From a virus, in the IMG/VR virus record IMGVR_UViG_3300020477_000013, positions 62,001 through 126,000 of that record: a DNA stretch of 64,000 bases; one strand, 5' to 3'. Below the pieces are notes generated by a model. The model ran no database searches and had not been told where the DNA came from. It saw only the letters and a program-made list of their open reading frames with translations. Below, piece after piece: positions 1 through 64,000 of the stretch (position 1 is its first letter; the number at the start of each line of letters is the position of its first letter). The translations under genes and the position numbers were made by a program.

Positions 1-195
1 GTTGGGGACATTGTTAATCAGACATTCGGCGAGCCATGGGAGACCGATGGCATGATGTCAAAGAAACAGGCATATAAAAATCAACAGCTCGGCCTTAATC
101 AACTGTATTCAGAAGAAGCGCAGGATGGAACAAAGAAACCTGCAGATGCAGATAAGGCAGTCAGCCCAAAGAATCCAGCTAACCCAGGGTCTTGA
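1..195 (+). CDS. C-terminal end of an unidentified protein (partial)
   Basis: Reading frame 1 is open from the window edge to a TGA at 193-195, giving 64 residues of a longer protein. The tail is hydrophilic and rich in Lys, Ala, Asp and Pro, with no recognisable motif. It ends 12 bases before the gp53-like gene, so it probably belongs to the same tail/baseplate operon. No function can be assigned. Confidence 0.6.
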   Translation, partial: VGDIVNQTFGEPWETDGMMSKKQAYKNQQLGLNQLYSEEAQDGTKKPADADKAVSPKNPANPGS

Positions 196-207
196 TAGGA
201 GTAGATT

Positions 208-504
208 ATGGCATTTTCAAGATACGATCGTTCACCTAAAATAGATTTAGGTAAGATGGTGGGTACATCAAAGTACATACCGGTCTTACAACAGGCTATA
301 AAACTAGGATTAATTGAGGTAGAAGATGTAGTAGTTTCAAAAGCTCAGCGTCTTGATGTTGTCGCCGGACGAACCTGGGGAGATGGTAGGTATTGGTGGA
401 TTATCGCTGCTTGTTCCGGAATAGGCTGGGGAATGCAGGTGCCTCCCGGTACTGTTCTAAAAGTGCCTATAAATTTGGGTGATATAGAGAGTTTAGTGGG
501 GTAG
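208..504 (+). CDS. Baseplate wedge protein, gp53/LysM-like
   Basis: This 98-residue protein has, at about residues 47-87, the pattern LDVVAGRTWGDGRYWWIIA followed by VPPGTVLKVP. The pattern (short helix, YGDGxxWWxIA core, then a (V/I)PPGTxLxIP strand) is typical of LysM-like segments in gp53-type baseplate wedge subunits of contractile-tailed phages. T4 gp53 is about twice as long, so this would be a minimal version. An ATG preceded by an AGGAG-like site (tagGAGtag) supports the start. The next gene, a large tail-type protein, begins 7 bases after the stop, which agrees with a baseplate role. A generic LysM-like tail protein is the alternative. Confidence 0.6.
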   Translation: MAFSRYDRSPKIDLGKMVGTSKYIPVLQQAIKLGLIEVEDVVVSKAQRLDVVAGRTWGDGRYWWIIAACSGIGWGMQVPPGTVLKVPINLGDIESLVG

Positions 505-511
505 CGTTTAT

Positions 512-3500
512 ATGACTGATAGTTACGATAAGGATCTACAGCAGATAGGAAAATATTTTGGCGTTCCCACACGTGACAGTAAGGTTATGTTTCTACAGAG
601 CCTTGAGGCACTTTCGGGCGAGTCATTTAATAAGCTGGTGGGTTCTTCAAATGAGCTAGATAAGATGATCTCAAGTATCCAGTCACCTACCACACTCGGC
701 CCCTCCGCCAGAGTAATTTACCAGCAACTGAATAATTTATCAACGTCAAAAAATAAAGATGCTGCAGGCGCTGCGATCAAGGATGTTGTCGGTAAGATGA
801 TTGACGTTACTTGGGTGCACCCACAAACCGCTACTCACCCTGGGATAAACGAGTATATTAACCCTGTTTCAAGCTTTTGGACACAGGGGACTCCGGATGG
901 TAAGTCTAATACGCCGGCAACGATCAAGAGTATGATGTCTGAAGAGACTCTGGGCGACATTAATAGCAAGCATTTTAAGCCTACCCTGACAGCCCCTAAT
1001 TTGTCGGTAATACAGATATACGACTCTAGACGAACACCATCTTCTACAGATACGGGCGCAGTACAACTTTTCTTAAATTCTATACCCACGATAGAATTAA
1101 GCATGTGCGTTCCATTTTTGGATGTTACTGTTGTCGAGAAAGGCCCTGCCTTAGATTATAATAATAAAGTACAGTCAATGGGTATAGTTCGTACACTAAT
1201 GGGCACGACGAATGTTGGTACTGATCAAAGTCATCCAAACTGGATCCTTGCGAATGCTGTAGATTCAGGGGTTCTGTCAACAATTAGGGAAAATGAACGT
1301 GCAATTCAGAATGGCGTTAACAAGGCTGGTAGGATTGAGACGACCGGGCAAGGCAAGGGCGTTTTTTCTTTTTCTTCTTCTGGGATGGAGATGTTTCTAG
1401 CTCCCCAGACTCTTACACCAAATGATGTATACCAGGATAAAGCAATAGGCGTATCGCCAAGTGGAAAAAATAAAGCATCTGCAAATAAGTCTGAGGCTGA
1501 ATCCGCTCAAGCAAATTCTCAAGCTGGAGCAGGTGGAAGGCCGGCCCCTATTTTAGATAGGTTTAGGCCGCTAGCATCGATTGAGTCATTCAACGTCAGT
1601 ATCAAATCCACCGTGGGGTTTTTATCATTTAAGACTGCTGAATTAGTCATAGTGTTACATGATCGATCTCGCCTTCATGAAATTGCCCCCCTTGTCCGGC
1701 CTGATATTTTCGGTGCTGGAAAAGTTAGGATGATGATTGAATATGGTTGGTCTCATCCAGCAGGAAGTCATAGTACACACTATAGCTTTTTCGGAAGGTT
1801 TTTAGACGGGCTTCGTGTCAAAGAGATGTTCAATGTTGTAAATTCATCATATTCTTTTGACGAAGACGGGAGTGTCAAGATTAGCCTGACACTGTCGACG
1901 GCCGGGGGTACATCGCTGGGAGCGATTATGATTCCTGAGTCGCCAAAGCTTGCTCAAGCAAGGGTCGCGATGGACAACTTGGTAGAGGCAATTAATAGGC
2001 TTCGCATCAAGATACTGGGCGGTGGTTCTGCTGCAAAAAGCTTGAATAGAAAAACATTCCTAAATTCAGTGAATACTACCTCAAGGGCTCTATCTATGGA
2101 TGAGGAAACAAAGAAAGAGCTATCTGCTTTTTTAGGGACAAATACTAAAGATCCGGATATTTCGAAGTTAAAATCTATTTTAAGTACGCTGTATGGTAAG
2201 AATGGTGATGGAGGAAAGGCTAATACGTATCAAGCAACTATCAATTCTGTGATATCACAGAAGCTAAAGGATATAACAACGAAACCTGATCCATTTCTTA
2301 GGAGTATTCCTGATTCTCTAAGAGGTGGAGCTGCTACTGATTATATTACTCCTGCTGTCGATGCCAGTATAAAGAAAGCAAAGAAGAGATCATGGGTGTC
2401 TTTGGGGAAAATTTTAACCTTATTTGTTGGCATACCGCTAGCAGCCTCAAACCGCTTTCACGAAATACAGATTATCACTTATTCATTCAATGCGAAGGCA
2501 ACATTCGTGAGATCGTTTAATATAGCCCAGTTCCCTATTAACATAGAGGAGTTTGAGACGAAGATAGGGAAATTCACAAAGGCAGGTTTAGCAATGTCTG
2601 TTTCATCATTTTTGGGATGGCTACGGCGTGAGTTTGTATCGACACCAATTGCAACGCCTTACGGTTTTAACCAGATGTATGATATCAAGGATGACGGCTA
2701 CAGCTATAAAGATAAATTCAAGGATGCAACAATTCTTGCTAATGAGAGAAGGCAGAGGATGATGGTCGCGTACCACGGTTCCAAAGATTCATCAGCACCG
2801 GAGGATTTAGAGTTCAAGCCACCTCGCCTAGACTTTAAGATAGAGGCCCTTCCTCTACAGAAGGATATTGCTGATTCGAAAAAGCAACCGTCAGAAGCGC
2901 CTGAGACGCTTTTACGTATTCATATTTTTGATGCACAAAATATTGATAATGTTACTGAGTCGATGTTACTCACATCTGCATTTGAAGAAACAATAGGTTA
3001 TATAGGCAGGTCAGCTTCTGCCGTGAAAAATGCAGATCAGAAAAATGCTGGTCATATTGCTTCATTTGGCGAAGGATTGCGTCGTGCACTAAAGGCAGGA
3101 ATTATAGAGCCTGTGGGTACCACCGTTAAGACGAAGGAAGCAGGGACACAAGATTTGGTTAAGCTACGGTATAAGCTAAAGGGTAATTTCTCTTCTCTGA
3201 AGAGGTTCGTTTCATATAACATGCCTACAATTGATGTAGGGTCGAATTCATCTGCTGTGATTAATGCAAATCTGGAAACACAAAATAATCCCCTGCTAGC
3301 TACAATCAGTATGCAGCGCGCAAGAAGTAAGAGTTCATCTCAAGCGCCAGGTGTAAACCAAGGTGCGATGCCAATGCAGATAAACCCCACGACCGTCAGC
3401 CTTACGACATATGGAAACCCTCTCCTGTCCATGGGCCAGCAGTTTTTTATTGATTTTCATACAGGGACAAGCGCAGATAATGTCTATAGGGTTTCTCAAC

Positions 3501-3643
3501 TGACTCATAATATTACGCCTGGATCATTCGAGTCTGATATTGACTTAATTAACCTTGAGGCATATGGCGTGTTTAGGTCAACAACCCAGGTCATTGAAGA
3601 TGCACTCACTAGAATACAAGAGATAGAAACATCTAAATCGTAG
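512..3643 (+). CDS. Large tail/baseplate structural protein
   Basis: A 1043-residue protein directly follows the gp53-like gene. Around residues 350-420 it has a beta-rich segment (ESFNVSIKSTVGFLSFKTA, then LHDRSRLHEIAPLVRPDIFG and EYGWSHP) of the kind I associate with large phage baseplate and tail proteins. The C-terminus (GNPLLSMGQQFFIDF, then NVYRVSQLTHNITPGSF) resembles the closing beta-domain of baseplate hub/gpD-like proteins, where a ligand-like strand precedes a 'VxxxxHxI.pGxF' motif. There is no signal peptide or membrane segment. The middle (about 480-650) is helical and variable. Placement suggests a hub or wedge component; the exact T4 equivalent cannot be given. Confidence 0.55.
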   Translation: MTDSYDKDLQQIGKYFGVPTRDSKVMFLQSLEALSGESFNKLVGSSNELDKMISSIQSPTTLGPSARVIYQQLNNLSTSKNKDAAGAAIKDVVGKMIDVTWVHPQTATHPGINEYINPVSSFWTQGTPDGKSNTPATIKSMMSEETLGDINSKHFKPTLTAPNLSVIQIYDSRRTPSSTDTGAVQLFLNSIPTIELSMCVPFLDVTVVEKGPALDYNNKVQSMGIVRTLMGTTNVGTDQSHPNWILANAVDSGVLSTIRENERAIQNGVNKAGRIETTGQGKGVFSFSSSGMEMFLAPQTLTPNDVYQDKAIGVSPSGKNKASANKSEAESAQANSQAGAGGRPAPILDRFRPLASIESFNVSIKSTVGFLSFKTAELVIVLHDRSRLHEIAPLVRPDIFGAGKVRMMIEYGWSHPAGSHSTHYSFFGRFLDGLRVKEMFNVVNSSYSFDEDGSVKISLTLSTAGGTSLGAIMIPESPKLAQARVAMDNLVEAINRLRIKILGGGSAAKSLNRKTFLNSVNTTSRALSMDEETKKELSAFLGTNTKDPDISKLKSILSTLYGKNGDGGKANTYQATINSVISQKLKDITTKPDPFLRSIPDSLRGGAATDYITPAVDASIKKAKKRSWVSLGKILTLFVGIPLAASNRFHEIQIITYSFNAKATFVRSFNIAQFPINIEEFETKIGKFTKAGLAMSVSSFLGWLRREFVSTPIATPYGFNQMYDIKDDGYSYKDKFKDATILANERRQRMMVAYHGSKDSSAPEDLEFKPPRLDFKIEALPLQKDIADSKKQPSEAPETLLRIHIFDAQNIDNVTESMLLTSAFEETIGYIGRSASAVKNADQKNAGHIASFGEGLRRALKAGIIEPVGTTVKTKEAGTQDLVKLRYKLKGNFSSLKRFVSYNMPTIDVGSNSSAVINANLETQNNPLLATISMQRARSKSSSQAPGVNQGAMPMQINPTTVSLTTYGNPLLSMGQQFFIDFHTGTSADNVYRVSQLTHNITPGSFESDIDLINLEAYGVFRSTTQVIEDALTRIQEIETSKS

Positions 3644-3689
3644 GTGTTAACGCAGAAATAACTGAACACTCACATTGTAGGGTGTATTT

Positions 3690-4913
3690 TTGTTCATGTT
3701 CTGTATTCACAAAGTAGCTATAGGCACAAACATGCATTTGGTTGTGCGTTCCGATGAATATTACTGGGTAAATAATGTTCCCCAGGATATGTGGACATAC
3801 GGTCATCCTGACAAATTTTCTAGGCTTAGATTAGAGAGTGTGTCTAAAATGTTTTCGTGTGATTTACCTGCATTTGTTCCGGAGCAATATAGGTGTAGCA
3901 TGAATGCTGTGCTTAGTGGATCTATTTCTTATCCATGGAGACATATATTGCCTAGGTCTCTCTACAAGCAGAACCTGGGAACTATAATAAATGCACTTAA
4001 GCAGCTGTATGATGCATTTTCTGATAGCGGCTATATGGAAACATGTTTTCGCACCGAGGCTTTCCTGGGCCTTTTAGAGAGGGTGCCTGTTAACAGTGAA
4101 AAGTTATCAATGCATCTTGAAAATGAAAATAGCCCGACGGTTAAGTCTACCCTTAGGTCATTTTCACCCTCGGCCGATGGGCTATGTAAGCCCGTCTCAT
4201 ACGATCACTATAGCACATCGACCGGCCGAATGACTGTGAAGTCAGGCCCTAGAATTCTTACATTACCAGCGCGGTGCAGGGATATTCTGGAGTCAAAAGA
4301 TCCAGAAAAAATATTAATACAGGTCGACTTTATTTCGCTAGAGCCCAGGGTCGCATTATGTGTGAGAGGCTTAGGGGATAATTCGGCTGACATATATGAT
4401 TTAATTTCTAAAAATTTGTTTTCGGGTAAGTTTACTCGTTCTCAAATGAAAATAGCTGTTCTTTGTGCATTGTACGGTGTGTCTGCTAAAAAATTATCTA
4501 AAATTATTCCCGGTAACGATTCACACACTGTGATAAGAGAGGTCAAGAAATATTTTGGGGTTTTCGAAAAGACTGCTACACTCAAGGCATTAATAGAAAA
4601 GAATGGATTTCTACAAAATGCATTTGGGCGACCATTGTTTTTTGATGATAATGATGACCATTTGTTATTTAGTCATTTTATTCAATCAACTGCAGCTAGT
4701 GCAGCAGTCCTGGGCTTTATAGGCTTAAACAGTGAAATGAGTAATGTGGATATCAATTTCAAGCAGTTCTTTGTTATTCATGATGCATGCATAGTCGAGA
4801 TTAAAAAAAGCGATATCGCACAGGTCGAAAAAATATGCAGTTCCGGTATCAAGATTGAGGGACTAGGTGTCTTTCCTCTCTCTGTTAAGGTGTTGGATGC
4901 GAATGGTATATAA
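3690..4913 (+). CDS. Small family A DNA polymerase-like protein
   Basis: Polymerase A motifs appear in order. STSTGRMTVKSGPRILTLP (175-193) matches the T-x-TGR-x-S..PNLQ-x-IP segment. Motif A is QVDFISLEPRVAL (D213 catalytic). Motif B is R250-x3-K254 with LYG (261-263). FGRPLFF and QSTAASAA (312-339) follow, and motif C is VIHDACIVE (H364, D365). At 407 residues it has no room for the 3'-5' or 5'-3' exonuclease domains and is shorter than the usual palm-fingers-thumb unit, so the thumb is reduced. The start used is TTG; ATGs at 3696 and 3732 are alternatives, and a promoter-like CTGAAC-N17-TATTTT overlaps the TTG. The family C polymerase at 31555 makes this probably an accessory enzyme (gap filling or primer replacement). 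Confidence 0.72.
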   Translation: MFMFCIHKVAIGTNMHLVVRSDEYYWVNNVPQDMWTYGHPDKFSRLRLESVSKMFSCDLPAFVPEQYRCSMNAVLSGSISYPWRHILPRSLYKQNLGTIINALKQLYDAFSDSGYMETCFRTEAFLGLLERVPVNSEKLSMHLENENSPTVKSTLRSFSPSADGLCKPVSYDHYSTSTGRMTVKSGPRILTLPARCRDILESKDPEKILIQVDFISLEPRVALCVRGLGDNSADIYDLISKNLFSGKFTRSQMKIAVLCALYGVSAKKLSKIIPGNDSHTVIREVKKYFGVFEKTATLKALIEKNGFLQNAFGRPLFFDDNDDHLLFSHFIQSTAASAAVLGFIGLNSEMSNVDINFKQFFVIHDACIVEIKKSDIAQVEKICSSGIKIEGLGVFPLSVKVLDANGI

Positions 4914-4938
4914 TTAATAGTATGAATGTGGAGAAATT

Positions 4939-5526
4939 ATGGTCATTGAGTCAGTAATTAGAAACTATGTCAGGGGGTTGCTTTTAGAGAAAGAAGAAGA
5001 AGAGCCACCTACCACAACGGGTCCAGGCCCAGGTCGGTTTAAAAAAGAGCTTAAAGACCTTAAGGCTTTAGCGGATGTTGATCCTGCGAAGCTTATGTCG
5101 AACCTTAATATCTCCGACCCTGGAGGTGATACGGAAGAAGCTTCACTAGAGTCGATACTCAAGAGTGCGGTAGGGGGAACATCAGAGATGAAGGCAGCAT
5201 ATGGATCTCCATCTAAAAAGTCTGACAGTGCCGACCGCATCGGGTATTCGATACCTGTAACAGGCGAAGGAATGTCACCACGTGATGGGCTAGTTTTCAT
5301 AAGGGAGGCATTTAAGGGAGCAAAATCTGTAGGTTATTGGACATGGGATAAAGATATACAGATTGAGCTATTAGGGGGAGATATCTTGGCATATGTTTCT
5401 GAGAGCCCCTTTACGTGGAATAAGGCAAAAAAGGCAAAAAAGGCAAAAAAGGATGATAAGCCTGGTGCTGAGAAAGATAACAAACCTGATGCTGAGAAAG
5501 ATAACAAGCCTGACGAACAAGCATGA
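4939..5526 (+). CDS. Tagged acidic protein with Lys/Asp/Pro-rich tail
   Basis: The N-terminus is MVIESVIRNYVRGLLLEKEEEE, a variant of the short amphipathic tag shared by many proteins in this window; the (I/L)-x-E end falls at residues 14-16. The core (about 20-150) contains a compact segment near GLVFIREAFKGAKSVGYWTW but no family I recognise. The C-terminus is low complexity (three KKA units, then repeated DNKPDAEK). The tag suggests packaging in the virion by analogy with T4 internal proteins; this is inference. It starts 25 bases after the polymerase-like gene with a GGAG ribosome-binding site (tgtGGAGaaattATG). Confidence 0.6.
   Translation: MVIESVIRNYVRGLLLEKEEEEPPTTTGPGPGRFKKELKDLKALADVDPAKLMSNLNISDPGGDTEEASLESILKSAVGGTSEMKAAYGSPSKKSDSADRIGYSIPVTGEGMSPRDGLVFIREAFKGAKSVGYWTWDKDIQIELLGGDILAYVSESPFTWNKAKKAKKAKKDDKPGAEKDNKPDAEKDNKPDEQA
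5424..5508 (+). repeat. Short in-frame tandem repeats
   Basis: Three 9-base copies of GGCAAAAAA (5424-5450) are followed by two near-identical 24-base units (5461-5484 and 5485-5508, one starting CCTGGTGCT, the other CCTGATGCT). Both are in frame and encode the charged tail of the preceding tagged protein. Copy number probably varies between relatives by slippage. Confidence 0.8.
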
Positions 5527-5602
5527 TGAAACAAAAAAGAGAAAAAGAGGTACGCAGCTGATAATTAATTGAACATATATTGACATGGGATTATTTTTTC
5601 TT

Positions 5603-6031
5603 ATGAAGAAAAGTTTGATTTTATCATTTGTACTATTGTTTGTTGCTTGTGGGGTTCCTAGAAAAGTAGAGGAGCCTCCCATAGATCCATATCAACACTT
5701 AACCTCAACTTCAGTGCTAGAACACTGCGATCCTCCAACGGAGAATTATATGTTTCCTATATTTGGAGACATGTATTTTATAACGAGGCATAAAAACTGT
5801 GGTGGTGTTGATGATATGTTGATCACCCACTTTAGCCCAGAGATTTCAGATCTTCAGGAGACTGCTGTAAAGTTACTAGTTATATTGTATACTAGGCAAC
5901 CAGATGAAAATCTGGAATATGAGCATATCAAGACTTATGTTGGGACAGGTGCTGAGCCACACTCAATATTCTATAGGTTGATAAATAAAGACCCGGTTAC
6001 GAAAGAGGTACCACAAGATGTCATCCAATGA
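5603..6031 (+). CDS. Small lipoprotein
   Basis: From the ATG at 5603 the protein (142 residues) begins MKKSLILSFVLLFVAC-G, a textbook lipoprotein signal: two lysines, a hydrophobic stretch and a lipobox ending in Cys16. An upstream in-frame ATG at 5585 would add MGLFFL and spoil the n-region, so 5603 is preferred. The mature part is short, with three or four further Cys residues, and matches no family I know. It should be anchored in the host membrane. Phage lipoproteins often act in superinfection exclusion or lysis, but nothing here decides the role. Its end overlaps the next gene by 14 bases. Confidence 0.62.
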   Translation: MKKSLILSFVLLFVACGVPRKVEEPPIDPYQHLTSTSVLEHCDPPTENYMFPIFGDMYFITRHKNCGGVDDMLITHFSPEISDLQETAVKLLVILYTRQPDENLEYEHIKTYVGTGAEPHSIFYRLINKDPVTKEVPQDVIQ

Positions 6032-6602
6032 TTTTGATACTGTTAAAAAGAACTGGGAAAAGTTTGAGAAATACTGCAAGAGATTAAGTGATCCCCATAT
6101 TGATGAATTGCTTGATACATTAGGGGAGAGGCTAGTGATGTGTCCTGCATCTCCTCGAAAAGATCAATATGGGTGTTACCCTGGGGGACTAGTTGAGCAT
6201 GCAATGGAGGTTACCTCATTAATGAGGTCTCTATGTGATGTATATGGCACCGATATTCAGCTAGCGTCAATTATTAAGGTCGGTTTGTTACATGAGATAG
6301 GAAAGGTTGGTGACTTAACGACGCCATATTTTGTAGACCAAGATTCAGATTGGCACAGGGAGAAGTTAGGGCAGTTATATAAATATAGCGATGATATAAA
6401 CAAAATGTCCGCCTCACACCGAACACTGTTCCTGTTGCAACATTTCGGGGTTATACTAACTCAAGATGAGTGGCTAGCTATCCAGCTAGCATCTGGTTCT
6501 CACTTTGAAGAGAATAGATTTTACGTGGGGCATGAGCCTTCTCTTGCTTTTATTCTACAACAATCTAAGCAGGCAGTTATTCATAAGGCTAATATGGCCT
6601 AG
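6018..6602 (+). CDS. HD-domain phosphohydrolase-like protein
   Basis: A 194-residue protein with GGLVEHAMEV (about 57-66) and LLHEIGKVGD (about 90-99). These correspond to the first His and the 'HD' pair of the HD superfamily, with Glu replacing Asp (HE). A further His-rich helix (HRTLFLLQHFG) follows. The family binds metal and hydrolyses phosphate esters, often nucleotides. Similar small HD proteins occur in other large phages near replication genes, which fits its place just before the SSB gene. The HD-to-HE change may alter or weaken catalysis. Substrate unknown. Confidence 0.6.
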   Translation: MSSNDFDTVKKNWEKFEKYCKRLSDPHIDELLDTLGERLVMCPASPRKDQYGCYPGGLVEHAMEVTSLMRSLCDVYGTDIQLASIIKVGLLHEIGKVGDLTTPYFVDQDSDWHREKLGQLYKYSDDINKMSASHRTLFLLQHFGVILTQDEWLAIQLASGSHFEENRFYVGHEPSLAFILQQSKQAVIHKANMA

Positions 6603-6620
6603 GCTGCATACTTATAGAAT

Positions 6621-7025
6621 ATGAATATTTTACGAAGATATATTCGTCAAATTCTGCTAGAGGGCTTAGGGACCGTCAACGTTCCAGACGTGGGTAAAAC
6701 GTCTGTGAAAGATTATAAGTCTTCGATGGATTCATCACTAGCAGCAGGAAAACCAGGTATCAAGCAGGTTACATCGCCAGCCGTCGAAGATAACGGCGAT
6801 AAAGAAAATTTGCTAACCGAGCCAGATGAAATAGAGGATGGTGATAGCCAAGAAGAGGTTAACGCTATTTCTACGGGTGGCGCAGCCATGGCATCTTCCG
6901 GTGCAATTCGAGGTGTTACTACACCCCTAGGGACGGATTCAACTTATCCTTCAAAGAAGAAGAAGAAGAAAAAGAAAGCCTCGAAGAAAGGCGATTCGAA
7001 TTGGTACAAGGCTACCACAAATTAA
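6621..7025 (+). CDS. Tagged small protein with poly-lysine tail
   Basis: It begins MNILRRYIRQILLEGLG, a clear copy of the tag with its LLE end at residues 12-14. The rest (134 residues in all) is Gly/Ser/Thr/Asp-rich and probably disordered, and the C-terminus has a run of ten lysines (KKKKKKKKxxKK type) that could bind DNA. A tag plus a basic tail fits a DNA-associated internal head protein; this is inference. No family recognised. A promoter lies just after the stop. Confidence 0.55.
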   Translation: MNILRRYIRQILLEGLGTVNVPDVGKTSVKDYKSSMDSSLAAGKPGIKQVTSPAVEDNGDKENLLTEPDEIEDGDSQEEVNAISTGGAAMASSGAIRGVTTPLGTDSTYPSKKKKKKKKASKKGDSNWYKATTN

Positions 7026-7026
7026 C

Positions 7027-7055
7027 TTGAACATTAATTATTGAAATTTTACATT
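7027..7055 (+). promoter_or_regulatory. Sigma70-like promoter for the SSB gene
   Basis: TTGAAC (7027-7032), a 17-base spacer, then TACATT (7050-7055). It lies about 58 bases upstream of the SSB start, in the only gap of this stretch. The same -35 hexamer recurs at 7955 and 35146. Confidence 0.45.
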
Positions 7056-7112
7056 TATGTATGTTGAGTGTGTTTGCTAATTTGCATTTTACTATTATAA
7101 GGAGTTTAGAAA

Positions 7113-7901
7113 ATGGCAATTGATTTTGATGCGATCCGTAATAAGCTGTCACAGCTGTCTGGCCAGAATAGCCGTCGTAATGTTATGTGGCGTCCCCAAG
7201 AGGGAGAAGAGCATGTTGTTAGGCTGATGTCTTTTCCCAATAACGACGGCCAGCCCTTTAAGGAGCGCTGGTTCTATTATAATATTGGGAACAACCCTGG
7301 CCTTCTGGCACCATATCAGTTTGGAAAGCCGGATCCAATCCAGGAGTTGATCCAAAAGCTTCGTGACGATGGAAGCAAGGAATCTTATGAGCTAGCGAAG
7401 AAGCTATACCCTAAGATGCGAAGCTATGCTCCAGTTGTAGTTCGGGGTGAAGAAGATAAGGGGGTGAGGTTGTGGTCATTTGGAAAGACCGTTTACCAGT
7501 CTCTCCTTAATATTATGCTTGACGAAGACTACGGCGATATCACAGATCCTTCTGACGGCCGAGATGTTAAGGTCGTTTGCACAAAGGCACCGGGTAGAAT
7601 GTGGGCCACTACGGAGGTTCGCCCTCGGGGAAAGCAGACTGTCCTAGAGTCAAATAAGAAGAAGGCAAAAGAGTGGATGGATTCGATTCCTGATTTGGAT
7701 GAGATGTACTCCCTTAAGACTTATGAAGAGCTTGAAAAGATTGTCAATGACTGGCTAAATGGCGATGATGATGATTCTATGGGAACCGTCCACCAGAGTT
7801 CTTCATCTCCCTCGCCTTCACCCGCGGCTGCGGCCTCTGATGCGTCTACATCGAAGTATAAGAGTTTAGACGAGGCATTTGCTGACCTAGAAGACCTCTA
7901 G
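7113..7901 (+). CDS. Single-stranded DNA-binding protein, T4 gp32-like
   Basis: This 262-residue protein has the gp32 layout. A basic N-terminal segment (NKLSQLSGQNSRRNVMWRP) is followed by an OB-fold core with aromatic and basic residues (RWFYYNIG, YPKMRSYAPVVVRG, VRLWSFGKTVYQSLLN). A Ser/Pro/Ala linker (about 225-242) leads to an acidic tail ending EAFADLEDL, which in this family recruits replication partners. The CCCH zinc site of T4 gp32 is not obvious. The start has a strong site (aAGGAGtttagaaaATG). It has its own promoter and a strong terminator, as expected for an abundant protein, and sits next to recombinase, flap nuclease and helicase. Confidence 0.82.
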   Translation: MAIDFDAIRNKLSQLSGQNSRRNVMWRPQEGEEHVVRLMSFPNNDGQPFKERWFYYNIGNNPGLLAPYQFGKPDPIQELIQKLRDDGSKESYELAKKLYPKMRSYAPVVVRGEEDKGVRLWSFGKTVYQSLLNIMLDEDYGDITDPSDGRDVKVVCTKAPGRMWATTEVRPRGKQTVLESNKKKAKEWMDSIPDLDEMYSLKTYEELEKIVNDWLNGDDDDSMGTVHQSSSSPSPSPAAAASDASTSKYKSLDEAFADLEDL

Positions 7902-7924
7902 GCAAAATACATACCTCAATCTAT

Positions 7925-7956
7925 AAAAGGGGGAAGCATTGCTTCCCCCTTTTTTT
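7925..7956 (+). terminator. Intrinsic terminator after the SSB gene
   Basis: GGGGGAAGC (7929-7937), loop ATT, GCTTCCCCC (7941-7949), a perfect 9-bp stem extended by A/T pairs and followed by seven T. It ends 24 bases after the SSB stop. Confidence 0.93.
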
Positions 7957-7984
7957 GAACACTTCATGATTTTACTGTTATGAT
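7955..7984 (+). promoter_or_regulatory. Sigma70-like promoter for the recombinase operon
   Basis: TTGAAC (7955-7960), 18-base spacer, TATGAT (7979-7984), placed right after the SSB terminator and 22 bases before the recombinase ATG. Confidence 0.6.
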
Positions 7985-8005
7985 TACATGTAAAGAGGAT
8001 TTTTA

Positions 8006-9202
8006 ATGGCTAGAACTAAGAAAAACCAAAAAGGGATGGACGATTTTACCTCTGACCTGATAAGCTCTCTAAATAAAGAACATGGTGCAAAAATTGCATA
8101 TAATCTTGCTTATGATGTTTCTCCTACACATGTGAAGAGATGGATAAGCACAGGCTCACGTCAGCTTGATTACATCGTGTCAAATAGAGAAAACGGCGGC
8201 CTTCCAGAGGGTAGAATTGTTGAAATATTTGGCCCCCCGTCAATCGGCAAGTCACATCTTGCAATACAGGTGGCTCGATCGACACAACAGTTGGGGGGTA
8301 TTGTTGTATATATTGATACAGAGAACGCGACAAGCGTAGAAAATCTTTCTTTGTTAGGCGTCGATATTAGTAAAAGGTTTGTTTATGTCGACACCCACTG
8401 TACGGAGGAGGTTTTGTCTATTGCTGAGGCAACCATAATGAAAGCCAAAGCCATGGACAAAGATGTTCCTATTACAATTATTTGGGACTCTGTTGCTGCA
8501 TCCTCACCCAAGGCAGAACTAGTTGGTGATTATGATAAAGACTCCATAGGACTACAGGCCCGCGCTATATCAAAGGGTATGCGAAAGATTACGGGTGTGA
8601 TTGCAAACCAGAATGTTTTGTTTGTGATTTTGAATCAGATACGAACAAAGATTGGCGTTATGTTCGGAGACCCGACGACGACGCCAGGAGGAAAGGCAAT
8701 TCCTTTTCATTCTTCTGTGAGAATTAAGCTGGGTGCAGGGCAGAAGATAGAAAATAAAGAAAAAGAGGTTGTTGGAATTCACGTTTCAGCAAAGACAATA
8801 AAAAACAAGGTATCACCACCCTTTAGGTCCGTGGCTTTTGAAATTCACTTTGGTAAAGGGATCAAGGAGCATGAGCAGATATTTGATCTTCTGAGAAAGA
8901 ATGGTCCTGAGATTATTGGGGGAGAAGAAATTTCCATCTCAGGCGCTAGCGCATGGAAGTGTATTACCGTGTCAAATGCTGAGACCGGTGAGGTAAAACT
9001 AGAGAAGAAATTTCACAAAGCAGACTTCCAAGAGATTATAGACGATAATGTCTTTGGTCCGTATGTCGATGCTATGTTAGGGAAAGTGTTTATAAGATCT
9101 AGCGAGTCACCAGCAGATGTGGAGCTTGACGTCAACTCTTATGAAGAGGTAAGGTCTATATCTATTGATATGAAAGATGAGCTAATTGATCCGGAGGGAT
9201 GA
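8006..9202 (+). CDS. uvsX: UvsX/RecA-like recombinase
   Basis: The 398-residue protein has Walker A GPPSIGKS (76-83), the conserved YIDTEN (102-107), Walker B TIIWDS (157-162) and the RecA/UvsX block LNQIRTKIG then TTTPGGKAIPF (209-234), which includes DNA-binding loop 2. It would form ATP-dependent filaments on single-stranded DNA for strand exchange and recombination-dependent replication. The C-terminal part differs from bacterial RecA, and the gene order (SSB, recombinase, flap nuclease, helicase) is phage-like, so UvsX is preferred over host RecA. The ATG follows agAGGAtttttaATG. Confidence 0.88.
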   Translation: MARTKKNQKGMDDFTSDLISSLNKEHGAKIAYNLAYDVSPTHVKRWISTGSRQLDYIVSNRENGGLPEGRIVEIFGPPSIGKSHLAIQVARSTQQLGGIVVYIDTENATSVENLSLLGVDISKRFVYVDTHCTEEVLSIAEATIMKAKAMDKDVPITIIWDSVAASSPKAELVGDYDKDSIGLQARAISKGMRKITGVIANQNVLFVILNQIRTKIGVMFGDPTTTPGGKAIPFHSSVRIKLGAGQKIENKEKEVVGIHVSAKTIKNKVSPPFRSVAFEIHFGKGIKEHEQIFDLLRKNGPEIIGGEEISISGASAWKCITVSNAETGEVKLEKKFHKADFQEIIDDNVFGPYVDAMLGKVFIRSSESPADVELDVNSYEEVRSISIDMKDELIDPEG

Positions 9203-9203
9203 C

Positions 9204-10160
9204 ATGTCTGGCATGCGGCCTGTGATGTTGATAGATGGGCTAAATGTCTACACTAGACACTTTATAGCTAATCCTTCCATGAGTGATTTGGGTCATCATG
9301 TGGGAGGTGTTGTCGGGTTTATGAAGGGGCTACAATTGCTGGCTGACCGGATTAAGCCCCAGGCCATATATGTAGTGTGGGAGGGTGGCGGTTCTCCCCG
9401 CCGCCGGGCAATATATTCAGGTTACAAACAAGGTAGAAAACCCCAGAAGTTGAATCGCTTTTATGGGTCCGATATTCCTGACACGATAGAGAACAGGAAC
9501 TACCAGCTTGTTCTAACAATAGAGCTGTTAAAAAATACTCCCATAAACCAAATATATGTGGGAGATTGTGAAGCAGATGATATCATAGGGTTTCTGGTTA
9601 AAAATCGATTTAAAGACAAAGATATTGTAATAGTGTCATCTGACAAAGATTACTACCAGCTCCTGACAGATAAAGTTACACAGTGGTCACCTGGCCAGAA
9701 AAAATTTATTATGCAAAACGATGTACATAAGAAGTTTCATATACCGGTACATAATTTTTGTACTGTGAGGTGCTTCGTGGGAGATGCATCAGACGGCCTA
9801 GGAGGAATAAAAGGTGCAGGATTTAAGACAATGGCATCAAGGTTTCCTGAGCTAGTATCGGATAAGCATATCTCAGTTAATGACATTATAGAATCCAGCA
9901 TAGAAAAATCAAGTAGTAGTAAACTCAAGCTATATTCTAGAATAACTCAAGATCCTGAAGTTCCATTAAGGAATTGGAAATTGATGTACTTGGACACCAA
10001 GAACTTATCTGCAACTCACATTCAAAAAATTAATGGTGAGATTGATACTTTTGAACCAAGTAGAAATAAGATCAATTTAATGAAAATATTAATGAGAGAA
10101 GGAATACGCACATTTGATGCCGACTCTTTTTTTCTCGCAATTAACTCAGCCATCCAATAG
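9204..10160 (+). CDS. 5'-3' exonuclease/flap endonuclease (T4 RNase H-like)
   Basis: A 318-residue PIN/FEN protein. Acidic metal-ligand motifs appear in order: LIDGLNVYTRHF (N-terminal Asp), YVGDCEADDIIG, VSSDKDYYQLL and GDASDGLGGIKGAGFKT, the last being the helix-hairpin-helix. These enzymes remove RNA primers and 5' flaps during lagging-strand synthesis. The ATG at 9204 is chosen over a TTG at 9186 because GGAGGGA at 9193-9199 lies at proper spacing; it starts 2 bases after the recombinase stop. A second homologue begins at 63535. Confidence 0.82.
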   Translation: MSGMRPVMLIDGLNVYTRHFIANPSMSDLGHHVGGVVGFMKGLQLLADRIKPQAIYVVWEGGGSPRRRAIYSGYKQGRKPQKLNRFYGSDIPDTIENRNYQLVLTIELLKNTPINQIYVGDCEADDIIGFLVKNRFKDKDIVIVSSDKDYYQLLTDKVTQWSPGQKKFIMQNDVHKKFHIPVHNFCTVRCFVGDASDGLGGIKGAGFKTMASRFPELVSDKHISVNDIIESSIEKSSSSKLKLYSRITQDPEVPLRNWKLMYLDTKNLSATHIQKINGEIDTFEPSRNKINLMKILMREGIRTFDADSFFLAINSAIQ

Positions 10161-10166
10161 GGCGAA

Positions 10167-11555
10167 ATGAAATCAGAAATTATTAATTCATCGACAGCGA
10201 ATTTCAGTCAATATGGTAAGGTGTTTCAAGAGAAAATTTTCCAAGGCTTATTAACCGACCATCGGTGGTCAGCCCAGATGTTCGAGGTGATGAAGCCTGA
10301 TTTTTTTGATGTAAAATCGTTAGCATATCTCACAATGAGATATTTCTCATATTACGAGAAATATAAGTGTTTTCCCACAATGCCTTTGCTTATAACGATT
10401 ATCAAGGAGGACTTGGGAAACAGCGATGACGCTATCTTAAAAGATCAAATAGTCGAATTCCTGTATCGGATTAAAATGAATCCTGATATGGGTGATATAG
10501 AGTATGTTAAAGATAAGTCGCTCGATTTTTGTAAGAGGCAGGCTTTTAGAGATGCTCTAGAGCAAGCTGTAGAGTTAATCCAGACAGATAAATTTGAAAG
10601 TGTTGTAGGGTTAATGAAAGAAGCAGTCTCTATTGGCCTTCCCCATAACACAGGCCATGATTTCTTTGAAGATGCTGATGCTAGGTTTATAAAGATTAAC
10701 AGGCAGGTTTGCCCTACAGGAATAAATCGCCTAGATGCAAAAGATATTTTGAACGGCGGCCTAGGTAGGGGAGAAATAGGCGTTGTCACCGCAAATACCG
10801 GTGTAGGAAAATCTCATTGGCTAGTTGCCATGGGTGCAAATGCAATGAGGGTTGGGAAAAACGTACTACATTATACCTTTGAACTATCAGAGCATGCAGT
10901 CGCGTTAAGGTATGATTCTAACTTGTGCGGAATTCCTAGCAACGAAGTTCAAGATCATAAAGAAGAAGTTTTAAAAAGATATGAGGGATTGGAGCTTGGC
11001 AGGCTTATAATTAAAGAATACCCTACTGGGTCGGCATCTTCTGTTACGATAAGGAATCATATCGAGAAATTAATGCTGCGTGGATTTATGCCTAGCTTAA
11101 TTGTTATTGATTATGCCGATATTATGAGATCTACCAAGAGCTATGATTCTTTGAGACATGAGTTGAAATTAATTTACGAAGAGCTTAGAAATTTATCCAT
11201 GGATTTAAATGTGCCGATTTGGACGGCTTCACAAGCCAACAGGGACTCAGCGAATTCAGAGATAGTTGGGCTTGAGAACATGTCTGAGGCATATGGAAAG
11301 GCGATGGTCGCAGATGTTGTTGTGTCTTTGTCTCGTAGGGCGATGGAGAAATCGACGGGGGCAGGAAGATTATTTGTCGCGAAAAATCGGGCTGGAAAAG
11401 ATGGCCTCGTTTTTCCTGTTCACATTGACACATCACGATCTATAATCAAGATAGTTGACGAGTCAGAATTGACGCTGCGGGAGGCAACACAAAATGATGA
11501 AAGCGAATTGAAGGCTATGCTTAAGAAGAAGTGGAAGGAAGTAAGCAAGATATAA
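10167..11555 (+). CDS. Replicative DNA helicase, DnaB/T4 gp41-like
   Basis: A 462-residue protein: a helical N-terminal domain (about 1-165), then a RecA-type motor with Walker A TANTGVGKS (208-216), Walker B LIVIDYADIM (about 310-320), and the sensor segment WTASQANRDS. The late motif LFVAKNRAGKDG matches the end of DnaB-family motors, where the arginine finger sits. It should unwind the fork as a hexamer, 5'-3'. A length near 460 fits both DnaB and gp41. No primase gene is obvious in the window. It starts 7 bases after the flap nuclease. Confidence 0.87.
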   Translation: MKSEIINSSTANFSQYGKVFQEKIFQGLLTDHRWSAQMFEVMKPDFFDVKSLAYLTMRYFSYYEKYKCFPTMPLLITIIKEDLGNSDDAILKDQIVEFLYRIKMNPDMGDIEYVKDKSLDFCKRQAFRDALEQAVELIQTDKFESVVGLMKEAVSIGLPHNTGHDFFEDADARFIKINRQVCPTGINRLDAKDILNGGLGRGEIGVVTANTGVGKSHWLVAMGANAMRVGKNVLHYTFELSEHAVALRYDSNLCGIPSNEVQDHKEEVLKRYEGLELGRLIIKEYPTGSASSVTIRNHIEKLMLRGFMPSLIVIDYADIMRSTKSYDSLRHELKLIYEELRNLSMDLNVPIWTASQANRDSANSEIVGLENMSEAYGKAMVADVVVSLSRRAMEKSTGAGRLFVAKNRAGKDGLVFPVHIDTSRSIIKIVDESELTLREATQNDESELKAMLKKKWKEVSKI

Positions 11556-11574
11556 TTTTTTTAAGGGGAGAGTA

Positions 11575-14061
11575 ATGTTTAAATTTGAGGAAGCTGTCAG
11601 AGAATCTTCTGAGTATTTTTGTAATGACGAACTAGCTGCGAACGTTTTTATTACGAAATATGCTCTTACTGACAAGCACGGTAATTTGCATGAAAAGACA
11701 CCTGATGATATGCATCGCCGTTTAGCACGTGAATTTGCACGAGTAGAATCTACCTACCCCAACCCACTAAGCGAAGAAGAAATATATGGATTATTTAAAG
11801 ATTTCAGGTTTATAATCCCGCAGGGTTCTCCCATGTCGGGAATAGGAAACCCGTATCAAGTTCAGTCAATTTCTAACTGTTTTGTAATTGAGTCTCCGCA
11901 CGATTCATATGGGGGAATTCTCAAGGCAGATCAAGAGCTAGTCCAGATAGCAAAGAGAAGGGGAGGTGTGGGATTCGATCTTTCCACGATTAGACCACAT
12001 GGAGTCGCGACTGCAAACTGTGCAAAGACGACTGACGGTATCGAGGTATTCATGGACCGTTTTTCAAATTCATGTCGTGAAGTTGCACAAAATGGTCGCC
12101 GCGGCGCCTTAATGCTTTCAATCTCTGTCCATCACCCCCAGATTTGTGATTTTATAAAAATCAAGCGTGATCTAACTAGGGTGACTGGTGCAAATATTTC
12201 TGTTCGCCTATCTGACGAGTTTTTGAATGCCGTCGAGGCCGGTACCGATGTTGAGTTGAGGTTCCCTGTCGACAGTAAAGAGCCATTGATATCTAAGAAT
12301 GTAGATGCATTAGAGCTGTGGGATCAAATTATCGAGAATGCTCATGCATGTGCTGAGCCTGGCCTTTTGTTTTGGGATACTGCGACATCTATGACACCAT
12401 CTGATGTGTATAAAGATGAAGGTTTTGGTTCTACCTCAACTAACCCATGCGGTGAAATTATCCTGTCACCGTATGATAGTTGCCGGCTCATGGTGGTTAA
12501 CCTATTGTCTTTTGTTGATAATCCGTATACCGATAATGCAAGTTTCAATTATGAAAAAATGGCCGAAGTAGTCCAGAAGGCACAGAGACTAATGGATGAC
12601 ATGATTGACTTGGAGGTAGAGCAAGTTGAAAAGATACTTACGAAGATTGACATGGACCCTGAACCTGACGAGGTAAAACAGATTGAAAAAGACTTGTGGG
12701 AAAATATTAAGACTCAGGCAATCTTAGGTCGTAGAACAGGCCTAGGCGTAACAGCAGTAGGAGATGCCCTTGCTGCTTTAGGTATTCGATATGGGTCTAG
12801 TGACTCTATTGAGGTTGTAGAGTTATTTTATAAAACCCTGGCTGTGAATGCTTACCGCTCTTCTTGTATTATGGCAAAAGAGCGCGGTTCTTTTGAGATG
12901 CACGATCATAACAAAGAAAGAAACCACCCTTTTTTAGAGCGGATATTTGAGGCTGCACCTGACGTTAGAGAGATGAGTAAAAAATATGGTCGCAGAAATA
13001 TTGCTCTCACTACAACTGCACCTGCTGGATCTGTGTCCGTTTTGACCCAGACTACATCAGGGATCGAGCCGGCTTTTATGCTCCACTATACACGCCGCAA
13101 GAAGCTAACTGAAAATGATGCAGATGGCCGTGTGGATTTTGTCGATGAGAGCGGTGATCGATGGCAAGAGTATAACGTCTACCACCATGGGTTTAAGAAG
13201 TGGATGGAGGCCTTTGGCGCTGGTGGAGATGAGGCCACGAATAATGAGAAGCTTGTCGAGATGAGCCCGTATAACGGTGCAACTGCAAATGAGATAGATT
13301 GGGTTGCGAAAGTTAAGATGCAGGCTGCGGCTCAAAAATGGGTTTGTCATGCGATTTCTAATACAACAAATCTACCAGCAGATGTTGACATAGAGACAGT
13401 AAAGGACGTTTATTTAACTGGATGGAAGTTAGGGTGCAAGGGAGTAACTGTCTATAGGGACGGATCTAGGGCTGGTGTTCTTGTGGGCGCTAGCAACGAG
13501 TCCGGAAGTGAATTTACGACGCAAGAAGCTCCATCTCGCCCTGATGAGTTAAAATGCTCTATTCATCATGCTAGTATTAAGGGTGAGGCATGGACAATAT
13601 TGGTCGGGCTCATGGATGGGCGTCCGTATGAGGTTATGGGGGGCCTGCAGAAATATATCGAAATACCCAAGAAATACAGGAAAGGTACAATTATTAAGCA
13701 TCATTACAAGACAAAAAATTCCCGCTATGACCTACGTATAGGAAAGAATGGTGATGAAATTTTGATTAAAGATATAGTCTCGGTGTTTGATAATCCTAAC
13801 CATGCAGGATTTACAAGGACGATATCGCTAGCTCTTCGGCATGGTGCACCCTTGCAATATATCGTAGAGCAGCTTCAAAAAGACAGGGAAATGGATATGT
13901 TTTCGTTCTCCCGTGTCATTGCCAGGGTTTTGAAAAACTATATCAAGGATGGTACGCTTCCGGGTAAGACGACTTGTTCAAATTGTGGTGCAGAAGAGTC
14001 GCTAGTGTATCAAGAAGGGTGCGTAATGTGTACTGCCTGTGGCAGCGGTAAATGTGGGTAA
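11575..14061 (+). CDS. nrdJ: Class II (adenosylcobalamin-dependent) ribonucleotide reductase
   Basis: An 828-residue enzyme with SNCFVIESPHDSYGGI, KRRGGVGFDLSTIRPHG and NPCGEIILSPYDSC, the last holding the N-x-C-x-E active site, plus the barrel segment TAPAGSVS. The C-terminus ends in paired cysteines (CSNCG, CVMCTACG, GKCG), the redox relay seen in NrdJ. No separate small subunit lies nearby, so the class II assignment is firm; it needs host B12 and no oxygen. It makes deoxynucleotides for phage replication and lies just downstream of the helicase, with AGGGGAG before the ATG. Confidence 0.9.
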   Translation: MFKFEEAVRESSEYFCNDELAANVFITKYALTDKHGNLHEKTPDDMHRRLAREFARVESTYPNPLSEEEIYGLFKDFRFIIPQGSPMSGIGNPYQVQSISNCFVIESPHDSYGGILKADQELVQIAKRRGGVGFDLSTIRPHGVATANCAKTTDGIEVFMDRFSNSCREVAQNGRRGALMLSISVHHPQICDFIKIKRDLTRVTGANISVRLSDEFLNAVEAGTDVELRFPVDSKEPLISKNVDALELWDQIIENAHACAEPGLLFWDTATSMTPSDVYKDEGFGSTSTNPCGEIILSPYDSCRLMVVNLLSFVDNPYTDNASFNYEKMAEVVQKAQRLMDDMIDLEVEQVEKILTKIDMDPEPDEVKQIEKDLWENIKTQAILGRRTGLGVTAVGDALAALGIRYGSSDSIEVVELFYKTLAVNAYRSSCIMAKERGSFEMHDHNKERNHPFLERIFEAAPDVREMSKKYGRRNIALTTTAPAGSVSVLTQTTSGIEPAFMLHYTRRKKLTENDADGRVDFVDESGDRWQEYNVYHHGFKKWMEAFGAGGDEATNNEKLVEMSPYNGATANEIDWVAKVKMQAAAQKWVCHAISNTTNLPADVDIETVKDVYLTGWKLGCKGVTVYRDGSRAGVLVGASNESGSEFTTQEAPSRPDELKCSIHHASIKGEAWTILVGLMDGRPYEVMGGLQKYIEIPKKYRKGTIIKHHYKTKNSRYDLRIGKNGDEILIKDIVSVFDNPNHAGFTRTISLALRHGAPLQYIVEQLQKDREMDMFSFSRVIARVLKNYIKDGTLPGKTTCSNCGAEESLVYQEGCVMCTACGSGKCG

Positions 14062-14082
14062 AGGAAAAAAAGAGGTTAGCAG

Positions 14083-14685
14083 ATGAAGTGGGTTTCCAAA
14101 ATATCAGGTTTAATAAAAGAGATAGAGTTAAGAAAAAGCCCGGTGATTATTAGGGTTAATAAATTCGATGAAGAGTCTGCAAAGAAATTTTCACAAGAGA
14201 TGGCATTAGCACATAATACTGGGCAAAAAGTTATTCCCGTTGTAATTGATTCTTACGGGGGCCAAGTTTATTCACTTATGTCAATGATAGCTGCTATTAG
14301 AGATGCTGAGATTCCTGTTGCGACTATAGTCGAAGGAAAGGCGATGTCTTGCGGTGCAGTGCTGCTATCTTTTGGGGAAGACGGATTACGGTTTGCTGAT
14401 CCCCATGCAACGGTAATGATACATGATGTCTCTAGCGGGATGTATGGAAAGGTCGAGGAGCTCAAGGCCGATGTTAAAGAGGCTGAAAGGCTAGACGAAA
14501 AGATATACACAATGATGGCACGAAACTGTGGTAAGAAAGATGACTATTTCAAAAAGAAGGTCTTCAATAAAAAACATGCAGATTGGTTTATGGACGCTGA
14601 AGAAGCAAAGCGTCATGGCTTAGTTAACCACTTAAGGATACCAAAGCTTACAATTGCTGTCGATGTCAGTATAGAGATGGAGTAG
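14083..14685 (+). CDS. ClpP-like serine protease
   Basis: A 200-residue protein with the ClpP fold signature: VVIDSYGGQVYSLM, then VEGKAMSCGAVLL with candidate nucleophile S89, and ATVMIHDVSSG with H114. The length equals that of bacterial ClpP. No ClpX or other unfoldase is nearby. In some phages ClpP-like enzymes serve as prohead maturation proteases; in others they are free-standing. It is therefore a candidate, but only a candidate, for the enzyme that cuts the tagged proteins of this window. It lies between the reductase and the endolysin. Confidence 0.8.
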   Translation: MKWVSKISGLIKEIELRKSPVIIRVNKFDEESAKKFSQEMALAHNTGQKVIPVVIDSYGGQVYSLMSMIAAIRDAEIPVATIVEGKAMSCGAVLLSFGEDGLRFADPHATVMIHDVSSGMYGKVEELKADVKEAERLDEKIYTMMARNCGKKDDYFKKKVFNKKHADWFMDAEEAKRHGLVNHLRIPKLTIAVDVSIEME

Positions 14686-14688
14686 CAT

Positions 14689-15591
14689 ATGTTCGGTATG
14701 ATGAGAAAGATATCATATAACAAAAAGTCATCTAAAAAATTAGGTTGGCGCCCTTTCTGGTTTGGGGAAGATGATTTTAGTTCCACATTAATAAAAAAGA
14801 TTAAAGAATTTCAGGAGAGCCATGATCTTAAACCAGATGGCTTGTGCGGAGATGTTACATTTCGCCGTATATATTCTGAGCAAGAGTCCTCTAAGGACGA
14901 AGATACCGGATCACAAATTATAGTCGAGGGAATTCCTATATCGATTCCGTGGGATAAAGTCGTTTCTATAGAGGATCCGGATAATCTTTCATTACCGAGA
15001 AGTTGCTATCGTCATCGAGACAGGCCTGACCCAACACAAATTGTGACGCATTTTGATGTTTGTCTTAGCGCGGCATCATGTAAGCGAGTGTTACAAAAAA
15101 GGGGCCTGTCTAGCCATTTTGTGATTGATAATGACGGTACGATATACCAGATGGTCGATACCGCATATGAGGCATGGCATGCCCCACCCTCGAATAAGAG
15201 AAGTATCGGTATCGACATAAGTAATGCATATTATGTCAAGTACAATAAAACCTATAAGTCTAGGGGGTTTGGGCTCCGCCCTGTTTTAAAAAATCTACCC
15301 TTGCATGGTACAAAGATTAAGGAGTGCCTGGGGTTTTATGATGTTCAAATAGAGGCGTACAAGGTATTACTTAACACACTTTGTGATTTTTATAAGATCC
15401 CAAAAGAGTGTCCGCTAGATGATAATGGAGATCTTCTGAGGGGCGTGTCGAAGGATGCACGGTCCGGGAAGTTTAAGGGCATTGTTTGCCATTATCATTT
15501 AACGAGAAAAAAAATTGACTGTGTTAATTTAGAGTTAAAGCAAGTGTTAGACGAAATGAAGGTCTCCGGTATGAGCAACGATGAAGCCTGA
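14689..15591 (+). CDS. Endolysin: N-acetylmuramoyl-L-alanine amidase with peptidoglycan-binding domain
   Basis: Residues about 30-62 form a peptidoglycan-binding helical unit (IKEFQESHDLKPDGLCG). Residues about 110-280 form a type 2 amidase/PGRP domain with zinc-ligand candidates in IVTHFDVC (H121) and CHYHLTRKK, SHFVIDNDGTIYQ, and WHAPPSNKRSIGIDISN. It would cleave the bond between muramic acid and the stem peptide to lyse the host. There is no signal peptide, so it needs a holin for export (candidates at 48.8-49.7 kb). It overlaps ThyX by 11 bases. Confidence 0.82.
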   Translation: MFGMMRKISYNKKSSKKLGWRPFWFGEDDFSSTLIKKIKEFQESHDLKPDGLCGDVTFRRIYSEQESSKDEDTGSQIIVEGIPISIPWDKVVSIEDPDNLSLPRSCYRHRDRPDPTQIVTHFDVCLSAASCKRVLQKRGLSSHFVIDNDGTIYQMVDTAYEAWHAPPSNKRSIGIDISNAYYVKYNKTYKSRGFGLRPVLKNLPLHGTKIKECLGFYDVQIEAYKVLLNTLCDFYKIPKECPLDDNGDLLRGVSKDARSGKFKGIVCHYHLTRKKIDCVNLELKQVLDEMKVSGMSNDEA

Positions 15592-16291
15592 ACTAAGGGT
15601 TGAGTTATATGATGACGGCATAGGGGCTGTTGAGTATGTTTCTCATATGGGTGATGATTTAACGATCGTGAATGCAGCACGTGTGTCTTTTGGCAAGCAC
15701 AAGGAAATACTTGATCAAAAAGATGCTAAGCTGATTAGGTATTTAATCAAACATCGTCATACGTCGACGCTGGAGCATAACATTGTCACTTTTCGCTTTA
15801 CTGTACCTCTTTTCATTCGCAGTCAGCATCATCGTCATCGCACTTGGAGCTACAACGAGATCTCTAGACGGTACACGGACGTTGATATCAAATTCTATGA
15901 AACAAAAGCACTCAGGACTCAACATGCATCAAACCGTCAGGCTTCGAATCCGAATGTTTTGCAAGACCCTATTATAGACCCTGGTGGAATAAGCGGCGGG
16001 AATCATGCCAGCTACCTAATTTCATCTCATCACTCTTCTTCTTTGAGGCTATATAATAAACTACTCGACAATGGCGTCTGTAGAGAACAGGCTCGTGGCA
16101 TTTTGCCCCAAAATATGTACACACAATATTATGGTACTGTGAATTTGAATAACCTGATAAAATTTGTAGAGCTGAGATCGCATGAGGGTGCACAATGGGA
16201 GATTCAGCGTGTCGCTGCTGCATGCATACAAATAGCATCTAGCTTGTGGCCTGAAACAATTTGCGCCTACAAAGAGATTAGGGAAATTTAG
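15581..16291 (+). CDS. thyX: Flavin-dependent thymidylate synthase
   Basis: A 236-residue enzyme with the ThyX signature R-H-R-x2-S-x-N-E-x-S-x-R-Y as RHRTWSYNEISRRY (85-98), and the usual HRHTSTLEH and QARGILPQNMYT segments. It makes dTMP from dUMP using FAD and methylene-tetrahydrofolate. Because dTMP supply is covered here, the ThyA-family protein at 37789 is free for another reaction. Its start lies inside the end of the endolysin gene. Confidence 0.92.
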   Translation: MKPELRVELYDDGIGAVEYVSHMGDDLTIVNAARVSFGKHKEILDQKDAKLIRYLIKHRHTSTLEHNIVTFRFTVPLFIRSQHHRHRTWSYNEISRRYTDVDIKFYETKALRTQHASNRQASNPNVLQDPIIDPGGISGGNHASYLISSHHSSSLRLYNKLLDNGVCREQARGILPQNMYTQYYGTVNLNNLIKFVELRSHEGAQWEIQRVAAACIQIASSLWPETICAYKEIREI

Positions 16292-16329
16292 CCTGTGGAT
16301 TGATAATTATTTCAAGCCCGGGGTGTACG

Positions 16330-19300
16330 GTGAGTTCAGAATTTGCTAGTCTCATAAGAAAATATATTGCAGAAGCCAATGATTATTCATGGGATGTTTC
16401 TAACCGCAAAAATATGTTGCTAGATCAACCTGGGATGGAGCAGGAAGATAAGGATAACACTGAGGAGTACCTAAAGTCAATGGGCTTGATGGAAAATATC
16501 ATCGCTCTTTACTTAAGGGGTATTTTAAGTGAGAAAGAACTACGCGGCCAAAAGAGCAAGCGTACACTCTACCACATTGGCAAACGACCAGCAGAGCCGA
16601 AGCCTGCTGAGCGCTGGGGTGCAAAAGGTGAGGAGGGCTGGTCTAGAGACTGGATAGAGGGCCCTGTTAAGTCTGGAGTTTTTTTAACACCCAATCCAAC
16701 AGATATTGCCTGGAATCACGGCGTCAGCGGCAATGTGTATGCCTATAAGGTTCCACAATGGGTTATTGAAAAATCAGGAGGTGTGAACCGTTTTGATACA
16801 GGCTCAGAGATCCTCATATCACAAGAGATATGGGAAGAGGCTGGGGATGAGATAGAATTCTTAGGCAAGACTATGGGCAAAGATGAGTTATGGGACTCGG
16901 TTGACTCGTCTTATTACAGCTCGAAGCAAAAGAAGGGTGTACGTGGCGCACACAAGCATGATGACGGTGCATCTAGCATCTCAGGGCTTAGATCAACCAA
17001 CCACCCCGAAGCTGCGATCAAGATGATGTCTCAAGAAGAGATCGAGAAAGCCCTAGCAAAATTTGAAAATGAGTACGCACAGGAGGGCCCTGCGGAGGTG
17101 GTCAAGGGCCCGCGAGATAAAAAAGGGCTCGTCATCCCCTACCTTGGCAAGCAACCAAGGGGTAAAGACAAAGAGCTTATTGATCTTCTCAACAAGTACA
17201 TGAAGGAGTCGGTTGTTCGACAGTATATAAAGGATCTGCTTGTAGAGGTCCCACTTGATGACTTTGAGTATGTTTCCAAAGACCACGACGATGTAATGGT
17301 CCGAGAAGAGGTTGCTGATTATTTCAAAGCGATACCACAGAGTGTCAACATCTACGTCGCACATACAGACGATCTTAGCTGGGCACATAGGCTGCCAAAC
17401 GAAATACAGGGCAAGGTATCCGGATTTAAAAGTCGAGGCCAGGTCACCCTTACTGATATTTCAAACATCGGAGAGCTATATCCTCAGATACAGAGGGCTA
17501 TGCACCCAGAAGGAATCAATCTTCTCTACGTCTACCCTAAATCTTTTGAAGTTCCTGCCGGCGGTGATACATTCATTGCTGATGTCAACCCCCACTATTT
17601 GGCTCACGATCTTCATCACATGCTTGAGAATGCCCCCGGCCGTGAAAGAGGAGAAAAAGACAAATTCACTTCTCTTATAAAAGAGTATCTGATGGAGCTG
17701 GTCTGGCTGTCTCACGGTGGCGGGTCGGTGGAAGCTGAGCAAGTGCGAGATACAATGCGGAGAACCGGCCGGCGTCTTGGGGTTGCAAATACAAACCTCT
17801 TGATGAGTGAACTGTTTCCAGGCATCAAACTACCCAGTGGTGACTTCGATCTATTTGGTGATGTCTTTGCTGACTACCTGAAGAACGATGGAAACTTAGT
17901 CCTCGGCGTTCCAGAGCAGCTCGATTATGATGGCACAGTCATTGAATTGAATCCCGGCTCTAAGCACGATCAACGAGCGCAGCAATACGAAAAGAAATTT
18001 AAAGATCTGTTCAATGCAGTATTGGATCCGCTCAAGGGAAAGGTGGCAATGTTCAACATCTTCGAGGTCGAACACCGCGAAGTAGAGCGTGCAAGGAAAC
18101 AAGCCGAAGAGAAAATGCAAGCTGACCATGGCCAACTCATCGACCACATTAAGTCTATGGGCGGAGAGTTTAAGTACTTCGACGAAAGCCACAGAGAAGA
18201 GGGTGTCGAGGAGTTGATATTTGACACCGGTCTCAAGCCTGAAAAGCCGGTCTATGGGATCGAAGAGTTCACCCAACAATTTCCAGAAGAGGCGGCTGGC
18301 ATTGAGGCTTTGGGCTACAAGATAACGAGTGCCTTTGACGGGTTCGGGGGTAGCTCTGTGGAGATTAGGCTGAAGATGGCAGGCATCAAAGAGAGCGTTT
18401 TAAGAAAATATATAAGGCAACTACTCAAAGAAGACCCCATGGGCTTTGTTCACGACCTAGCAGCCTCGGATAAGTTCGGCGATCAGTTTAGGGGTGGCCA
18501 AGTTGGTAAAGATGCTGGTCGAGATATCAAGCGCGCTTTCAACAAAAACGCAGACCACCAATTTCTCAGCACGCTGGATACAGTTCACTGGTTTTACACT
18601 GTTTACGACTTAGAGCCCTTGGTAGGAAAAGGTAAAGATGAACTTTCTGCAACAATGACGCTCCCCGGAGATAGCTTTGACCCAGCCGGTCTTCCATACG
18701 GGCTATGGATTAAGGGCAGAATAACACTGGCTACTAATGAACAAGATAAGATGTACTCCGGATTTTATGGGGACTATGGCGCCGGCTATGAAGGATCAGA
18801 AGAGGAAGTTGCTCATAGAGACCGGTCTTCTGGCAGAAATAAACGGCCATCTGTATCAAAAGATTACAGTCGATACGGCCAGCTCGAACGCGGAAATGAA
18901 TACATGGAGAAGATGGCAAGAGATGGTATTCCCTATATCTTAGATCAGTCAACATGGAATCCAGGTAAGACCAGGTCTAATAATGAGGCGCTGGTAGATA
19001 ATTGGAGGCCTATAGGGATCATTGTTGCAAAGAACGACGTTATAAAAGCTATTCTCAAAGCAGCCAAGAAACTTGCTGGAGAAGGTGGTACCCCACCGAG
19101 CGGTAATATTGCCAAAGACATTAATTATTTTTCGACTGGTGTGACACAAGAGATCATACTAGCAGCCCTACAGTTGGGCGTTCCGATTTATGACACGAGT
19201 CGAACAAAGCTATGGGGCCCTCCCACACACCAGAGTGGAACACAAAAAGAGCTCCGCCAGTACGTAAGAGGGCAGTTAATTTTAGAAGATCGAATCCTCC

Positions 19301-19644
19301 AAGAAAACGTTTTCAAGAAAGCGATTTCATGGGTAAAAGAAAAAGGGCAAGCAGGTATAGAGGCAACCCGCGAATTTCTCACTGACCTAAAAGAAGAGTT
19401 ATCAGAAACTAGGGAGGGAGCAGCACTTCTTACGAAACTAGCTTCTGGTAAAAATTTGTCGCCAGAAGAAACTGGATTTCTAAAACAGCAAGCTAAAGAT
19501 GTAGCGTCAGGTACAGTCCTACTAGGCTTGTTTGCCCTTCCGGGTGGTGGGTTGGCTACTGCAGCCCTTTTAAAAGTAGCAGGAAAAGTAGGTGTTAACC
19601 TTAAACCTACAGCATTTAGAGGGAATGATGAAACTACTTCATGA
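16330..19644 (+). CDS. Multi-module tagged polyprotein (ART-like, metallopeptidase-like and other modules)
   Basis: A 1104-residue protein in which the tag recurs. It begins MSSEFASLIRKYIAE, with a second tag-like stretch ALYLRGILSE (about 58-68), then ESVVRQYIKDLLVE (293-306), ESVLRKYIRQLLKE (688-701) and KELRQYVRGQLILE (973-986). Each ends in (I/L)-x-E, as T4 prohead protease sites do. Module 1 (LYHIG, then GVFLT and GNVYAYKVP, SEILI) looks ADP-ribosyltransferase-like. Module 2 has AHDLHHMLE, a variant metallopeptidase-type helix, and ends in KMAGIK. Module 3 is homologous to the protein at 24655. Module 4 ends in a helical LPGGG segment. GTG at 16330 is preferred to TTG at 16300 because it puts the tag first. 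The 17.1 kb part has higher G+C than its neighbours. Confidence 0.75.
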   Translation: MSSEFASLIRKYIAEANDYSWDVSNRKNMLLDQPGMEQEDKDNTEEYLKSMGLMENIIALYLRGILSEKELRGQKSKRTLYHIGKRPAEPKPAERWGAKGEEGWSRDWIEGPVKSGVFLTPNPTDIAWNHGVSGNVYAYKVPQWVIEKSGGVNRFDTGSEILISQEIWEEAGDEIEFLGKTMGKDELWDSVDSSYYSSKQKKGVRGAHKHDDGASSISGLRSTNHPEAAIKMMSQEEIEKALAKFENEYAQEGPAEVVKGPRDKKGLVIPYLGKQPRGKDKELIDLLNKYMKESVVRQYIKDLLVEVPLDDFEYVSKDHDDVMVREEVADYFKAIPQSVNIYVAHTDDLSWAHRLPNEIQGKVSGFKSRGQVTLTDISNIGELYPQIQRAMHPEGINLLYVYPKSFEVPAGGDTFIADVNPHYLAHDLHHMLENAPGRERGEKDKFTSLIKEYLMELVWLSHGGGSVEAEQVRDTMRRTGRRLGVANTNLLMSELFPGIKLPSGDFDLFGDVFADYLKNDGNLVLGVPEQLDYDGTVIELNPGSKHDQRAQQYEKKFKDLFNAVLDPLKGKVAMFNIFEVEHREVERARKQAEEKMQADHGQLIDHIKSMGGEFKYFDESHREEGVEELIFDTGLKPEKPVYGIEEFTQQFPEEAAGIEALGYKITSAFDGFGGSSVEIRLKMAGIKESVLRKYIRQLLKEDPMGFVHDLAASDKFGDQFRGGQVGKDAGRDIKRAFNKNADHQFLSTLDTVHWFYTVYDLEPLVGKGKDELSATMTLPGDSFDPAGLPYGLWIKGRITLATNEQDKMYSGFYGDYGAGYEGSEEEVAHRDRSSGRNKRPSVSKDYSRYGQLERGNEYMEKMARDGIPYILDQSTWNPGKTRSNNEALVDNWRPIGIIVAKNDVIKAILKAAKKLAGEGGTPPSGNIAKDINYFSTGVTQEIILAALQLGVPIYDTSRTKLWGPPTHQSGTQKELRQYVRGQLILEDRILQENVFKKAISWVKEKGQAGIEATREFLTDLKEELSETREGAALLTKLASGKNLSPEETGFLKQQAKDVASGTVLLGLFALPGGGLATAALLKVAGKVGVNLKPTAFRGNDETTS
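16498..16533 (+). other. Second tag copy in the polyprotein
   Basis: Encodes IIALYLRGILSE, ending in I-L-S-E, followed by KELRG. It would allow a cut just before the ART-like module. Confidence 0.5.
17200..17247 (+). other. Internal tag between polyprotein modules 1 and 2
   Basis: Encodes MKESVVRQYIKDLLVE. An in-frame ATG starts it, as though a once separate gene had been fused without loss of its first codon. Confidence 0.7.
18391..18432 (+). other. Internal tag between polyprotein modules 2 and 3
   Basis: Encodes ESVLRKYIRQLLKE, directly preceded by KMAGIK. The latter resembles the (K/L)xAGIxK C-terminus of other tagged proteins here, so a C-terminal motif of one module abuts the N-terminal tag of the next. 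Confidence 0.72.
19246..19287 (+). other. Internal tag between polyprotein modules 3 and 4
   Basis: Encodes KELRQYVRGQLILE, followed by DRILQEN. It divides the 24655-like module from the final helical module. Confidence 0.65.
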
Positions 19645-20422
19645 ATACATAAGGTCGACCCTAATGTCTGAGTCTAGGTTTAAGCAGATATTTAAACCCA
19701 AATTCACAGACTTACGGCAATACTTAGCGGGGTCTTCTTTTTTGGATGCTGACCCTGCCGGTGATCTAGATGAAGACACATGGTCGTCTGAGGCCGCCGT
19801 GGTACTTAGGGACGATTTAAATGATTATTTCGATTCAAAATTTGAGTCTGGTTATTTGACAGCAATTGTGAAGGTTGATATGGGATGGACAGACCCCAAA
19901 GCTGGTAAAGACAGTGTTCTTAAGAATGCGACATATTACTTCAAGGGTGGCCTTCATTTCCTAGAGGTTATGTTAGCAGATATTGATGATGGTTCTGTCA
20001 TAAGGGACATGGGACGCCCTGAGCAAAAGGTTTACGAAGTTATTTTACACGAGCTTTTACACATGCAACAGTTTTTAAGGTTTAGCAAGGGAGAACCCAC
20101 TGATAAAAAGTGGGAACACTTCATGAAAGAGTATCGCCGCCGCGGCGGAGCATCAGGTATGGGTTCAGATTATTTCTTTTTTGACGAACCTGGTGCTGCA
20201 TCTGAACTTGAGACATTTTCGTTGCAAATTGCTATTGAGCTTGTGGATGCTATTGGTCAGGAGGCTGCTGTCGCAATATTAGGGCAACAACCTGATTATG
20301 ACATGATAAGAAGAAATTCCGCATCATTTAGAGATATTGAGAAAGCAGGTAATCTCACATCACGCCCCGAATTTAAAGAGCTGGTTAAAAGGGCGAAGCA
20401 ATACGCGAGGCTATCATCATGA
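19628..20422 (+). CDS. Tagged zinc metalloprotease-like protein
   Basis: From ATG 19628 the protein (264 residues) begins MKLLHEYIRSTLMSES, a tag. A longer in-frame reading from 19592 lies inside the polyprotein gene and is rejected. Residues 141-145 are HELLH within VYEVILHELLHMQQFLRF, a canonical HExxH zinc-binding helix, and a downstream acidic helix (EPGAASELETFS, about 185-200) could give the third ligand, as in gluzincins. No signal peptide is present, so it would act inside the host cell, after injection if the tag hypothesis holds. The gene overlaps the polyprotein end by 17 bases and the next gene by 4 (ATGA), so translation is coupled. Confidence 0.68.
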   Translation: MKLLHEYIRSTLMSESRFKQIFKPKFTDLRQYLAGSSFLDADPAGDLDEDTWSSEAAVVLRDDLNDYFDSKFESGYLTAIVKVDMGWTDPKAGKDSVLKNATYYFKGGLHFLEVMLADIDDGSVIRDMGRPEQKVYEVILHELLHMQQFLRFSKGEPTDKKWEHFMKEYRRRGGASGMGSDYFFFDEPGAASELETFSLQIAIELVDAIGQEAAVAILGQQPDYDMIRRNSASFRDIEKAGNLTSRPEFKELVKRAKQYARLSS

Positions 20423-21231
20423 AATTACTACGTGAATACATAAGAACACTGTTAACCGAGCGTAATACGATGAAGCGCCCAACCGTGGGAGCAATTCTAG
20501 ACGCGATAGATGTTGTCCAAGCAGCCGAAGATGAAGAAGCAAAGAAGAAGGCCTTAAAAAAGCTTGAGAAGTCCCTGGGGTGGAAAGTAGCTAAGATGCT
20601 AGCAGGACCATTCGGCGATGCAGTTAGCATTGCAAAAGATGCCGCTGGAGTATATAAGACATTAAAGGATACAAAGAAGGCTCCTGAAAAGATGGATAAC
20701 CCTATCCTGGACTTACTTCAAGTCGATTCAGGTTATAAAAACATGTTAGACGACTCAGTCGAGTTCGAATTTGATAAAGATATGGTAAGTTATTTAAACA
20801 GCTTACCTCGAGAAGCACCACTTCCTGATATGACCGTGGAGCTTGAGAAATGGATACAGAAGAAGTTTAATAGGGGAATTTCTGGTGCTGATGTAACAGA
20901 GGTTATTTTTCGTAAGCATATAGGAAACTTAATTCGAGAAGCGATTGAAAATGAAAGTCAGTTCCGTGAGCTTTTGGAGGCTGGTCATTTTGATCAAGCC
21001 ATAGCCTTGGCAGATTCATTAGGCATCAGTGGAAGAGAACTACCTTGGACTGGTGAGCTCTTAGAAGATTACGTGTATGAGAAACTGAAGAACATTCCAA
21101 TAGATGCGTACGATGATGCCAAATTAGTTTGGCACCAGGCCAAAATTGATGCGCTAAATGTTCTAGATATTAGTCTAGAAGAGTACATGGGGCCTAGTCC
21201 ACTAATGATGTATTACAACTCTAGACGATAG
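20419..21231 (+). CDS. Tagged protein, unknown function
   Basis: A 270-residue protein beginning MKLLREYIRTLLTE, the model tag with its LTE end. Residues about 25-75 form a charged helix followed by a hydrophobic-faced helix (VAKMLAGPFGDAVSIAKDA). A second segment (NPILDLLQVDSGYKNMLDDS, then MVSYLNSLP and VELEKWIQKKF) looks like a compact domain. The C-terminal 80 residues are helical. I recognise no catalytic motif. It is translationally coupled to the metalloprotease gene (ATGA overlap). Confidence 0.55.
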   Translation: MKLLREYIRTLLTERNTMKRPTVGAILDAIDVVQAAEDEEAKKKALKKLEKSLGWKVAKMLAGPFGDAVSIAKDAAGVYKTLKDTKKAPEKMDNPILDLLQVDSGYKNMLDDSVEFEFDKDMVSYLNSLPREAPLPDMTVELEKWIQKKFNRGISGADVTEVIFRKHIGNLIREAIENESQFRELLEAGHFDQAIALADSLGISGRELPWTGELLEDYVYEKLKNIPIDAYDDAKLVWHQAKIDALNVLDISLEEYMGPSPLMMYYNSRR

Positions 21232-21242
21232 AGGGAAATGGT

Positions 21243-21485
21243 ATGAAAATAACAAAGCGACAACTTAAAAATCTTATTCGAGAAGCATTCTGGGACAAGA
21301 AGCCTCCTGCTCCCGCGGCCGGATCGGACAAGTTCATGAACCCCCTGTCAGCAGCGTCGGAGTCCATGAGGGAAGTCATATCAGCTCTATGGGGCCCATG
21401 GGACGATCCTCCCCGGCCTGATTTACTAAAGAAAGCTCAAGCTTTGGCTAAAGAAATTGATGAAGCTTCAAAGGACCAGATATGA
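21243..21485 (+). CDS. Small tagged protein
   Basis: 80 residues starting MKITKRQLKNLIREAF, the second tag type. After the tag comes a short Pro/Ala linker and a helical C-terminus. No known domain. It opens a run of four small genes with the same tag and overlaps the next by 4 bases. Confidence 0.55.
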   Translation: MKITKRQLKNLIREAFWDKKPPAPAAGSDKFMNPLSAASESMREVISALWGPWDDPPRPDLLKKAQALAKEIDEASKDQI

Positions 21486-21772
21486 AAATCACCAAACGGC
21501 AACTAAGAAGAATCATCCGAGAAGAAATAGACCACATGACTGGTTTACCAGTGGGTACACCAGTGACCTCGGTTGAGGTTGAGTGGTATGGCCATGAGCA
21601 CACTGAGGGTGAAGGGATTAGCTACGCTGTCCCCACCGAGGTTGTCCTACAGGGTGAGAAGGTGATTCGTAACTATATCGATGGCAAGTTTTACCCTCGA
21701 TACAAGTACCTTATCACGAAGGCAACATGGCGCGAGATCGATGCGCTCATGGGGGATGACTGGAAGCGATGA
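21482..21772 (+). CDS. Small tagged protein
   Basis: 96 residues starting MKITKRQLRRIIREEIDHM. The remainder is a small beta-rich domain (VTSVEVEWYGHEH, YAVPTEVVLQGEKVI, YKYLITKATWREI) of unknown family. ATGA overlaps join it to both neighbours. Confidence 0.57.
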   Translation: MKITKRQLRRIIREEIDHMTGLPVGTPVTSVEVEWYGHEHTEGEGISYAVPTEVVLQGEKVIRNYIDGKFYPRYKYLITKATWREIDALMGDDWKR

Positions 21773-22035
21773 AAATCACAAAAAGACAACTAAGAAGAAT
21801 CATCAAAGAAGAATTGCGGCATCTGGCTGAGTACGGATCTCGCTATGGCGATCAAGGCGAGCGAGTCACTGCCGATATGAATGATGAAGAAAAAGAGTGG
21901 TTCCAGAAAGGCGTCGAGGCTGGTAGCCATAGAGGATCCGGTTATGATGATATGCCACATCCCACCACCGCCGGCGGAGCCTGGTATGATGCATGGGTGC
22001 TTGGCTTCGAACATGCCAAGTCAGGAGGCTACTAA
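21769..22035 (+). CDS. Small tagged protein with ribosome modulation factor-like domain
   Basis: 88 residues: tag MKITKRQLRRIIKEE, a linker, then a 40-residue unit EWFQKGVEAGSHRG ... MPHP ... WYDAWVLGFEHAK (44-84). The spacing of GxxAG, Pro, and W-x2-(G/A)W-x2-GF/W-x2-A resembles the small RMF family (E. coli RMF has QRGYQAG ... CPY ... WLGGWREAM), which silences ribosomes by dimerising them. The tag suggests delivery with the DNA, so early dampening of host translation is possible; that is inference. Four-base and one-base overlaps link it to its neighbours. Confidence 0.55.
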   Translation: MKITKRQLRRIIKEELRHLAEYGSRYGDQGERVTADMNDEEKEWFQKGVEAGSHRGSGYDDMPHPTTAGGAWYDAWVLGFEHAKSGGY

Positions 22036-22382
22036 TGAAAATCACAAAAAGACAACTTAGATCGCTGATTCAGGAAATGGCAGATGCTCCCCTAGAGCCA
22101 CCTGCGCAGAACCCAAACGTTCAAATTATCTTAGATCAAATGGAAGAGATGTCAATAGCCGATATTCGAGTCATATGGCAAGCCGCTGCCGATACAACCA
22201 AGCGAAAGCGAAATGAATTAAAGGCCGGTTTCAAAAAAGGTGACCGGGTCCAATGGACTCGTAAGAACGGCTCGCAAGGAGTGGGGACTGTTGTTCGCCG
22301 CGGAGGAAAGTACGTCATGGTTCAACCTGACGGTGATAATCGAACATGGAAAAAATGGCCGGATAGTTTGAGTAAGATATAA
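22035..22382 (+). CDS. Small tagged protein with SH3/KOW-like domain
   Basis: 115 residues from ATG 22035 (an upstream in-frame start at 21993 lies inside the previous gene). The tag is MKITKRQLRSLIQE. A helix follows, then FKKGDRVQWTRKNGSQ, GVGTVVRRGGKYVMV and KKWPDSLSKI, the layout of a small barrel that binds protein or nucleic acid (Tudor/KOW-like). Stop and start share one base at both ends. Confidence 0.55.
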   Translation: MKITKRQLRSLIQEMADAPLEPPAQNPNVQIILDQMEEMSIADIRVIWQAAADTTKRKRNELKAGFKKGDRVQWTRKNGSQGVGTVVRRGGKYVMVQPDGDNRTWKKWPDSLSKI

Positions 22383-22789
22383 TGAAACTACTCCGCGAGT
22401 ACATAAGGGTTTTACTCGAGCAGCCCGATATCGGATTGCCTCCGACGCTGTACCATGCGACTTATGGTCCTTTAGTTGACTCGATCATGTCATCTGGCTT
22501 AGGTGGATCCAGAGATACAATGTGGGAAGATTCTGTGAGAGGTACTGTTTATCTTGCACTAAGTGATGACGTTGCTTATAGCTATGCTGAAACTTCCGAC
22601 GACGCATGGGATAAGTTTGAGACTGATGAAGGGCTGGAGATTGTAGTATTCGAAGTTGACACTTCTCAACTTGATCCATCTAAATTTAACATAGATCAGA
22701 ATGTCATAGATAACGAGGGAGACACTTTAGGGTATTATGGTGTCGTACCTCCTTCTGCGCTTAGGATGATCAGTAGAGTGTACGCATGA
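22382..22789 (+). CDS. Tagged ADP-ribosyltransferase-like protein
   Basis: 135 residues: tag MKLLREYIRVLLE, then PTLYHATYGPLVDSIMSSGL, VYLALSDDVAYSYAE, VVFEVDTSQLDPSKF and GYYGVVPPSALRMI. This order (YH-x-T near the start, a hydrophobic VYLA strand with an alternating A-x-x-YA helix, a V-x-VD strand, and a late PP-x-x-L strand) matches the split ART fold shared by Tpt1/KptA and small ART toxins. The catalytic Glu is not obvious. T4 injects an ADP-ribosyltransferase (Alt) by a capsid-targeting tag, a close parallel. Alternative: an inactive or RNA-phosphate-acting relative. Confidence 0.55.
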   Translation: MKLLREYIRVLLEQPDIGLPPTLYHATYGPLVDSIMSSGLGGSRDTMWEDSVRGTVYLALSDDVAYSYAETSDDAWDKFETDEGLEIVVFEVDTSQLDPSKFNIDQNVIDNEGDTLGYYGVVPPSALRMISRVYA

Positions 22790-23604
22790 AACTACTACGT
22801 GAATACATAAGAAGTCTGCTGATTGAGACTGCGATAGGTCAGTGTTATCCGCATGTCGTTAAGATGGCCAAGGGTTCTTCTCAAGAAGAATTCTCAGACC
22901 TAGCCAGATTCAAAGTAGCTCATGGTAGAGTGACAGACAAGTATTCAGGTGAATCAGTTCTACATGCCTGGGTTGAAAAAGGCGATATGGTTTTCGATTG
23001 GCAGACACATTCCACCAAACCTGATGGTATTCCGAAAGATGTCTACTACGACATGTACGCACCAGAAATCCACAACGAATACACAGCCGAAGAGACCATG
23101 GTCAACTGTTTGAAAAGTGGCCAGGCCGGCCCATGGACTTTGAGAGAGTCTACAGGGATAATAGAAGACGGTTGGCCTGGGGTTACATGGAAAGTCCAGA
23201 ATTATGGGAACGGTATCTCCGTTGTCTTAATGATGAGTGGGCAAAAGATGGGAAGCATCATAGCTCGGGAAGTTTCGCGCTGGAAATACTGTGCCGATGA
23301 CGTAGAGAAGTTAAAGGCACAAGGGTATGATTACGAAGACCCACGCTGGCCATCATTAGGACCTAAACTTTTCGCGGTAGGTAATTCTGCAATCGACCAA
23401 GCATTCCGGGGCCAAGGCTGGGGAAAGAAGATGTATAAAGTCCTGATCGACACCATCCGCCAAGAAGCAGGCCGCCGGGGTGCATTTATCGGCGCAGATG
23501 TATGTACAGGCGGATCAACCTCGAAAGGTGCCTTAGGCGTATGGAGATCATTGGCCAGGGACTATCCATCATCCGGTAACGTAGTCTACGTGGGGCCGAA
23601 ATGA
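22786..23604 (+). CDS. Tagged two-domain protein: Cys-His-Asp hydrolase-like plus GNAT acetyltransferase
   Basis: 272 residues: tag MKLLREYIRSLLIE, then GQCYPHVVKMA (C20), HAWVEKGDMVFDWQT (H60, D71) and YDMYAPEIHNEYTAEE. The C-H-D order with a Trp after the His suggests a papain/transglutaminase-like fold. The C-terminal half has FAVGNSAIDQAFRGQGWGKKMY (196-217), the acetyl-CoA-binding R/Q-x2-G-x-G/A loop and helix of GNAT enzymes, followed by typical late GNAT strands. Both could modify host proteins. ATGA overlaps join it to both neighbours. The GNAT call is firmer than the N-terminal call. Confidence 0.62.
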   Translation: MKLLREYIRSLLIETAIGQCYPHVVKMAKGSSQEEFSDLARFKVAHGRVTDKYSGESVLHAWVEKGDMVFDWQTHSTKPDGIPKDVYYDMYAPEIHNEYTAEETMVNCLKSGQAGPWTLRESTGIIEDGWPGVTWKVQNYGNGISVVLMMSGQKMGSIIAREVSRWKYCADDVEKLKAQGYDYEDPRWPSLGPKLFAVGNSAIDQAFRGQGWGKKMYKVLIDTIRQEAGRRGAFIGADVCTGGSTSKGALGVWRSLARDYPSSGNVVYVGPK

Positions 23605-24134
23605 AACTACTCCGCGAGTACATAAGGTCACTACTGAGTGAGAGGATAGCATCCACTTATGGTAAGCAGAGCCAGACGCCTGGCAAGAAGAATGTGTACC
23701 GTGGAATGAAACTTACAATGCCTAGCGCATCCCTGGCATCAGCAATTCGCAAGGGTAAAATTAGTGGAGACGAGCGAGCAAGATTAATCCTCGGACAATT
23801 GCAAAATGAGTCCACAGGTGTTTCATGGTCCGAGACTTTTCATACCGCCGTTAGTTTTGCTGATACATGGAGTGCCTCGAATAGAGGTAAAACGATTCAT
23901 GTAATCCTACAGGCTACTATCGACGACGGGCAGGGCTTTGATCCAATTACTACAGGCCAAGAACCTCGGATGTTCTGGGATGAAAACGAAATAAGGATGG
24001 AGCCTGGAGCAACTATACCAATTACAGCGATATATTTATTCATCAAAGGAAAAGATAAATTCGCACCTCAAAAACTACAGTTTCATATTATTACATTGAA
24101 AGACGAAGAAAATCCACTGATGGTGAAAGCATGA
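23601..24134 (+). CDS. Tagged ADP-ribosyltransferase (R-S-E class, Alt/Mod-like)
   Basis: 177 residues with tag MKLLREYIRSLLSE. The three ART motifs follow in order: VYRGM (R34), TGVSWSETFHTAVSFA (S75/S77), and FWDENEIRMEPGATIPI (E128-x-E130 followed by the P-G-A/T turn). This is the R-S-(Q/E)-x-E signature of arginine-specific mono-ADP-ribosyltransferases. T4 Alt, ModA and ModB belong to this class, and Alt is itself packaged in the head through a capsid-targeting sequence. The natural inference is modification of host targets such as RNA polymerase at the start of infection. It overlaps both neighbours by 4 bases. Confidence 0.75.
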   Translation: MKLLREYIRSLLSERIASTYGKQSQTPGKKNVYRGMKLTMPSASLASAIRKGKISGDERARLILGQLQNESTGVSWSETFHTAVSFADTWSASNRGKTIHVILQATIDDGQGFDPITTGQEPRMFWDENEIRMEPGATIPITAIYLFIKGKDKFAPQKLQFHIITLKDEENPLMVKA

Positions 24135-24655
24135 ACCTATTACGTGAGTACATAAGGGAGTTATTAGGTGAAGGTGTAGAATTCAGGGAGCTTGATTCTC
24201 CCCTGACATATTATCGATCTAGCAATGTAAAGAGACTGGCTTTATGCGATACGTCTGTAGATGAACCTGCCAGCAGGAGTGATCTTTACTTTTCAGAATA
24301 CCAAGAAATGGAATACGTCGGCAGATCTGGTCGAAGATTAAAGAAACCCAGGAAAGGACAGTTGATACCCGGCGTTTCTGATGTCTGCGTTATTGGGTTC
24401 TTGGACTATCACCAGCAAGGCACCACCCGTGATGGTAAGCCAATGTGGTATTTAGACTATATAAAAACTCGTGGAGGCCACGGTGGGCAAAAGGTGGCTA
24501 GCCGTCTAGTAGACGAGTTTTTCAATCGATATGTAACCGATCCAGGTGTACACGTACACTTCGGAAAGATGATGCGTAAGGAGGTTGGCCACCTAAAAGA
24601 TAAGATGGCAAAGAAATACCCTGACAACATCGTCATTGGGGCAAGGAATTACTGA
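24131..24655 (+). CDS. Tagged GNAT-like acetyltransferase
   Basis: 174 residues: tag MNLLREYIRELLGE. Central strands CVIGFLDYHQQG and WYLDYIKTRGGHGGQKVASRLVDEFF (about 86-131) match GNAT motif A, with G-G-H-G-G as the pyrophosphate loop and a long helix after it. HVHFGKMMRKEVGHLKDKMAK follows, as in motif B. The substrate is unknown. It is one of the coupled effector-like genes. Confidence 0.58.
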   Translation: MNLLREYIRELLGEGVEFRELDSPLTYYRSSNVKRLALCDTSVDEPASRSDLYFSEYQEMEYVGRSGRRLKKPRKGQLIPGVSDVCVIGFLDYHQQGTTRDGKPMWYLDYIKTRGGHGGQKVASRLVDEFFNRYVTDPGVHVHFGKMMRKEVGHLKDKMAKKYPDNIVIGARNY

Positions 24656-25473
24656 TGAACCTACTCCGCGAATACATAAGATCACTTCTGGTTGAAGACG
24701 CAGCTAAGCGCAAACAGTTCGCTCAACACCTTATTGATGCAGGTCACTCTGAGGCAAATTTTGACACGCCTGATGTAGTCGGCCACAGTATTGACAAGGT
24801 GAAGAAGCTCGTTAAGACTGCTCTCGATCAAGGCAAGCTTCTCAAAAAGGCTTTCGCCGAAACTGCAGACAGGGCTTTCCTCGATAGCTTAGTCACAGTT
24901 CACTGGTTCAAAACCAGAAAGACGATGGAGGCATTTTTAGAAGGATCATTTAGTCCCAAGGATGAATTATCAGCCACGGCTTACCTACCGGGTGAAATAA
25001 AAGGCGCCGGCAGGTTTGGTGATTATGGAATCCTTATCAAGGGCCATATCACTCTTTTGGCAAACGACATGGATCAACTCTACACAGGGGCTTCCAGCAC
25101 TTACAATGCAGTGTTTCCTGAAAGAAAGAAGCAGTCTGGCATTAACAAGGGTGTCGAGCAGATATATGAACCAAAAGGTTACGAAGACTATAAGATCGTT
25201 GTGCTTGACGAAGAAGATTGGAACCCCTCTATTGGTGGCTTCCGCAGCTCACAGAATAATGAGGCGCTCGTCGACAACTGGTCTCCGATGGCAATTATCG
25301 TCCCTGACTCTTCAAATCAGCCAGGTTACTGGGATGAAGATTTACAAAAGATGGAACCTGCCGGCCCTGATACAGCGGAAGCCGATATCATTTGGAAACC
25401 GCTACTAGACAAGGCCGGCCTGGATATCCCAGTTATGACAACAAGGGAGCTTGTATCGAGAGGCTGGGTATAA
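24655..25473 (+). CDS. Tagged protein homologous to polyprotein module 3
   Basis: 272 residues beginning MNLLREYIRSLLVE. Shared with polyprotein residues about 690-970 are LSTLDTVHWF against LDSLVTVHWF, KDELSAT(M/A)xLPG in both, L(W)IKGxITL, and NNEALVDNW(R/S)P in both. The family is not one I can name. The HWF pair and the late NNEALVDNW with a following IIV strand leave room for a divergent ART fold, which is speculative. It closes the run of overlapping genes; a gap of 128 bases follows. Confidence 0.62.
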   Translation: MNLLREYIRSLLVEDAAKRKQFAQHLIDAGHSEANFDTPDVVGHSIDKVKKLVKTALDQGKLLKKAFAETADRAFLDSLVTVHWFKTRKTMEAFLEGSFSPKDELSATAYLPGEIKGAGRFGDYGILIKGHITLLANDMDQLYTGASSTYNAVFPERKKQSGINKGVEQIYEPKGYEDYKIVVLDEEDWNPSIGGFRSSQNNEALVDNWSPMAIIVPDSSNQPGYWDEDLQKMEPAGPDTAEADIIWKPLLDKAGLDIPVMTTRELVSRGWV

Positions 25474-25601
25474 AAATAACAAATACAAAGTGTCATGAAG
25501 CATATGCAATGACTATTTATCTAATCAAAACGATATTACATGCATATAATGTTGATAGTGGCTTTGGATATGCTTAGGGCTATGAAAAAACGGGTGGTAA
25601 T

Positions 25602-26234
25602 ATGAGAATAGCAAAAAATCAACTTAGAAGAATCATCAAAGAACAGATGAAGTCTTGGAAAGAACGACAGGCCGAGCTGGACGCATGGGAGAAAAAGCTA
25701 GTTGCTGCACTTCCAAAAGACCCTTCGAAAATGAGTAATGCTGACCACAAAAAAGTTGCACAGCTCTTTATCGATGAATATGGCCTAGATCAAGCAGACG
25801 CTTTTTATGAAGATGACCGAGGTACATTGGCAGACTTAGGGGTTACACCATATCCTGATCTCGAAAACATCCGCATGGCCATCATGATGGCACTGGATAA
25901 AGATCATAAAAAACGAGTTAATGCTTCTCCTCATAAAAAAGAACTTAGGGCCATCGGGGGTGACAGCTACGGTGCAGTCGAGCCTCGTGAGGTAGCGTAC
26001 TTGACATACCAACCTATTCGTAAGGGTGGTAAAGTTGTAGCATTCATGGTCGAAGACAGCGAGACTCCATGGGGTACAATGCCTCTCGGCCATTCAAGCT
26101 TTGTCGTTGATGAACAATGGGCGAAACAGTCCGGGACAACGGTGGACAAGATTATAAAAGTGTTAGAGAAGGGCGGTGCAACTTTGAGAAAGCGCCGTAA
26201 GCCAGTTAAGAGAACAACTCCATACTACGACTAG
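25602..26234 (+). CDS. Tagged protein, unknown function
   Basis: 210 residues with tag MRIAKNQLRRIIKEQ. A charged helical region follows, then a beta-rich part (EVAYLTYQPIRKGGKVVAF, GTMPLGHSSFVV) and a strongly basic C-terminus (LRKRRKPVKRTTPYYD) that may bind nucleic acid. No catalytic motif recognised. The upstream gap (25474-25601) holds only short unconvincing frames. Confidence 0.53.
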   Translation: MRIAKNQLRRIIKEQMKSWKERQAELDAWEKKLVAALPKDPSKMSNADHKKVAQLFIDEYGLDQADAFYEDDRGTLADLGVTPYPDLENIRMAIMMALDKDHKKRVNASPHKKELRAIGGDSYGAVEPREVAYLTYQPIRKGGKVVAFMVEDSETPWGTMPLGHSSFVVDEQWAKQSGTTVDKIIKVLEKGGATLRKRRKPVKRTTPYYD

Positions 26235-26242
26235 CAGGCAAA

Positions 26243-26575
26243 ATGAAATTAAATAGAGATGATATATCAGGTGACGTGGTAAAAAATAATGACACGTATA
26301 TCGTGGTTGATAACACGAACCTCACAGGCCTTGTTGTTTCTAAAACCATATTGCACCCAAAGAAAGAGACCACGGGGCATAGCCATGCGGGCCAAGAAGA
26401 GGTGTATCAATTTGTGTACGGAACTGGTAAAATGCAGGTCGGACAAAACAAATTCGATGTCAACTCTGGCGATATCGTGTTAATCCCTGATGGCTTGTTT
26501 CACAAGGTGTGGAATATATCATGTGTAGAAGACCTAACATTTGTATGTGTTTTTGACGGAAAGAGGAGTCATTAG
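26243..26575 (+). CDS. Cupin-fold protein
   Basis: 110 residues with both cupin motifs: GHSHAGQEEVYQFVYGTG (metal ligands H-x-H and E) and GDIVLIPDGLFHKVWN (distal His). Single-domain cupins bind a metal and a small ligand, often a sugar or sugar nucleotide, as isomerases or oxygenases. It is untagged, unlike its left neighbours. It could serve the sugar-nucleotide cassette at 35-40 kb, but distance makes that a guess. Confidence 0.75.
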   Translation: MKLNRDDISGDVVKNNDTYIVVDNTNLTGLVVSKTILHPKKETTGHSHAGQEEVYQFVYGTGKMQVGQNKFDVNSGDIVLIPDGLFHKVWNISCVEDLTFVCVFDGKRSH

Positions 26576-26580
26576 TAAAA

Positions 26581-26649
26581 ATGCTTAAGCTAATATTGTG
26601 CGGTATAGCTATTATTATTATTCTCTATGCCGTATCAGATGGGGATTAG
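26581..26649 (+). CDS. Possible 22-residue membrane peptide
   Basis: ATG 26581 to TAG 26647-26649 encodes a peptide that is almost all hydrophobic (LILCGIAIIIIILYAV) with a polar end, 5 bases after the cupin stop. The ribosome-binding site is weak (ggaGTcattag). It could be a chance frame in a 135-base gap. Confidence 0.25.
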   Translation: MLKLILCGIAIIIILYAVSDGD

Positions 26650-26710
26650 CTATATGGGTTGTGGCAATTGGTTATTTTGTGGGAAATGTAGTATGTAAAG
26701 CAGGGGAAAT

Positions 26711-27010
26711 ATGAGTAATTTTGGAATTAGCATTGATGCTTTTGAGAAAGACGAAGAAATGGAAGGGACTGTTTTTGAGTTATATGAAAAGCTTCCGAAT
26801 CGTGAATTTAAGAGCCATATTCAGTTTATAAGGGCTGATAGTTTAAGGGATGCTGAAGATAAGACTGCCGAGGTTAATCCGGATTATTGGCGAACACAGT
26901 CGATACGGTCAGTCGGTGTCACATATGTGTGGGATACATTCACACAGCTCTACTATTCATATCATATGGCCAAGTCAGCATTAGGTTTGGATAAATTGAC
27001 GGATGAGTAA
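26711..27010 (+). CDS. Unknown small protein
   Basis: 99 residues, acidic, with AGGGGAAAT before the ATG. The C-terminal half has aromatic-rich strands (VTYVWDTFTQLYYSYH). No tag and no family recognised. It sits 6 bases before the tagged DUF192 gene, so the two are likely co-transcribed. Confidence 0.5.
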   Translation: MSNFGISIDAFEKDEEMEGTVFELYEKLPNREFKSHIQFIRADSLRDAEDKTAEVNPDYWRTQSIRSVGVTYVWDTFTQLYYSYHMAKSALGLDKLTDE

Positions 27011-27016
27011 AGTAAT

Positions 27017-27460
27017 ATGGAACTTCTTCGTGAGTATGTTAGGACATTATTAGAACAACACACCCAATCAGAGGACCCCTCTTCGGCCGAGCCTTTAAAC
27101 GGTGCTGTGACGGTCGCTGGGATCCCTATTAGCGTTGAAATTGCATCTACTCCAAAATTAAGAAAAGCCGGCCTAATGAACCGAGCGCATCTTGAGCGTG
27201 GAATGCTTTTTTGCTTTCCTGATTGCCGCCCTAGATCATTTTGGATGAAAAATACGCATGTGCCACTGTCGATAGCTTATGCAGATGATAACGGCATTAT
27301 AACAAATATAGAAGACATGGATCCGCATAGTCTCACCGGTGTAAAGTCAATAACTCCAGCTACTTATGCTTTGGAGATGGAGCAGGGGTGGTTTGATAAA
27401 AATGGGGTAGTTCCAGGAGACAAGATTGGGGGTCGCAATGTCAGAAAAAGTAAAAGTTAG
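27017..27460 (+). CDS. Tagged DUF192-family protein
   Basis: 147 residues: tag MELLREYVRTLLEQ, a short linker, then a complete DUF192 domain with KAGLMNRAHL, GMLFCFPDCRPRSFWMKNT, PLSIAYADDNG and ALEMEQGWFDKNGVVPGD. DUF192 is a small beta-barrel of uncertain role, found in bacteria, archaea and phages. The bacterial versions usually follow a signal peptide; here the tag replaces it, which suggests a different delivery route. The start of the next gene lies 23 bases inside its end. Confidence 0.75.
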   Translation: MELLREYVRTLLEQHTQSEDPSSAEPLNGAVTVAGIPISVEIASTPKLRKAGLMNRAHLERGMLFCFPDCRPRSFWMKNTHVPLSIAYADDNGIITNIEDMDPHSLTGVKSITPATYALEMEQGWFDKNGVVPGDKIGGRNVRKSKS

Positions 27461-28211
27461 GGGCTATATGAAGCCGGCCGCTAGTTTTCATACGTTGGTA
27501 GAGTGGGATATTGTTGTAGCACAGTTACTAGAGCTTCAGCATGAGGGAATTGACACTCGAGGTGGAATAGTACAAGATCAAAGGTTGATAGATATTTTAA
27601 ATAATTTCTTCGGATATCAGCTTATCGATGAGGTGGCTAGGTGGGATTTACTAACACAAAAAAATGTGCTTGACTTTATCGAGGACTTTGTCAATCATAG
27701 GTTTTGGAGTTTTGAGAGAGAATATTCACATTATTTTCCTGATATTAACAGGCTTAAATTCGCATATTTCTATTCTAGGGGTGACATGGAACCATATGTG
27801 ATGCTTGATGATGAGTATACTATCCAGCTTTATGGTTCCACATATAATCCTAAGCTGTTATGTCACTATACCACCGAAGAGGGTGCAAAGAGACTGTCTG
27901 ATGCAATATCGAGAGGTATAGAATATGACATATCAAGCTTTACAGTGATGGATCGCCCATTTTTTAGGAAAGAGTCGAATGTGCTGGTAACGTTTATAGG
28001 GAATGTTAGAGCAGGATTCAGGAGTGACATTAAATCGATGGCACTTGATACGGGTCGCCGAGCATGCAACATGTATCGACTTGAGTACCCGGGTAGGGAC
28101 ATTAATAATATATGTTATGAACTTGACACGTGCGATTCTGATGTAAGGACTAGCTTGTGGAATGAGTACATTGCTACGCCTATTGAGATAGTAGGAATTT
28201 CGTCGAGGTAG
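27438..28211 (+). CDS. Unknown protein, possibly ART-like
   Basis: From ATG 27438 (preferred over TTG 27426, since GGGGGTC precedes it), 257 residues. The first half is helical. The second half reads LCHYTTEEGAKRLSDAISRG, VLVTFIGNVRAGF, ACNMYRLEYPG and SLWNEYIATPIEIVGI. The order (H-Y-T near the start of a domain, alternating strands, then a Glu before a P-x-E-I-V-G-I strand) recalls small ADP-ribosyltransferases but is not conclusive. It lacks the tag. Otherwise unknown. Confidence 0.45.
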   Translation: MSEKVKVRGYMKPAASFHTLVEWDIVVAQLLELQHEGIDTRGGIVQDQRLIDILNNFFGYQLIDEVARWDLLTQKNVLDFIEDFVNHRFWSFEREYSHYFPDINRLKFAYFYSRGDMEPYVMLDDEYTIQLYGSTYNPKLLCHYTTEEGAKRLSDAISRGIEYDISSFTVMDRPFFRKESNVLVTFIGNVRAGFRSDIKSMALDTGRRACNMYRLEYPGRDINNICYELDTCDSDVRTSLWNEYIATPIEIVGISSR

Positions 28212-28248
28212 TTTTGTACAACTTACCTTGTTGTTATAAATTGAATTC

Positions 28249-28683
28249 ATGAGATGGATTCCTCCAAAGTCGCCCCACGGATTAATACAAGAAACCCTCT
28301 GGCCTGATGAGTGGAGAATCCTGGTTTCTTGCCTTTTATTAAACATGACTACACGAAGGCAGGTCGACAGGGTAATAGACCAGCTCTTTCATTTGTATCC
28401 AGGCCCTGTTAGTATGTCTATGGCAAAAGATGAAGATCTTCATGCAATTATAAAGCCCCTGGGGCTAGCAAACAAGCGTGTAAAGACCCTTAAGCGGTTT
28501 TCAACAGAGTACCTGGAGAAAGATTGGGCTTCACCTTTAGAGCTATATGGGTGTGGTAAATATGCTAACGATACGTGGAGAATTTTCTGTCAAGGGGAGT
28601 GGCGTGAGACAACACCCGATGACCATGCCCTTACTAACTATCATAACTATCTAAAATTAGTGAGAGAGCAAGAAAATGCCTGA
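28249..28683 (+). CDS. HhH-GPD DNA glycosylase, MBD4-like
   Basis: 144 residues that resemble the glycosylase domain of animal and plant MBD4 throughout: SPHGLIQETLWPDEWRIL, VSCLLLNMTT, ELYGCGKYANDTWRIFC (98-114) and PDDHALTNYHNYL (123-135). The helix-hairpin-helix is complete, and D125 aligns with the MBD4 catalytic Asp in 'PEDHKLNKYH'. MBD4 removes T or 5-hydroxymethyluracil opposite G, the products of deaminating 5-methyl- or 5-hydroxymethylcytosine. Its end overlaps the Fpg/Nei gene by 8 bases, pointing to a joint base-excision repair unit. Confidence 0.75.
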   Translation: MRWIPPKSPHGLIQETLWPDEWRILVSCLLLNMTTRRQVDRVIDQLFHLYPGPVSMSMAKDEDLHAIIKPLGLANKRVKTLKRFSTEYLEKDWASPLELYGCGKYANDTWRIFCQGEWRETTPDDHALTNYHNYLKLVREQENA

Positions 28684-29476
28684 AGGACCAGAGGTTAGAA
28701 AAATAGCACAGACTCTTGCTGGTGCCGTATCAGGTGAAACGCTTAACTCAGTAGAGGTTGTTAGCGGGAGATATTTAAAGAAAGACCCTTCCGGGATAAA
28801 CTTATTCAGGCAACAGCTTCCTAAAAAGGTTGTGGGAGCAGGATGTCACGGCAAATTTATGTATTGGATGCTTGACGATGAGTGCTCTATTTGGTCTACG
28901 CTGGGGATGACCGGCGAGTGGACGTTAGAAAAATCAAAGCATACAAGGTTAATTTTCAAGCTAGGGAATAATGAAGTATACTTTAATGATCAGAGAAATT
29001 TTGGTACGCTAAAATTTGTTCGCGGTAAATTTGCGCTAATAGAAAAACTGCAATCATTAGGCCCTGATATGTTGGCTGAGGATGTCACAGACTCAAATTT
29101 TATTTCTCAAATTCGAAAAAAACCTGGGTGGGAGATCACAAAAGCATTGATGGACCAGGCGATCGTCGCCGGCGTCGGGAATTATATTAAGTCTGATTCA
29201 TTATGGCTTTCAAAAATTAGTCCTCATAGAAAAGTATGCGACCTCAATGATGTTGAGCTTAAGTCATTGAATAATGCAATAAAGCGCATTATGAGGGAAA
29301 GCTTTAATACCGGTGGCTCAACAATAGAGACGTATAAGGATTCTACTAAAGAAGGAGAATACACAAGACGTTTTCTTGTTTATAATCAAAAAATGGATCC
29401 TGACGGAAATAAGGTCGTTAGGGAATTAACGGCAGACAATAGGACAACACATTGGTGTCCTGACATACAAATTTAG
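28676..29476 (+). CDS. Fpg/Nei-family DNA glycosylase/AP lyase with degenerate zinc finger
   Basis: 266 residues starting MPEGPEV, where Pro (after Met removal) and Glu are the family nucleophile pair. GMTGEW and FNDQRNFGTL belong to the beta-sandwich domain, and IVAGVGNYIKSDSLWLSKISP (about 160-180) is the helix-two-turn-helix. The C-terminal finger keeps its outline (VYNQKMDPDGN ... RTTHWCPDIQI) but has one Cys instead of four, like the 'zincless finger' of NEIL1 and plant Fpg. It should excise oxidised bases and nick the abasic site. It overlaps the MBD4-like gene. Confidence 0.82.
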   Translation: MPEGPEVRKIAQTLAGAVSGETLNSVEVVSGRYLKKDPSGINLFRQQLPKKVVGAGCHGKFMYWMLDDECSIWSTLGMTGEWTLEKSKHTRLIFKLGNNEVYFNDQRNFGTLKFVRGKFALIEKLQSLGPDMLAEDVTDSNFISQIRKKPGWEITKALMDQAIVAGVGNYIKSDSLWLSKISPHRKVCDLNDVELKSLNNAIKRIMRESFNTGGSTIETYKDSTKEGEYTRRFLVYNQKMDPDGNKVVRELTADNRTTHWCPDIQI

Positions 29477-29486
29477 GAGCTAAATT

Positions 29487-29711
29487 ATGAATGACAATGG
29501 TTTTAAATTTTCAGATGATGTTATTGCGCAGGTTGCAAAACTAATACAGGTTGCAATTCTAACTGGTACTGACATAGTTGATCACTTACGGCAGGTGAGG
29601 CTTAAGTTGACAGGAGATACGCTTTACGTAGATGATGATTATGCTTCATCATTTGAAGACAATATCCAGTCAATGCTTAAGGAGCTTGAAGAGAATGCCA
29701 CAGGCGAGTGA
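29487..29711 (+). CDS. Unknown small acidic protein
   Basis: 74 residues, helical and acidic, with AGGAGCTAAATT before the ATG. No motif recognised. Its last 17 bases overlap the start of the dUTPase-like gene. Confidence 0.5.
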   Translation: MNDNGFKFSDDVIAQVAKLIQVAILTGTDIVDHLRQVRLKLTGDTLYVDDDYASSFEDNIQSMLKELEENATGE

Positions 29712-30084
29712 CAATGATATGTTAGAAGAGATGTTTTTTCTTCGTGAAAGATTCATGTCTAGACTAACAGCAGAAAAGCCAGATCAGTATCCTACGTGGC
29801 CTATTGATTTAAGTGATAAGAGATCCCAGCAGCATGTTCGTGATATGGCCCTCCGCGGCGTCGAAGAGATGTTTGAGGCATTACAACATTTAAAAAACTG
29901 GAAGCCTCACCGTGACACAGAGGTAAGGGAATTCGATAAAGAAGAATTCATAGAGGAAATAGTAGATGCATTTAACTATTTTCTTTCTGTGTTAGTGTTA
30001 ACAGGTGTTAGTGCTGCTGATTTACACAATGCATACCTCAAGAAAGATTCTATTATCCATGATAGGCTTGAAAACGGCTACTAG
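29695..30084 (+). CDS. All-alpha NTP pyrophosphatase (dimeric dUTPase / gp56-type dCTPase-dUTPase)
   Basis: From ATG 29695 (129 residues; AAGGAG sits at 29679-29684, and longer upstream readings lie in the previous gene). Motifs: RGVEEMFEALQHLKNWK (E-x2-E type), EFIEEIVDAFNYFLSV (E-x2-D metal site) and LHNAYLKKDSIIHDRLENGY, the closing K-x(n)-R-x4-GY of dimeric dUTPases. T4 gp56, of this fold, destroys both dUTP and dCTP so that only modified cytosine enters DNA. Given the hydroxymethylase-like gene at 37789, dCTPase activity is worth considering. Tail-to-tail overlap of 4 bases with the next gene. Confidence 0.7.
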   Translation: MPQASDNDMLEEMFFLRERFMSRLTAEKPDQYPTWPIDLSDKRSQQHVRDMALRGVEEMFEALQHLKNWKPHRDTEVREFDKEEFIEEIVDAFNYFLSVLVLTGVSAADLHNAYLKKDSIIHDRLENGY

Positions 30085-30740
30085 GCAGGAATAGGTAGGA
30101 TAAAGTTAAATACTGCTAGGTAGTGACATGCACTACCCAGCAATACTAAGATATGCCATATCGAGTGATAATATTTTTTATGGTCATTAATGTAGAAGTA
30201 TACTCCGACCGTGTAGGATATTCCACCCATCAGCATTAACATCAATCCTTCAGGGTGTACGGTCTCTATGAGGGGGCCCACCATGAATAGTCCTATCCAC
30301 CCTAGCAGCAAATAGCTGGCAAGTGAAATAGTTTCTGATACATTGAAGTAGAATATCTTCCACATTACTCCAGATATTGCTAAGAACCAGACGCATGTGA
30401 ATAAGATCATACCCCAATCTTGCTTTAGGGGTATGAGTAGTAGGGGCGAGTACCCACCTGCTATCATGATATAGATGCACGCATGATCTAGTATCCGGAA
30501 TTTTCTTTTGAGCTGTTTCTCCATAGTTCCGTGAAACAAGGCGGATGAGCTCAGGCCAAGGAATGCAGACCCCCCGTACAGTATGACTGCTAATGTTTTC
30601 CAGCCTCCCCCCAATAAGATAGAGTCGGAAATTAAGAAGTATGTCCCCACAGCTATAAAAAATGCACCGCATGCATGTGTCATGCAATTAATCCATTCTT
30701 CTTTTTGTGTCTTGTTTGAGACACAACTGTGAGATTGCAT
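30081..30740 (-). CDS. Haemolysin III / PAQR-family membrane protein
   Basis: A 219-residue membrane protein, one of only two minus-strand genes here. Family motifs: EEWINCMTHACGAFFIAVG at the start, SSALFHG with KFRILDHACIYIMIAGGYSP in the middle, and HSIWHILVLLGSACHYLAV at the end. The Ser-x3-H, Asp and H-x3-H residues form the PAQR zinc site. About seven membrane helices are expected. Bacterial members (YqfA/TrhA) influence membrane lipid state; a phage copy might alter the host membrane during infection. The reverse orientation and lack of a tag suggest a cargo gene. Confidence 0.82.
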   Translation of the reverse strand: MQSHSCVSNKTQKEEWINCMTHACGAFFIAVGTYFLISDSILLGGGWKTLAVILYGGSAFLGLSSSALFHGTMEKQLKRKFRILDHACIYIMIAGGYSPLLLIPLKQDWGMILFTCVWFLAISGVMWKIFYFNVSETISLASYLLLGWIGLFMVGPLIETVHPEGLMLMLMGGISYTVGVYFYINDHKKYYHSIWHILVLLGSACHYLAVFNFILPIPA

Positions 30741-30873
30741 AGTACCCCTTAAGATAAAAACGATATGCCTGTAATTACATATTCTATTCAGGCGGCAAAA
30801 TTCGATATTGGGATATAACTTTTTTATTTTTTTTATTATTGTATGTTATTATGCCGCTAAACCGTGCGGCTGT

Positions 30874-30902
30874 TTGAGTGTATTTGCATTTTTGTGAATA
30901 AT
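30874..30902 (+). promoter_or_regulatory. Sigma70-like promoter
   Basis: TTGAGT (30874-30879), 17-base spacer, AATAAT (30897-30902), 23 bases before the start of the tagged gene at 30925, in the 184-base divergent gap. A small hairpin (GCCGC/GCGGC, 30853-30870) lies just upstream. Confidence 0.45.
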
Positions 30903-30924
30903 TAATTTGTGGAGGCAACACTAG

Positions 30925-31473
30925 ATGAAGATTCCTGCATTGCGAAAGATTATTAGAGAAGAGCTAATAAAGAATTACTTATTCGAATTCGGCGATTGCC
31001 CCGGGACTGATTCATTACCTGACGGCGCAAAAGCCTTGGTGAAAGAAGATGATGATGAGGTCCAGAAAGATGTAGACTATAATGTCGATGCCACTGGCGC
31101 AAAAGTAACAGGAAAGATGGCCAAGGCCATGGACCCTAATGCAAGTGCTAAAGAATTTGCTATTGCTGATGAGAAGATCGATAAGTCAGGTACCCCGAAA
31201 GAGCAGGCAGGGATGTTAGCAAAATTTGCTTTAGATTATGTCGAGGGTGATACCGCTGAAGCTACATCAATATTAAAGTTGGCATCTACAACTGGTATTA
31301 AAGGCCTAGGGACAACGGCTCCTGAAGATGAAGCAGCAGAGGGTGATGCAGCATCCGAAGACGCCGGCGAAGATTTTAAGAAAGGGATGTCTGAAGGGCT
31401 GTCTAAGAGTAGGATGATTGAGATAATCAAAGAAGAGATTGCTAGCCATTATTTAGCCACGATAAGAAAATAG
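30925..31473 (+). CDS. Protein tagged at both ends
   Basis: 182 residues, acidic and Ala/Asp-rich. The N-terminus is MKIPALRKIIREELIKNYL and the C-terminus is SKSRMIEIIKEEIASHYLATIRK, two variants of the same amphipathic tag. The middle is of low complexity (EDEAAEGDAASEDAGEDF). No enzyme motif. This looks like a scaffold or internal-core protein rather than an effector. It has its own promoter and terminator, which suggests high expression; GGAGG precedes the ATG. Confidence 0.58.
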   Translation: MKIPALRKIIREELIKNYLFEFGDCPGTDSLPDGAKALVKEDDDEVQKDVDYNVDATGAKVTGKMAKAMDPNASAKEFAIADEKIDKSGTPKEQAGMLAKFALDYVEGDTAEATSILKLASTTGIKGLGTTAPEDEAAEGDAASEDAGEDFKKGMSEGLSKSRMIEIIKEEIASHYLATIRK

Positions 31474-31508
31474 ATAACCAAATTTTGGTTTTTGCATGTA
31501 AATTCTAG

Positions 31509-31541
31509 ACCCATGTGTTAATATAACACATGGGTTTTTTT
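31509..31541 (+). terminator. Intrinsic terminator
   Basis: ACCCATGTGTTA (31509-31520), loop ATA, TAACACATGGGT (31524-31535), a perfect 12-bp stem followed by a T run. It closes the 30925 gene before the polymerase. Confidence 0.93.
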
Positions 31542-31554
31542 AAGCGAGGGTTTT

Positions 31555-34500
31555 TTGGGTAAGACACCGAAGAAGTTTGTTGGGATGCATGCTCATGATG
31601 GATTTTCTACGTTCGATGGTTTAGGATATCCACAAGAGCATATAGATTTTGTAAAAAGTAATGATATGGACGCGTGGTGCTTGACAAACCATGGCCATAT
31701 GAATAGTTTTTGCCATGCATATTTGCATGCTGAAAAGTTAAATAAGGCTGGCGGAAATTTTAAGTTTGTCGCAGGTTGTGAGATGTATGTACATCCCGAC
31801 TTAGATGCCTGGCGCTTAGACTATGATATTCGCGCAGCAGCAAAGAAGGGTGACAAGGAGGCGTTGTTTAGGCTTCGCGATGAGAGGGAGAAGCTTATAA
31901 CGCCTATTACGATGAAGGTTGATGCCGATGATGAGACCCTAGATATATCCACCGATGAAGCTAGTCTTACAATCGAGAATGAGGAAGAAACGAAGTCCGG
32001 AAAATTTTACGACCCCATTAAGAGACGCCATCACTTAGTTGTTTTGCCAAAAACCTCCGAAGGCTTAAGGAGGTTATTTCACCTGGTGTCTAGAGGTTAC
32101 CTGGAGGGATTCTATAGGTTTCCACGTATTGACTATAAGATGTTAAAAGAGGCCGCCCAGGGTGGCCACCTGATGGTGTCTACCGCATGTCTAGGTGGGC
32201 CCTTGGCATATGAAGTTTTTCGTCACTTACAAGAGGTTGAGTTTGATTCACTGGATCCTAAGTGGATGGATGATCCGTCACTACAACAAAAGATATTAAA
32301 TGGCGTCTCAAATTCTTATGGTCAGTTGGCCGATGCGGTGGGTAAAGAGAATGTGTATGTTGAACTACAGTTTAATCACCTTGTTGCCCAACATCTAGTC
32401 AATAGGGCTCTCATTCAATTTGCAAATAATGAGGGCATGCAAGATAAGCTTGTAGTTACATGTGATTCTCACTATGCGCATCCTGAACACTGGAAAGAAC
32501 GTGAATTGTATAAAAAGCTGGGGTGGTTAAACTATAGGGAGTTTGATCCGTCAAAACTACCTCAGTCCAAGGAAGAGCTTAAGTGTGAGCTATATCCTAA
32601 AAACGCACAGCAGGTGTGGGAATCTTACATTAATACAACTAAAGAGTATGATTTCTATGACGATGATATAATTTGTGATGCCGTAGAGCGGACATATGAC
32701 ATTGTTCATGACGAAATTGGAGACATTCATCCAGATAAGTCTATGAAACTCCCAGATTATGTTGTTCCAGCTGGTAAGAGTGATGATAGGGCCCTGTTGG
32801 ATATGTGTAAGGAGGGATTAATTGATAGAGGTTTAGCAGATAAGCCTGAATATATAGACAGGCTAAAGAAAGAACTCTCCGTCATTAGGGAAAAGAAATT
32901 TTCAAAATATTTCTTAACGATGAAAGCTATCATGGATCTTGCCAGAGGTCATATGCTGGTCGGGCCCGGCCGTGGATCAGCTGCCGGCAGTTTGGTAGCA
33001 TATGTTTTATATATCACCAATGTTGACCCGATCGAATATGGGTTACTTTTTGAGCGTTTTCTGAGCGTTCATAGGCAGGGTGCACCTGACATTGATTCCG
33101 ATGTCGGGGATCGTGATAAGCTGATTGATCTGCTTAAAGAAAATTTCGGTGATAATAATATCGTACCAATCTCAAATTATAATACATTTAAACTTAAGTC
33201 ATTAGTCAAAGATATTTCTAGGTTTTACGGAATTCCATTTGATGAAGTCAATAAGGCACTAGCTCCTGTTGAGAATGACGTTAAGAAAGCTGTCTTTAAG
33301 AAAGGGACAGACAAGAACCTCTTTACTCTCTTGTATGAAGATGCAATTAAGTACAGCAAGTCATTCCAGGATTTTATTGAGAAATATCCAGAGATTGCAG
33401 AACCTATTGAGGTGCTATTTAAGCAAAATAAAGCCCTAGGCAGGCATGCAGGAGGAGTAATAGTCTCAGAAAATGTAGCTGAGCAGATGCCCTTGATCAT
33501 GGCTCGTGGCGAAATTCAGACACCCTGGGTAGAGGGTATGCACTACAAGCACCTCGAGGAGCTAGGATGGATTAAATTTGACCTCCTCGGCCTTGAGACG
33601 TTGCGCATCATTGAGAGATGCATAGCATTGATTCTACAGCGCCACGAGGGCCATGAATCACCCTCCTACTTGAATGTCAAAGAGTGGTTTAACGATCATA
33701 TGGATCCGAAGGTGATTGATTTTGATGACCAGCAGGTTTATGAGAAAATCTACCACGCTGCAAGATGGGCAGGTATTTTCCAGTGTACCGCAAGGGGAGC
33801 ACAAAATTTCTTTAAGAAAGGAAAGCCCTGTAGCATTATTGACATTGCAACGCTTACATCAATTTACAGGCCCGGGCCTCTTACCGCCGGCGTGCATGAC
33901 ATATATTTAGGTGCAAAATCTAATCCAGATGATGTCGACTATAAACACCCTCTTATTAAGCAGGTGCTTGAGCCTACATACGGTGCCATTATTTTTCAAG
34001 AGCAAGTTATGGAGCTATGTAATGTAGTAGCCGGATTCCCTCAAGAGGACTGTGACATGGTTCGCCGCACAATCATGAAAAGATCAGCATCAAAAGCTGA
34101 TGCCATGAAAAAGCAGGCCATGGAACTTAAGCAGAGGTTTGTTGATGGTGCAGTTTCAAACGGCGTTCCTTCACATGTTGCAGATGAGCTATATGACAAG
34201 ATCATGTTTTTCTCAGGATATGGCTTCAATAAGTCTCATGCTGTTTCATATGCGATTGACTCCTATTATTGTGCATGGCTTATGACGTACTATGAAGAGG
34301 AGTGGCTGTGCGCTTATTTGGAGGCAATGTCTAATAATCCCACGAAGCGTGCAAAGGCATTTAGCGAGATAAAGAAATTAGGATATAAGGTCGTACCTAT
34401 CGATATCAATTATGCTACTAAGAGCTGGACTATTCTGGAAGGCAAAAAATTTATGCCCTCGTTTTTATCTTGCAAGGGCGTCGGCGAGGCAGCTATTGAC

Positions 34501-35154
34501 GAGATTATTGAGGAACGCCCTTACAAGCAGGTGGATGATCTGTTATGGAATGATGTGGGAAAGTGGAAGCACTCTAAATTTAATAAGAGAGCACTTCAAA
34601 ATTTAATCAAGGTTCGTGCCTTTGGCTCTATGGATCTCGTTGGTGAAGGAAAGACTTTTTCTTCTTATTCACAAATGCATGAAATTTTAATAGAGAATAA
34701 TTCGTCTATTAAAAAATGGACAAAGCGAGATCCTGATAGGGGTAGAAATGCATTTCGAGAATGCCTAATAGAGACTGCTGGTATGCAAGAATGGTCCAAG
34801 ATGACGTTAGCAACCCACAGCGTTGATATAATGGGATCTTTCAATGCAGGTATGGTAGTTTCAGATGAGCTTCAAGACAAGTTGTCGGCTCGAGGTATTA
34901 ATTCCATCGATGAAATAGAGGGTAGGGATCTCTACTGGTTCGTCGTGACTGACATGAAGACAAAACTAACAAAACATAAAAAGCCTTATTTGCTTCTAAC
35001 AGTTACAGGTATTTCAGGAGGTAATTACAGGCTTTTTTGTTGGGGATGGAATGGAAAGCTTGAAATTCCCCAATACTCCCTGTGTGTAGCTGAAGTCGAT
35101 AAAAATGACTTTGGGTGTTCAACGCAACAAAGAAAGATAAAAGTTTTGAACTGA
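31555..35154 (+). CDS. dnaE: Family C DNA polymerase, DnaE-like (Pol III alpha)
   Basis: 1199 residues. An N-terminal PHP domain (GMHAHDGFSTFDG, CLTNHGHM, FVAGCEMYV) is followed by the family C core: VGPGRGSAAGSLVAYVL, then PDIDSDVGDRDK with the metal Asp residues, GRHAGGVIVSE, GWIKFDLLGLETL, YRPGPL and AIIFQEQVMEL with VRRTIMKRS. Helix-hairpin-helix and OB-like segments follow (FLSCKGVGEAAIDEII). The first start used is TTG after GCGAGGG; the ATG at 31585 would cut the PHP motif. It is probably the main replicase, an unusual choice beside otherwise T4-like fork proteins. No clamp or clamp-loader gene is in this window. Confidence 0.88.
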   Translation: MGKTPKKFVGMHAHDGFSTFDGLGYPQEHIDFVKSNDMDAWCLTNHGHMNSFCHAYLHAEKLNKAGGNFKFVAGCEMYVHPDLDAWRLDYDIRAAAKKGDKEALFRLRDEREKLITPITMKVDADDETLDISTDEASLTIENEEETKSGKFYDPIKRRHHLVVLPKTSEGLRRLFHLVSRGYLEGFYRFPRIDYKMLKEAAQGGHLMVSTACLGGPLAYEVFRHLQEVEFDSLDPKWMDDPSLQQKILNGVSNSYGQLADAVGKENVYVELQFNHLVAQHLVNRALIQFANNEGMQDKLVVTCDSHYAHPEHWKERELYKKLGWLNYREFDPSKLPQSKEELKCELYPKNAQQVWESYINTTKEYDFYDDDIICDAVERTYDIVHDEIGDIHPDKSMKLPDYVVPAGKSDDRALLDMCKEGLIDRGLADKPEYIDRLKKELSVIREKKFSKYFLTMKAIMDLARGHMLVGPGRGSAAGSLVAYVLYITNVDPIEYGLLFERFLSVHRQGAPDIDSDVGDRDKLIDLLKENFGDNNIVPISNYNTFKLKSLVKDISRFYGIPFDEVNKALAPVENDVKKAVFKKGTDKNLFTLLYEDAIKYSKSFQDFIEKYPEIAEPIEVLFKQNKALGRHAGGVIVSENVAEQMPLIMARGEIQTPWVEGMHYKHLEELGWIKFDLLGLETLRIIERCIALILQRHEGHESPSYLNVKEWFNDHMDPKVIDFDDQQVYEKIYHAARWAGIFQCTARGAQNFFKKGKPCSIIDIATLTSIYRPGPLTAGVHDIYLGAKSNPDDVDYKHPLIKQVLEPTYGAIIFQEQVMELCNVVAGFPQEDCDMVRRTIMKRSASKADAMKKQAMELKQRFVDGAVSNGVPSHVADELYDKIMFFSGYGFNKSHAVSYAIDSYYCAWLMTYYEEEWLCAYLEAMSNNPTKRAKAFSEIKKLGYKVVPIDINYATKSWTILEGKKFMPSFLSCKGVGEAAIDEIIEERPYKQVDDLLWNDVGKWKHSKFNKRALQNLIKVRAFGSMDLVGEGKTFSSYSQMHEILIENNSSIKKWTKRDPDRGRNAFRECLIETAGMQEWSKMTLATHSVDIMGSFNAGMVVSDELQDKLSARGINSIDEIEGRDLYWFVVTDMKTKLTKHKKPYLLLTVTGISGGNYRLFCWGWNGKLEIPQYSLCVAEVDKNDFGCSTQQRKIKVLN

Positions 35155-35174
35155 TAAGGGTATACACATATAAT
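35146..35174 (+). promoter_or_regulatory. Consensus sigma70-like promoter
   Basis: TTGAAC (35146-35151), 17-base spacer, TATAAT (35169-35174), 32 bases before the kinase start. This is the best match in the window and drives the 35.2-41.2 kb precursor/sugar cassette. Confidence 0.72.
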
Positions 35175-35205
35175 TGCATATCGGCTCTTTATTAGAGGGT
35201 GAGTA

Positions 35206-35739
35206 TTGAAGAAAAAACAGCACATAATCATTTTTGACGGTCCTGATATGTGCGGAAAAACTGAGATGGCGATGGAATTATCGGCTGTTCTTGGCGTTCC
35301 GTATTTTAAAAATGAAAGTGAATGGGAATTTTTTGAAAAAGATCCAAGCTATTTTAGGAATGCGTTATCATATGGTGACACATTCTTTTATGCTTACTTA
35401 AGGCAAACAGGCGCATCTGTAATCTTAGACAGGTCATACCCATCAGAGTGGGTATATTCTAAGGTATTTTTACGAGTGACAAACGAAAAAGCGCTAAGCG
35501 AAGTAGATGCAATGGCTCATGGGATTCACACGAAGATAATAATTCCATACAGGAGTTCTTATGAAGGCTTAGAGGACCAGTTTTCATCCATAACGTCTGA
35601 CAAAATGCTAGAAATAGAGAACCTATATAGAAAATTCGCGGACTGGACTAAGTGTGATGTATTATTTCTGAATGTCGATTCAGAAGATTTAGATGATGAG
35701 ATATTTCAAATATTAAAATTCATAAACAAGGAAAATTAA
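35206..35739 (+). CDS. Deoxynucleoside monophosphate kinase-like protein
   Basis: 177 residues, TTG start after GAGGGTGAG. The P-loop is GPDMCGKTEMAMEL (about 11-24). ILDRSYPSEWVYSK has the DR(S/F)-x3-S pattern of thymidylate kinases, and a late Asp-rich helix follows. It phosphorylates a dNMP, most likely dTMP. Given the hydroxymethylase-like gene three positions on, a role like T4 gp1, which accepts 5-hydroxymethyl-dCMP, is a possibility only. First gene after a strong promoter; one-base overlap with the next. Confidence 0.66.
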   Translation: MKKKQHIIIFDGPDMCGKTEMAMELSAVLGVPYFKNESEWEFFEKDPSYFRNALSYGDTFFYAYLRQTGASVILDRSYPSEWVYSKVFLRVTNEKALSEVDAMAHGIHTKIIIPYRSSYEGLEDQFSSITSDKMLEIENLYRKFADWTKCDVLFLNVDSEDLDDEIFQILKFINKEN

Positions 35740-36773
35740 TGAAGATAGGAATTAGCTATTGGGGATTTTGCGAGAAATTTCAAGACTCGACTGTCTCAAA
35801 TACCCCTGATGGACACAGGTATGGTAGGCCAGTTTTGGTCGATGCGCTACTTGAGAGCGGTCATGAAGTTTATGCGTTGCAAGACCAGCGGGAAGATGTT
35901 AAGTACGATGGTTTAGATTATAGGTTCGCCGGTGATGGGTATCCTGACTTGGATGTCCTATTCGTAGAGTGGCGGTGGCCGACATATAAGAATAGCGGCG
36001 AAAATAAATTTGAACCCGACCTAGACAGGCAAACGCAGCTGTTGGATTACTACCATGGAAATATACCCATCGTTTCGTGGGATACCGACCTGAAGATGAC
36101 AGCTGATGATGAAGTTCGCTGGCCGCTTATGACTATTGCTGATCCATCATTTGATCCTAAGCATATGACAAGGGATAGGTTACGGTTAACATTTTGGTCT
36201 GACTTTCGTCAGATAATAGACACGACCACCGGACCGGTCGAGTTTGGGTATGTGGGTAATAACTATGAGCGTGACAAGATGTTTATGGAGTATTATTCAA
36301 AGCCGTCGCTGGTATTACGGGACAATGGTGTCCAGACCAAAGTTCACGGTAACTGGCTACAGCGCTCCCCTGAGAGGTCTAGCCCTGAAGATTTGATACG
36401 GATGCATCCTAATATTGCGTTCGGCAAGCGGGTATCATTTCATGATTCGATGCATCTCTTAAATGAATTTATCTGTACTGTCCACATAACAAAGCCAGGG
36501 TATGCAGATGTAGGGTTTGCATCACCTAGATACCTGGAAAACATAGTCGTAGGTACACCTGCGCTGGTACCATATGAGTTTAAATATAGCTCCATACTAG
36601 GTGAAGAATGGGTTGTCCATGGTCATTCCGACGTCATCGAGAAAGTTAGGTATTTAAAGAATCTTGGTTGCGATGAAAGAGATGATGTCGTCCGGCATCA
36701 GATGTACAATCTTTTAAAGCACCATAATTTTAGTGTTAATAATGTTGTTGAGTTTATTGAATCGCTGGTTTAA
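35739..36773 (+). CDS. Putative glycosyltransferase (GT-B-like)
   Basis: 344 residues. The start (MKIGISYWGFCEKFQDS ... RPVLVDALLESGHEV) is the N-terminal Rossmann of GT-B enzymes. VEFGYVGNNYERDKMFMEYY opens the second Rossmann, and a C-terminal donor-site helix appears as GFASPRYLENIVVGTPALV. The segment order resembles phage and bacterial spore-coat-like GTs. The gene is flanked by a kinase and two sugar-nucleotide epimerases and lies just before the ThyA-like gene, so glycosylation of modified DNA bases (as with T4 alpha/beta-GT or RB69 arabinosyltransferase) is the leading guess. Glycosylation of virion or envelope sugar is the alternative. Confidence 0.6.
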   Translation: MKIGISYWGFCEKFQDSTVSNTPDGHRYGRPVLVDALLESGHEVYALQDQREDVKYDGLDYRFAGDGYPDLDVLFVEWRWPTYKNSGENKFEPDLDRQTQLLDYYHGNIPIVSWDTDLKMTADDEVRWPLMTIADPSFDPKHMTRDRLRLTFWSDFRQIIDTTTGPVEFGYVGNNYERDKMFMEYYSKPSLVLRDNGVQTKVHGNWLQRSPERSSPEDLIRMHPNIAFGKRVSFHDSMHLLNEFICTVHITKPGYADVGFASPRYLENIVVGTPALVPYEFKYSSILGEEWVVHGHSDVIEKVRYLKNLGCDERDDVVRHQMYNLLKHHNFSVNNVVEFIESLV

Positions 36774-36784
36774 GGAGAATCATT

Positions 36785-37777
36785 GTGACGCGTGTTCTTA
36801 TAACAGGGGTGGCTGGCCTCTTGGGTGCAAATTTTTCTAGGTATCTATTAGACAAGGGATATGAGGTTATAGGAATTGATAACCTGTCCGGAGGTTTCGA
36901 GGATAGTGTGGATCCTCGGGTTCGGTTCTATCCTGTAGATTTACAGGACTTGGATGTCGTAAATAACATTTTTCGTATCGAGAAACCTGACTATGTGTAT
37001 CATTTTGCCGCATATGCAGCCGAGGGATTAAGTCCATTTATCAGGAATTTTAATTACGTTAATAATGTCTTATGCTCCGTAAACGTTATTAATTCATGCA
37101 TCAAGTACGATGTGAAAAAACTAGTCTTTACATCTTCAATGGCGGTGTATGGATCTGGTTCACCACCCTTTAGGGAAGACCAACGCCCTTCCCCTGAAGA
37201 CCCATATGGTATAGCAAAATATGCTGTAGAGATGGATCTTGCATTAGCATACGAGCAGTTTGGGCTAGAATATACAATCATCCGCCCCCATAATGTGATA
37301 GGGATATACCAAAATATCTGGGATCGCTATAGAAATGTTATAGGTATCTGGATCAGAAAAGCTCTTAATGGTGAGGCCTTGACGATATTCGGGGACGGCA
37401 CTCAGGTTAGAGCATTTTCAGATATCAGGTTTTATATGGAGCCATTTGAGAAGGCTATGTATGATTATCATGGGGAATCCTTCAATATAGGGGCAGACAA
37501 GTACTATACAATTAATGATGCTTCAAAAATTGTCCAGGATGTTGCTTCTGGATTTGGCTATGACGTAGGTAGGGAATGGCTAGAGGCTAGAAATGAAGTA
37601 CATACTGCATACTGCGACCACAGTAAGGCAAAAGAGTTACTAGGGTTTGAGGACAACACAGATTTTGAGTTAATGGTGAGAACGATGTTTAAATGGGCAA
37701 TGTCGCAGCCTGATAGGGATGTCAAGTATAAGGATTATGAGATAGATAAGGGAATTTACAGTTTCTGGAAAAAGTAG
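36785..37777 (+). CDS. NAD-dependent sugar-nucleotide epimerase (extended SDR)
   Basis: 330 residues, GTG start after AAGGAGAAT. The NAD-binding loop is TGVAGLLGANF (T-G-x2-G-x2-G) with the second-strand acid in IDNLSGG. The catalytic Ser/Tyr/Lys appear as FTSSMAVYG and DPYGIAKYAVE. The substrate half (IRPHNVIGIYQNIWDR, FGDGTQVRAFSDI) fits UDP-sugar 4-epimerases. It likely supplies the sugar donor for the neighbouring glycosyltransferase. A UDP-xylose or UDP-glucuronate specificity cannot be excluded. Confidence 0.8.
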   Translation: MTRVLITGVAGLLGANFSRYLLDKGYEVIGIDNLSGGFEDSVDPRVRFYPVDLQDLDVVNNIFRIEKPDYVYHFAAYAAEGLSPFIRNFNYVNNVLCSVNVINSCIKYDVKKLVFTSSMAVYGSGSPPFREDQRPSPEDPYGIAKYAVEMDLALAYEQFGLEYTIIRPHNVIGIYQNIWDRYRNVIGIWIRKALNGEALTIFGDGTQVRAFSDIRFYMEPFEKAMYDYHGESFNIGADKYYTINDASKIVQDVASGFGYDVGREWLEARNEVHTAYCDHSKAKELLGFEDNTDFELMVRTMFKWAMSQPDRDVKYKDYEIDKGIYSFWKK

Positions 37778-37788
37778 GGGTATGGTTA

Positions 37789-38790
37789 ATGAACGTATAT
37801 GATAACTTTACACAATGCTATTTAGGCTTAATAGACCAGGTATATAACACACCTGATTTTATCTCTAGTCCTCGTGGGCAATTGGTGAAAGAGAAATTAG
37901 CAGTTAAGTTCCAGATTAATGATCCTAGGAGCAGAATTCCTTATACGGCTGCACGAAAATTTTCGTTGCACTATATGGTTGCTGAGTTACTTTGGTATTT
38001 GTCTGGAGAAGATTCTACGGAGTGGATATCAAATTACTCGTCTTTCTGGAGGAAGATATCCGACAACGGAAAGACTGCTAATTCTGCATATGGGGCCCGA
38101 ATTTTTAAAACACATGACAGAATTGCAGGTGGCCAATTAGTTCAGTGGGATTATGTGGTCAACGAACTCCGTAAAGACAACGACTCAAGACGAGCCGTTA
38201 TACATATACGTTCGCCATGGGATTCTACGCATGCGAAGCTTGATGTACCCTGTACACTCGCACTGCAGTTTTTTATTCGAGATAATAAGTTGCATCTTGT
38301 TGTTAATATGCGATCCTCTGATATAATACTAGGCATTGCTTACGACATTCCTGCATTTACTTTTATGCAAGAGCTTATGGCTGTGCAGCTTGGTGTGGGC
38401 TTGGGGACATATACACATATTAGTAATTCATTACACATTTACGAGAGGCATTTCAATATGGCAGAAGAAATTTTGTTGCCCGAGAACCAGACTGAGTCAT
38501 TGATGTGTCAGATATCTCGGGGCTCGATGCCCCCCCTCACGACAAACTTGCCTCCTATTCGTGAGCTATACCTATTTGAGGGTGCCATACGTAACTGTAG
38601 TACGGCTGAAGAAATTTATGAGTGCTTAGAAGAACTAGAAACTATTGATATTCATATAGATCATATAGACTACTGGCTTGATTGGGGAAAGGTTTTAGCA
38701 TCACATCGCCTTAAGAAGCTTGGGTTTCTAAATGAGTCAAATGATATGTTAAACTCTACTTCTTATGTTGGTTACCATTTACTATCTTAA
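37789..38790 (+). CDS. ThyA-family enzyme, dCMP hydroxymethylase-like (T4 gp42-like)
   Basis: 333 residues of the thymidylate synthase fold. The active-site Cys is C155 (DVPCT). DSRRAVIHIRSP (132-143) and SLHIYERHF (214-222) bind phosphate and folate/nucleotide. The block IRDNKLHLVVNMRSSDI then LGIAYDIPAF matches T4 dCMP hydroxymethylase (IRDKK-x4-VVNMRS-x-D ... ND) better than thymidylate synthase (YQRS-x-D ... PFNIASY). D186 replaces the Asn that selects dUMP in ThyA. So 5-hydroxymethyl-dCMP formation is predicted, while ThyX makes dTMP. It sits between two epimerases and downstream of a glycosyltransferase. Alternative: another cytosine-methylating ThyA relative. Confidence 0.7.
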   Translation: MNVYDNFTQCYLGLIDQVYNTPDFISSPRGQLVKEKLAVKFQINDPRSRIPYTAARKFSLHYMVAELLWYLSGEDSTEWISNYSSFWRKISDNGKTANSAYGARIFKTHDRIAGGQLVQWDYVVNELRKDNDSRRAVIHIRSPWDSTHAKLDVPCTLALQFFIRDNKLHLVVNMRSSDIILGIAYDIPAFTFMQELMAVQLGVGLGTYTHISNSLHIYERHFNMAEEILLPENQTESLMCQISRGSMPPLTTNLPPIRELYLFEGAIRNCSTAEEIYECLEELETIDIHIDHIDYWLDWGKVLASHRLKKLGFLNESNDMLNSTSYVGYHLLS

Positions 38791-38805
38791 ATTTACGGAG
38801 AAATT

Positions 38806-39819
38806 ATGAATAGTTGTTTAGTTACAGGAGGCTGCGGATTTATAGGCAGCGCACTGGTAAGTAAGTTAGTCGAGGCAGGATGGAAGGTTGATGTAGTCGA
38901 CGACCTATCAGGCGGAGATATTACAGCACTTGGTGACTTGCAGAAGAGGGTTATTCACGTCGACATGGTTCCTCTTTTTGAACATAGGCATGAGCCGTCC
39001 AGGCTTGACAGCGAAGTGCTGGTAATCACAGGCGATTTTTCTCATGAAAATATCTTTACAAGAATAAAAGATAAGAGATATGATTATGTTTTTCATCTAG
39101 CTGCTAGGCCAAGGGTAGCATACTCGGTAGAGGACCCTATAACAACGATGGAACACAACCTGTTTAAGACGACTGCACTTTTTCATGCATGCGTAAAGTC
39201 AGTTAAGAGGGTCATTTTTTCAAGTTCATCTTCTGTATTTGGCAGGGTAGAAGAATTCCCTACCCCCGAAGAGTACCCCAAGAACCCCTGTTCACCATAC
39301 GCATTACAGAAGTATTCATGTGAGCAATTTGCATCTCTTTTTGTTGAGCTATATGGAATTGATATAGTCGGGCTGAGGTATTTTAATGTATACGGTCCTG
39401 GCCAGCTAGGTGACTCTCCGTATTCGACTGTTGTCTCTGCGTGGTGTTATGCGATCCAGCAAGATGCTGAACTAAGGCTCGATGGTGATGGTACACAGTC
39501 TAGGGACTTTACATATATCGATGATGTTGTTTCCGCAAACATGCTCGCGGCAACATCAACCAATGAGATTGCGGGCCACATGTTTAACATAGGAAAAGGA
39601 AAGTACCATTCTCTTAACGAGATCCTAGGGTTATTTAAAGACAGATACGGTGACCTTCCACTTAGGCATGCACCAACGCGCGCTGGCGATGTGCACAAAA
39701 CCCATGCAGATGTTAGCAATGCCGGGTCATTATTGGGTTATAATCCTCAAACTAGCATGGAGGATGGCTTGAATAAGACATTTGCCTGGTGGGAATCTTT
39801 AAGTGAGGTGGATGATTAA
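38806..39819 (+). CDS. UDP-sugar 4-epimerase-like protein (extended SDR)
   Basis: 337 residues with TGGCGFIGSAL (NAD loop), VDDLSGG, FSSSSSVFG and SPYALQKYSCEQF (Ser, Tyr-x3-Lys), and the substrate block LRYFNVYGPGQ with GDGTQSRDFTYIDDV. It is close to UDP-GlcNAc/UDP-Glc 4-epimerases and distinct from the epimerase at 36785. Two different epimerases beside one glycosyltransferase suggest a multi-step sugar-nucleotide route. The stop abuts the thymidine kinase start. Confidence 0.82.
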   Translation: MNSCLVTGGCGFIGSALVSKLVEAGWKVDVVDDLSGGDITALGDLQKRVIHVDMVPLFEHRHEPSRLDSEVLVITGDFSHENIFTRIKDKRYDYVFHLAARPRVAYSVEDPITTMEHNLFKTTALFHACVKSVKRVIFSSSSSVFGRVEEFPTPEEYPKNPCSPYALQKYSCEQFASLFVELYGIDIVGLRYFNVYGPGQLGDSPYSTVVSAWCYAIQQDAELRLDGDGTQSRDFTYIDDVVSANMLAATSTNEIAGHMFNIGKGKYHSLNEILGLFKDRYGDLPLRHAPTRAGDVHKTHADVSNAGSLLGYNPQTSMEDGLNKTFAWWESLSEVDD

Positions 39820-40398
39820 ATGAGAGATCCTGAATTTATTATCTTTACGGGGCCCATGTTCGGTTCTAAGACTACCCGCATGCTGGCCACATTGGAAAGA
39901 TATACATACCAAAATAAGGATGTACTTGCCTTTAAGCCAAAAATGGATGACAGGTATAGCGAGAGTGAGATTTGCACCCACTCAGGCTTGAAATTTCCTG
40001 CCTATGTCGTGGCTACCGGCGCTGAGATTTTGGAGCGTGTCGAAACTATAGCTCCGGACATTGTTGCTGTCGATGAGGCATTTATGATTGACGGGTGTGC
40101 AGAAGCGGTGTTGGAGCTGTTTAGGGCTGGAAAGACAATCGTTATTTCATCCCTACAATTATCAGCTAGCGGGAATGTCTTTGTGGAGGTTAGGGATATG
40201 ATGCCATGGGCTACAAAGATTGAAGTTTGTCCAGCGGTCTGCACTGTTACCGGTAGGGATGCGTACTATACCCACAGAAAAGTAGAGGGATTAGGCGAGA
40301 TAGTTATCGGGGGTATAGATTTATATGAGCCTAGGAGTTGGGAACACCATCCACTTATGAACCACAGGAATATTCATGCCCATCCCAAGCCCCAATGA
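39820..40398 (+). CDS. tk: Thymidine kinase (type II)
   Basis: 192 residues: P-loop GPMFGSKTTRML (11-22), the Walker B-like VDEAFM (about 85-90), and the late zinc-type segment CPAVCTVTGRDAYYTHRK. The usual four-Cys lasso zinc site is only partly kept (CPAVC). It salvages thymidine to dTMP. It overlaps the DHH gene by 23 bases. Confidence 0.86.
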   Translation: MRDPEFIIFTGPMFGSKTTRMLATLERYTYQNKDVLAFKPKMDDRYSESEICTHSGLKFPAYVVATGAEILERVETIAPDIVAVDEAFMIDGCAEAVLELFRAGKTIVISSLQLSASGNVFVEVRDMMPWATKIEVCPAVCTVTGRDAYYTHRKVEGLGEIVIGGIDLYEPRSWEHHPLMNHRNIHAHPKPQ

Positions 40399-41209
40399 GA
40401 TAGATACCGTCATTTATCATGCAAACTGTGCAGATGGCTTTGGCGCAGCATATGTTGCATGGAGGCATCTAGGCGCTAATGCTTCTTATTTGCCGTGGCA
40501 CCATGGGGATCCCCCTCCTGATGTGGAGGGTAAAAATGTTCTCATTGTAGATTTTTCATTTTCTAAATCAGATATTATCAAGATGAATTCCTGCGCGAAT
40601 TCGCTGGTTGTTCTAGATCATCACATTTCCGCAAAAAAGAATCTCAAAGGTTTGTCCTATGCAATAATAGACGTTACGAGGTCTGGCGCAATGATGGCAT
40701 GGGATTTTTTCTATGAAAACTGTGCTGCACCCCTATTAATTCAATATATTCAAGATCGTGATTTGTGGCGCTGGTCCCTTGAGGAATCTAGGGAATTTTC
40801 GGCGGGGCTTAATACAGTACCTTTTGATTTTAACGCATATGCTAGCCTTGAAGGTGAAGCTGCAGTTGCTGAGTTAATTGAGAAAGGCAAGGCAATCCTC
40901 GAGCACATTGATGCAGAGGTCTATTATGCCTGTAAGGGCTCCACAAGAAAGAGGTTCTTGGGATATGATGTTGCTATTGTAAATTCACGAAACTATAAAT
41001 CAGAGATTGGCTCTCGACTGTCTAAAGAATGTGATTTTGCGCTAATATGGCATTGTGACCAGTACTCAAGCATAAGCATAAGTCTCAGGGCCCAGGAGAA
41101 TTCGGTTGATGTTTCCGAAGTAGCATCAAAATTTGGTGGCGGTGGCCATAGTTGCGCCGCAGGATTCAGGGTCGATGATTTATCGTTTTTAAGTATGCTT
41201 TTAGATTGA
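40376..41209 (+). CDS. DHH-family phosphoesterase
   Basis: 277 residues: IYHANCADGFGAAYV (first Asp), VDFSFS, LVVLDHHIS (the DHH motif, about 82-86) and, at the C-terminus, the DHHA1 substrate loop FGGGGHSCAAGF. The family includes NrnA/RecJ-like nucleases that degrade short oligonucleotides or cyclic dinucleotides. Recycling of nano-RNA or breakdown of a defence signal are both possible. It ends the 35-41 kb unit. Confidence 0.8.
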   Translation: MPIPSPNEIDTVIYHANCADGFGAAYVAWRHLGANASYLPWHHGDPPPDVEGKNVLIVDFSFSKSDIIKMNSCANSLVVLDHHISAKKNLKGLSYAIIDVTRSGAMMAWDFFYENCAAPLLIQYIQDRDLWRWSLEESREFSAGLNTVPFDFNAYASLEGEAAVAELIEKGKAILEHIDAEVYYACKGSTRKRFLGYDVAIVNSRNYKSEIGSRLSKECDFALIWHCDQYSSISISLRAQENSVDVSEVASKFGGGGHSCAAGFRVDDLSFLSMLLD

Positions 41210-41280
41210 GCATTTTACGATTGCTTTAAGGTTAACCACAATACATATATGTGTAGATTTATGCATAATATGGGTGTGAT

Positions 41281-44200
41281 ATGACCGATAGAATCTCTTG
41301 GCTTCCTGCTTGCAATGCAACATTAACGAAAAAATTAGCTGCTGAAAGAAAGCAGCTTTTAGAGTCGTATGCCCTGAAGAAAGGCAGCGTTCGCCTGCTT
41401 GTAGAGGGTACATCTTATTATGATGCCCTGAATCGTAAGATAGAGATAGCACAATTAAATGAAGTCATATATCCCTATATGCTATTTTCTAGGGCAACAG
41501 GAAATGATTTTTATTCTAGGGTGGTCCGTAAAACTATAGCAGAATTGCGGCGCAGGGGCCTCGTCGATGAGGCCTCACCATTATTGCAAGAGGGTTTCTG
41601 GGATTCAGTTCAATCTGGAATCGGTAATTTTGCTGGTGGTGTTGACAGCTTTCTTAAGAAGATAAAATTAAAGAAAGAGCCGAAAGGGTGGGAAGAAGCC
41701 CAACGGATATTTCAGAAGATAGCCGAGAAAGAGGGTCACCAGGTCGTAAAAGACCTGGTTAAAGCAATAGACAGTGAGGTAAAATCGCTAGAGTCTGGCC
41801 TGGGTTCGAAGCCAAAAGATTCCAACTTTCCTGTCAACAAAAATAGAAATGCTTTCTTCTCAGGTGTTAATACAATCGCGACGACATATGATTCGATCGT
41901 CGCGGCTACTAAAAAAGATCCTGGCGATGATGGCTATATGCCAGTAGATATTGCTAATGAGATAATTGAGCAGCTGCGGATTGTTACCCAAAAATATATG
42001 GCTGATACTGAGAGAGACAAGGGTGGTATGTATGCGTCTTTCGGCGGCGGTGATGCTAAACAAGAGGCTGAGGCCGCTAATGAGACCGAGTATCATGAAG
42101 AGGATGTTCTAGCAGAGCAGGATGATGAAGGAGCTGAGGGGGCAGGGGATAAAAAGAAAGAGGAAGAAGAAAAGATTGATCCCGATGCAGAGGCTGAAAA
42201 AATGATGAGGGGTCAAAGTTCTCAAGTCTTTAATCGAATGACTAGCCTTAAGGCACCTCTCATCATTGCAGCTATGGGTGCAGCTATGGGGGCCCTAGGG
42301 TGGATTGCATACCAGCCATGGTTTCATGATTGGGTGACGGATTTTCTAGGTATTGCAAAGACTGATACTGAAACGATTAGTAACAGTTGGGAATCTACTC
42401 TTAAGGATTCAATGGACAGGGCTAACCCTGAAATGACTGAGCTCGGTCAGATAGAGGCCGGTGGCGGAGGCCTCGCGAAGCAGGTCTCCCGACTTCTCGG
42501 GCTAGGTGACAGTGAGAACCTTTTAGGGAAAGATGCTTCTCTTGAAGATCTCAAGAACGCTGCTTTAAAAGTGGGAGATGGTGATCTAGACAAGGGGCTC
42601 AGGGGTATTGCCGGCCTCACTGAAGGACGTGGGAATCCAGAGGAGGCATTCAAGTGGATGAAAGGTGCCATTGAGGATCCACAAATGGTCGGTGCTGAAA
42701 ATATTAGTGGCGAAGGCAGTCTTTGGAAGCTGTGGCTCGGTGGTACTGAACGATCCGGTGCTCCTGGTCGACAAATATTAAGTAAAGCAGGTAAGGCCTT
42801 TGCGGATTCGGTGACCGTCGATAAAGGCGCCGGTCCACAGATGCCTATCGACGCCGTCAGGAAGCTGGAAAAAACTAAAGAATTCTGGACGACAATGCCG
42901 AAAGGGATGTTTAGCGTCGGTGTTGGTAACAAGTTGCAGGGCTGGATTATTAAGAAAGCAGCCAAAGCTGTCGCGAAGCAGGCAGCAAAGACAGTTGTAG
43001 CTTCAGCAACTGTTACTACTACCTCATCCGGAGCGCTAGGCGTTTCTACTATGCTAGCATCCGCAGCCCCAGTTTTGGCCGGTATCGGCGTCTCTGCTGT
43101 CGCTGCAGGTGCTGCGCTAGCTGCCATCCGCCACAGAGCAAAGACAAAGTCAAGGATGGGTACATTAAATTCCTTACTTCAGACCCTAAATTTATTAGCA
43201 CCCCAGCCAGTTCCAGACGTCAAGCCTGATGAGGGTGAGAAATCGAAGGTTACTATAGTTTTAAATAATCCCGCACCGGCTGCCACCGGTGGCAAGGTTA
43301 AGAAAGAGAGTCTTATGCATGCTCTAGGGTTGCTAAACGAAAGGACTGACGTCACGATTACTGGTCTGGGCGGTAATGATGAGCTCAAGAAGACTGGGGG
43401 GGTCGCTAAATTTTCTCTGGCCAGCGTTCCCTTAGATATAACCCCCAGCGTGACTGATCTCATGTCAATACCATTTATAGAAAAGGGAATTAATGATTTT
43501 CTCCCTGATTTAAACTTGGCCGACCCGAATGTAGAAATTGAGATTATTGATAAGAGGAAGGCAGAAGAAATTCCTGAAAAGCCACCGCAAAAAGAGGCTC
43601 CGCCAGTGCCTGTTGTTCCTGCAGAGATAGCGAAGGGGAATAATGCGGTAGTTGTTTTTGATACTGACGGCGCGAAGGTCTGGCGTATTCTCAAGAAAAA
43701 AACATTTCAGAAATATGCCCAAGATGCCAAGCGGTCAAAGGACAAAGATGCTCCAGAGTTTGCAGACAGGTTTTCACGATATGACAGTATTCTTGCAAAA
43801 TTACGTGCAGACGGCGTATTTGTCAATTCAGATGTTTTAGAGGCTGAGCTTTCAAAAATTTCTTCTGGACAAGATGGCGATGCTTATCGTGCGACTTACA
43901 CAAGGACGAGGAAAGACAAGAAGACCGGTAAAGAAAAGAAGAGAAAATCTACCACTGGAGGATTTACTTCTGCTGGAGAAGTTAAGAGTATCGGTGATAT
44001 ACGAAAGAATATCAAAGGTGCTCCGGGTTCACGCCCACCCCGAAATGCAGGCGAAATGACAATAATATACTTGATCGGGTCTAATACATTGCAGGCCCTT
44101 CAGGGTGCCGGCTTGGATGATAAGAAGTCTCGGCAGGTTGCTATGAAGGCTATATCTGATTGGGCATCTGCCGGGAAACGCCCGAGTATAGCAGATCTAG

Positions 44201-44403
44201 GCGTTGACGATAAGGCAGCCAAGGTTTTAAAGAAGGCTAGCTTGGCAGAGGCTTTAGGCATGCAACAAGCACACAGGTACGCAATAGTTGATGTAACCCC
44301 TAAATTATTTAAACGAATGATTCGTGAAATAAGGGATGCCTCAAATAATTCAGGCGGCTCAATATCCCGAGACCGCCTCCTTACTTTAGCTGGTGTAAAG
44401 TAG
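41281..44403 (+). CDS. Large virion-type protein with two membrane-like segments
   Basis: 1040 residues, unrecognised. The N-terminal 100 residues are helical with LLVEG and LLQEG, possible (L)-x-E cleavage points. A charged low-complexity block (about 255-305) precedes the hydrophobic stretch APLIIAAMGAAMGALGWIAY (about 325-345). A second Ala-rich hydrophobic run (STMLASAAPVLAGIGVSAVA, about 590-615) is followed by a basic patch. The C-terminus ends RDRLLTLAGVK, like the AGI(x)K ends of other tagged proteins. Size, membrane-active segments and context suggest an internal or ejected virion protein; this is inference. It opens the 41-63 kb block. Confidence 0.5.
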   Translation: MTDRISWLPACNATLTKKLAAERKQLLESYALKKGSVRLLVEGTSYYDALNRKIEIAQLNEVIYPYMLFSRATGNDFYSRVVRKTIAELRRRGLVDEASPLLQEGFWDSVQSGIGNFAGGVDSFLKKIKLKKEPKGWEEAQRIFQKIAEKEGHQVVKDLVKAIDSEVKSLESGLGSKPKDSNFPVNKNRNAFFSGVNTIATTYDSIVAATKKDPGDDGYMPVDIANEIIEQLRIVTQKYMADTERDKGGMYASFGGGDAKQEAEAANETEYHEEDVLAEQDDEGAEGAGDKKKEEEEKIDPDAEAEKMMRGQSSQVFNRMTSLKAPLIIAAMGAAMGALGWIAYQPWFHDWVTDFLGIAKTDTETISNSWESTLKDSMDRANPEMTELGQIEAGGGGLAKQVSRLLGLGDSENLLGKDASLEDLKNAALKVGDGDLDKGLRGIAGLTEGRGNPEEAFKWMKGAIEDPQMVGAENISGEGSLWKLWLGGTERSGAPGRQILSKAGKAFADSVTVDKGAGPQMPIDAVRKLEKTKEFWTTMPKGMFSVGVGNKLQGWIIKKAAKAVAKQAAKTVVASATVTTTSSGALGVSTMLASAAPVLAGIGVSAVAAGAALAAIRHRAKTKSRMGTLNSLLQTLNLLAPQPVPDVKPDEGEKSKVTIVLNNPAPAATGGKVKKESLMHALGLLNERTDVTITGLGGNDELKKTGGVAKFSLASVPLDITPSVTDLMSIPFIEKGINDFLPDLNLADPNVEIEIIDKRKAEEIPEKPPQKEAPPVPVVPAEIAKGNNAVVVFDTDGAKVWRILKKKTFQKYAQDAKRSKDKDAPEFADRFSRYDSILAKLRADGVFVNSDVLEAELSKISSGQDGDAYRATYTRTRKDKKTGKEKKRKSTTGGFTSAGEVKSIGDIRKNIKGAPGSRPPRNAGEMTIIYLIGSNTLQALQGAGLDDKKSRQVAMKAISDWASAGKRPSIADLGVDDKAAKVLKKASLAEALGMQQAHRYAIVDVTPKLFKRMIREIRDASNNSGGSISRDRLLTLAGVK

Positions 44404-44474
44404 GGACAAGGGGGTGGTCTATACACTCGCGTGATATTTTTTATATTTATTTTGGCGATTTGTAGAGGCTATTT

Positions 44475-45002
44475 GTGATTAGAAAGTTGTTACATACCTT
44501 AGGTGACATGATAACCAGCGCGCATCCTCACTTAGAGAAGGGCGCTGTGAGGCTATCATTGGAGAGATTTTTGTCAAATTTACTTAGATCAGACAGGCCG
44601 GATTGGGATGACGTGTGGATGGATTTTGCATATTCCATAGCACGTCGGTCTTATGACCCCAGACATCAAGTGGGTGCAGTTGTTGTCACAGGTGATAATA
44701 CACAGGTGCTAGCTATTGGTTATAATGGTAATTATTCCGGTGGCCCAAATGAGGTAGAGTCTGATGTTCCTGGAGAGTCGGGTATGATACATGCTGAGAT
44801 TAATGCATTGCTGAAGATGGATTATAACACACCAAAAACGAAGAAGCTATATGTAACGCTGTCTCCATGTAAGATGTGTGCGAAGTCAATCATTAATGCA
44901 GGGGTAGATGAAGTCATCTATGATACCGAATATAGGGATACATCTGGATTGGAAATTTTAAAATCTTCTCACATTAAGGTAAGGGCCTTCGGTGGTAAGT
45001 GA
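44475..45002 (+). CDS. Deoxycytidylate (dCMP) deaminase
   Basis: 175 residues, GTG start. Zinc motifs are MIHAEINALL (H-A-E) and SPCKMCAKSIINAG (P-C-x2-C), with RRSYDPRHQVGAVVV upstream as usual. It converts dCMP to dUMP, feeding ThyX. The N-terminal 45 residues are extra relative to the core and helical. Together with the hydroxymethylase-like enzyme it would compete for dCMP, as gene cd and gp42 do in T4. Confidence 0.85.
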   Translation: MIRKLLHTLGDMITSAHPHLEKGAVRLSLERFLSNLLRSDRPDWDDVWMDFAYSIARRSYDPRHQVGAVVVTGDNTQVLAIGYNGNYSGGPNEVESDVPGESGMIHAEINALLKMDYNTPKTKKLYVTLSPCKMCAKSIINAGVDEVIYDTEYRDTSGLEILKSSHIKVRAFGGK

Positions 45003-45038
45003 ATAATTAATATTTGCTAGCAAAAAAAAGGGGCTCTT

Positions 45039-46295
45039 ATGTCTAGGAATTTTGAGAGAATTATTCGTAAAATTCTCACTGAAGATGAACTAACGAGTCT
45101 GTCTCTACAAGAGGGAAAAATGTATTTTCTCTTAAATGAGGCACTCGACCAAAGCGATATAGAGGAACTTCGAGCTTCGCTCGATGAAACCGAAGATTCC
45201 CTAAGTGCACTAGATACCGCATATGGGGGCGCTGGAATAAAGATAAGTGATATTCCTGGAGCAGGAGAATACGCAAAATCTTTAGCAGGTGCAGTAGGAA
45301 AGGCAAGGGGTATTGTTGCAAAGTTAGACCTTGAGGATCCCAAGTGGTCCGACCTTATACGGAAGACGTTCGGCCAGGGAGCTGATGCAAACGGTGTGGC
45401 ACGTGCCGTAACAGCTATTCAGGCAAAGGCAAGTGAATTTCACTCTGCAGTCACGACTGCGCTTGATAAGGTAGTCGCAAATTTAGAGCCAGTGTTTAAA
45501 GATGACAAAGAGCTGTGGGACCAGCCCCTGAATCAGGTCCTGGGTACTCAAGAGAACATGCCGTCTATAGAGGATTTTAAAGATGGTATCTCTAAAGCTA
45601 TCGGCAAAGGCGGCCCGAAGAAAGGTGCCATGGCGAAGCTCGGAGGGTGGGTTTCCGGAGTTTTCAAGAGGGGTGACCCTGTTCTAGATAAGATCACAGG
45701 TGACTTGCCTGATGAGCTAGACCTAAGCGGCATGGCAGATTATATTCTTTCACAGCCTCTCTCAGCCCTTAAGGGAGCTGCTGAGTCGGGGGTTTCGGAT
45801 GATGCCCCACCTCCTCTACCACAAGATGTTATCTCAGACGTTACAGATGCACCTGAAGAAAGTGGCACCGGTGAAGAGGGTGAAGAGGGTGAGAAGGGTG
45901 AGAAGGGTGAAGAGGGTGATGATGGTTGGGGATCTCCTGTCGGTGATCTGGACGCGTTACCCGGTTCAGGTAGGCCTAACGATCCTGAGGCTGAGGGCGA
46001 TCCCAATGCACCTGAAGAAGAGCCGGAATCGCAAGATGATGTTAAAGATGCAGAGGGATATGTTATAACTAAGGCAGACCTTAAGGCGATTAAGGGTGCA
46101 ATGGATAAAGCGAAAGGTCAAAAGAAGAGCCAGTCGAAGGCTCTCGGGGGACACTTAAACCAGCTGTTGGGACAAACGTTATTTGCTGAAAATAGGTCTT
46201 ACACCATGGGTGGCGTAAAGAGGGTGTTGTCCGAGCACATAGAGAAACAACAGGCTATGTCACGGTGGTTAAAGATTGCCGGCATTAAAAAGTAG
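45039..46295 (+). CDS. Tagged acidic protein with Gly-Glu-Glu repeats and AGIKK end
   Basis: 418 residues: tag MSRNFERIIRKILTEDE, then helical domains (LDETEDSLSALDT, IQAKASEFHSAVTTAL), a Pro-rich hinge, a collagen-like but acidic (GEE/GEK)n run, and a C-terminal helix with VKRVLSEHIEKQQAMSRWLKIAGIKK. The N-terminal tag and C-terminal AGIKK together occur in several proteins here. No enzyme motif; probably a scaffold, core or internal head protein. Confidence 0.55.
   Translation: MSRNFERIIRKILTEDELTSLSLQEGKMYFLLNEALDQSDIEELRASLDETEDSLSALDTAYGGAGIKISDIPGAGEYAKSLAGAVGKARGIVAKLDLEDPKWSDLIRKTFGQGADANGVARAVTAIQAKASEFHSAVTTALDKVVANLEPVFKDDKELWDQPLNQVLGTQENMPSIEDFKDGISKAIGKGGPKKGAMAKLGGWVSGVFKRGDPVLDKITGDLPDELDLSGMADYILSQPLSALKGAAESGVSDDAPPPLPQDVISDVTDAPEESGTGEEGEEGEKGEKGEEGDDGWGSPVGDLDALPGSGRPNDPEAEGDPNAPEEEPESQDDVKDAEGYVITKADLKAIKGAMDKAKGQKKSQSKALGGHLNQLLGQTLFAENRSYTMGGVKRVLSEHIEKQQAMSRWLKIAGIKK
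45870..45914 (+). repeat. Nine-base in-frame tandem repeat
   Basis: Five copies of GGTGAAGAG or GGTGAGAAG, encoding the Gly-Glu-Glu/Gly-Glu-Lys run of the 45039 protein. Not a CRISPR: units have no spacers. Confidence 0.8.
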
Positions 46296-46308
46296 GGTTG
46301 TAGAAATT

Positions 46309-46746
46309 ATGGGAAACCACCAGATATCGGAGAAAAATATTATTAAGATAATGCGCGATGAATATCACCAGCGTTTAACTGAGGCTATAGCTGAGGCTGA
46401 TGTGTTTGATTCACGTGACAATATGGTAATAGGTCAAGATTTAAAAGTCCGCCATAAGAAATCGCAATATGAATATACGGTTGATGATGTAATAGAGGAC
46501 GATGAGTCAGGTGATGTACAAGTCATTTTGAGATTACCAGATGAGCCTAGGTTTGAGCCGCCCCCGGACGAGAGTGACGTAGTCATTACAGACACGACAG
46601 GGGCCATGATGATTGGTGAAGAAGATGCGATTAGTTTGGAGCCGCCCCTTGATGCCACCACGGAAGAAGAGTTTCATGATGCTCCAGATGAAGAAGTCTT
46701 TGTTGTAAGCAAAGAAGAATTTGAGAAAGAGTATGAGGTGAAATGA
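46309..46746 (+). CDS. Small acidic protein, weak tag
   Basis: 145 residues from ATG 46309; a TTG-initiated extension (46276) lies in the previous gene and is rejected. The N-terminus ISEKNIIKIMRDEYHQRLTEA is a diverged tag-like helix. A small beta segment (LKVRHKKSQYEYTVDDVIED, VQVILRLPDE) is followed by a very acidic tail. The stop overlaps the next start (ATGA). Confidence 0.48.
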   Translation: MGNHQISEKNIIKIMRDEYHQRLTEAIAEADVFDSRDNMVIGQDLKVRHKKSQYEYTVDDVIEDDESGDVQVILRLPDEPRFEPPPDESDVVITDTTGAMMIGEEDAISLEPPLDATTEEEFHDAPDEEVFVVSKEEFEKEYEVK

Positions 46747-47450
46747 TGTCGGACCTTGATTCAGAAATTAGGAGTGCTATTAGGGATAGTTTGGGCTTGC
46801 CAAAAAATGTACCTATGAAAAAAGATGCTGTGAATGAGGCATATGTAACTCAAGCGAAGAAATTTAATCTACCTACTGAGTTTTTAAGCGATAAAAGTAA
46901 GCGTGCACATTTTGAGATATTCGAAGAACATGTCGATGTATTAAATCGAGTGAGTGCTGAGCTTGATGGCGTTGATAGGGGAGATGCAAACCTAGATCAT
47001 TCAGCATTTAGGGGTTTAAAAATAGATGAAGTTTATAATTTAAATGCAGCATTTCTTCATGGTTTATTCTTTGATAATGTCAGTGATATTAAGAGCCAGA
47101 TTACGATGGACTCATTGGCATATATGCGGCTAGAGAGAGACTTCGGCTCATTCGATGAGTGGCAAAAGGATTTTATAGCATGTGCAATGTCTTCTAGGAA
47201 TGGGTGGGCTGTTACTGTATATAACACATTTTTAAATCGCTACATGAATGTCTGCGTAGATTTAAACAGCGTTAATATTCCACTTTCATCATTCCCGGTA
47301 ATAGTGCTTGACTGTTGGGAACATGCTTACTACCGCGATTACCTAGATGATAAGAAGACGTATATCTTTGCTATGATGAAAGAGCTTGACTGGGAAGTTA
47401 TAGAAAATAGAGTAAAGAAAGTAGAGAAAATGTCAAAGGTGATGAAATGA
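46743..47450 (+). CDS. Fe/Mn superoxide dismutase-like protein
   Basis: 235 residues. FEEHVDVLNRVSAELDG has candidate ligand H63, NLNAAFLHGLFF H106, and the family signature reads VLDCWEHAYYRDYLDDKKTYI with D190 and H194 (canonical D-x-W-E-H-A-Y-Y). All four metal ligands are therefore present. SRNGWAVTVYNTFLNR fits the usual G-(S/W)-G-W segment in degraded form, so activity is uncertain. Its place among tagged, virion-type genes suggests a structural or protective use. ATGA overlaps link it to both neighbours. Confidence 0.68.
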   Translation: MMSDLDSEIRSAIRDSLGLPKNVPMKKDAVNEAYVTQAKKFNLPTEFLSDKSKRAHFEIFEEHVDVLNRVSAELDGVDRGDANLDHSAFRGLKIDEVYNLNAAFLHGLFFDNVSDIKSQITMDSLAYMRLERDFGSFDEWQKDFIACAMSSRNGWAVTVYNTFLNRYMNVCVDLNSVNIPLSSFPVIVLDCWEHAYYRDYLDDKKTYIFAMMKELDWEVIENRVKKVEKMSKVMK

Positions 47451-48130
47451 GATTAACCCGCAATATACTTCGTCGTCTTATAAAAGAGGAGCTTAACATA
47501 CTATCAGAACAGGATGACCCCTTTGGCCTTGAGGGCGGAGGCGAAGAAGAAGGCGCAGCAGATGAGGGTGCCGAGACTGAAGGCGAAGAAGAGGGTGGAG
47601 AAGACGCGGAAGGTGCCGAGGGTGAAGGTGAAGACGCAGAAGAGGAAGACGAAGAAGAAGTAGAGGAAATCGAGCCCCTCGGTGATGAAGAGCTTTCTCT
47701 AGCCAAGACCGTCGATGATGAACTAAATTCTGTCTTTATAGATTTCGAGTCAGATGCTATTAAGTCTGCTGATTGGAGCAACAAGAAAGAAGATGAGATG
47801 GCGGTTGATATTAAGGTGAGAGAAAGTGCACGTAGGAAAAAATTATCATTTTTGCTATTTGAGCGGGAAGAAGCTCCCCAGATTGATATGGAGACATTCA
47901 CAGCAGATGTTGCTAGGCTTATAAAGAATTATGATTCCCTCTTGGACATGAAGGCTATTATAATGAAGAAAGCCCAAGATTTTATTTCAAAAAAATATGG
48001 GAAGGAGCAAGTTGAAGAGCTACTTTCAATACTCGAACTACGATATGACCTGACATTAGATATACATCAAGATGAAATAGATCCTCATGCCGTAGGTGCT
48101 AGTCCGACCCAGGCAGAGGGTGGTGCGTAA
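47447..48130 (+). CDS. Tagged, strongly acidic protein
   Basis: 227 residues: tag MRLTRNILRRLIKEELNILSE, then about 55 residues that are nearly all Glu, Asp, Gly and Ala, then a folded helical C-terminal half (LSFLLFEREEAPQIDMETF, ARLIKNYDSLLDMKAI). No enzyme motif. Acidic runs next to a capsid-targeting-like tag recall prohead core proteins; this is inference. Stop and next start are adjacent. Confidence 0.52.
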   Translation: MRLTRNILRRLIKEELNILSEQDDPFGLEGGGEEEGAADEGAETEGEEEGGEDAEGAEGEGEDAEEEDEEEVEEIEPLGDEELSLAKTVDDELNSVFIDFESDAIKSADWSNKKEDEMAVDIKVRESARRKKLSFLLFEREEAPQIDMETFTADVARLIKNYDSLLDMKAIIMKKAQDFISKKYGKEQVEELLSILELRYDLTLDIHQDEIDPHAVGASPTQAEGGA

Positions 48131-48409
48131 ATGTCATATAGGGATTTTGAGACAAAAAAATCTCTCCACATTAATCTTACAAGTGATACACATGCAGCGC
48201 TAAAGATTCGCGCATTTAAGCATAAATTATCCATGCAAGAGATTTTTGAAGAACTAGCTAGGCAAATAGTATGTAATGAGCCGTATATGCAAAAAGTGAT
48301 ATCAGGCTTAGAGTCAAAAAAACGTGCTAGGGCAACCCAGAAAATGATTAAGACTGATGCTGAGTCAATTTTTAGGGTAATCGAAGCAGAAAGTCCTATC
48401 GACGATTAA
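48131..48409 (+). CDS. Ribbon-helix-helix protein
   Basis: 92 residues. KKSLHINLTSDTHAALKIRAFKHKLSMQEIFEELA (about 9-43) has the strand-helix-helix pattern of Arc/MetJ-type DNA-binding proteins, with alternating polar residues in the strand (SLHINLT). The C-terminal half is charged and helical. It may regulate nearby phage genes. The start directly follows the previous stop. Confidence 0.62.
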   Translation: MSYRDFETKKSLHINLTSDTHAALKIRAFKHKLSMQEIFEELARQIVCNEPYMQKVISGLESKKRARATQKMIKTDAESIFRVIEAESPIDD

Positions 48410-48417
48410 AAATTGCT

Positions 48418-48711
48418 ATGATTGGTGGTATAATTAAATTTATGAGGAATATGATTACGCCAGTATCCCAATCTATAGATCCAGAACCTTCCCAGGTGGA
48501 TTGTCTTAAGGCTGAAATTGAGGATCTTAAGAGTGAGCTTAAGAATGTTAATACCGTCCTGAAGTATCTTGCGACAGCTAATGTGGAATTAGCAAGAGAT
48601 ATGCAAATAATTTATGACTCGCTAAGGCAAATATCTTCTTCTGTATGCGACCCATATGATTCTATGGGGTTTCCTGTAGTTGATCCTGACGACGACGATA
48701 TGTTGAACTGA
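48418..48711 (+). CDS. Small coiled-coil protein
   Basis: 97 residues with the heptad-like stretch VDCLKAEIEDLKSELKNVNT (about 23-42) and an acidic tail ending DPDDDDMLN. No family recognised. Confidence 0.45.
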   Translation: MIGGIIKFMRNMITPVSQSIDPEPSQVDCLKAEIEDLKSELKNVNTVLKYLATANVELARDMQIIYDSLRQISSSVCDPYDSMGFPVVDPDDDDMLN

Positions 48712-48739
48712 GTTTAGCGCAATATTTATAACATCACTT

Positions 48740-48772
48740 GCAGTCTAAAACTGCATCCTGCTCACGCAGGAT
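48740..48772 (+). promoter_or_regulatory. Two adjacent perfect hairpins upstream of a membrane-protein gene
   Basis: GCAGT-CTAAA-ACTGC (48740-48754) is followed at once by ATCCTGC-TCAC-GCAGGAT (48755-48772). They lie in a 77-base leader and end about 10 bases before AGGAG. There is no T run, so they are not a terminator; a stability or translation-control element is likely. Confidence 0.55.
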
Positions 48773-48791
48773 TAGAAATAGGAGAAAAGTG

Positions 48792-49034
48792 ATGGAAATG
48801 CTAAATAAGGTGTTAGGTTGGTTAAGAGGTTTAACGGAGGTGAGTGTATGCCTTCTTGCTCTTGCGGTTGTTCTTCAGCTTCTTTTTGGGGCTAGCGTGG
48901 CGTTTTTCCCCGTCGACGTTGTTGGTAATGTCATAGGCGTTACTAAGAGCTTAGGTGGAGAGGGCTTGGTAGGTCTTGTCTCAGTTGGACTACTCTATGT
49001 AATTCTACAGAGAGGGATCTCTAGGGCAGCCTAA
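48792..49034 (+). CDS. Small membrane protein with two predicted helices (holin candidate)
   Basis: 80 residues from ATG 48792 (AGGAGAAAAGTG upstream; longer readings run through the hairpins). It has hydrophobic segments SVCLLALAVVLQLLFGASVAFF and LVGLVSVGLLYVILQ, a short amphipathic N-terminus and a basic end (QRGISRAA). Size and topology fit a class II holin, and two more small membrane proteins follow, but the endolysin is 33 kb away. Confidence 0.5.
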   Translation: MEMLNKVLGWLRGLTEVSVCLLALAVVLQLLFGASVAFFPVDVVGNVIGVTKSLGGEGLVGLVSVGLLYVILQRGISRAA

Positions 49035-49061
49035 AGCTTTTGGCATTGGAGGTATTTTATT

Positions 49062-49247
49062 ATGAGAGCATTTATGGATGCAGTGTTAAGTAAATTAATC
49101 TCCAGAAAGCTGTTGGTTTTTTTGACGGCTACTGGACTTTCATTAGGGGGCAGCCTTGACTCTGATACATGGGGAATGGTTGCAATAGCATATATTGGCG
49201 CACAAGGTGTCGTTGATGTTGCAAAAATGTGGAAGCACGGAGCTTGA
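49062..49247 (+). CDS. Small membrane-associated protein
   Basis: 61 residues with one or two weak hydrophobic stretches (LLVFLTATGLSLGG and GMVAIAYIGAQGVVDVAKM), the latter like the second half of small phage holin/tail-associated proteins. It lies between the two-helix protein and an Rz-like protein, 2 bases before the latter. Confidence 0.5.
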   Translation: MRAFMDAVLSKLISRKLLVFLTATGLSLGGSLDSDTWGMVAIAYIGAQGVVDVAKMWKHGA

Positions 49248-49249
49248 TA

Positions 49250-49657
49250 ATGACCTGGTTAGCGGTGAAGTCAGCAACTAAGAAAGTATGGGTATGGTGT
49301 AAGCGTAACTGGAAATTTATAGTTGGCCTGGCCATTCCTTTGGTAATTGGTTTGCTGGCTCGCCGCTCGTTTGATTACAATAAAATAAATGAGAGGATTC
49401 AAGAAGATTACCGCAAAGAGATTAACGTTATCAATGAATCACATAAGATAGAAAAAGAAAATAATGAATTGGCTCATGAGAAATACAGGGATGCAGTTAA
49501 GCAAATTGAAGAGAAGTTTGCAGCTGAGGAAAAAGAGTTAACTCAAGCCAAGAAAAAAGAGATTAAAAAAATCATAAAAGAGAACATTGATGATCCTGAT
49601 GAGATCACCCGGCGCCTGTCACAAATTACTGGGTTTGAAATTCATAATAATGAATGA
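49250..49657 (+). CDS. Membrane-anchored coiled-coil protein (Rz/i-spanin-like)
   Basis: 135 residues from ATG 49250. The N-terminal anchor is FIVGLAIPLVIGLLA after basic residues, followed by a long Glu/Lys-rich coiled coil to about residue 115. This is the layout of inner-membrane spanins. No overlapping outer-membrane lipoprotein partner is seen; the lipoprotein at 5603 is a distant candidate. Another role as a membrane scaffold is possible. Confidence 0.5.
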   Translation: MTWLAVKSATKKVWVWCKRNWKFIVGLAIPLVIGLLARRSFDYNKINERIQEDYRKEINVINESHKIEKENNELAHEKYRDAVKQIEEKFAAEEKELTQAKKKEIKKIIKENIDDPDEITRRLSQITGFEIHNNE

Positions 49658-49713
49658 TAATGGGCTATGAGGTGGATATTTAATCTTGTATGAATTATGG
49701 AGTATAGTACGAG

Positions 49714-51384
49714 ATGAAAAAACTAACTTTAAAAGAGCTAAGAAAGCTAATATTGCATGAAGTTAGGTCGCATTCACGAAAGCAGAAACATGTTTCTCTT
49801 GCATCACTTTTGTTTGAAGAAAAAGAAGAAGGTGAAGGAATTCCAAAGTTTACCGTTGTTGCGTTATACGGTCCTCCTGCTGCTGGAAAGGGTGCTGCTA
49901 AGGATTTTGTGAAAGGTAAATTCGGGGGTAACGAGCAAAAATCGACGATAGACGATTACATCTCGTCTCTGCCTTCGGATTCTCAAGATTCCGCGAAAAA
50001 GGATATCAAGGATACTATAGAGGCAGAAGAAGATGCATGGATGACTGGAATTACGACCGGCAGGTTTCCTACCGCAGTTTTTCTAGATCTTCATAACAAG
50101 GCACAGATGGATGCATCTAAGTGGGATGCTGCAGGTGCCGAGTACTGGCATCGAAATGAGACTGACCAGGGGGGTCCTGTCACGGACCTCATAGATGGTA
50201 AGACATATGTCAAGATTATGGAAGAGAATAACGGCGATGTCACATCTGCAGCTGAGCAGTTCTCAAAGTTTCCAGAGACGCAAAGCTGGTTTGCTCAAGC
50301 CAGGGGTTTTTCTAAGGCACCTCCCGGCATGGAAGATTTAGAACAATACATGGGCTCAGAGATGGTTGACGGTAAGGAGCGAACACTTAAAATTCGCAAT
50401 GCCGCTGCAGATGATTACATCGGCAAGGTGGAAGCCTCTATCGAATCGATGATGGGTGATGCAAAGAAATATGGCTCTTTATTTTTAGCCGACCAGGCTG
50501 GCGAAAGTACTACGAATTTAGAGCGCATCGGCGCATTAGGAAAATTACGTGACAAGGGTGTGAGGGTCATAGGCGTCTATATCCACCAGCCCAAAGAAAG
50601 AACGACAATAGCAAATCTTCATAGAAAGTCGATGGATAGAGGCGGCCGCCGTGTCGCCCAATCGGAGGTCGATGCGATCGCTGATGCTGGGCCCACTATC
50701 GATATTGAGAAAAATGAGATTTCACCCGCCAACCGAGGTAAAGCAATTCAGGCCATGTGGGATAATGACTTTGACGGAATTTACGTCTACCACCCAGGTA
50801 AAGAGTTTGATTACGAACAGCAAGCTCAGGGTGTGACGTCTGGTGGTGATATAGGGGACGTGCCGATTGCATCTTCTATCTGCGAGCCTTTCGGCGACGG
50901 AATGGGCATGTTAGATATTGAGGGATGCGATGATGAAAAAGTACATCCAGGTAAAAGGGGTAAAAAAGTTGGTGCAGGATCCCTTAGGGGTCTCGAGGCA
51001 AAGCTGGCTAAGAAAGCCGGCGTTGGTGATAAAGATGAAACAGGGTACCTACCGGCATTTGAGGATTTAGACTCTGATGATCGCAAAGCAGTCGTTGACG
51101 TTCTCAACAGCAATTATGGATTCTCAGGTGTGACAGATAAGCACTTACAGAGCTATCTGACATTATATGCCCCGGGAGGTGCAAACAGGAGCCCGGGCTA
51201 CGGAAAGAAGAAAGATTTCGGTAATAACCCTTATGCAAAAGATCTTTTTAAAAATATGTCTGCTGACATATCAATACCCATTCGCGAGCCTGATGAAGAC
51301 ACAAAGAAAGAGTGTATTCTTGCAAAGAAGGGTGATGAGCTAATACTGGAAAGATGGCAGAAGCTAGCAGGGATAATAAAATGA
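49714..51384 (+). CDS. Tagged P-loop kinase-like protein (zeta-toxin-like)
   Basis: 556 residues: tag MKKLTLKELRKLILHE, then LYGPPAAGKGAAKDFV with Walker A GPPAAGKG (53-60), an Asp-rich FLDLHNKAQMD and VRVIGVYIHQPKERT, typical of P-loop kinases such as zeta toxins and AAA_33 proteins. The C-terminal part is a separate helical region, and the end LILERWQKLAGIIK carries the AGI(x)K motif. A packaged, injected kinase would fit the arsenal hypothesis; the substrate is unknown. The stop overlaps the next start (ATGA). Confidence 0.6.
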   Translation: MKKLTLKELRKLILHEVRSHSRKQKHVSLASLLFEEKEEGEGIPKFTVVALYGPPAAGKGAAKDFVKGKFGGNEQKSTIDDYISSLPSDSQDSAKKDIKDTIEAEEDAWMTGITTGRFPTAVFLDLHNKAQMDASKWDAAGAEYWHRNETDQGGPVTDLIDGKTYVKIMEENNGDVTSAAEQFSKFPETQSWFAQARGFSKAPPGMEDLEQYMGSEMVDGKERTLKIRNAAADDYIGKVEASIESMMGDAKKYGSLFLADQAGESTTNLERIGALGKLRDKGVRVIGVYIHQPKERTTIANLHRKSMDRGGRRVAQSEVDAIADAGPTIDIEKNEISPANRGKAIQAMWDNDFDGIYVYHPGKEFDYEQQAQGVTSGGDIGDVPIASSICEPFGDGMGMLDIEGCDDEKVHPGKRGKKVGAGSLRGLEAKLAKKAGVGDKDETGYLPAFEDLDSDDRKAVVDVLNSNYGFSGVTDKHLQSYLTLYAPGGANRSPGYGKKKDFGNNPYAKDLFKNMSADISIPIREPDEDTKKECILAKKGDELILERWQKLAGIIK

Positions 51385-51866
51385 TAAAACGCAGGATTAA
51401 AAAAATAGCATTGAGCATATGCTTTTTCTTTACTGTATTTACATGCACATTTCAATCGGTTGCTATAGCTGATGAGCCTGTCATTGCCCCCAAGGTGTCT
51501 ACTCTAAAAAAGGGTGATACCGCTCCGTTTGACGGAACATTATTTAGCACTGACGCTGCAGCAAGTTTGCTGGTGGATTTAGAGAATAGGCAAAAGCAAT
51601 GTGACATACAGAAAAGTAGGGAGCTGAGTCTATTAAGGTCAGAGTTACAGCTGAAGATTGACCTTAAGCAATCTGCATTTGATGCACTGCAGTATAAGCA
51701 TACCAACATACTATCAATCAAAGAAGATCAAATTAAATTTTTGCAAGGACAGTTGAAACCCACACCATGGTATGAATCTGGCGAGTTTTGGTTTGCCATG
51801 GGAATAGTGGGGGGTATCCTTATAACCGTGGGTGCCGGATATGCAATTGGTCAGGCTTCAAAGTAA
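51381..51866 (+). CDS. Exported coiled-coil protein with C-terminal membrane segment
   Basis: 161 residues from ATG 51381 (an upstream in-frame start at 51354 is rejected). A basic n-region (MIKRRIKKIA) and hydrophobic core (LSICFFFTVFTCTFQSVAIA) form a signal peptide with an AIA-DE cleavage site. A coiled coil (about 65-125) and a C-terminal helix FAMGIVGGILITVGAGYAI follow. It should span the periplasm from a membrane anchor, perhaps a spanin or tail-interacting factor. Not tagged. Confidence 0.52.
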   Translation: MIKRRIKKIALSICFFFTVFTCTFQSVAIADEPVIAPKVSTLKKGDTAPFDGTLFSTDAAASLLVDLENRQKQCDIQKSRELSLLRSELQLKIDLKQSAFDALQYKHTNILSIKEDQIKFLQGQLKPTPWYESGEFWFAMGIVGGILITVGAGYAIGQASK

Positions 51867-51880
51867 CGAAGGATAATATT

Positions 51881-53110
51881 ATGAGCATTCATGTTAAAAA
51901 AGATGCAATTCGCGGCCTTTTGAGGAAGGCATTATTTGAGCAGGTAGGCGGTGGATGGGCAGCTGGTGATGTAGATTCCGCTCAAGGATTTCATGCCACA
52001 GATGAAGAAGAGACGACAATCCCAAGTGAAGTACCTGTTGAGGCATCAGACCAGATGGCAATGCAGCTCACACAAGACAGGCCACCTATAGAAGATGAAG
52101 ACTTTACACCATCGAGCCCTACTGAGCTCGGCCTAGCTGCTGACGCATGGGGGCGCTTGGTTCCAGATGATCAAGTCGAATATTTTTACGAGAAAATTAA
52201 GCTTATATATGACGCTGCTCTTGATAGACATAATACACCACAAGAAGAAGAGGAAGATATTGAGGTTAGCGAGGAAGAAGAGGAAGTTGAGAAAACAAAT
52301 GAATCTTTTGTGCGCCGCCCAGGCCTAGGGCGTCAGGCTTCAAGGGTTGTTGAGCAGCTCGGTCTAGATGATTTCTTCTCAGCCGAAGAGTATGACGAGT
52401 ATCGTGGTATCGATGACGCCCCTGAGGATGATGAAGTTCCCCAGTTTTCGAGTTCTTCTGGGGAAAATTTGGATGACCTTGCCTCCAAATTCGGTTATAG
52501 CGGTGCCAGCGGGGTGAGACAAGATTTGGAGAGAATTTTTAAGCGCCTAGGTTTTACGGTAGAGAATATAACCGACGAGAAGCTTGATGCGGTCCGCACG
52601 TATGCACAGTCGGAATTTATAGATGAGCTACTATCACAAGAATTTATAGATGAGGAAGACGCTGCAGAGCTTAAGAAAAATCCGGGTGAGGTTTCTGGTT
52701 TAGACTCATTTAGGTTTTTCTTTGTGAGTGGTTTTATGTTACCTGCATACCAGAAGATATTACGTGATGCACGAAAGAGGGTAGAGGCAGAAGTAGATAA
52801 GATTGGGCTACCCAAAAAGACGCGACAGACGGTTATGAACCAGGCTCTTGGTGACACCCCCCGCAGGATGGATAAGTTAGCTGCAAAGCTTACTAGGGAT
52901 GCAGCATCTGAAGGAATGTCACCGGAAGAGGCAGATGCAATGCTACAAAAGACGATAGACCTTTTTCCCACACTTTCAAAAATAGGAAGTGCAGAGGGTG
53001 ACTTAGTTGCGACCGCAATGGATATCTGGTCTGCCGCAGGGAATGCAAAGAAGAAGCGGGTAATGTCAAAAGCCCTCCAGTCAACTGCTGAATTTCAAGA
53101 TCTAGAATAA
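51881..53110 (+). CDS. Tagged acidic protein, unknown
   Basis: 409 residues from ATG 51881. The tag variant is HVKKDAIRGLLRKALFEQ. A disordered acidic N-terminal third (EEEEDIEVSEEEEEVEKT) precedes a helical, charged C-terminal region (MMRxxxK type, LSKIGSAEGDLVATAMDIW). It resembles the 45039 and 47447 products in make-up. Function unknown; a virion core role is inferred from the company it keeps. Confidence 0.48.
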   Translation: MSIHVKKDAIRGLLRKALFEQVGGGWAAGDVDSAQGFHATDEEETTIPSEVPVEASDQMAMQLTQDRPPIEDEDFTPSSPTELGLAADAWGRLVPDDQVEYFYEKIKLIYDAALDRHNTPQEEEEDIEVSEEEEEVEKTNESFVRRPGLGRQASRVVEQLGLDDFFSAEEYDEYRGIDDAPEDDEVPQFSSSSGENLDDLASKFGYSGASGVRQDLERIFKRLGFTVENITDEKLDAVRTYAQSEFIDELLSQEFIDEEDAAELKKNPGEVSGLDSFRFFFVSGFMLPAYQKILRDARKRVEAEVDKIGLPKKTRQTVMNQALGDTPRRMDKLAAKLTRDAASEGMSPEEADAMLQKTIDLFPTLSKIGSAEGDLVATAMDIWSAAGNAKKKRVMSKALQSTAEFQDLE

Positions 53111-53124
53111 GGGGGTAGCTTTTT

Positions 53125-53553
53125 ATGAGTGCTATTCTTTTAAAGGAAATGATGCAGGGGTACTTTGATGAAGTTGAATGCGGCGATTCGGGGTACCTAG
53201 ATTTTTCATATGATGTACCTACCATTAAGCTTCATGATCTTCCTGTGGCAAAGATGGAATCAACATGGGAGATTATTGACAGCCCACGCAGGCTAATGAA
53301 ATCTTTTCATATTAATGATCCAACACTACGTAAAGAATTTGTGAATGAGCTTCTTGACTATGAAGACTCTGTCGGTCATAACGCTAAGATTACCATAGAC
53401 TCAAGTAGCATCATTGTAGAAGTGTATACACATGATGTTAATGATGTGACTGAGATTGACAAAGAATATGCCCAAGCCGCAGATGATATACACACTGATA
53501 TTTTACATTATGACACAAAGGTAATAGATGATGAGCAATACTTTGGAGCCTAG
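53125..53553 (+). CDS. Pterin-4a-carbinolamine dehydratase-like protein
   Basis: 142 residues. Residues about 45-118 read WEIIDSPRRLMKSFHI, LRKEFVNELLDYEDSVGHNAKITI and IIVEVYTHDVNDVTEIDKEYAQAADDI. This follows the PCD fold (E-F-V ... H-(H/N)-P/A-x-I ... V-x-(V/L)-x-T-H ... (L/V)T-x-x-D). The PCD catalytic HHP is reduced to GHNA, so activity is doubtful. Phages carry PCD-like genes as auxiliary metabolism, but a structural reuse is possible. It precedes a second small gene by overlap. Confidence 0.5.
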   Translation: MSAILLKEMMQGYFDEVECGDSGYLDFSYDVPTIKLHDLPVAKMESTWEIIDSPRRLMKSFHINDPTLRKEFVNELLDYEDSVGHNAKITIDSSSIIVEVYTHDVNDVTEIDKEYAQAADDIHTDILHYDTKVIDDEQYFGA

Positions 53554-53947
53554 TAAGGAGTACAACCGTGTTTTGTCAAATCCTGACAACTTTATTGCTA
53601 GTGATAGCCTTCTAGAGGTTCTAGGCTCAGAGTGGCTTAATGAAGAGTCCCCCAGCGAATTAGTGAGCTGGAGATGTTCTCTAAGGTTTTCTAATTTTAG
53701 TTTGGGCGGAGAGCTTGTGTCAGTCAGTATTAAGAAAAAAACTAAGTCATTAGCAATTCGGTGTGAGGCAAAAGACATTATGAATTTGCTTAATGATACA
53801 TGTTTGAAGTCATTTTGTGTTGAGAGTATACCCGAGGGAACCGTCATCGTTGAAGAACATGGGCTTCCTGTGATGATTGATATTCAACTAGAAGGTTCAT
53901 ATCATGCGTTAGTTTTAGTGACGCTTAAACAATTACAGGATAATTAA
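53528..53947 (+). CDS. Unknown small protein
   Basis: 139 residues, starting MMSNTLEPSKEYNRV; the second Met at 53531 is an alternative start. It is beta-rich (WRCSLRFSNFSLGGELVSVSIKK, VMIDIQLEGSYHALVLVTL). It overlaps the PCD-like gene by 26 bases, so coupling is likely. No family recognised. Confidence 0.45.
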   Translation: MMSNTLEPSKEYNRVLSNPDNFIASDSLLEVLGSEWLNEESPSELVSWRCSLRFSNFSLGGELVSVSIKKKTKSLAIRCEAKDIMNLLNDTCLKSFCVESIPEGTVIVEEHGLPVMIDIQLEGSYHALVLVTLKQLQDN

Positions 53948-53965
53948 TTATAACAGGGGATTCAT

Positions 53966-54148
53966 ATGAAAAAAGCGTACCAGTTTGATAAATTCATGAA
54001 AGACATCGTTAAGAGAGAGCAAGACAAAAAGCCTGTTATCCATGAAAATGATGAATACGAGGAATCGCTACAGCGCCAGTATCGAAAGCGCTATGCCGAA
54101 AAGTGGCAAAATCGTATCAAGTATAACACTAGGGGAAACCGTGGCTAA
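53966..54148 (+). CDS. Small basic protein
   Basis: 60 residues, charged and helical (KKAYQFDKFMKDIVKREQDKK ... RQYRKRYAEKWQNRIKY). The basic C-terminus could bind DNA. GGGGATTCAT precedes the ATG. Its end overlaps a GTG-started gene by 8 bases. Confidence 0.48.
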   Translation: MKKAYQFDKFMKDIVKREQDKKPVIHENDEYEESLQRQYRKRYAEKWQNRIKYNTRGNRG

Positions 54149-54797
54149 ATTTATCATTAAAGATGAGATAGAGCTTGAGAAGTATCTTTCTCGTATCGTG
54201 AGGGAAGCAGCAGCTGATGCCGTTGCTACATCCGGCCGTGATGAGCGAAAAAGGCAACGTATGATGGACGATCTTACTAGCGATTTCGAAAAGAAAAATT
54301 CTAAAGATGAAGTTGACGAAGCCGAGGGTGACGAAGAAGATGCGGCACCTGCTGACGAGAAAGAGAAAGATGTACCGTCCGCAGATGTAAAAAAACCTTC
54401 TGAGCAGAAGGTGGCAGACGCTGGACTCCGTGATATCATTAAGACTCTAAATGTGATGAGGTCAGGTAGGTCAACGAAAGATCCTGAAGTTAAGAAGGCA
54501 CTTAAGAGTTATGTTGATGGGTTAACATCCGGCGAGCAACAGTCTCTCTACGCATTCCTATCAGGTTTATCTGAAATGATGGTCGGTGGTGAGACTGGTA
54601 AGGAGGCGACTGATCCTCAGCAGGTGGGATTAAAGACGAAGCCTATAGGCTCTGCTGACGAGGTTGAGCGTCAAGATGTCAAGGTTAAGGTTAAAAAGAC
54701 TGAGAAGAGAGGTACTGAGTCAGCACCGATAGTTGTCGGCGAGAATGCTGATAAGTCTCATGAGTTACGCCGCTTGAACGAATTGAGGAGAGGATGA
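54141..54797 (+). CDS. Acidic/Lys-rich protein with tag-like N-terminus
   Basis: 218 residues from GTG 54141, chosen because AGGGGAAACC precedes it and an earlier ATG reading (54042) only shadows the previous gene. The N-terminus VAKFIIKDEIELEKYLSRIVREAAADA carries a tag-like helix (EKYLSRIVREA). A charged disordered region is followed by a helical segment (GLRDIIKTLNVM, LYAFLSGLSEMM). The C-terminus HELRRLNELRRG again resembles the tag region. Confidence 0.45.
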   Translation: MAKFIIKDEIELEKYLSRIVREAAADAVATSGRDERKRQRMMDDLTSDFEKKNSKDEVDEAEGDEEDAAPADEKEKDVPSADVKKPSEQKVADAGLRDIIKTLNVMRSGRSTKDPEVKKALKSYVDGLTSGEQQSLYAFLSGLSEMMVGGETGKEATDPQQVGLKTKPIGSADEVERQDVKVKVKKTEKRGTESAPIVVGENADKSHELRRLNELRRG

Positions 54798-54801
54798 AGC
54801 C

Positions 54802-55074
54802 ATGAAGACTTTGAAATTAAGGGCTGCGATTAGAAATATCATTGATGAGGCAAAACATGATCCTGGCCAGGAGACCCACCTCACTATTACTGGGAAAGTT
54901 GTACCATTCGGATGTAAGACGTGTGTTAATGATTTAGAGCACAGGATCGAAGATGCGAAAGTGAGGAGGGACACATGCCCTCATCGCTCCGACTCAAGGG
55001 AACACTACAATGGGCTGCTCCGTGTTTTACGTAGGGAATTGAGGAGCGCTAGAAAAACCTTCGAGGGATCTTAG
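54802..55074 (+). CDS. Small tagged protein with two Cys pairs
   Basis: 90 residues: MKTLKLRAAIRNIIDEAKHD is a tag variant. CKTC (about 38-41) and a later Cys/His (TCPH) suggest a small zinc site. A basic helical C-terminus (LRVLRRELRSARKTFEG) follows. No family recognised. Confidence 0.48.
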   Translation: MKTLKLRAAIRNIIDEAKHDPGQETHLTITGKVVPFGCKTCVNDLEHRIEDAKVRRDTCPHRSDSREHYNGLLRVLRRELRSARKTFEGS

Positions 55075-55132
55075 TGCATTTTTTTATGATAGATGGTATA
55101 ATCAATACCTGATTATATAAGGAGCATTGCAC

Positions 55133-56431
55133 ATGGGAGCCCTAGCAGGTCATCTAAGTCATTTACAAGAGAACCTTGATTTCACCTTTGGCGAACTTAA
55201 GTCGATCCTTTCAAGCATTGTTTCTGGGGATACACCGGTTGTCGAAAAAGTTGATGGCCAAAATATATTCTTTTCTTTTAGCGTCGATCCTACGACAGGT
55301 GCTGTAAGAACTGCAAGAAACAAGGGCGACCTCGCAAAGGGGGGAATGACCCCGGACGAGTTTTCCTCAAAATGGGAAGGTCATCCTGCACAAGATGCAT
55401 TTATGAATGGCTTTAACGCAATCGAGGCCGGCCTGTCCGGCATAGGTGGTTCAACCCTTAAGACAATCTTTACTCCACAAAACGAGGGAGGTAAGAGATT
55501 CATTAATGCGGAGATTGTTTACACCGGGAACCCGAATGTCATCAACTATGGCGGTGATTATATTGTAATGCATAACCTGCAAGAGTTTGATGAAGCAGGA
55601 AAGTTAACTGACATTCAGCTGCAGGGTGGAGATTTTGCCTCTCTAGTGAGTGCTGTTGAATCTGCACAGCAGGATGCTGATGCCAAGGGATGGGCTGTGA
55701 TAGGTCCTCAAGTGGTAGAACTGCAGGACTTGAGTATGTCCGATATTTTAGAGAGTGTCAATGCCGGCATCGATTCCTTGGGCATTTCTGATAGTATGAC
55801 ATTAGGCGACTTCGTAGCAGAAAAACTCCGCATCGGAAAGGTAGGTAATTTGCCTATTTCTGTTAATAAGCAGGAAGACTTAATTCGTAGGATTATTGAA
55901 ATTGGCCAGGGGGTAGAGTCAAAAGACCTCCCTCCGTTAGCCGACATCAAGAAAGGCCTTCCTAAAGATGTACAGAAGCAGATTAGCTCTATGGCCACGC
56001 AGGCAAATGCCATGAAGGTGATTGGGGCTATTCTTGCACCTGTAGAGTTAGTTATCCACAATCTTGCTGTTGAGGTCCTCCGTGGGCTTTCCTCTGCCCT
56101 TTCTGGCGGTCATGATGAAGAGATTTCGCGACTGAAGTCTGAATTAGATACCGCAGTAGAAAAAATTAATTCCGCTAAAGATTCTAAGAGTGATGCTAGG
56201 CGTGAGATGCTAAAGAAGCAATTGGATAAATTAGGTTCTTCTAAAAATATTTCATCTAGTATGGAAGGAATTGTGTTTGAGCATCCACCGGGCAGTAAGT
56301 CGCTTTACAAGCTAACTGGTGCTTTCGCACCCCTAAATCAGATTATCGGTGCCTCTTATCGGATTCCAAAGGTTCAGAATGAATCTCTACTACGTAATTA
56401 TGTAAGGGAATTTATGGGTGGGTTGATGTGA
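55133..56431 (+). CDS. Nucleotidyltransferase/ligase-like protein with C-terminal tag
   Basis: 432 residues from ATG 55133, 8 bases after GGAG. TPVVEKVDGQNIFFSF has the K-x-D-G motif I of ATP-dependent ligases and capping enzymes (K39-G42). INAEIVYTG could be motif III, and SMEGIVFEHPPG with YKLTG motifs IV and V. A helical insert precedes motif IV. The C-terminus NESLLRNYVREFMGGLM is a tag in reverse position. The substrate is unknown; the cytidylyltransferase-like gene at 58787 lies in the same group. Confidence 0.6.
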   Translation: MGALAGHLSHLQENLDFTFGELKSILSSIVSGDTPVVEKVDGQNIFFSFSVDPTTGAVRTARNKGDLAKGGMTPDEFSSKWEGHPAQDAFMNGFNAIEAGLSGIGGSTLKTIFTPQNEGGKRFINAEIVYTGNPNVINYGGDYIVMHNLQEFDEAGKLTDIQLQGGDFASLVSAVESAQQDADAKGWAVIGPQVVELQDLSMSDILESVNAGIDSLGISDSMTLGDFVAEKLRIGKVGNLPISVNKQEDLIRRIIEIGQGVESKDLPPLADIKKGLPKDVQKQISSMATQANAMKVIGAILAPVELVIHNLAVEVLRGLSSALSGGHDEEISRLKSELDTAVEKINSAKDSKSDARREMLKKQLDKLGSSKNISSSMEGIVFEHPPGSKSLYKLTGAFAPLNQIIGASYRIPKVQNESLLRNYVREFMGGLM

Positions 56432-58449
56432 GTGACCAATTAATACGAGAGTGGATTCGCCTTGTGCTGGCAGAAGGCCATGGCTTGCTGCAAGAGGCCG
56501 GCCTTACTGGATCTGAATTTAATAAGCCTGCTATTATTTACCCCACCACTGGTAAGATTGTCCGCCCTGAACGATTCAAGGTTTTCAAGTGGAAGATAAC
56601 GGGACAGCCGCTAGACAAGAAAGAGCTAGAATTTGCTGAAAGTATCGGATATGAATTCCCTCTAGAGAACGCATTTGTTATTAATAGTACCCAACTATTA
56701 GAGGCTGACCCTGATCTTGCTGATCCAAATAATCGAGAGAGCTCTTGGGTGACCAAGGTAGAAATAGTCGAAGATAAAAACAGCGAACTTCTAGCTGCAC
56801 TAGAAGCAGAAGATAGTAGCGCATACAACGCAGCCCTTAAAAATGGTGTTACAGTCAGGCCTATTGACACCCCCCCACCTGGTGTTACGTCATCGACCGG
56901 CCAGGTTCCTGGGCTAGATAAAGACGGTAATTTTGTGATTAATAGTGGTGCGTTGTTTCTAAAGACTAAAGAGTTTAGCCCTAGGGGCGGCTCTACTGGT
57001 AAAAGGATTAGCCTGGGTGTCTTAAGCGAACTTGGCCTTGAAGATGCAGTTAACCAACTAGCATCATCCGAGAAGCCTATGCCACTAGCAATAGTAAATG
57101 AAGGATCTTCAGGCCTTAAACGCTTTCCTTCCACCGGATGGCTTTGGGTTACCGGTGCAACTCAGGCAGGTTCTTCGAAAGTAGCTGGTCAGGTCTCTAA
57201 GTCGGATATCAATTTTGACCTTGCAACGGGGGGTACTCTAGGGATAAGTTTGAAACTACCGTCTGCAGAGAACTGGCTATCTGCTGACACATTAACAGAG
57301 AAGTTTCAAACGTACGTTAAAGACATGATCTGTAAAGAAGATTTGTCCAGGGATGGATCTGAACCTTGCAGATGTACAAATGGAATACAAACTGATAAGG
57401 GTGTTGCTAGGATTATAAATGTAGGTGGCATATATTATCCGGTTTTGGATAAGGGTGATCTAGGAGACTGGTGGAAAGCTCCTCTCCCGGCTGATCGTCG
57501 ACCTCCGGCTTCCGGTCCCAATTTTTCTCTACCCTGGCCGGAAGATGAGAGAGTTCAATTAATGGACCATGCCGTTTTTGGACCTTCAGGAAATAAAGTT
57601 GATGTAGTTGTTAGCGGGGAATACTACGCTAATCCTGCTGCTGATGAATGGGGTAAAGGGGAAGGAAAGTACCCGAATATTTACGTTTCTGAAGAAAGAA
57701 TGCCCATCTCAAAAATTTCCCCTGAAGCATTGAAGGCTTTAACGAGTGAGGGTGCTCAAGTCGCTGATGATCACATTGAACTTGACGCAATCATTATTAG
57801 TGGCGAGGCTTTTACTACTATTGACGAGCTAACAGCTAAGATGATGCCTGTGGCAATATTACGTAGAGAAGGCACCCGAGGCCTCAAGTGGGGAACTGAA
57901 CTTGATGGTACTATTCTCGCGACAAAGGGACTGAGGCTAAGTTTTGTGATGGCATCTCGTGTTTCCGGTGCAACAGCCGAATTATCAGGTGCTTCGGTTG
58001 ATCTTTCACCTTGTCCTGTGGCGACAGACCCCGTTCCCGGTGAGGATTCAGATAGGTATTTGCCAATGAAGCTTGGAGAGAGGTTGCTAAGAAAGCTTGT
58101 TCGTGAGTCTTTAATTCTAGAAGAGCTTACCAAATCGGACAAGAAAGAGATTGAAAAGATTGCTAGAAAGCAAATTGCCAAGGACATGTTGGCCAAGAAA
58201 GAAATAGAGAAGATAGCAAAGAAGCAAGTAGAAGACGGGATCAAGAAAGCATTAGGCGTTTCATTTTTAGGGACAAAGGGTGACATTAATAAGTTTGTGT
58301 CTGATGTTACGAAAGACCACGCAGATAAGTGGCTTACAGATAAGTCTACTAAAGATGAAATAGCAGATATCACTAAGGCAGTGATGAAAAAATTGTATAA
58401 GGATTTGTCGTTCACATATCCGAATTTAATAGATAGGATTAAGGTATAG
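56428..58449 (+). CDS. Large tagged protein with internal tag
   Basis: 673 residues, GTG start overlapping the previous stop. Tag: SDQLIREWIRLVLAEGHGLLQE. Residues about 30-540 are beta-rich, with one Cys cluster (EPCRCTNG, about 311-318), and match nothing I know. Around residue 553, RLLRKLVRESLILEEL repeats the tag, followed by a Lys-rich region (DKKEIEKIARKQIAKDM) and a compact C-terminal domain (DITKAVMKKLYKDLSF). Cleavage at the internal tag would release that domain. Confidence 0.5.
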   Translation: MSDQLIREWIRLVLAEGHGLLQEAGLTGSEFNKPAIIYPTTGKIVRPERFKVFKWKITGQPLDKKELEFAESIGYEFPLENAFVINSTQLLEADPDLADPNNRESSWVTKVEIVEDKNSELLAALEAEDSSAYNAALKNGVTVRPIDTPPPGVTSSTGQVPGLDKDGNFVINSGALFLKTKEFSPRGGSTGKRISLGVLSELGLEDAVNQLASSEKPMPLAIVNEGSSGLKRFPSTGWLWVTGATQAGSSKVAGQVSKSDINFDLATGGTLGISLKLPSAENWLSADTLTEKFQTYVKDMICKEDLSRDGSEPCRCTNGIQTDKGVARIINVGGIYYPVLDKGDLGDWWKAPLPADRRPPASGPNFSLPWPEDERVQLMDHAVFGPSGNKVDVVVSGEYYANPAADEWGKGEGKYPNIYVSEERMPISKISPEALKALTSEGAQVADDHIELDAIIISGEAFTTIDELTAKMMPVAILRREGTRGLKWGTELDGTILATKGLRLSFVMASRVSGATAELSGASVDLSPCPVATDPVPGEDSDRYLPMKLGERLLRKLVRESLILEELTKSDKKEIEKIARKQIAKDMLAKKEIEKIAKKQVEDGIKKALGVSFLGTKGDINKFVSDVTKDHADKWLTDKSTKDEIADITKAVMKKLYKDLSFTYPNLIDRIKV

Positions 58450-58451
58450 CT

Positions 58452-58790
58452 ATGAAAATTACAAAGAAAGAACTAAGAAGAATTATCAAGGAAGAAAAAC
58501 AGGGGCTTTTAAGAGAGGCATGGATGGCTAACTCTGGAGGTTCATTTAGCCCGATGGCGTCACGTGCTGATTCTGAGTTTGCTGAGATGATTAGGGAAGC
58601 CGGCCCAGGCAGCGCTGTAGGTGACTACCCAAGAGACGAAAGGGACTGGGTCGAGATGTTAGGACAATTAATTGACCAAGATCTGACGTCTCGTGGTGTA
58701 TGGTATGAAGATGAAGGTGCAGCAGTGATGAGGGCACTTGAGAGCCTCAGGCTCCAGATTAGTGACAGTATGAGAGGCCCCACACGATGA
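58452..58790 (+). CDS. Small tagged protein
   Basis: 112 residues with MKITKKELRRIIKEEKQGLLRE, a full second-type tag 33 kb from the main array. The rest is helical and acidic (FAEMIREAGPG, VEMLGQLIDQDL). It overlaps the next gene by 4 bases. Confidence 0.52.
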   Translation: MKITKKELRRIIKEEKQGLLREAWMANSGGSFSPMASRADSEFAEMIREAGPGSAVGDYPRDERDWVEMLGQLIDQDLTSRGVWYEDEGAAVMRALESLRLQISDSMRGPTR

Positions 58791-59413
58791 AGATAGGTCT
58801 TGTACCCATCTCAGCCAAGCCTTATCATGCCGGTCATCATGCACTAGTCTCTGCAGCCTCAGCTCAGAATGATAAAGTGCTTTTATTCGTCTCAACATCC
58901 GACCGGAAAAGAAAGGGTGAATTTCCTATCTTGGGAAGTGATATGGCGGATATATGGGTGAGATACCTAGAGCCTATTATGCCAGGAAATGTAGAGATCG
59001 TCTATGGGGGATCTCCAGTTCAGAAAGTCTACGGAACTTTAGAGAACGCATGCATGGGTGGCACTAAAAATGTGTATACTGTATATTCGGACCCTGAAGA
59101 TACAGCTGCCAATTACCCTCCTGCAAATAGAGAAAAATACTTTCCTGGCCTATGTGATATAGGAACAGTGAAATTCGCAGCCGAAGAGGACCCTGGGATG
59201 TTTACACGAGGTGTAGGAACGCCTAATGTAAGTGGAACAAAGATTAGGGCAGCTTTAGCTGCAGGTGATATCTCTACATTTTCAGCAGGTATGCCTGCCG
59301 GCGTTGACGCTGAAGCAATTTTTGCCGATCTCGGTGGACAGCCTAGACTAAGTGTTGGAAGTACTAACGAAGATTTATTGAGATCTTATGTTGGCGCGAT
59401 CATTCGTGGTTAG
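58787..59413 (+). CDS. Cytidylyltransferase-like nucleotidyltransferase with C-terminal tag
   Basis: 208 residues: the nucleotide-binding motif PYHAGHHALV (HxGH at 14-17) near the start and VSGTKIRAAL later ((I/V)SGT-x-(I/L)R) define the superfamily that includes NadM/NMNAT and cytidylyltransferases. The C-terminus NEDLLRSYVGAIIRG is a tag. Together with the ligase-like gene it suggests a small nucleotide-processing group of uncertain substrate. It starts inside the previous gene (ATGA). Confidence 0.68.
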   Translation: MKIGLVPISAKPYHAGHHALVSAASAQNDKVLLFVSTSDRKRKGEFPILGSDMADIWVRYLEPIMPGNVEIVYGGSPVQKVYGTLENACMGGTKNVYTVYSDPEDTAANYPPANREKYFPGLCDIGTVKFAAEEDPGMFTRGVGTPNVSGTKIRAALAAGDISTFSAGMPAGVDAEAIFADLGGQPRLSVGSTNEDLLRSYVGAIIRG

Positions 59414-59417
59414 TATA

Positions 59418-59819
59418 CTAGGCGCTAGTGTTAATATTCCCGCCTATACTCCCGCCAGATTCTTCTAACATTTTATTCATTTCTTGTAATAACTTGATAG
59501 CTAGTACCATTTCAAGTAATTTTTCGAGATCCATTTCGCCACCCTCACCTTCTTTACAGCCTCCAATTGCTGAATTATGAAGTTGCATGTGGTCTTGGGT
59601 ACTCATTGAACTTATGGGAGAGCTATTTTGACCTTGGCCAATTGTCGTTGAACCATCCCCAGTTGATTCAGCTACTTTTGTGTTTCCACCTGCATTTCCG
59701 ATGCTTTCTGCTCCTCCAGCGCTTCCTGTTTCACCAGCACCCGCTGCCCCCCCGATACTTGCACCTGCCGCGGCTCCCCCGCCGGCACTTACGCCCCCTA
59801 CTGCTCCAACACTGCTCAT
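59418..59819 (-). CDS. Gly/Ala-rich small protein on the minus strand
   Basis: 133 residues on the minus strand with a strong site (AAGGAG) before the ATG and a promoter upstream. The first 75 residues are Gly, Ala and Ser-rich; the rest is a hydrophobic-faced helix (DLEKLLEMVLAIKLLQEMNKML). It ends close to the cytidylyltransferase end, so the two genes converge. The make-up resembles harpin-like or other flexible secreted proteins. No family recognised. Confidence 0.55.
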   Translation of the reverse strand: MSSVGAVGGVSAGGGAAAGASIGGAAGAGETGSAGGAESIGNAGGNTKVAESTGDGSTTIGQGQNSSPISSMSTQDHMQLHNSAIGGCKEGEGGEMDLEKLLEMVLAIKLLQEMNKMLEESGGSIGGNINTSA

Positions 59820-59852
59820 TCTTAAAATCTCCTTGCCTAAAAGGCCTATATT

Positions 59853-59881
59853 ATAATAAGGTGCTAGGTAAGATTTACCAA
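59853..59881 (-). promoter_or_regulatory. Minus-strand sigma70-like promoter
   Basis: On the minus strand TTGGTA (59881-59876), 17-base spacer, TATTAT (59858-59853), 34 bases before the ATG of the minus-strand gene. Nothing else is seen in the rest of this 167-base divergent gap. Confidence 0.5.
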
Positions 59882-59986
59882 TAAAAATTATAAATGTGAG
59901 TTGAGTGCAGTATGTTGTGATTAATCTTTACTTTGTGAAGAAGCTCAATAATTATAGTAATTGCTAAATTCTAGTGTGGTAATAAG

Positions 59987-60235
59987 ATGGATGTCGTAAA
60001 GAGGATTGAGAAAGAGTTGGGCACTGCTACCGAACATGGCCTGGGCTTCGATGACTGGATTTCGATGAAGAAATATTTATTGCGTTCAATTCCGTCTCAT
60101 ATGAGAACTAATTTTTCCACTAGGGACCCAAAAACAAAAGCACAACACATGAATGAATTCGAGGTCGGTATCGTGAAAAGCTACGAGGCCTTAACAGGAA
60201 AATCATTGAGGTTACCCCATGTCACAATTAAATGA
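59987..60235 (+). CDS. Unknown small protein
   Basis: 82 residues, charged, starting MDVVKRIEKELGTATEHGLGF. No tag and no motif. It overlaps the following tagged gene by 17 bases, so the two are coupled. Confidence 0.48.
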   Translation: MDVVKRIEKELGTATEHGLGFDDWISMKKYLLRSIPSHMRTNFSTRDPKTKAQHMNEFEVGIVKSYEALTGKSLRLPHVTIK

Positions 60236-61502
60236 AGAAAAGGAATTTAGGGAATTCGTACGCAAGATACTTGTCGAGCGTAGTGCCCCATTAACCGAAG
60301 GTCCGCTCCGTGATGCTTTCATAAAACCGTTTGAAGACGTTATCAAGGTCGCAAAAGTTTCGTTAAAAGATATCTTGACAGTTGCAAAATTTAACTGGGA
60401 TATGCTGACTACATTTGACCCAATTAAGATAGCAAATATGCGTAGCAATTTTAAGGAAAGAAGAAAGAAGATTAAAGAGGAATATAAAGAGGTGATGGCC
60501 CCCATTAAAGAGGCTATGGGGCATGAAGACATCAAGTTAGCTGCATTCATGCTGAACCCAGCTGGCTATCTTGCGGGATCACTCGTGAAGTCAGGCGTCA
60601 CTAGTGCTCCTGATGTATTAAATTTCTTTAAAGAAGCCGGCTTCGGAGACCCGACAGAGGGTGAAAAAGATGATTCAGGTGGTAAAATTAAGGACCCGGT
60701 AGGTGTTATTGGTACGGCCTTTAAGGCGCTAAAGAAGCTTTTCTTTATAGAGGGTGCAAGTATTCTTCTACCTGACGGTGTACTTCTTACAGAGCAAGAC
60801 AAGAAGGCCGGTACAGGCCCCGAAGGCGCCGGCTTTGACCCGAAGAGTGCGACTGCAGCAGCGCTGCAAGATCTAGGGGTTTTGGATTGGGTTGAGTCAA
60901 GATCAAAGAGCATGGTGGAAGATGCTAAGTCGGCAAACGAGGAATTTCTTTCTCTTTTTTCTGACAACGTAGATATAATCAATCGCTTAATGACAGCTAA
61001 TTCGTATGAATCTCTCCAGGAAGTTATAGATGATGCGTTGGCTAAAGAATTAGACATCGGAGCTTCCATTGAGGATTGGGGCGACATGGTTAAAGAAGAG
61101 GTCGATAAGCTGCTACAAGATGAAAGTAATAGAGAAGCATTTATTCGGGCCGTTGCGAAGAAGAACGGAAAGGAGATACCGGAGAATGAGCCTATCCCTG
61201 AGGACTTTAAGAATACTCCGGAAGAACAGCTTCGTGAAGAGGCTACAAGCATGATGTTTGCGAACGGTACCGAGCAGCTACGAGAAAAGGCTGAGGAAAT
61301 GAGAGATGTGATGATAGAAAAAATAAAAGAGGAGTTTGAGTCTTATAAGAGCGAATTCTTCGAAGACTATGGTATAGATGACCAGACAGCGAAGGTTATG
61401 AAAGAAACGCCTATCGGTAAAGAATTTTTTAAGCACTTCGAAGAAACAGAGAAGAAGCTAGACACACCTCCCCCAACTGGTACTGCCCCTGTGTCCTCTT
61501 AG
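60219..61502 (+). CDS. Large tagged helical protein
   Basis: 427 residues: tag EKEFREFVRKILVERSAPLTE. A hydrophobic patch (LAAFMLNPAGYLAGSLV) is followed by a helical segment and DGVLLTEQD. The C-terminal half is charged and coiled-coil-like (LREKAEEMRDVMIEKIKEEFESY). It ends with a Pro/Thr linker. No enzyme motif. A virion core or internal protein is inferred. Confidence 0.5.
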   Translation: MSQLNEEKEFREFVRKILVERSAPLTEGPLRDAFIKPFEDVIKVAKVSLKDILTVAKFNWDMLTTFDPIKIANMRSNFKERRKKIKEEYKEVMAPIKEAMGHEDIKLAAFMLNPAGYLAGSLVKSGVTSAPDVLNFFKEAGFGDPTEGEKDDSGGKIKDPVGVIGTAFKALKKLFFIEGASILLPDGVLLTEQDKKAGTGPEGAGFDPKSATAAALQDLGVLDWVESRSKSMVEDAKSANEEFLSLFSDNVDIINRLMTANSYESLQEVIDDALAKELDIGASIEDWGDMVKEEVDKLLQDESNREAFIRAVAKKNGKEIPENEPIPEDFKNTPEEQLREEATSMMFANGTEQLREKAEEMRDVMIEKIKEEFESYKSEFFEDYGIDDQTAKVMKETPIGKEFFKHFEETEKKLDTPPPTGTAPVSS

Positions 61503-61520
61503 TTCTATTTTTTTTACATC

Positions 61521-61548
61521 TTGGAATTGTCACTAAATAATATAGAAT
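61521..61548 (+). promoter_or_regulatory. Possible sigma70-like promoter
   Basis: TTGGAA (61521-61526), 16-base spacer, TAGAAT (61543-61548), 25 bases before the next ATG. Confidence 0.35.
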
Positions 61549-61572
61549 AAGATTTTTGGGAGATTAGAGGAT

Positions 61573-61953
61573 ATGCCTAAGCAGTGGATACCTGAAATAT
61601 TTTATGAAGACATGGAAGACGGTTTAACTTCGCACATTCCGTTTATCTCAGTCCCTTCCGGCGAAGAAATGCCGAAGCTGTTATACATTTTCGAGTCTAG
61701 GGAGACTGGTGATATGGAGCCTGGTCCTGATGGAGAAGATCTTCCAGTGACAGAGGTGACACTTCACCAGTTTGCAGATATGGAAAAGCTTAAGCTAGGC
61801 TTGACCAGTTATGAATATGACAGGGTGAGAATTACATTAGGTCTAGAACCCCTAGAGTCTGCAGTCGAAAAGGGTAGGAATATTACCTCAGCTGTAAGAG
61901 AAAAGCTGGGGATTGTCGAGGGTAAATTTCCTGAACCTGGTGAACAAGAATAG
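61573..61953 (+). CDS. Unknown small protein
   Basis: 126 residues, acidic, with a compact N-terminal beta region (WIPEIFYEDMEDGLTSHIPFI) and a helical end. Preceded by GGGAGATTAGAGG. No tag or family recognised. A TATAAT at 61985-61990 follows it and may serve the next gene. Confidence 0.5.
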   Translation: MPKQWIPEIFYEDMEDGLTSHIPFISVPSGEEMPKLLYIFESRETGDMEPGPDGEDLPVTEVTLHQFADMEKLKLGLTSYEYDRVRITLGLEPLESAVEKGRNITSAVREKLGIVEGKFPEPGEQE

Positions 61954-62026
61954 TGACTTAAGTGTAAACCTGCTTGTTTTATGATATAATTCTTATATCT
62001 TTAACTACCAAAGAGGATCATTTACA

Positions 62027-62680
62027 ATGAACTATCTGTCACGTGATGCAGCAATGTCTGCTATAAAGAACATGAAGAATTTTCATGATGATATTGTCTT
62101 GCTGTATAAACAGCATGGGATGGACCTACTTGATAATTTGGGCCGTCGAAACATTGTAATGTCCCAGGCTCAAGAGAAGTTTTTTGCTCAAGCGCTAGTT
62201 GACTTGTGCGGTGACGTTGAAGCCGATGGTAAGACAGGCCAGCCTGACATTGTTATTCCCTCTTTGGGTAGGGAGCTTGAGTGCAAGCTCACGACTCGTA
62301 ACAAAGGTGGGGCGATTAGCCTACAGACTGATTTTGAGACGTTAAGCCAGAAGGGTAAGCTGGATTACCTCTATGTTATTGCGGATAGCACCTTTAATAG
62401 ATTTTCTGTATTGCACTTCATCGATCTATGCGTGGATGATTTTAGGCATGTTTCCAATGGGTCTAGAGGTAAAGTAGGAATGAAGAAGCATGAAGGCATG
62501 AAAAAATGCAATGTCTTGCTTGGGAGTGCTGTTTGTATTAATGATATTAATATTTCGAAGTGGAAGGACAGGCTTTTGTCTGCTAAGACGGACTCTCGTA
62601 GAGAAAAAATTAAAGAAAAGATTGAGTATTGGGAGACCACTCCGGGAAAGTATCGCTTCGAATTGGAAGAAGTTTCCTGA
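62027..62680 (+). CDS. PD-(D/E)XK nuclease-like protein
   Basis: 217 residues. GQPDIVIPSLGRELECKLTT has P73-D74 and, ten residues on, E85-x-K87, the metal and catalytic set of type II restriction-like nucleases. A Q-x-D-F-E-T helix (QTDFETLSQKG) and the strand LDYLYVIAD follow, as expected for this fold. Such nucleases in phages attack host or competitor DNA, or help repair and recombination; modified phage cytosine would protect the phage genome. Not tagged. Confidence 0.62.
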   Translation: MNYLSRDAAMSAIKNMKNFHDDIVLLYKQHGMDLLDNLGRRNIVMSQAQEKFFAQALVDLCGDVEADGKTGQPDIVIPSLGRELECKLTTRNKGGAISLQTDFETLSQKGKLDYLYVIADSTFNRFSVLHFIDLCVDDFRHVSNGSRGKVGMKKHEGMKKCNVLLGSAVCINDINISKWKDRLLSAKTDSRREKIKEKIEYWETTPGKYRFELEEVS

Positions 62681-62715
62681 TGAAGACAATATTTATAAGA
62701 GTTAAGGAGTAACCA

Positions 62716-63036
62716 ATGATTTTCAATGCAGATCGGCTTCAAGTTTTATCGGGAATTAAGAACAACAGTAGTGGGGGAAATTTATTAAATGAGTCTTCTA
62801 CACGTAGTCGAAATCAGCTAGTCGAGCAAAAGATTCGACAGATCATCAGGGAAGAGATTAAGTCTTATCTCAATGAGCGCCAGTCAAAGGCCGCCTCCGT
62901 TGGATTTAAGAAGAATAATCTTACTGCTGCGATGGGCTTCGCCGGGCCCGGCTTCCAACCTAGGAATGAGCCGAACAGGTCTGTATCCAGAGGTCCTGGC
63001 GGTACACTTGGCTTTGGCGGGCCAGGATTTATGTAG
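62716..63036 (+). CDS. Small protein with internal tag and repeated GFxGPGF motif
   Basis: 106 residues. NADRLQVLSGIKNN at the start echoes the AGIK motif, LVEQKIRQIIREEIKSYLNE (about 35-54) is a tag, and two GF(A/G)GPGF units follow near the end. The mix of both motifs in one small protein is unusual. The leader contains CAATATTTATAA, which also occurs before the 48792 gene. Function unknown. Confidence 0.5.
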   Translation: MIFNADRLQVLSGIKNNSSGGNLLNESSTRSRNQLVEQKIRQIIREEIKSYLNERQSKAASVGFKKNNLTAAMGFAGPGFQPRNEPNRSVSRGPGGTLGFGGPGFM

Positions 63037-63100
63037 AATTCTAGAATCTGGTTTATAAATTCCAGCTTAGTACTGTATATTTCTTGTAGAGGATATAGCT

Positions 63101-63538
63101 ATGTACAAAGTGGGCCAGGTTTTATATGTGATATTACAAAAAAAGCAGAGGATTATCCCTGTGCAGGTAGTAGAGCAAATTGTTCGCAGGACAGTCGAGG
63201 GTGAAAAAATTCAATACCTCGTTCGTGGGCCTGGGCGAGAGGAAGATATAGATCTCGATACATTCGGTGATCAGGTATTTGAAGACCTCGATGTAGTAAA
63301 AAGTACGTTGAGGCAAAATATATTCAAGGTTATTGATGATATGGCATCGAAAGCTTTAGAGATTGCAGGAAATTATTTTGAGATTGCGCAAAGTGATCCA
63401 GCAGGTGGCGAAGAATCTCATAACCAAGAAGAAAGTGGGGAACCTACCGGTGACACCGTTAGGATTCAACTAGAGAATGGCCAGATGGCAAATGTAAAAA
63501 TTTCTGCACCTACTACTGTTACACAAAAAAAAAGATGA
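63101..63538 (+). CDS. Unknown protein with small barrel-like N-terminus
   Basis: 145 residues. The N-terminal part (YKVGQVLYVILQKKQRIIPVQVVEQIVRR, IQYLVRGPG) is beta-rich like a small SH3-type barrel. A helix and an acidic linker precede a last strand (VRIQLENGQMANVKIS). Untagged; the stop overlaps the flap-nuclease start (ATGA). Confidence 0.48.
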   Translation: MYKVGQVLYVILQKKQRIIPVQVVEQIVRRTVEGEKIQYLVRGPGREEDIDLDTFGDQVFEDLDVVKSTLRQNIFKVIDDMASKALEIAGNYFEIAQSDPAGGEESHNQEESGEPTGDTVRIQLENGQMANVKISAPTTVTQKKR

Positions 63539-64000
63539 AAATACTCCTGTTAGACGGCTATAATTTAATCTATAGGGCTCGATACTCCTTTAAGCAAGGC
63601 GATCATCCTACAATATACTCATTTTTTCGTAGCCTGAGGCCGTTGGTGGAGAAATTTGACCCGGATTTCGTGTATTTCGTAACCGAGGGTTATCCGGCAT
63701 CACGGTATGAGATTTTACCTGAGTATAAAGCTTCAAGGGTTAGGGATGATGACCCTTCATTTAGCGAGCAGAAAAAGCAAATTATCTCTATCCTTAAGTC
63801 ATCATTTCCTGTTGCGGTTTGTCGGCACCCTAATTATGAGTGTGATGATGTTATTGCAAGCCTAGTTAGATATAGACACAGCGCAGATGAGTGCGTGGTC
63901 GTGTCAAGTGACACAGATTTTATACAGTTGTACAATACATGTGCTAACGTTTCTATTTACAATCCTGTTAGGAAAAATATCGTACCTGCCCCGGGGTATG
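63535..64000 (+). CDS. Second 5'-3' exonuclease/flap endonuclease (partial)
   Basis: The frame is open from ATG 63535 to the window edge (155 residues). It begins MKILLLDGYNLIYRARYSF (N-terminal Asp), then CDDVIASLVRYR (E-C-D-D) and VVVSSDTDFIQLY (Asp pair), the metal ligands of FEN/PIN nucleases. It is distinct from the 9204 protein, with about the same motif order. The helix-hairpin-helix would lie beyond the edge. Confidence 0.75.
   Translation, partial: MKILLLDGYNLIYRARYSFKQGDHPTIYSFFRSLRPLVEKFDPDFVYFVTEGYPASRYEILPEYKASRVRDDDPSFSEQKKQIISILKSSFPVAVCRHPNYECDDVIASLVRYRHSADECVVVSSDTDFIQLYNTCANVSIYNPVRKNIVPAPGY

Follow-up and report, generated by a model that had tools for sequence, protein, structure and literature searches.

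The window, as the whole 64,000-nucleotide stretch of DNA analysed here is called, originates from a large uncultured T4-like phage. Its plus strand, on which the polyprotein and its stand-alone tagged neighbours are located, contains an open frame at 16330-19644 that was confirmed as real. The frame starts with GTG (an alternative TTG lies at 16300) and encodes a polyprotein of 1,104 amino acids, P0001, whose modules are delimited by copies of a short tag of 14-16 residues. The tag follows the consensus M-K/N-LLREYIRxLL-x-E, forms a short amphipathic helix and is common to many separate genes.

The tagged polyprotein and its neighbours

The chain opens with tag 0 (SSEFASLIRKYIAE|A, residues 2-15, 16333-16374) and a fifth small unit of about 38 residues, mini-module 0 (residues 16-53, 16375-16488), with the C-terminal end EYLKSMGL. 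Tag 1 (MENIIALYLRGILSE, residues 54-68, 16489-16533) separates this unit from module 1 (residues 69-291, 16534-17202), which is followed by tag 2 (KESVVRQYIKDLLVE, residues 292-306, 17203-17247). In a low-confidence predicted model, the helix of tag 2 stops at E306. Module 2 (residues 307-685, 17248-18384) carries a conserved HDLHH motif and is linked by tag 3 (IKESVLRKYIRQLLKE, residues 686-701, 18385-18432) to module 3 (residues 702-970, 18433-19239). The chain ends with tag 4 (TQKELRQYVRGQLILE, residues 971-986, 19240-19287) and module 4 (residues 987-1104, 19288-19641), an LETM1-related C-terminal domain.

The tags were scored with a position-weight profile trained on nine stand-alone N-terminal tags from the window. 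Its top four matches in the polyprotein are tags 3, 2, 1 and 4, at 26.5, 19.7, 15.7 and 13.2 bits, respectively; across 2,000 shuffles of the polyprotein the best score per shuffle had a median of 2.1 and a maximum of 16.1 bits. Tag 0 is weak by profile (just 2.8 bits), and its support comes from a homologue in the related locus L015, MSNELRKYIKAVLE|ANEYNWDMSS. The first-pass annotation had described one frame with a start tag and four internal tags, and this layout is confirmed, by the profile for the internal tags and via the homologue for the start tag. The bare [LI]xE motif occurs 16 times in the polyprotein where 14 are expected. Given this lack of enrichment, the motif is meaningful only within a tag.

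Downstream, the same tag heads a series of stand-alone genes, many of which overlap their neighbours by 1-4 bases. The first, at 19628-20422 (MKLLHEYIRSTLMSE), has a weak match to SprT-like metalloproteases. It is followed by genes at 20419-21231 (MKLLREYIRTLLTE), 22382-22789 (MKLLREYIRVLLEQ), 22786-23604 (MKLLREYIRSLLIE, weak GNAT match) and 23601-24134 (MKLLREYIRSLLSE, weak match to a phage minor-head family), by a GNAT-like gene at 24131-24655 (MNLLREYIRELLGE|GVEFRELDSPL) and by one at 27017-27460 (MELLREYVRTLLEQ). The gene at 24655-25473 (MNLLREYIRSLLVE|DAAK) is a paralogue of module 3, with 36% identity over the alignment and 39% in the best blastp segment. In the sampled loci, the distinct tagged genes number well above a hundred, the survey of the source record having covered about 122 kb of its 201,585 bases. 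In the window and related loci, [LIV]xE is at the expected place in 121 of 128 N-terminal tags.

Searches of Pfam, PHROGs, NCBIfam and PDB sequences returned no function for modules 1-3, and no peptidase domain was found in the polyprotein by Pfam, PHROG or NCBIfam. Module 4 matches NF040639 partially (E 4.5e-5), far under the family cut-off. In INPHARED, tblastn found no matches to the polyprotein or to module 4, nor any to two tagged genes and a module-3 relative. When the full-length polyprotein was modelled with AF2, modules 1, 2 and 4 were poorly modelled and a fold search of this model is meaningless. Module 3 alone gave a confident model (pLDDT 85). No fold is claimed for it, since its best PDB matches are at chance level, with a few ADP-ribosyltransferases at E above 2 and low TM-score.

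Tags bound movable modules

In related loci the modules recur in other combinations. Module 1 is found in L008 (4220-5464) at 92% identity, with its own tag at the head and a different module behind it. Module 2, about 80% identical in L008, L009 and L010, stands in the order 2-tag-3 in L008 and in the reversed order 3-tag-2 in L009, while in L010 it is followed by a tag and then another module. L011 was rejected as a relative, its match of 34 residues being due to chance. Homologues of mini-module 0 lie between tags in L015, L019 and L023 (blastp), with similar segments in L018 and L020, and the counterpart of module 4 in L042 is a separate tag-headed gene.

Module 3 is fused behind other partners, mini-module 0 among them, in L014, L015, L018, L022 and L072, and occurs alone as a tag-headed gene in L016, L020, L021, L023, L024, L026 and L071. 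In its tree the fused state requires five changes, three of which are forced by well-supported branches; many of the sampled loci are closely related, and such counts are to be read as non-independent events. Other chains in the relatives fuse tRNA nucleotidyltransferase-like or HAD_SAK modules with others. The domains joined in one chain are disparate, with separate counterparts and separate families.

It was thus shown that real, movable modules lie between the tags and have been fused and shuffled. The earlier suggestion of fused former genes is strongly supported, as modules are also found in the relatives as separate tag-headed genes (modules 3 and 4), fused with other partners or in reversed order. 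The polyprotein probably arose through successive in-frame fusions of adjacent tagged genes, with modules being exchanged at the tags.

Junction conservation and proposed processing

A scan of 640 distinct ORFs from the window and related loci gave 28 internal tag hits (27 once one clear false match is removed), compared with 2.8 per shuffle of this set. Although the three final positions of the tag did not contribute to the score, 26 of the 28 have [LIV]xE there. The conservation extends to single module families. In a 22-sequence alignment of module-3 homologues the tag end is [LIV]-x-E in every case, whether fused or not, and its last residue, E15, is invariant despite several unlike tag types. 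Likewise, the tag end ahead of the GNAT-like module is [LIV]xE at all 20 loci, fused and stand-alone alike.

The phage genome also encodes the matching machinery, namely a T4-type S77 prohead protease (G000 30,278-30,880, E 2.9e-27) and a gp23 capsid protein (E 1.1e-65). Judged by the capsid protein, the closest isolates are the Flavobacterium immuto phages and Microcystis phage Mel-JY01. T4 gp21 cleaves after L/I-x-E, and a propeptide of 10 residues is enough for head targeting (PMC9026906). In an alignment of the capsid proteins, VLRE61|A62 stands opposite FLTE65|A66, the known cleavage site of T4. Of 12 records with such loci that were tested, 11 encode S77, and the remaining one is a fragment of 69 kb. 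The first-pass annotation had proposed that one protease could release the modules. The conserved [LI]xE at the junctions, the S77 protease and the conserved capsid site lend this proposal indirect support, and the release itself is a step we infer.

The ORF probably encodes a capsid-targeted cargo polyprotein that is cut by the prohead protease. For its modules we infer core targeting, cleavage, location in the virion and injection. Each module has in front of it the propeptide that the phage also uses on many separate putative cargo genes. If the tag helix acts like the T4 capsid targeting sequence, it would bring the precursor into the core of the prohead, where the S77 protease would cut behind [LI]-x-E at every tag. 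The modules would be freed in the capsid prior to DNA packaging and then be injected with the genome. Cutting at the tags would yield predicted fragments of 6.2, 26.8, 44.8, 31.6 and 12.5 kDa. As bare [LI]xE shows no enrichment in the ORF, accessibility must determine which of these sites get cut.

A rather unlikely alternative is that the tags only anchor: several core-binding helices would pack one large protein more tightly or in a given orientation, and it would be injected whole. Some related proteins indeed end in a tag with almost nothing beyond it (55127-56431 in the window, and at 6774 in L024 and 7363 in L056), as expected of tags that target but do not release. A precedent is the N4 virion RNA polymerase, which is packaged without being cut (PMC5512222). 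Anchoring would not, however, account for an invariant E15 ahead of module 3, nor for L-x-E surviving where the helix has decayed. The latter is seen in L015 (MEALLLE|DPMG) and L018 (AEALLLE|DPMG), in L020 (GLLSE|GVEF) and L023 (DLLNE|SVEF), and in the fused L032 (ASELNE|DEEAR) when compared with the stand-alone L029 (MKKLLESWKKFLEE|DEQAR). Two further polyproteins, in L044 (1,322 aa) and L032, also speak against it. Their module borders carry bare [LI]NE with the helix mostly absent there, 10 times where 1.5 are expected in L044 and 3 times where 0.5 are expected in L032. Two of the L032 modules are adjoining separate genes in L029, and a third is a separate gene in the window (27426-28211). 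The [LI]NE arrangement is not general, because such sites were not found in the 907-aa Flavobacterium immuto relative of the L044 polyprotein.

It appears improbable that translation starts internally at the tags, which would give separate proteins and make the fusion partly a reading artefact. A start codon lies at most six codons upstream of 13 of the 23 internal tags (background 29%), and L008 carries AAGAAGGA ahead of one internal ATG. However, a ribosome-binding match of at least 4 accompanies just 3 of these 23 tags, while 50 of 86 tag-headed genes have one and the background is 5%. No start codon lies near tag 4, and tag 3 has ATC at the position aligned to ATG in the relatives. This codon lies in KMAGIK, which the first-pass annotation had taken for a C-terminal motif standing back to back with the tag. 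The residues are present but unconserved, and the motif was dropped after comparison with L008 and L010. Because the relatives read KKDAMKEN and QKSAMKES at the same place, KMAGIK seems, from its codons, to mark a start codon that was lost (ATG to ATC).

Very improbable, too, is an assembly error or a recent non-functional fusion, in which the tags would be decaying remnants of overlapping genes fused through frameshifts. The 1-4-base overlaps of the stand-alone neighbours mean that single indels could fuse genes, but fusions recur across many independent assemblies and the junction [LI]xE is conserved. Moreover, the 2-tag-3 junction is common to the window and L008 at about 80% identity with silent changes near saturation, tag 3 itself differing by six synonymous and two conservative codon changes. 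That the tags direct proteins to a non-head destination such as a membrane, or to another protease, is hardly credible: the likeness of the tags to T4 propeptides is one of layout rather than alignable sequence, but the T4-type protease and a capsid-protein site with the matching motif are both present, S77 in nearly all tested records.

Returning to cleavage by the prohead protease, a cut only behind the tag would leave the tag on the C-terminus of the preceding module. A possible, though doubtful, refinement is that two cuts by the prohead protease excise the internal tag as a linker, one at xxE|S ahead of the helix and the other at LxE| behind it. Among tag hits scored without those positions, 23 of the 31 that are internal or C-terminal have E-[SNAG] directly ahead of the helix, whereas N-terminal tags that can be compared have it in 2 of 39 cases. 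Helix capping could also explain this pattern. Two of the four internal tags of the polyprotein are flanked on both sides by [LI]xE (positions 55/68 and 688/701). If double cutting holds, each cargo enzyme would be released from the polyprotein free of its tag. An open-ended cargo system would then be available to large T4-type phages, in which a gene landing beside a tag gains both packaging and release.

Relation to known cargo systems

The T4-type capsid targeting sequence (CTS) is an N-terminal propeptide of about 10-19 residues that ends in L/I-x-E. The T4 internal proteins IPI, IPII, IPIII and Alt likewise carry a short N-terminal propeptide with this end (PMC9026906, PMC3012670). T4 and the present phage also have in common the S77 protease (gp21 in T4), a gp23-type capsid and variable effectors that share only the tag. 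In T4, however, each cargo gene has one N-terminal propeptide (Alt is also cut C-terminally), whereas here the tags repeat inside one chain between unrelated modules.

Multiple cuts in one chain have precedents. The T4 core proteins gp67, gp68 and gp22 are each cut by gp21 at several sites (PMC9026906), and in SPN3US gp245 cuts ejection-protein propeptides several times (PMC10052503). These cuts break up scaffold or propeptides, and the separation of folded effector modules is not reported. DarA and DdrB of P1 are head cargo processed during capsid assembly (the N-terminus of DarA by the protease Pro), but no repeated inter-module tag is described for them.

The polyvalent proteins of phages and conjugative elements resemble the tagged polyprotein in combining several unrelated domains per chain and in being predicted to be injected, with processing proposed (Iyer et al. 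2017, PMC5512222). This processing is ascribed to a built-in zincin or a C-terminal assemblin-like peptidase of the same chain, and repeated propeptide borders are not described in the sections consulted. A zincin or other peptidase is their commonest domain (about 36%), without being obligatory.

In the literature searched, mostly outside subscription journals, no tag-delimited phage polyprotein was found. The repeated tags suggest a cargo made as one chain of several proteins and cut apart, of a kind previously undescribed in phages. The arrangement would explain how large phages assemble and trade large sets of injected proteins. It would also provide a sequence rule for spotting many unknown cargo proteins in metagenomes, and a natural design by which one gene packs several proteins into a T4-type capsid. 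T4 capsid-targeting propeptides and polyvalent injected proteins are each already known and are combined here, a repeated, cuttable targeting tag that bounds shuffled modules joining the two halves.

Tags in and around the polyprotein frame

The polyprotein is encoded by a single open frame on the plus strand (16330-19644), with 1,104 residues from a GTG or 1,114 from an alternative TTG at 16300; the complete virus record counts 201,585 bases, of which 62,001-126,000 form the window. The first-pass annotation placed internal tags, short helical propeptide-like segments ending in [LI]-x-E, near residues 60, 293, 688 and 973. A profile built exclusively from nine stand-alone N-terminal tags agrees, as its four top scores in the frame fall at 688, 293, 55 and 972 (26.5 to 13.2 bits; the best score per shuffle in 2,000 shuffles had a median of 2.1 and a maximum of 16.1). 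The start tag is weak alone and has a better-preserved homologue in the related locus L015.

The frame heads a run of genes with near-identical start tags, MKLLREYIRxLLxE or MNLLREYIRxLLxE (starts at 19628, 20419, 22382, 22786, 23601, 24131, 24655 and 27017). Other small genes, at 21243, 21482, 21769, 22035, 25602, 47447, 49714 and 58452, open with a tag of a second family, MKITKRQLRRIIKEE or a variant of it; Flavobacterium immuto phages carry tags resembling this family (MKKSQLRQIIKEA). Also in the window, the phage gene at 31555-35154 encodes a DNA polymerase III alpha subunit of the bacterial type that includes a PHP domain. Two tagged ORFs (45039-46295 and 49714-51384) are closed by a C-terminal motif, RW.K(L/I)AGI, which may be a second core-targeting signal. 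The scaffold protein of the same phage (33,870-35,663 of the whole record G000; L005:9870-11663) ends in the similar RWAVLAGI, the immuto phage scaffold in RWQKLAGIIK.

The motif at module borders and its putative cleavage

Across 22 homologues of module 3 (residues 702-970), which carry tags of several dissimilar types, 16 positions are invariant; one of them is E15, the final residue of the tag, and L or I stands two positions earlier. A GNAT-like module is directly preceded by [LIV]xE in 20/20 loci, fused or alone. Across the window and related loci, with the last three tag positions left out of the scoring, [LIV]xE is present in 26 of 28 internal tag matches (2.8 internal matches in shuffled sequences of this set) and in 121 of 128 N-terminal tags; of the two internal exceptions, one is plainly spurious and the other carries ILVE four positions further on. 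The triplet is kept even at fused junctions with a degenerate helix (MEALLLE/DPMG, AEALLLE/DPMG, GLLSE/GVEF, DLLNE/SVEF and ASELNE/DEEAR; slash, predicted cut). Borders in two further polyproteins carry [LI]NE: ten observed versus 1.5 expected in a 1,322-residue ORF on a viral contig (L044:3273-7241, reached via module 4), where the sites lie between NMNAT-like, LETM1-related, HAD-like and other modules, and three versus 0.5 in L032, reached via module 3. The bare [LI]xE triplet shows no enrichment over the polyprotein frame (16 observed, 14 expected), so its count by itself is no proof. At the borders it is the predicted cut motif that is conserved.

The genome encodes an S77 prohead protease of the T4 gp21 type (E 2.9e-27) and a capsid protein of the gp23 type (E 1.1e-65), whose VLRE61/A62 aligns with the T4 gp23 cleavage site after E65 (FLTE/A). 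S77 is encoded in 11 of the 12 tested records with related loci, the twelfth being a 69-kb fragment. In T4, gp21 cleaves after L/I-x-E, ten residues are enough for head targeting of a protein, and internal proteins are injected from the head (PMC9026906). By analogy, we infer that the tags would target the polyprotein into the prohead core, where the S77 protease would cut after [LI]-x-E and release modules for injection.

The main rival is that tags anchor the cargo without cutting, because some proteins end in a tag. Tags or tag-like helices are found at C-termini in the window (55127-56431, 58787-59413) and in related loci (L024:6774-7295, L056:7363-7899), for example NESLLRNYVREFMGGLM and MKESLLREYIRGLLEV; the L024 protein ends after its tag, and its homologue L018:6771-7802 continues into a further module. 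Anchoring leaves the survival of L-x-E beyond the helix unexplained. Internal translation initiation at the tags is disfavoured: of the 23 internal tags, 13 still have a start codon nearby but only three have a ribosome-binding match, which 50 of 86 tag-headed genes possess.

Cleavage at tags might also be double. E-[SNAG] stands just before the helix in 23/31 internal tags (a count that takes in C-terminal copies and one false match) versus 2/39 N-terminal tags with room for it, and [LI]xE flanks both sides of two of the four internal tags in the polyprotein. This element could mark a second cut excising the tag, or it could be a helix cap.

Separate, fused and reordered modules

That the frame consists of fused former genes, as originally proposed, was confirmed by comparison with relatives, where the modules occur separately, with other partners and in reversed order. 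In L008, a 284-kb relative, module 1 carries a tag of its own and is followed in its gene by a different module; modules 2 and 3, separated by the same tag, make up a 678-residue gene that stops directly behind module 3 (KLWSPK). The order is module 3, tag, module 2 in L009, while L010 has module 2, tag and another module. Module 3 occurs at 26 loci among viral contigs, alone behind a tag (L016, L020, L021, L023, L024, L026) or joined to various partners (L014, L015, L018, L022, L032). On bacterial-genome contigs it is found alone (L071) or fused to another module without known function (L072), and in the window a tag-headed paralogue follows 5 kb downstream of the polyprotein frame (24655-25473). 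Five switches between the fused and the separate state are required on the module 3 tree, and supported branches force at least three of them. L032 joins three modules in one chain; two are adjacent overlapping genes in L029 and the third is a separate window gene (27426-28211). An assembly error is disfavoured, since fusions recur across independent assemblies and tag 3 differs from L008 by six synonymous and two conservative codon changes.

Module content and known systems

The AF2 model of module 3 (22-sequence input) is confident (pLDDT 85, pTM 0.83), with the tag as a lower-confidence terminal helix ending at the motif; a fold search with it gave no confident PDB match. The full-length polyprotein is poorly modelled except for module 3. 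Module 4 (residues 987-1104) partially matches a LETM1-related family. Among related tagged proteins, matches to GNAT and SprT-like domains are weak; HAD_SAK and tRNA nucleotidyltransferase domains are clear-cut. Tags join tRNA nucleotidyltransferase/poly(A) polymerase-like and HAD_SAK RNA-repair modules to other modules (L018:8735-10423, L018:5293-6786, L023:3776-4954), which suggests RNA-repair enzymes as possible head cargo.

The first-pass annotation knew of no phage internal-protein polyprotein with this arrangement, and our search of the accessible literature found no paper with repeated targeting propeptides as module borders; such borders are likewise absent from the parts consulted of the accounts of T4 internal proteins and polyvalent proteins. 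In layout the polyprotein resembles the polyvalent proteins (PMC5512222), and in its mode of working it may be likened to the T4 internal proteins with their capsid targeting sequences.
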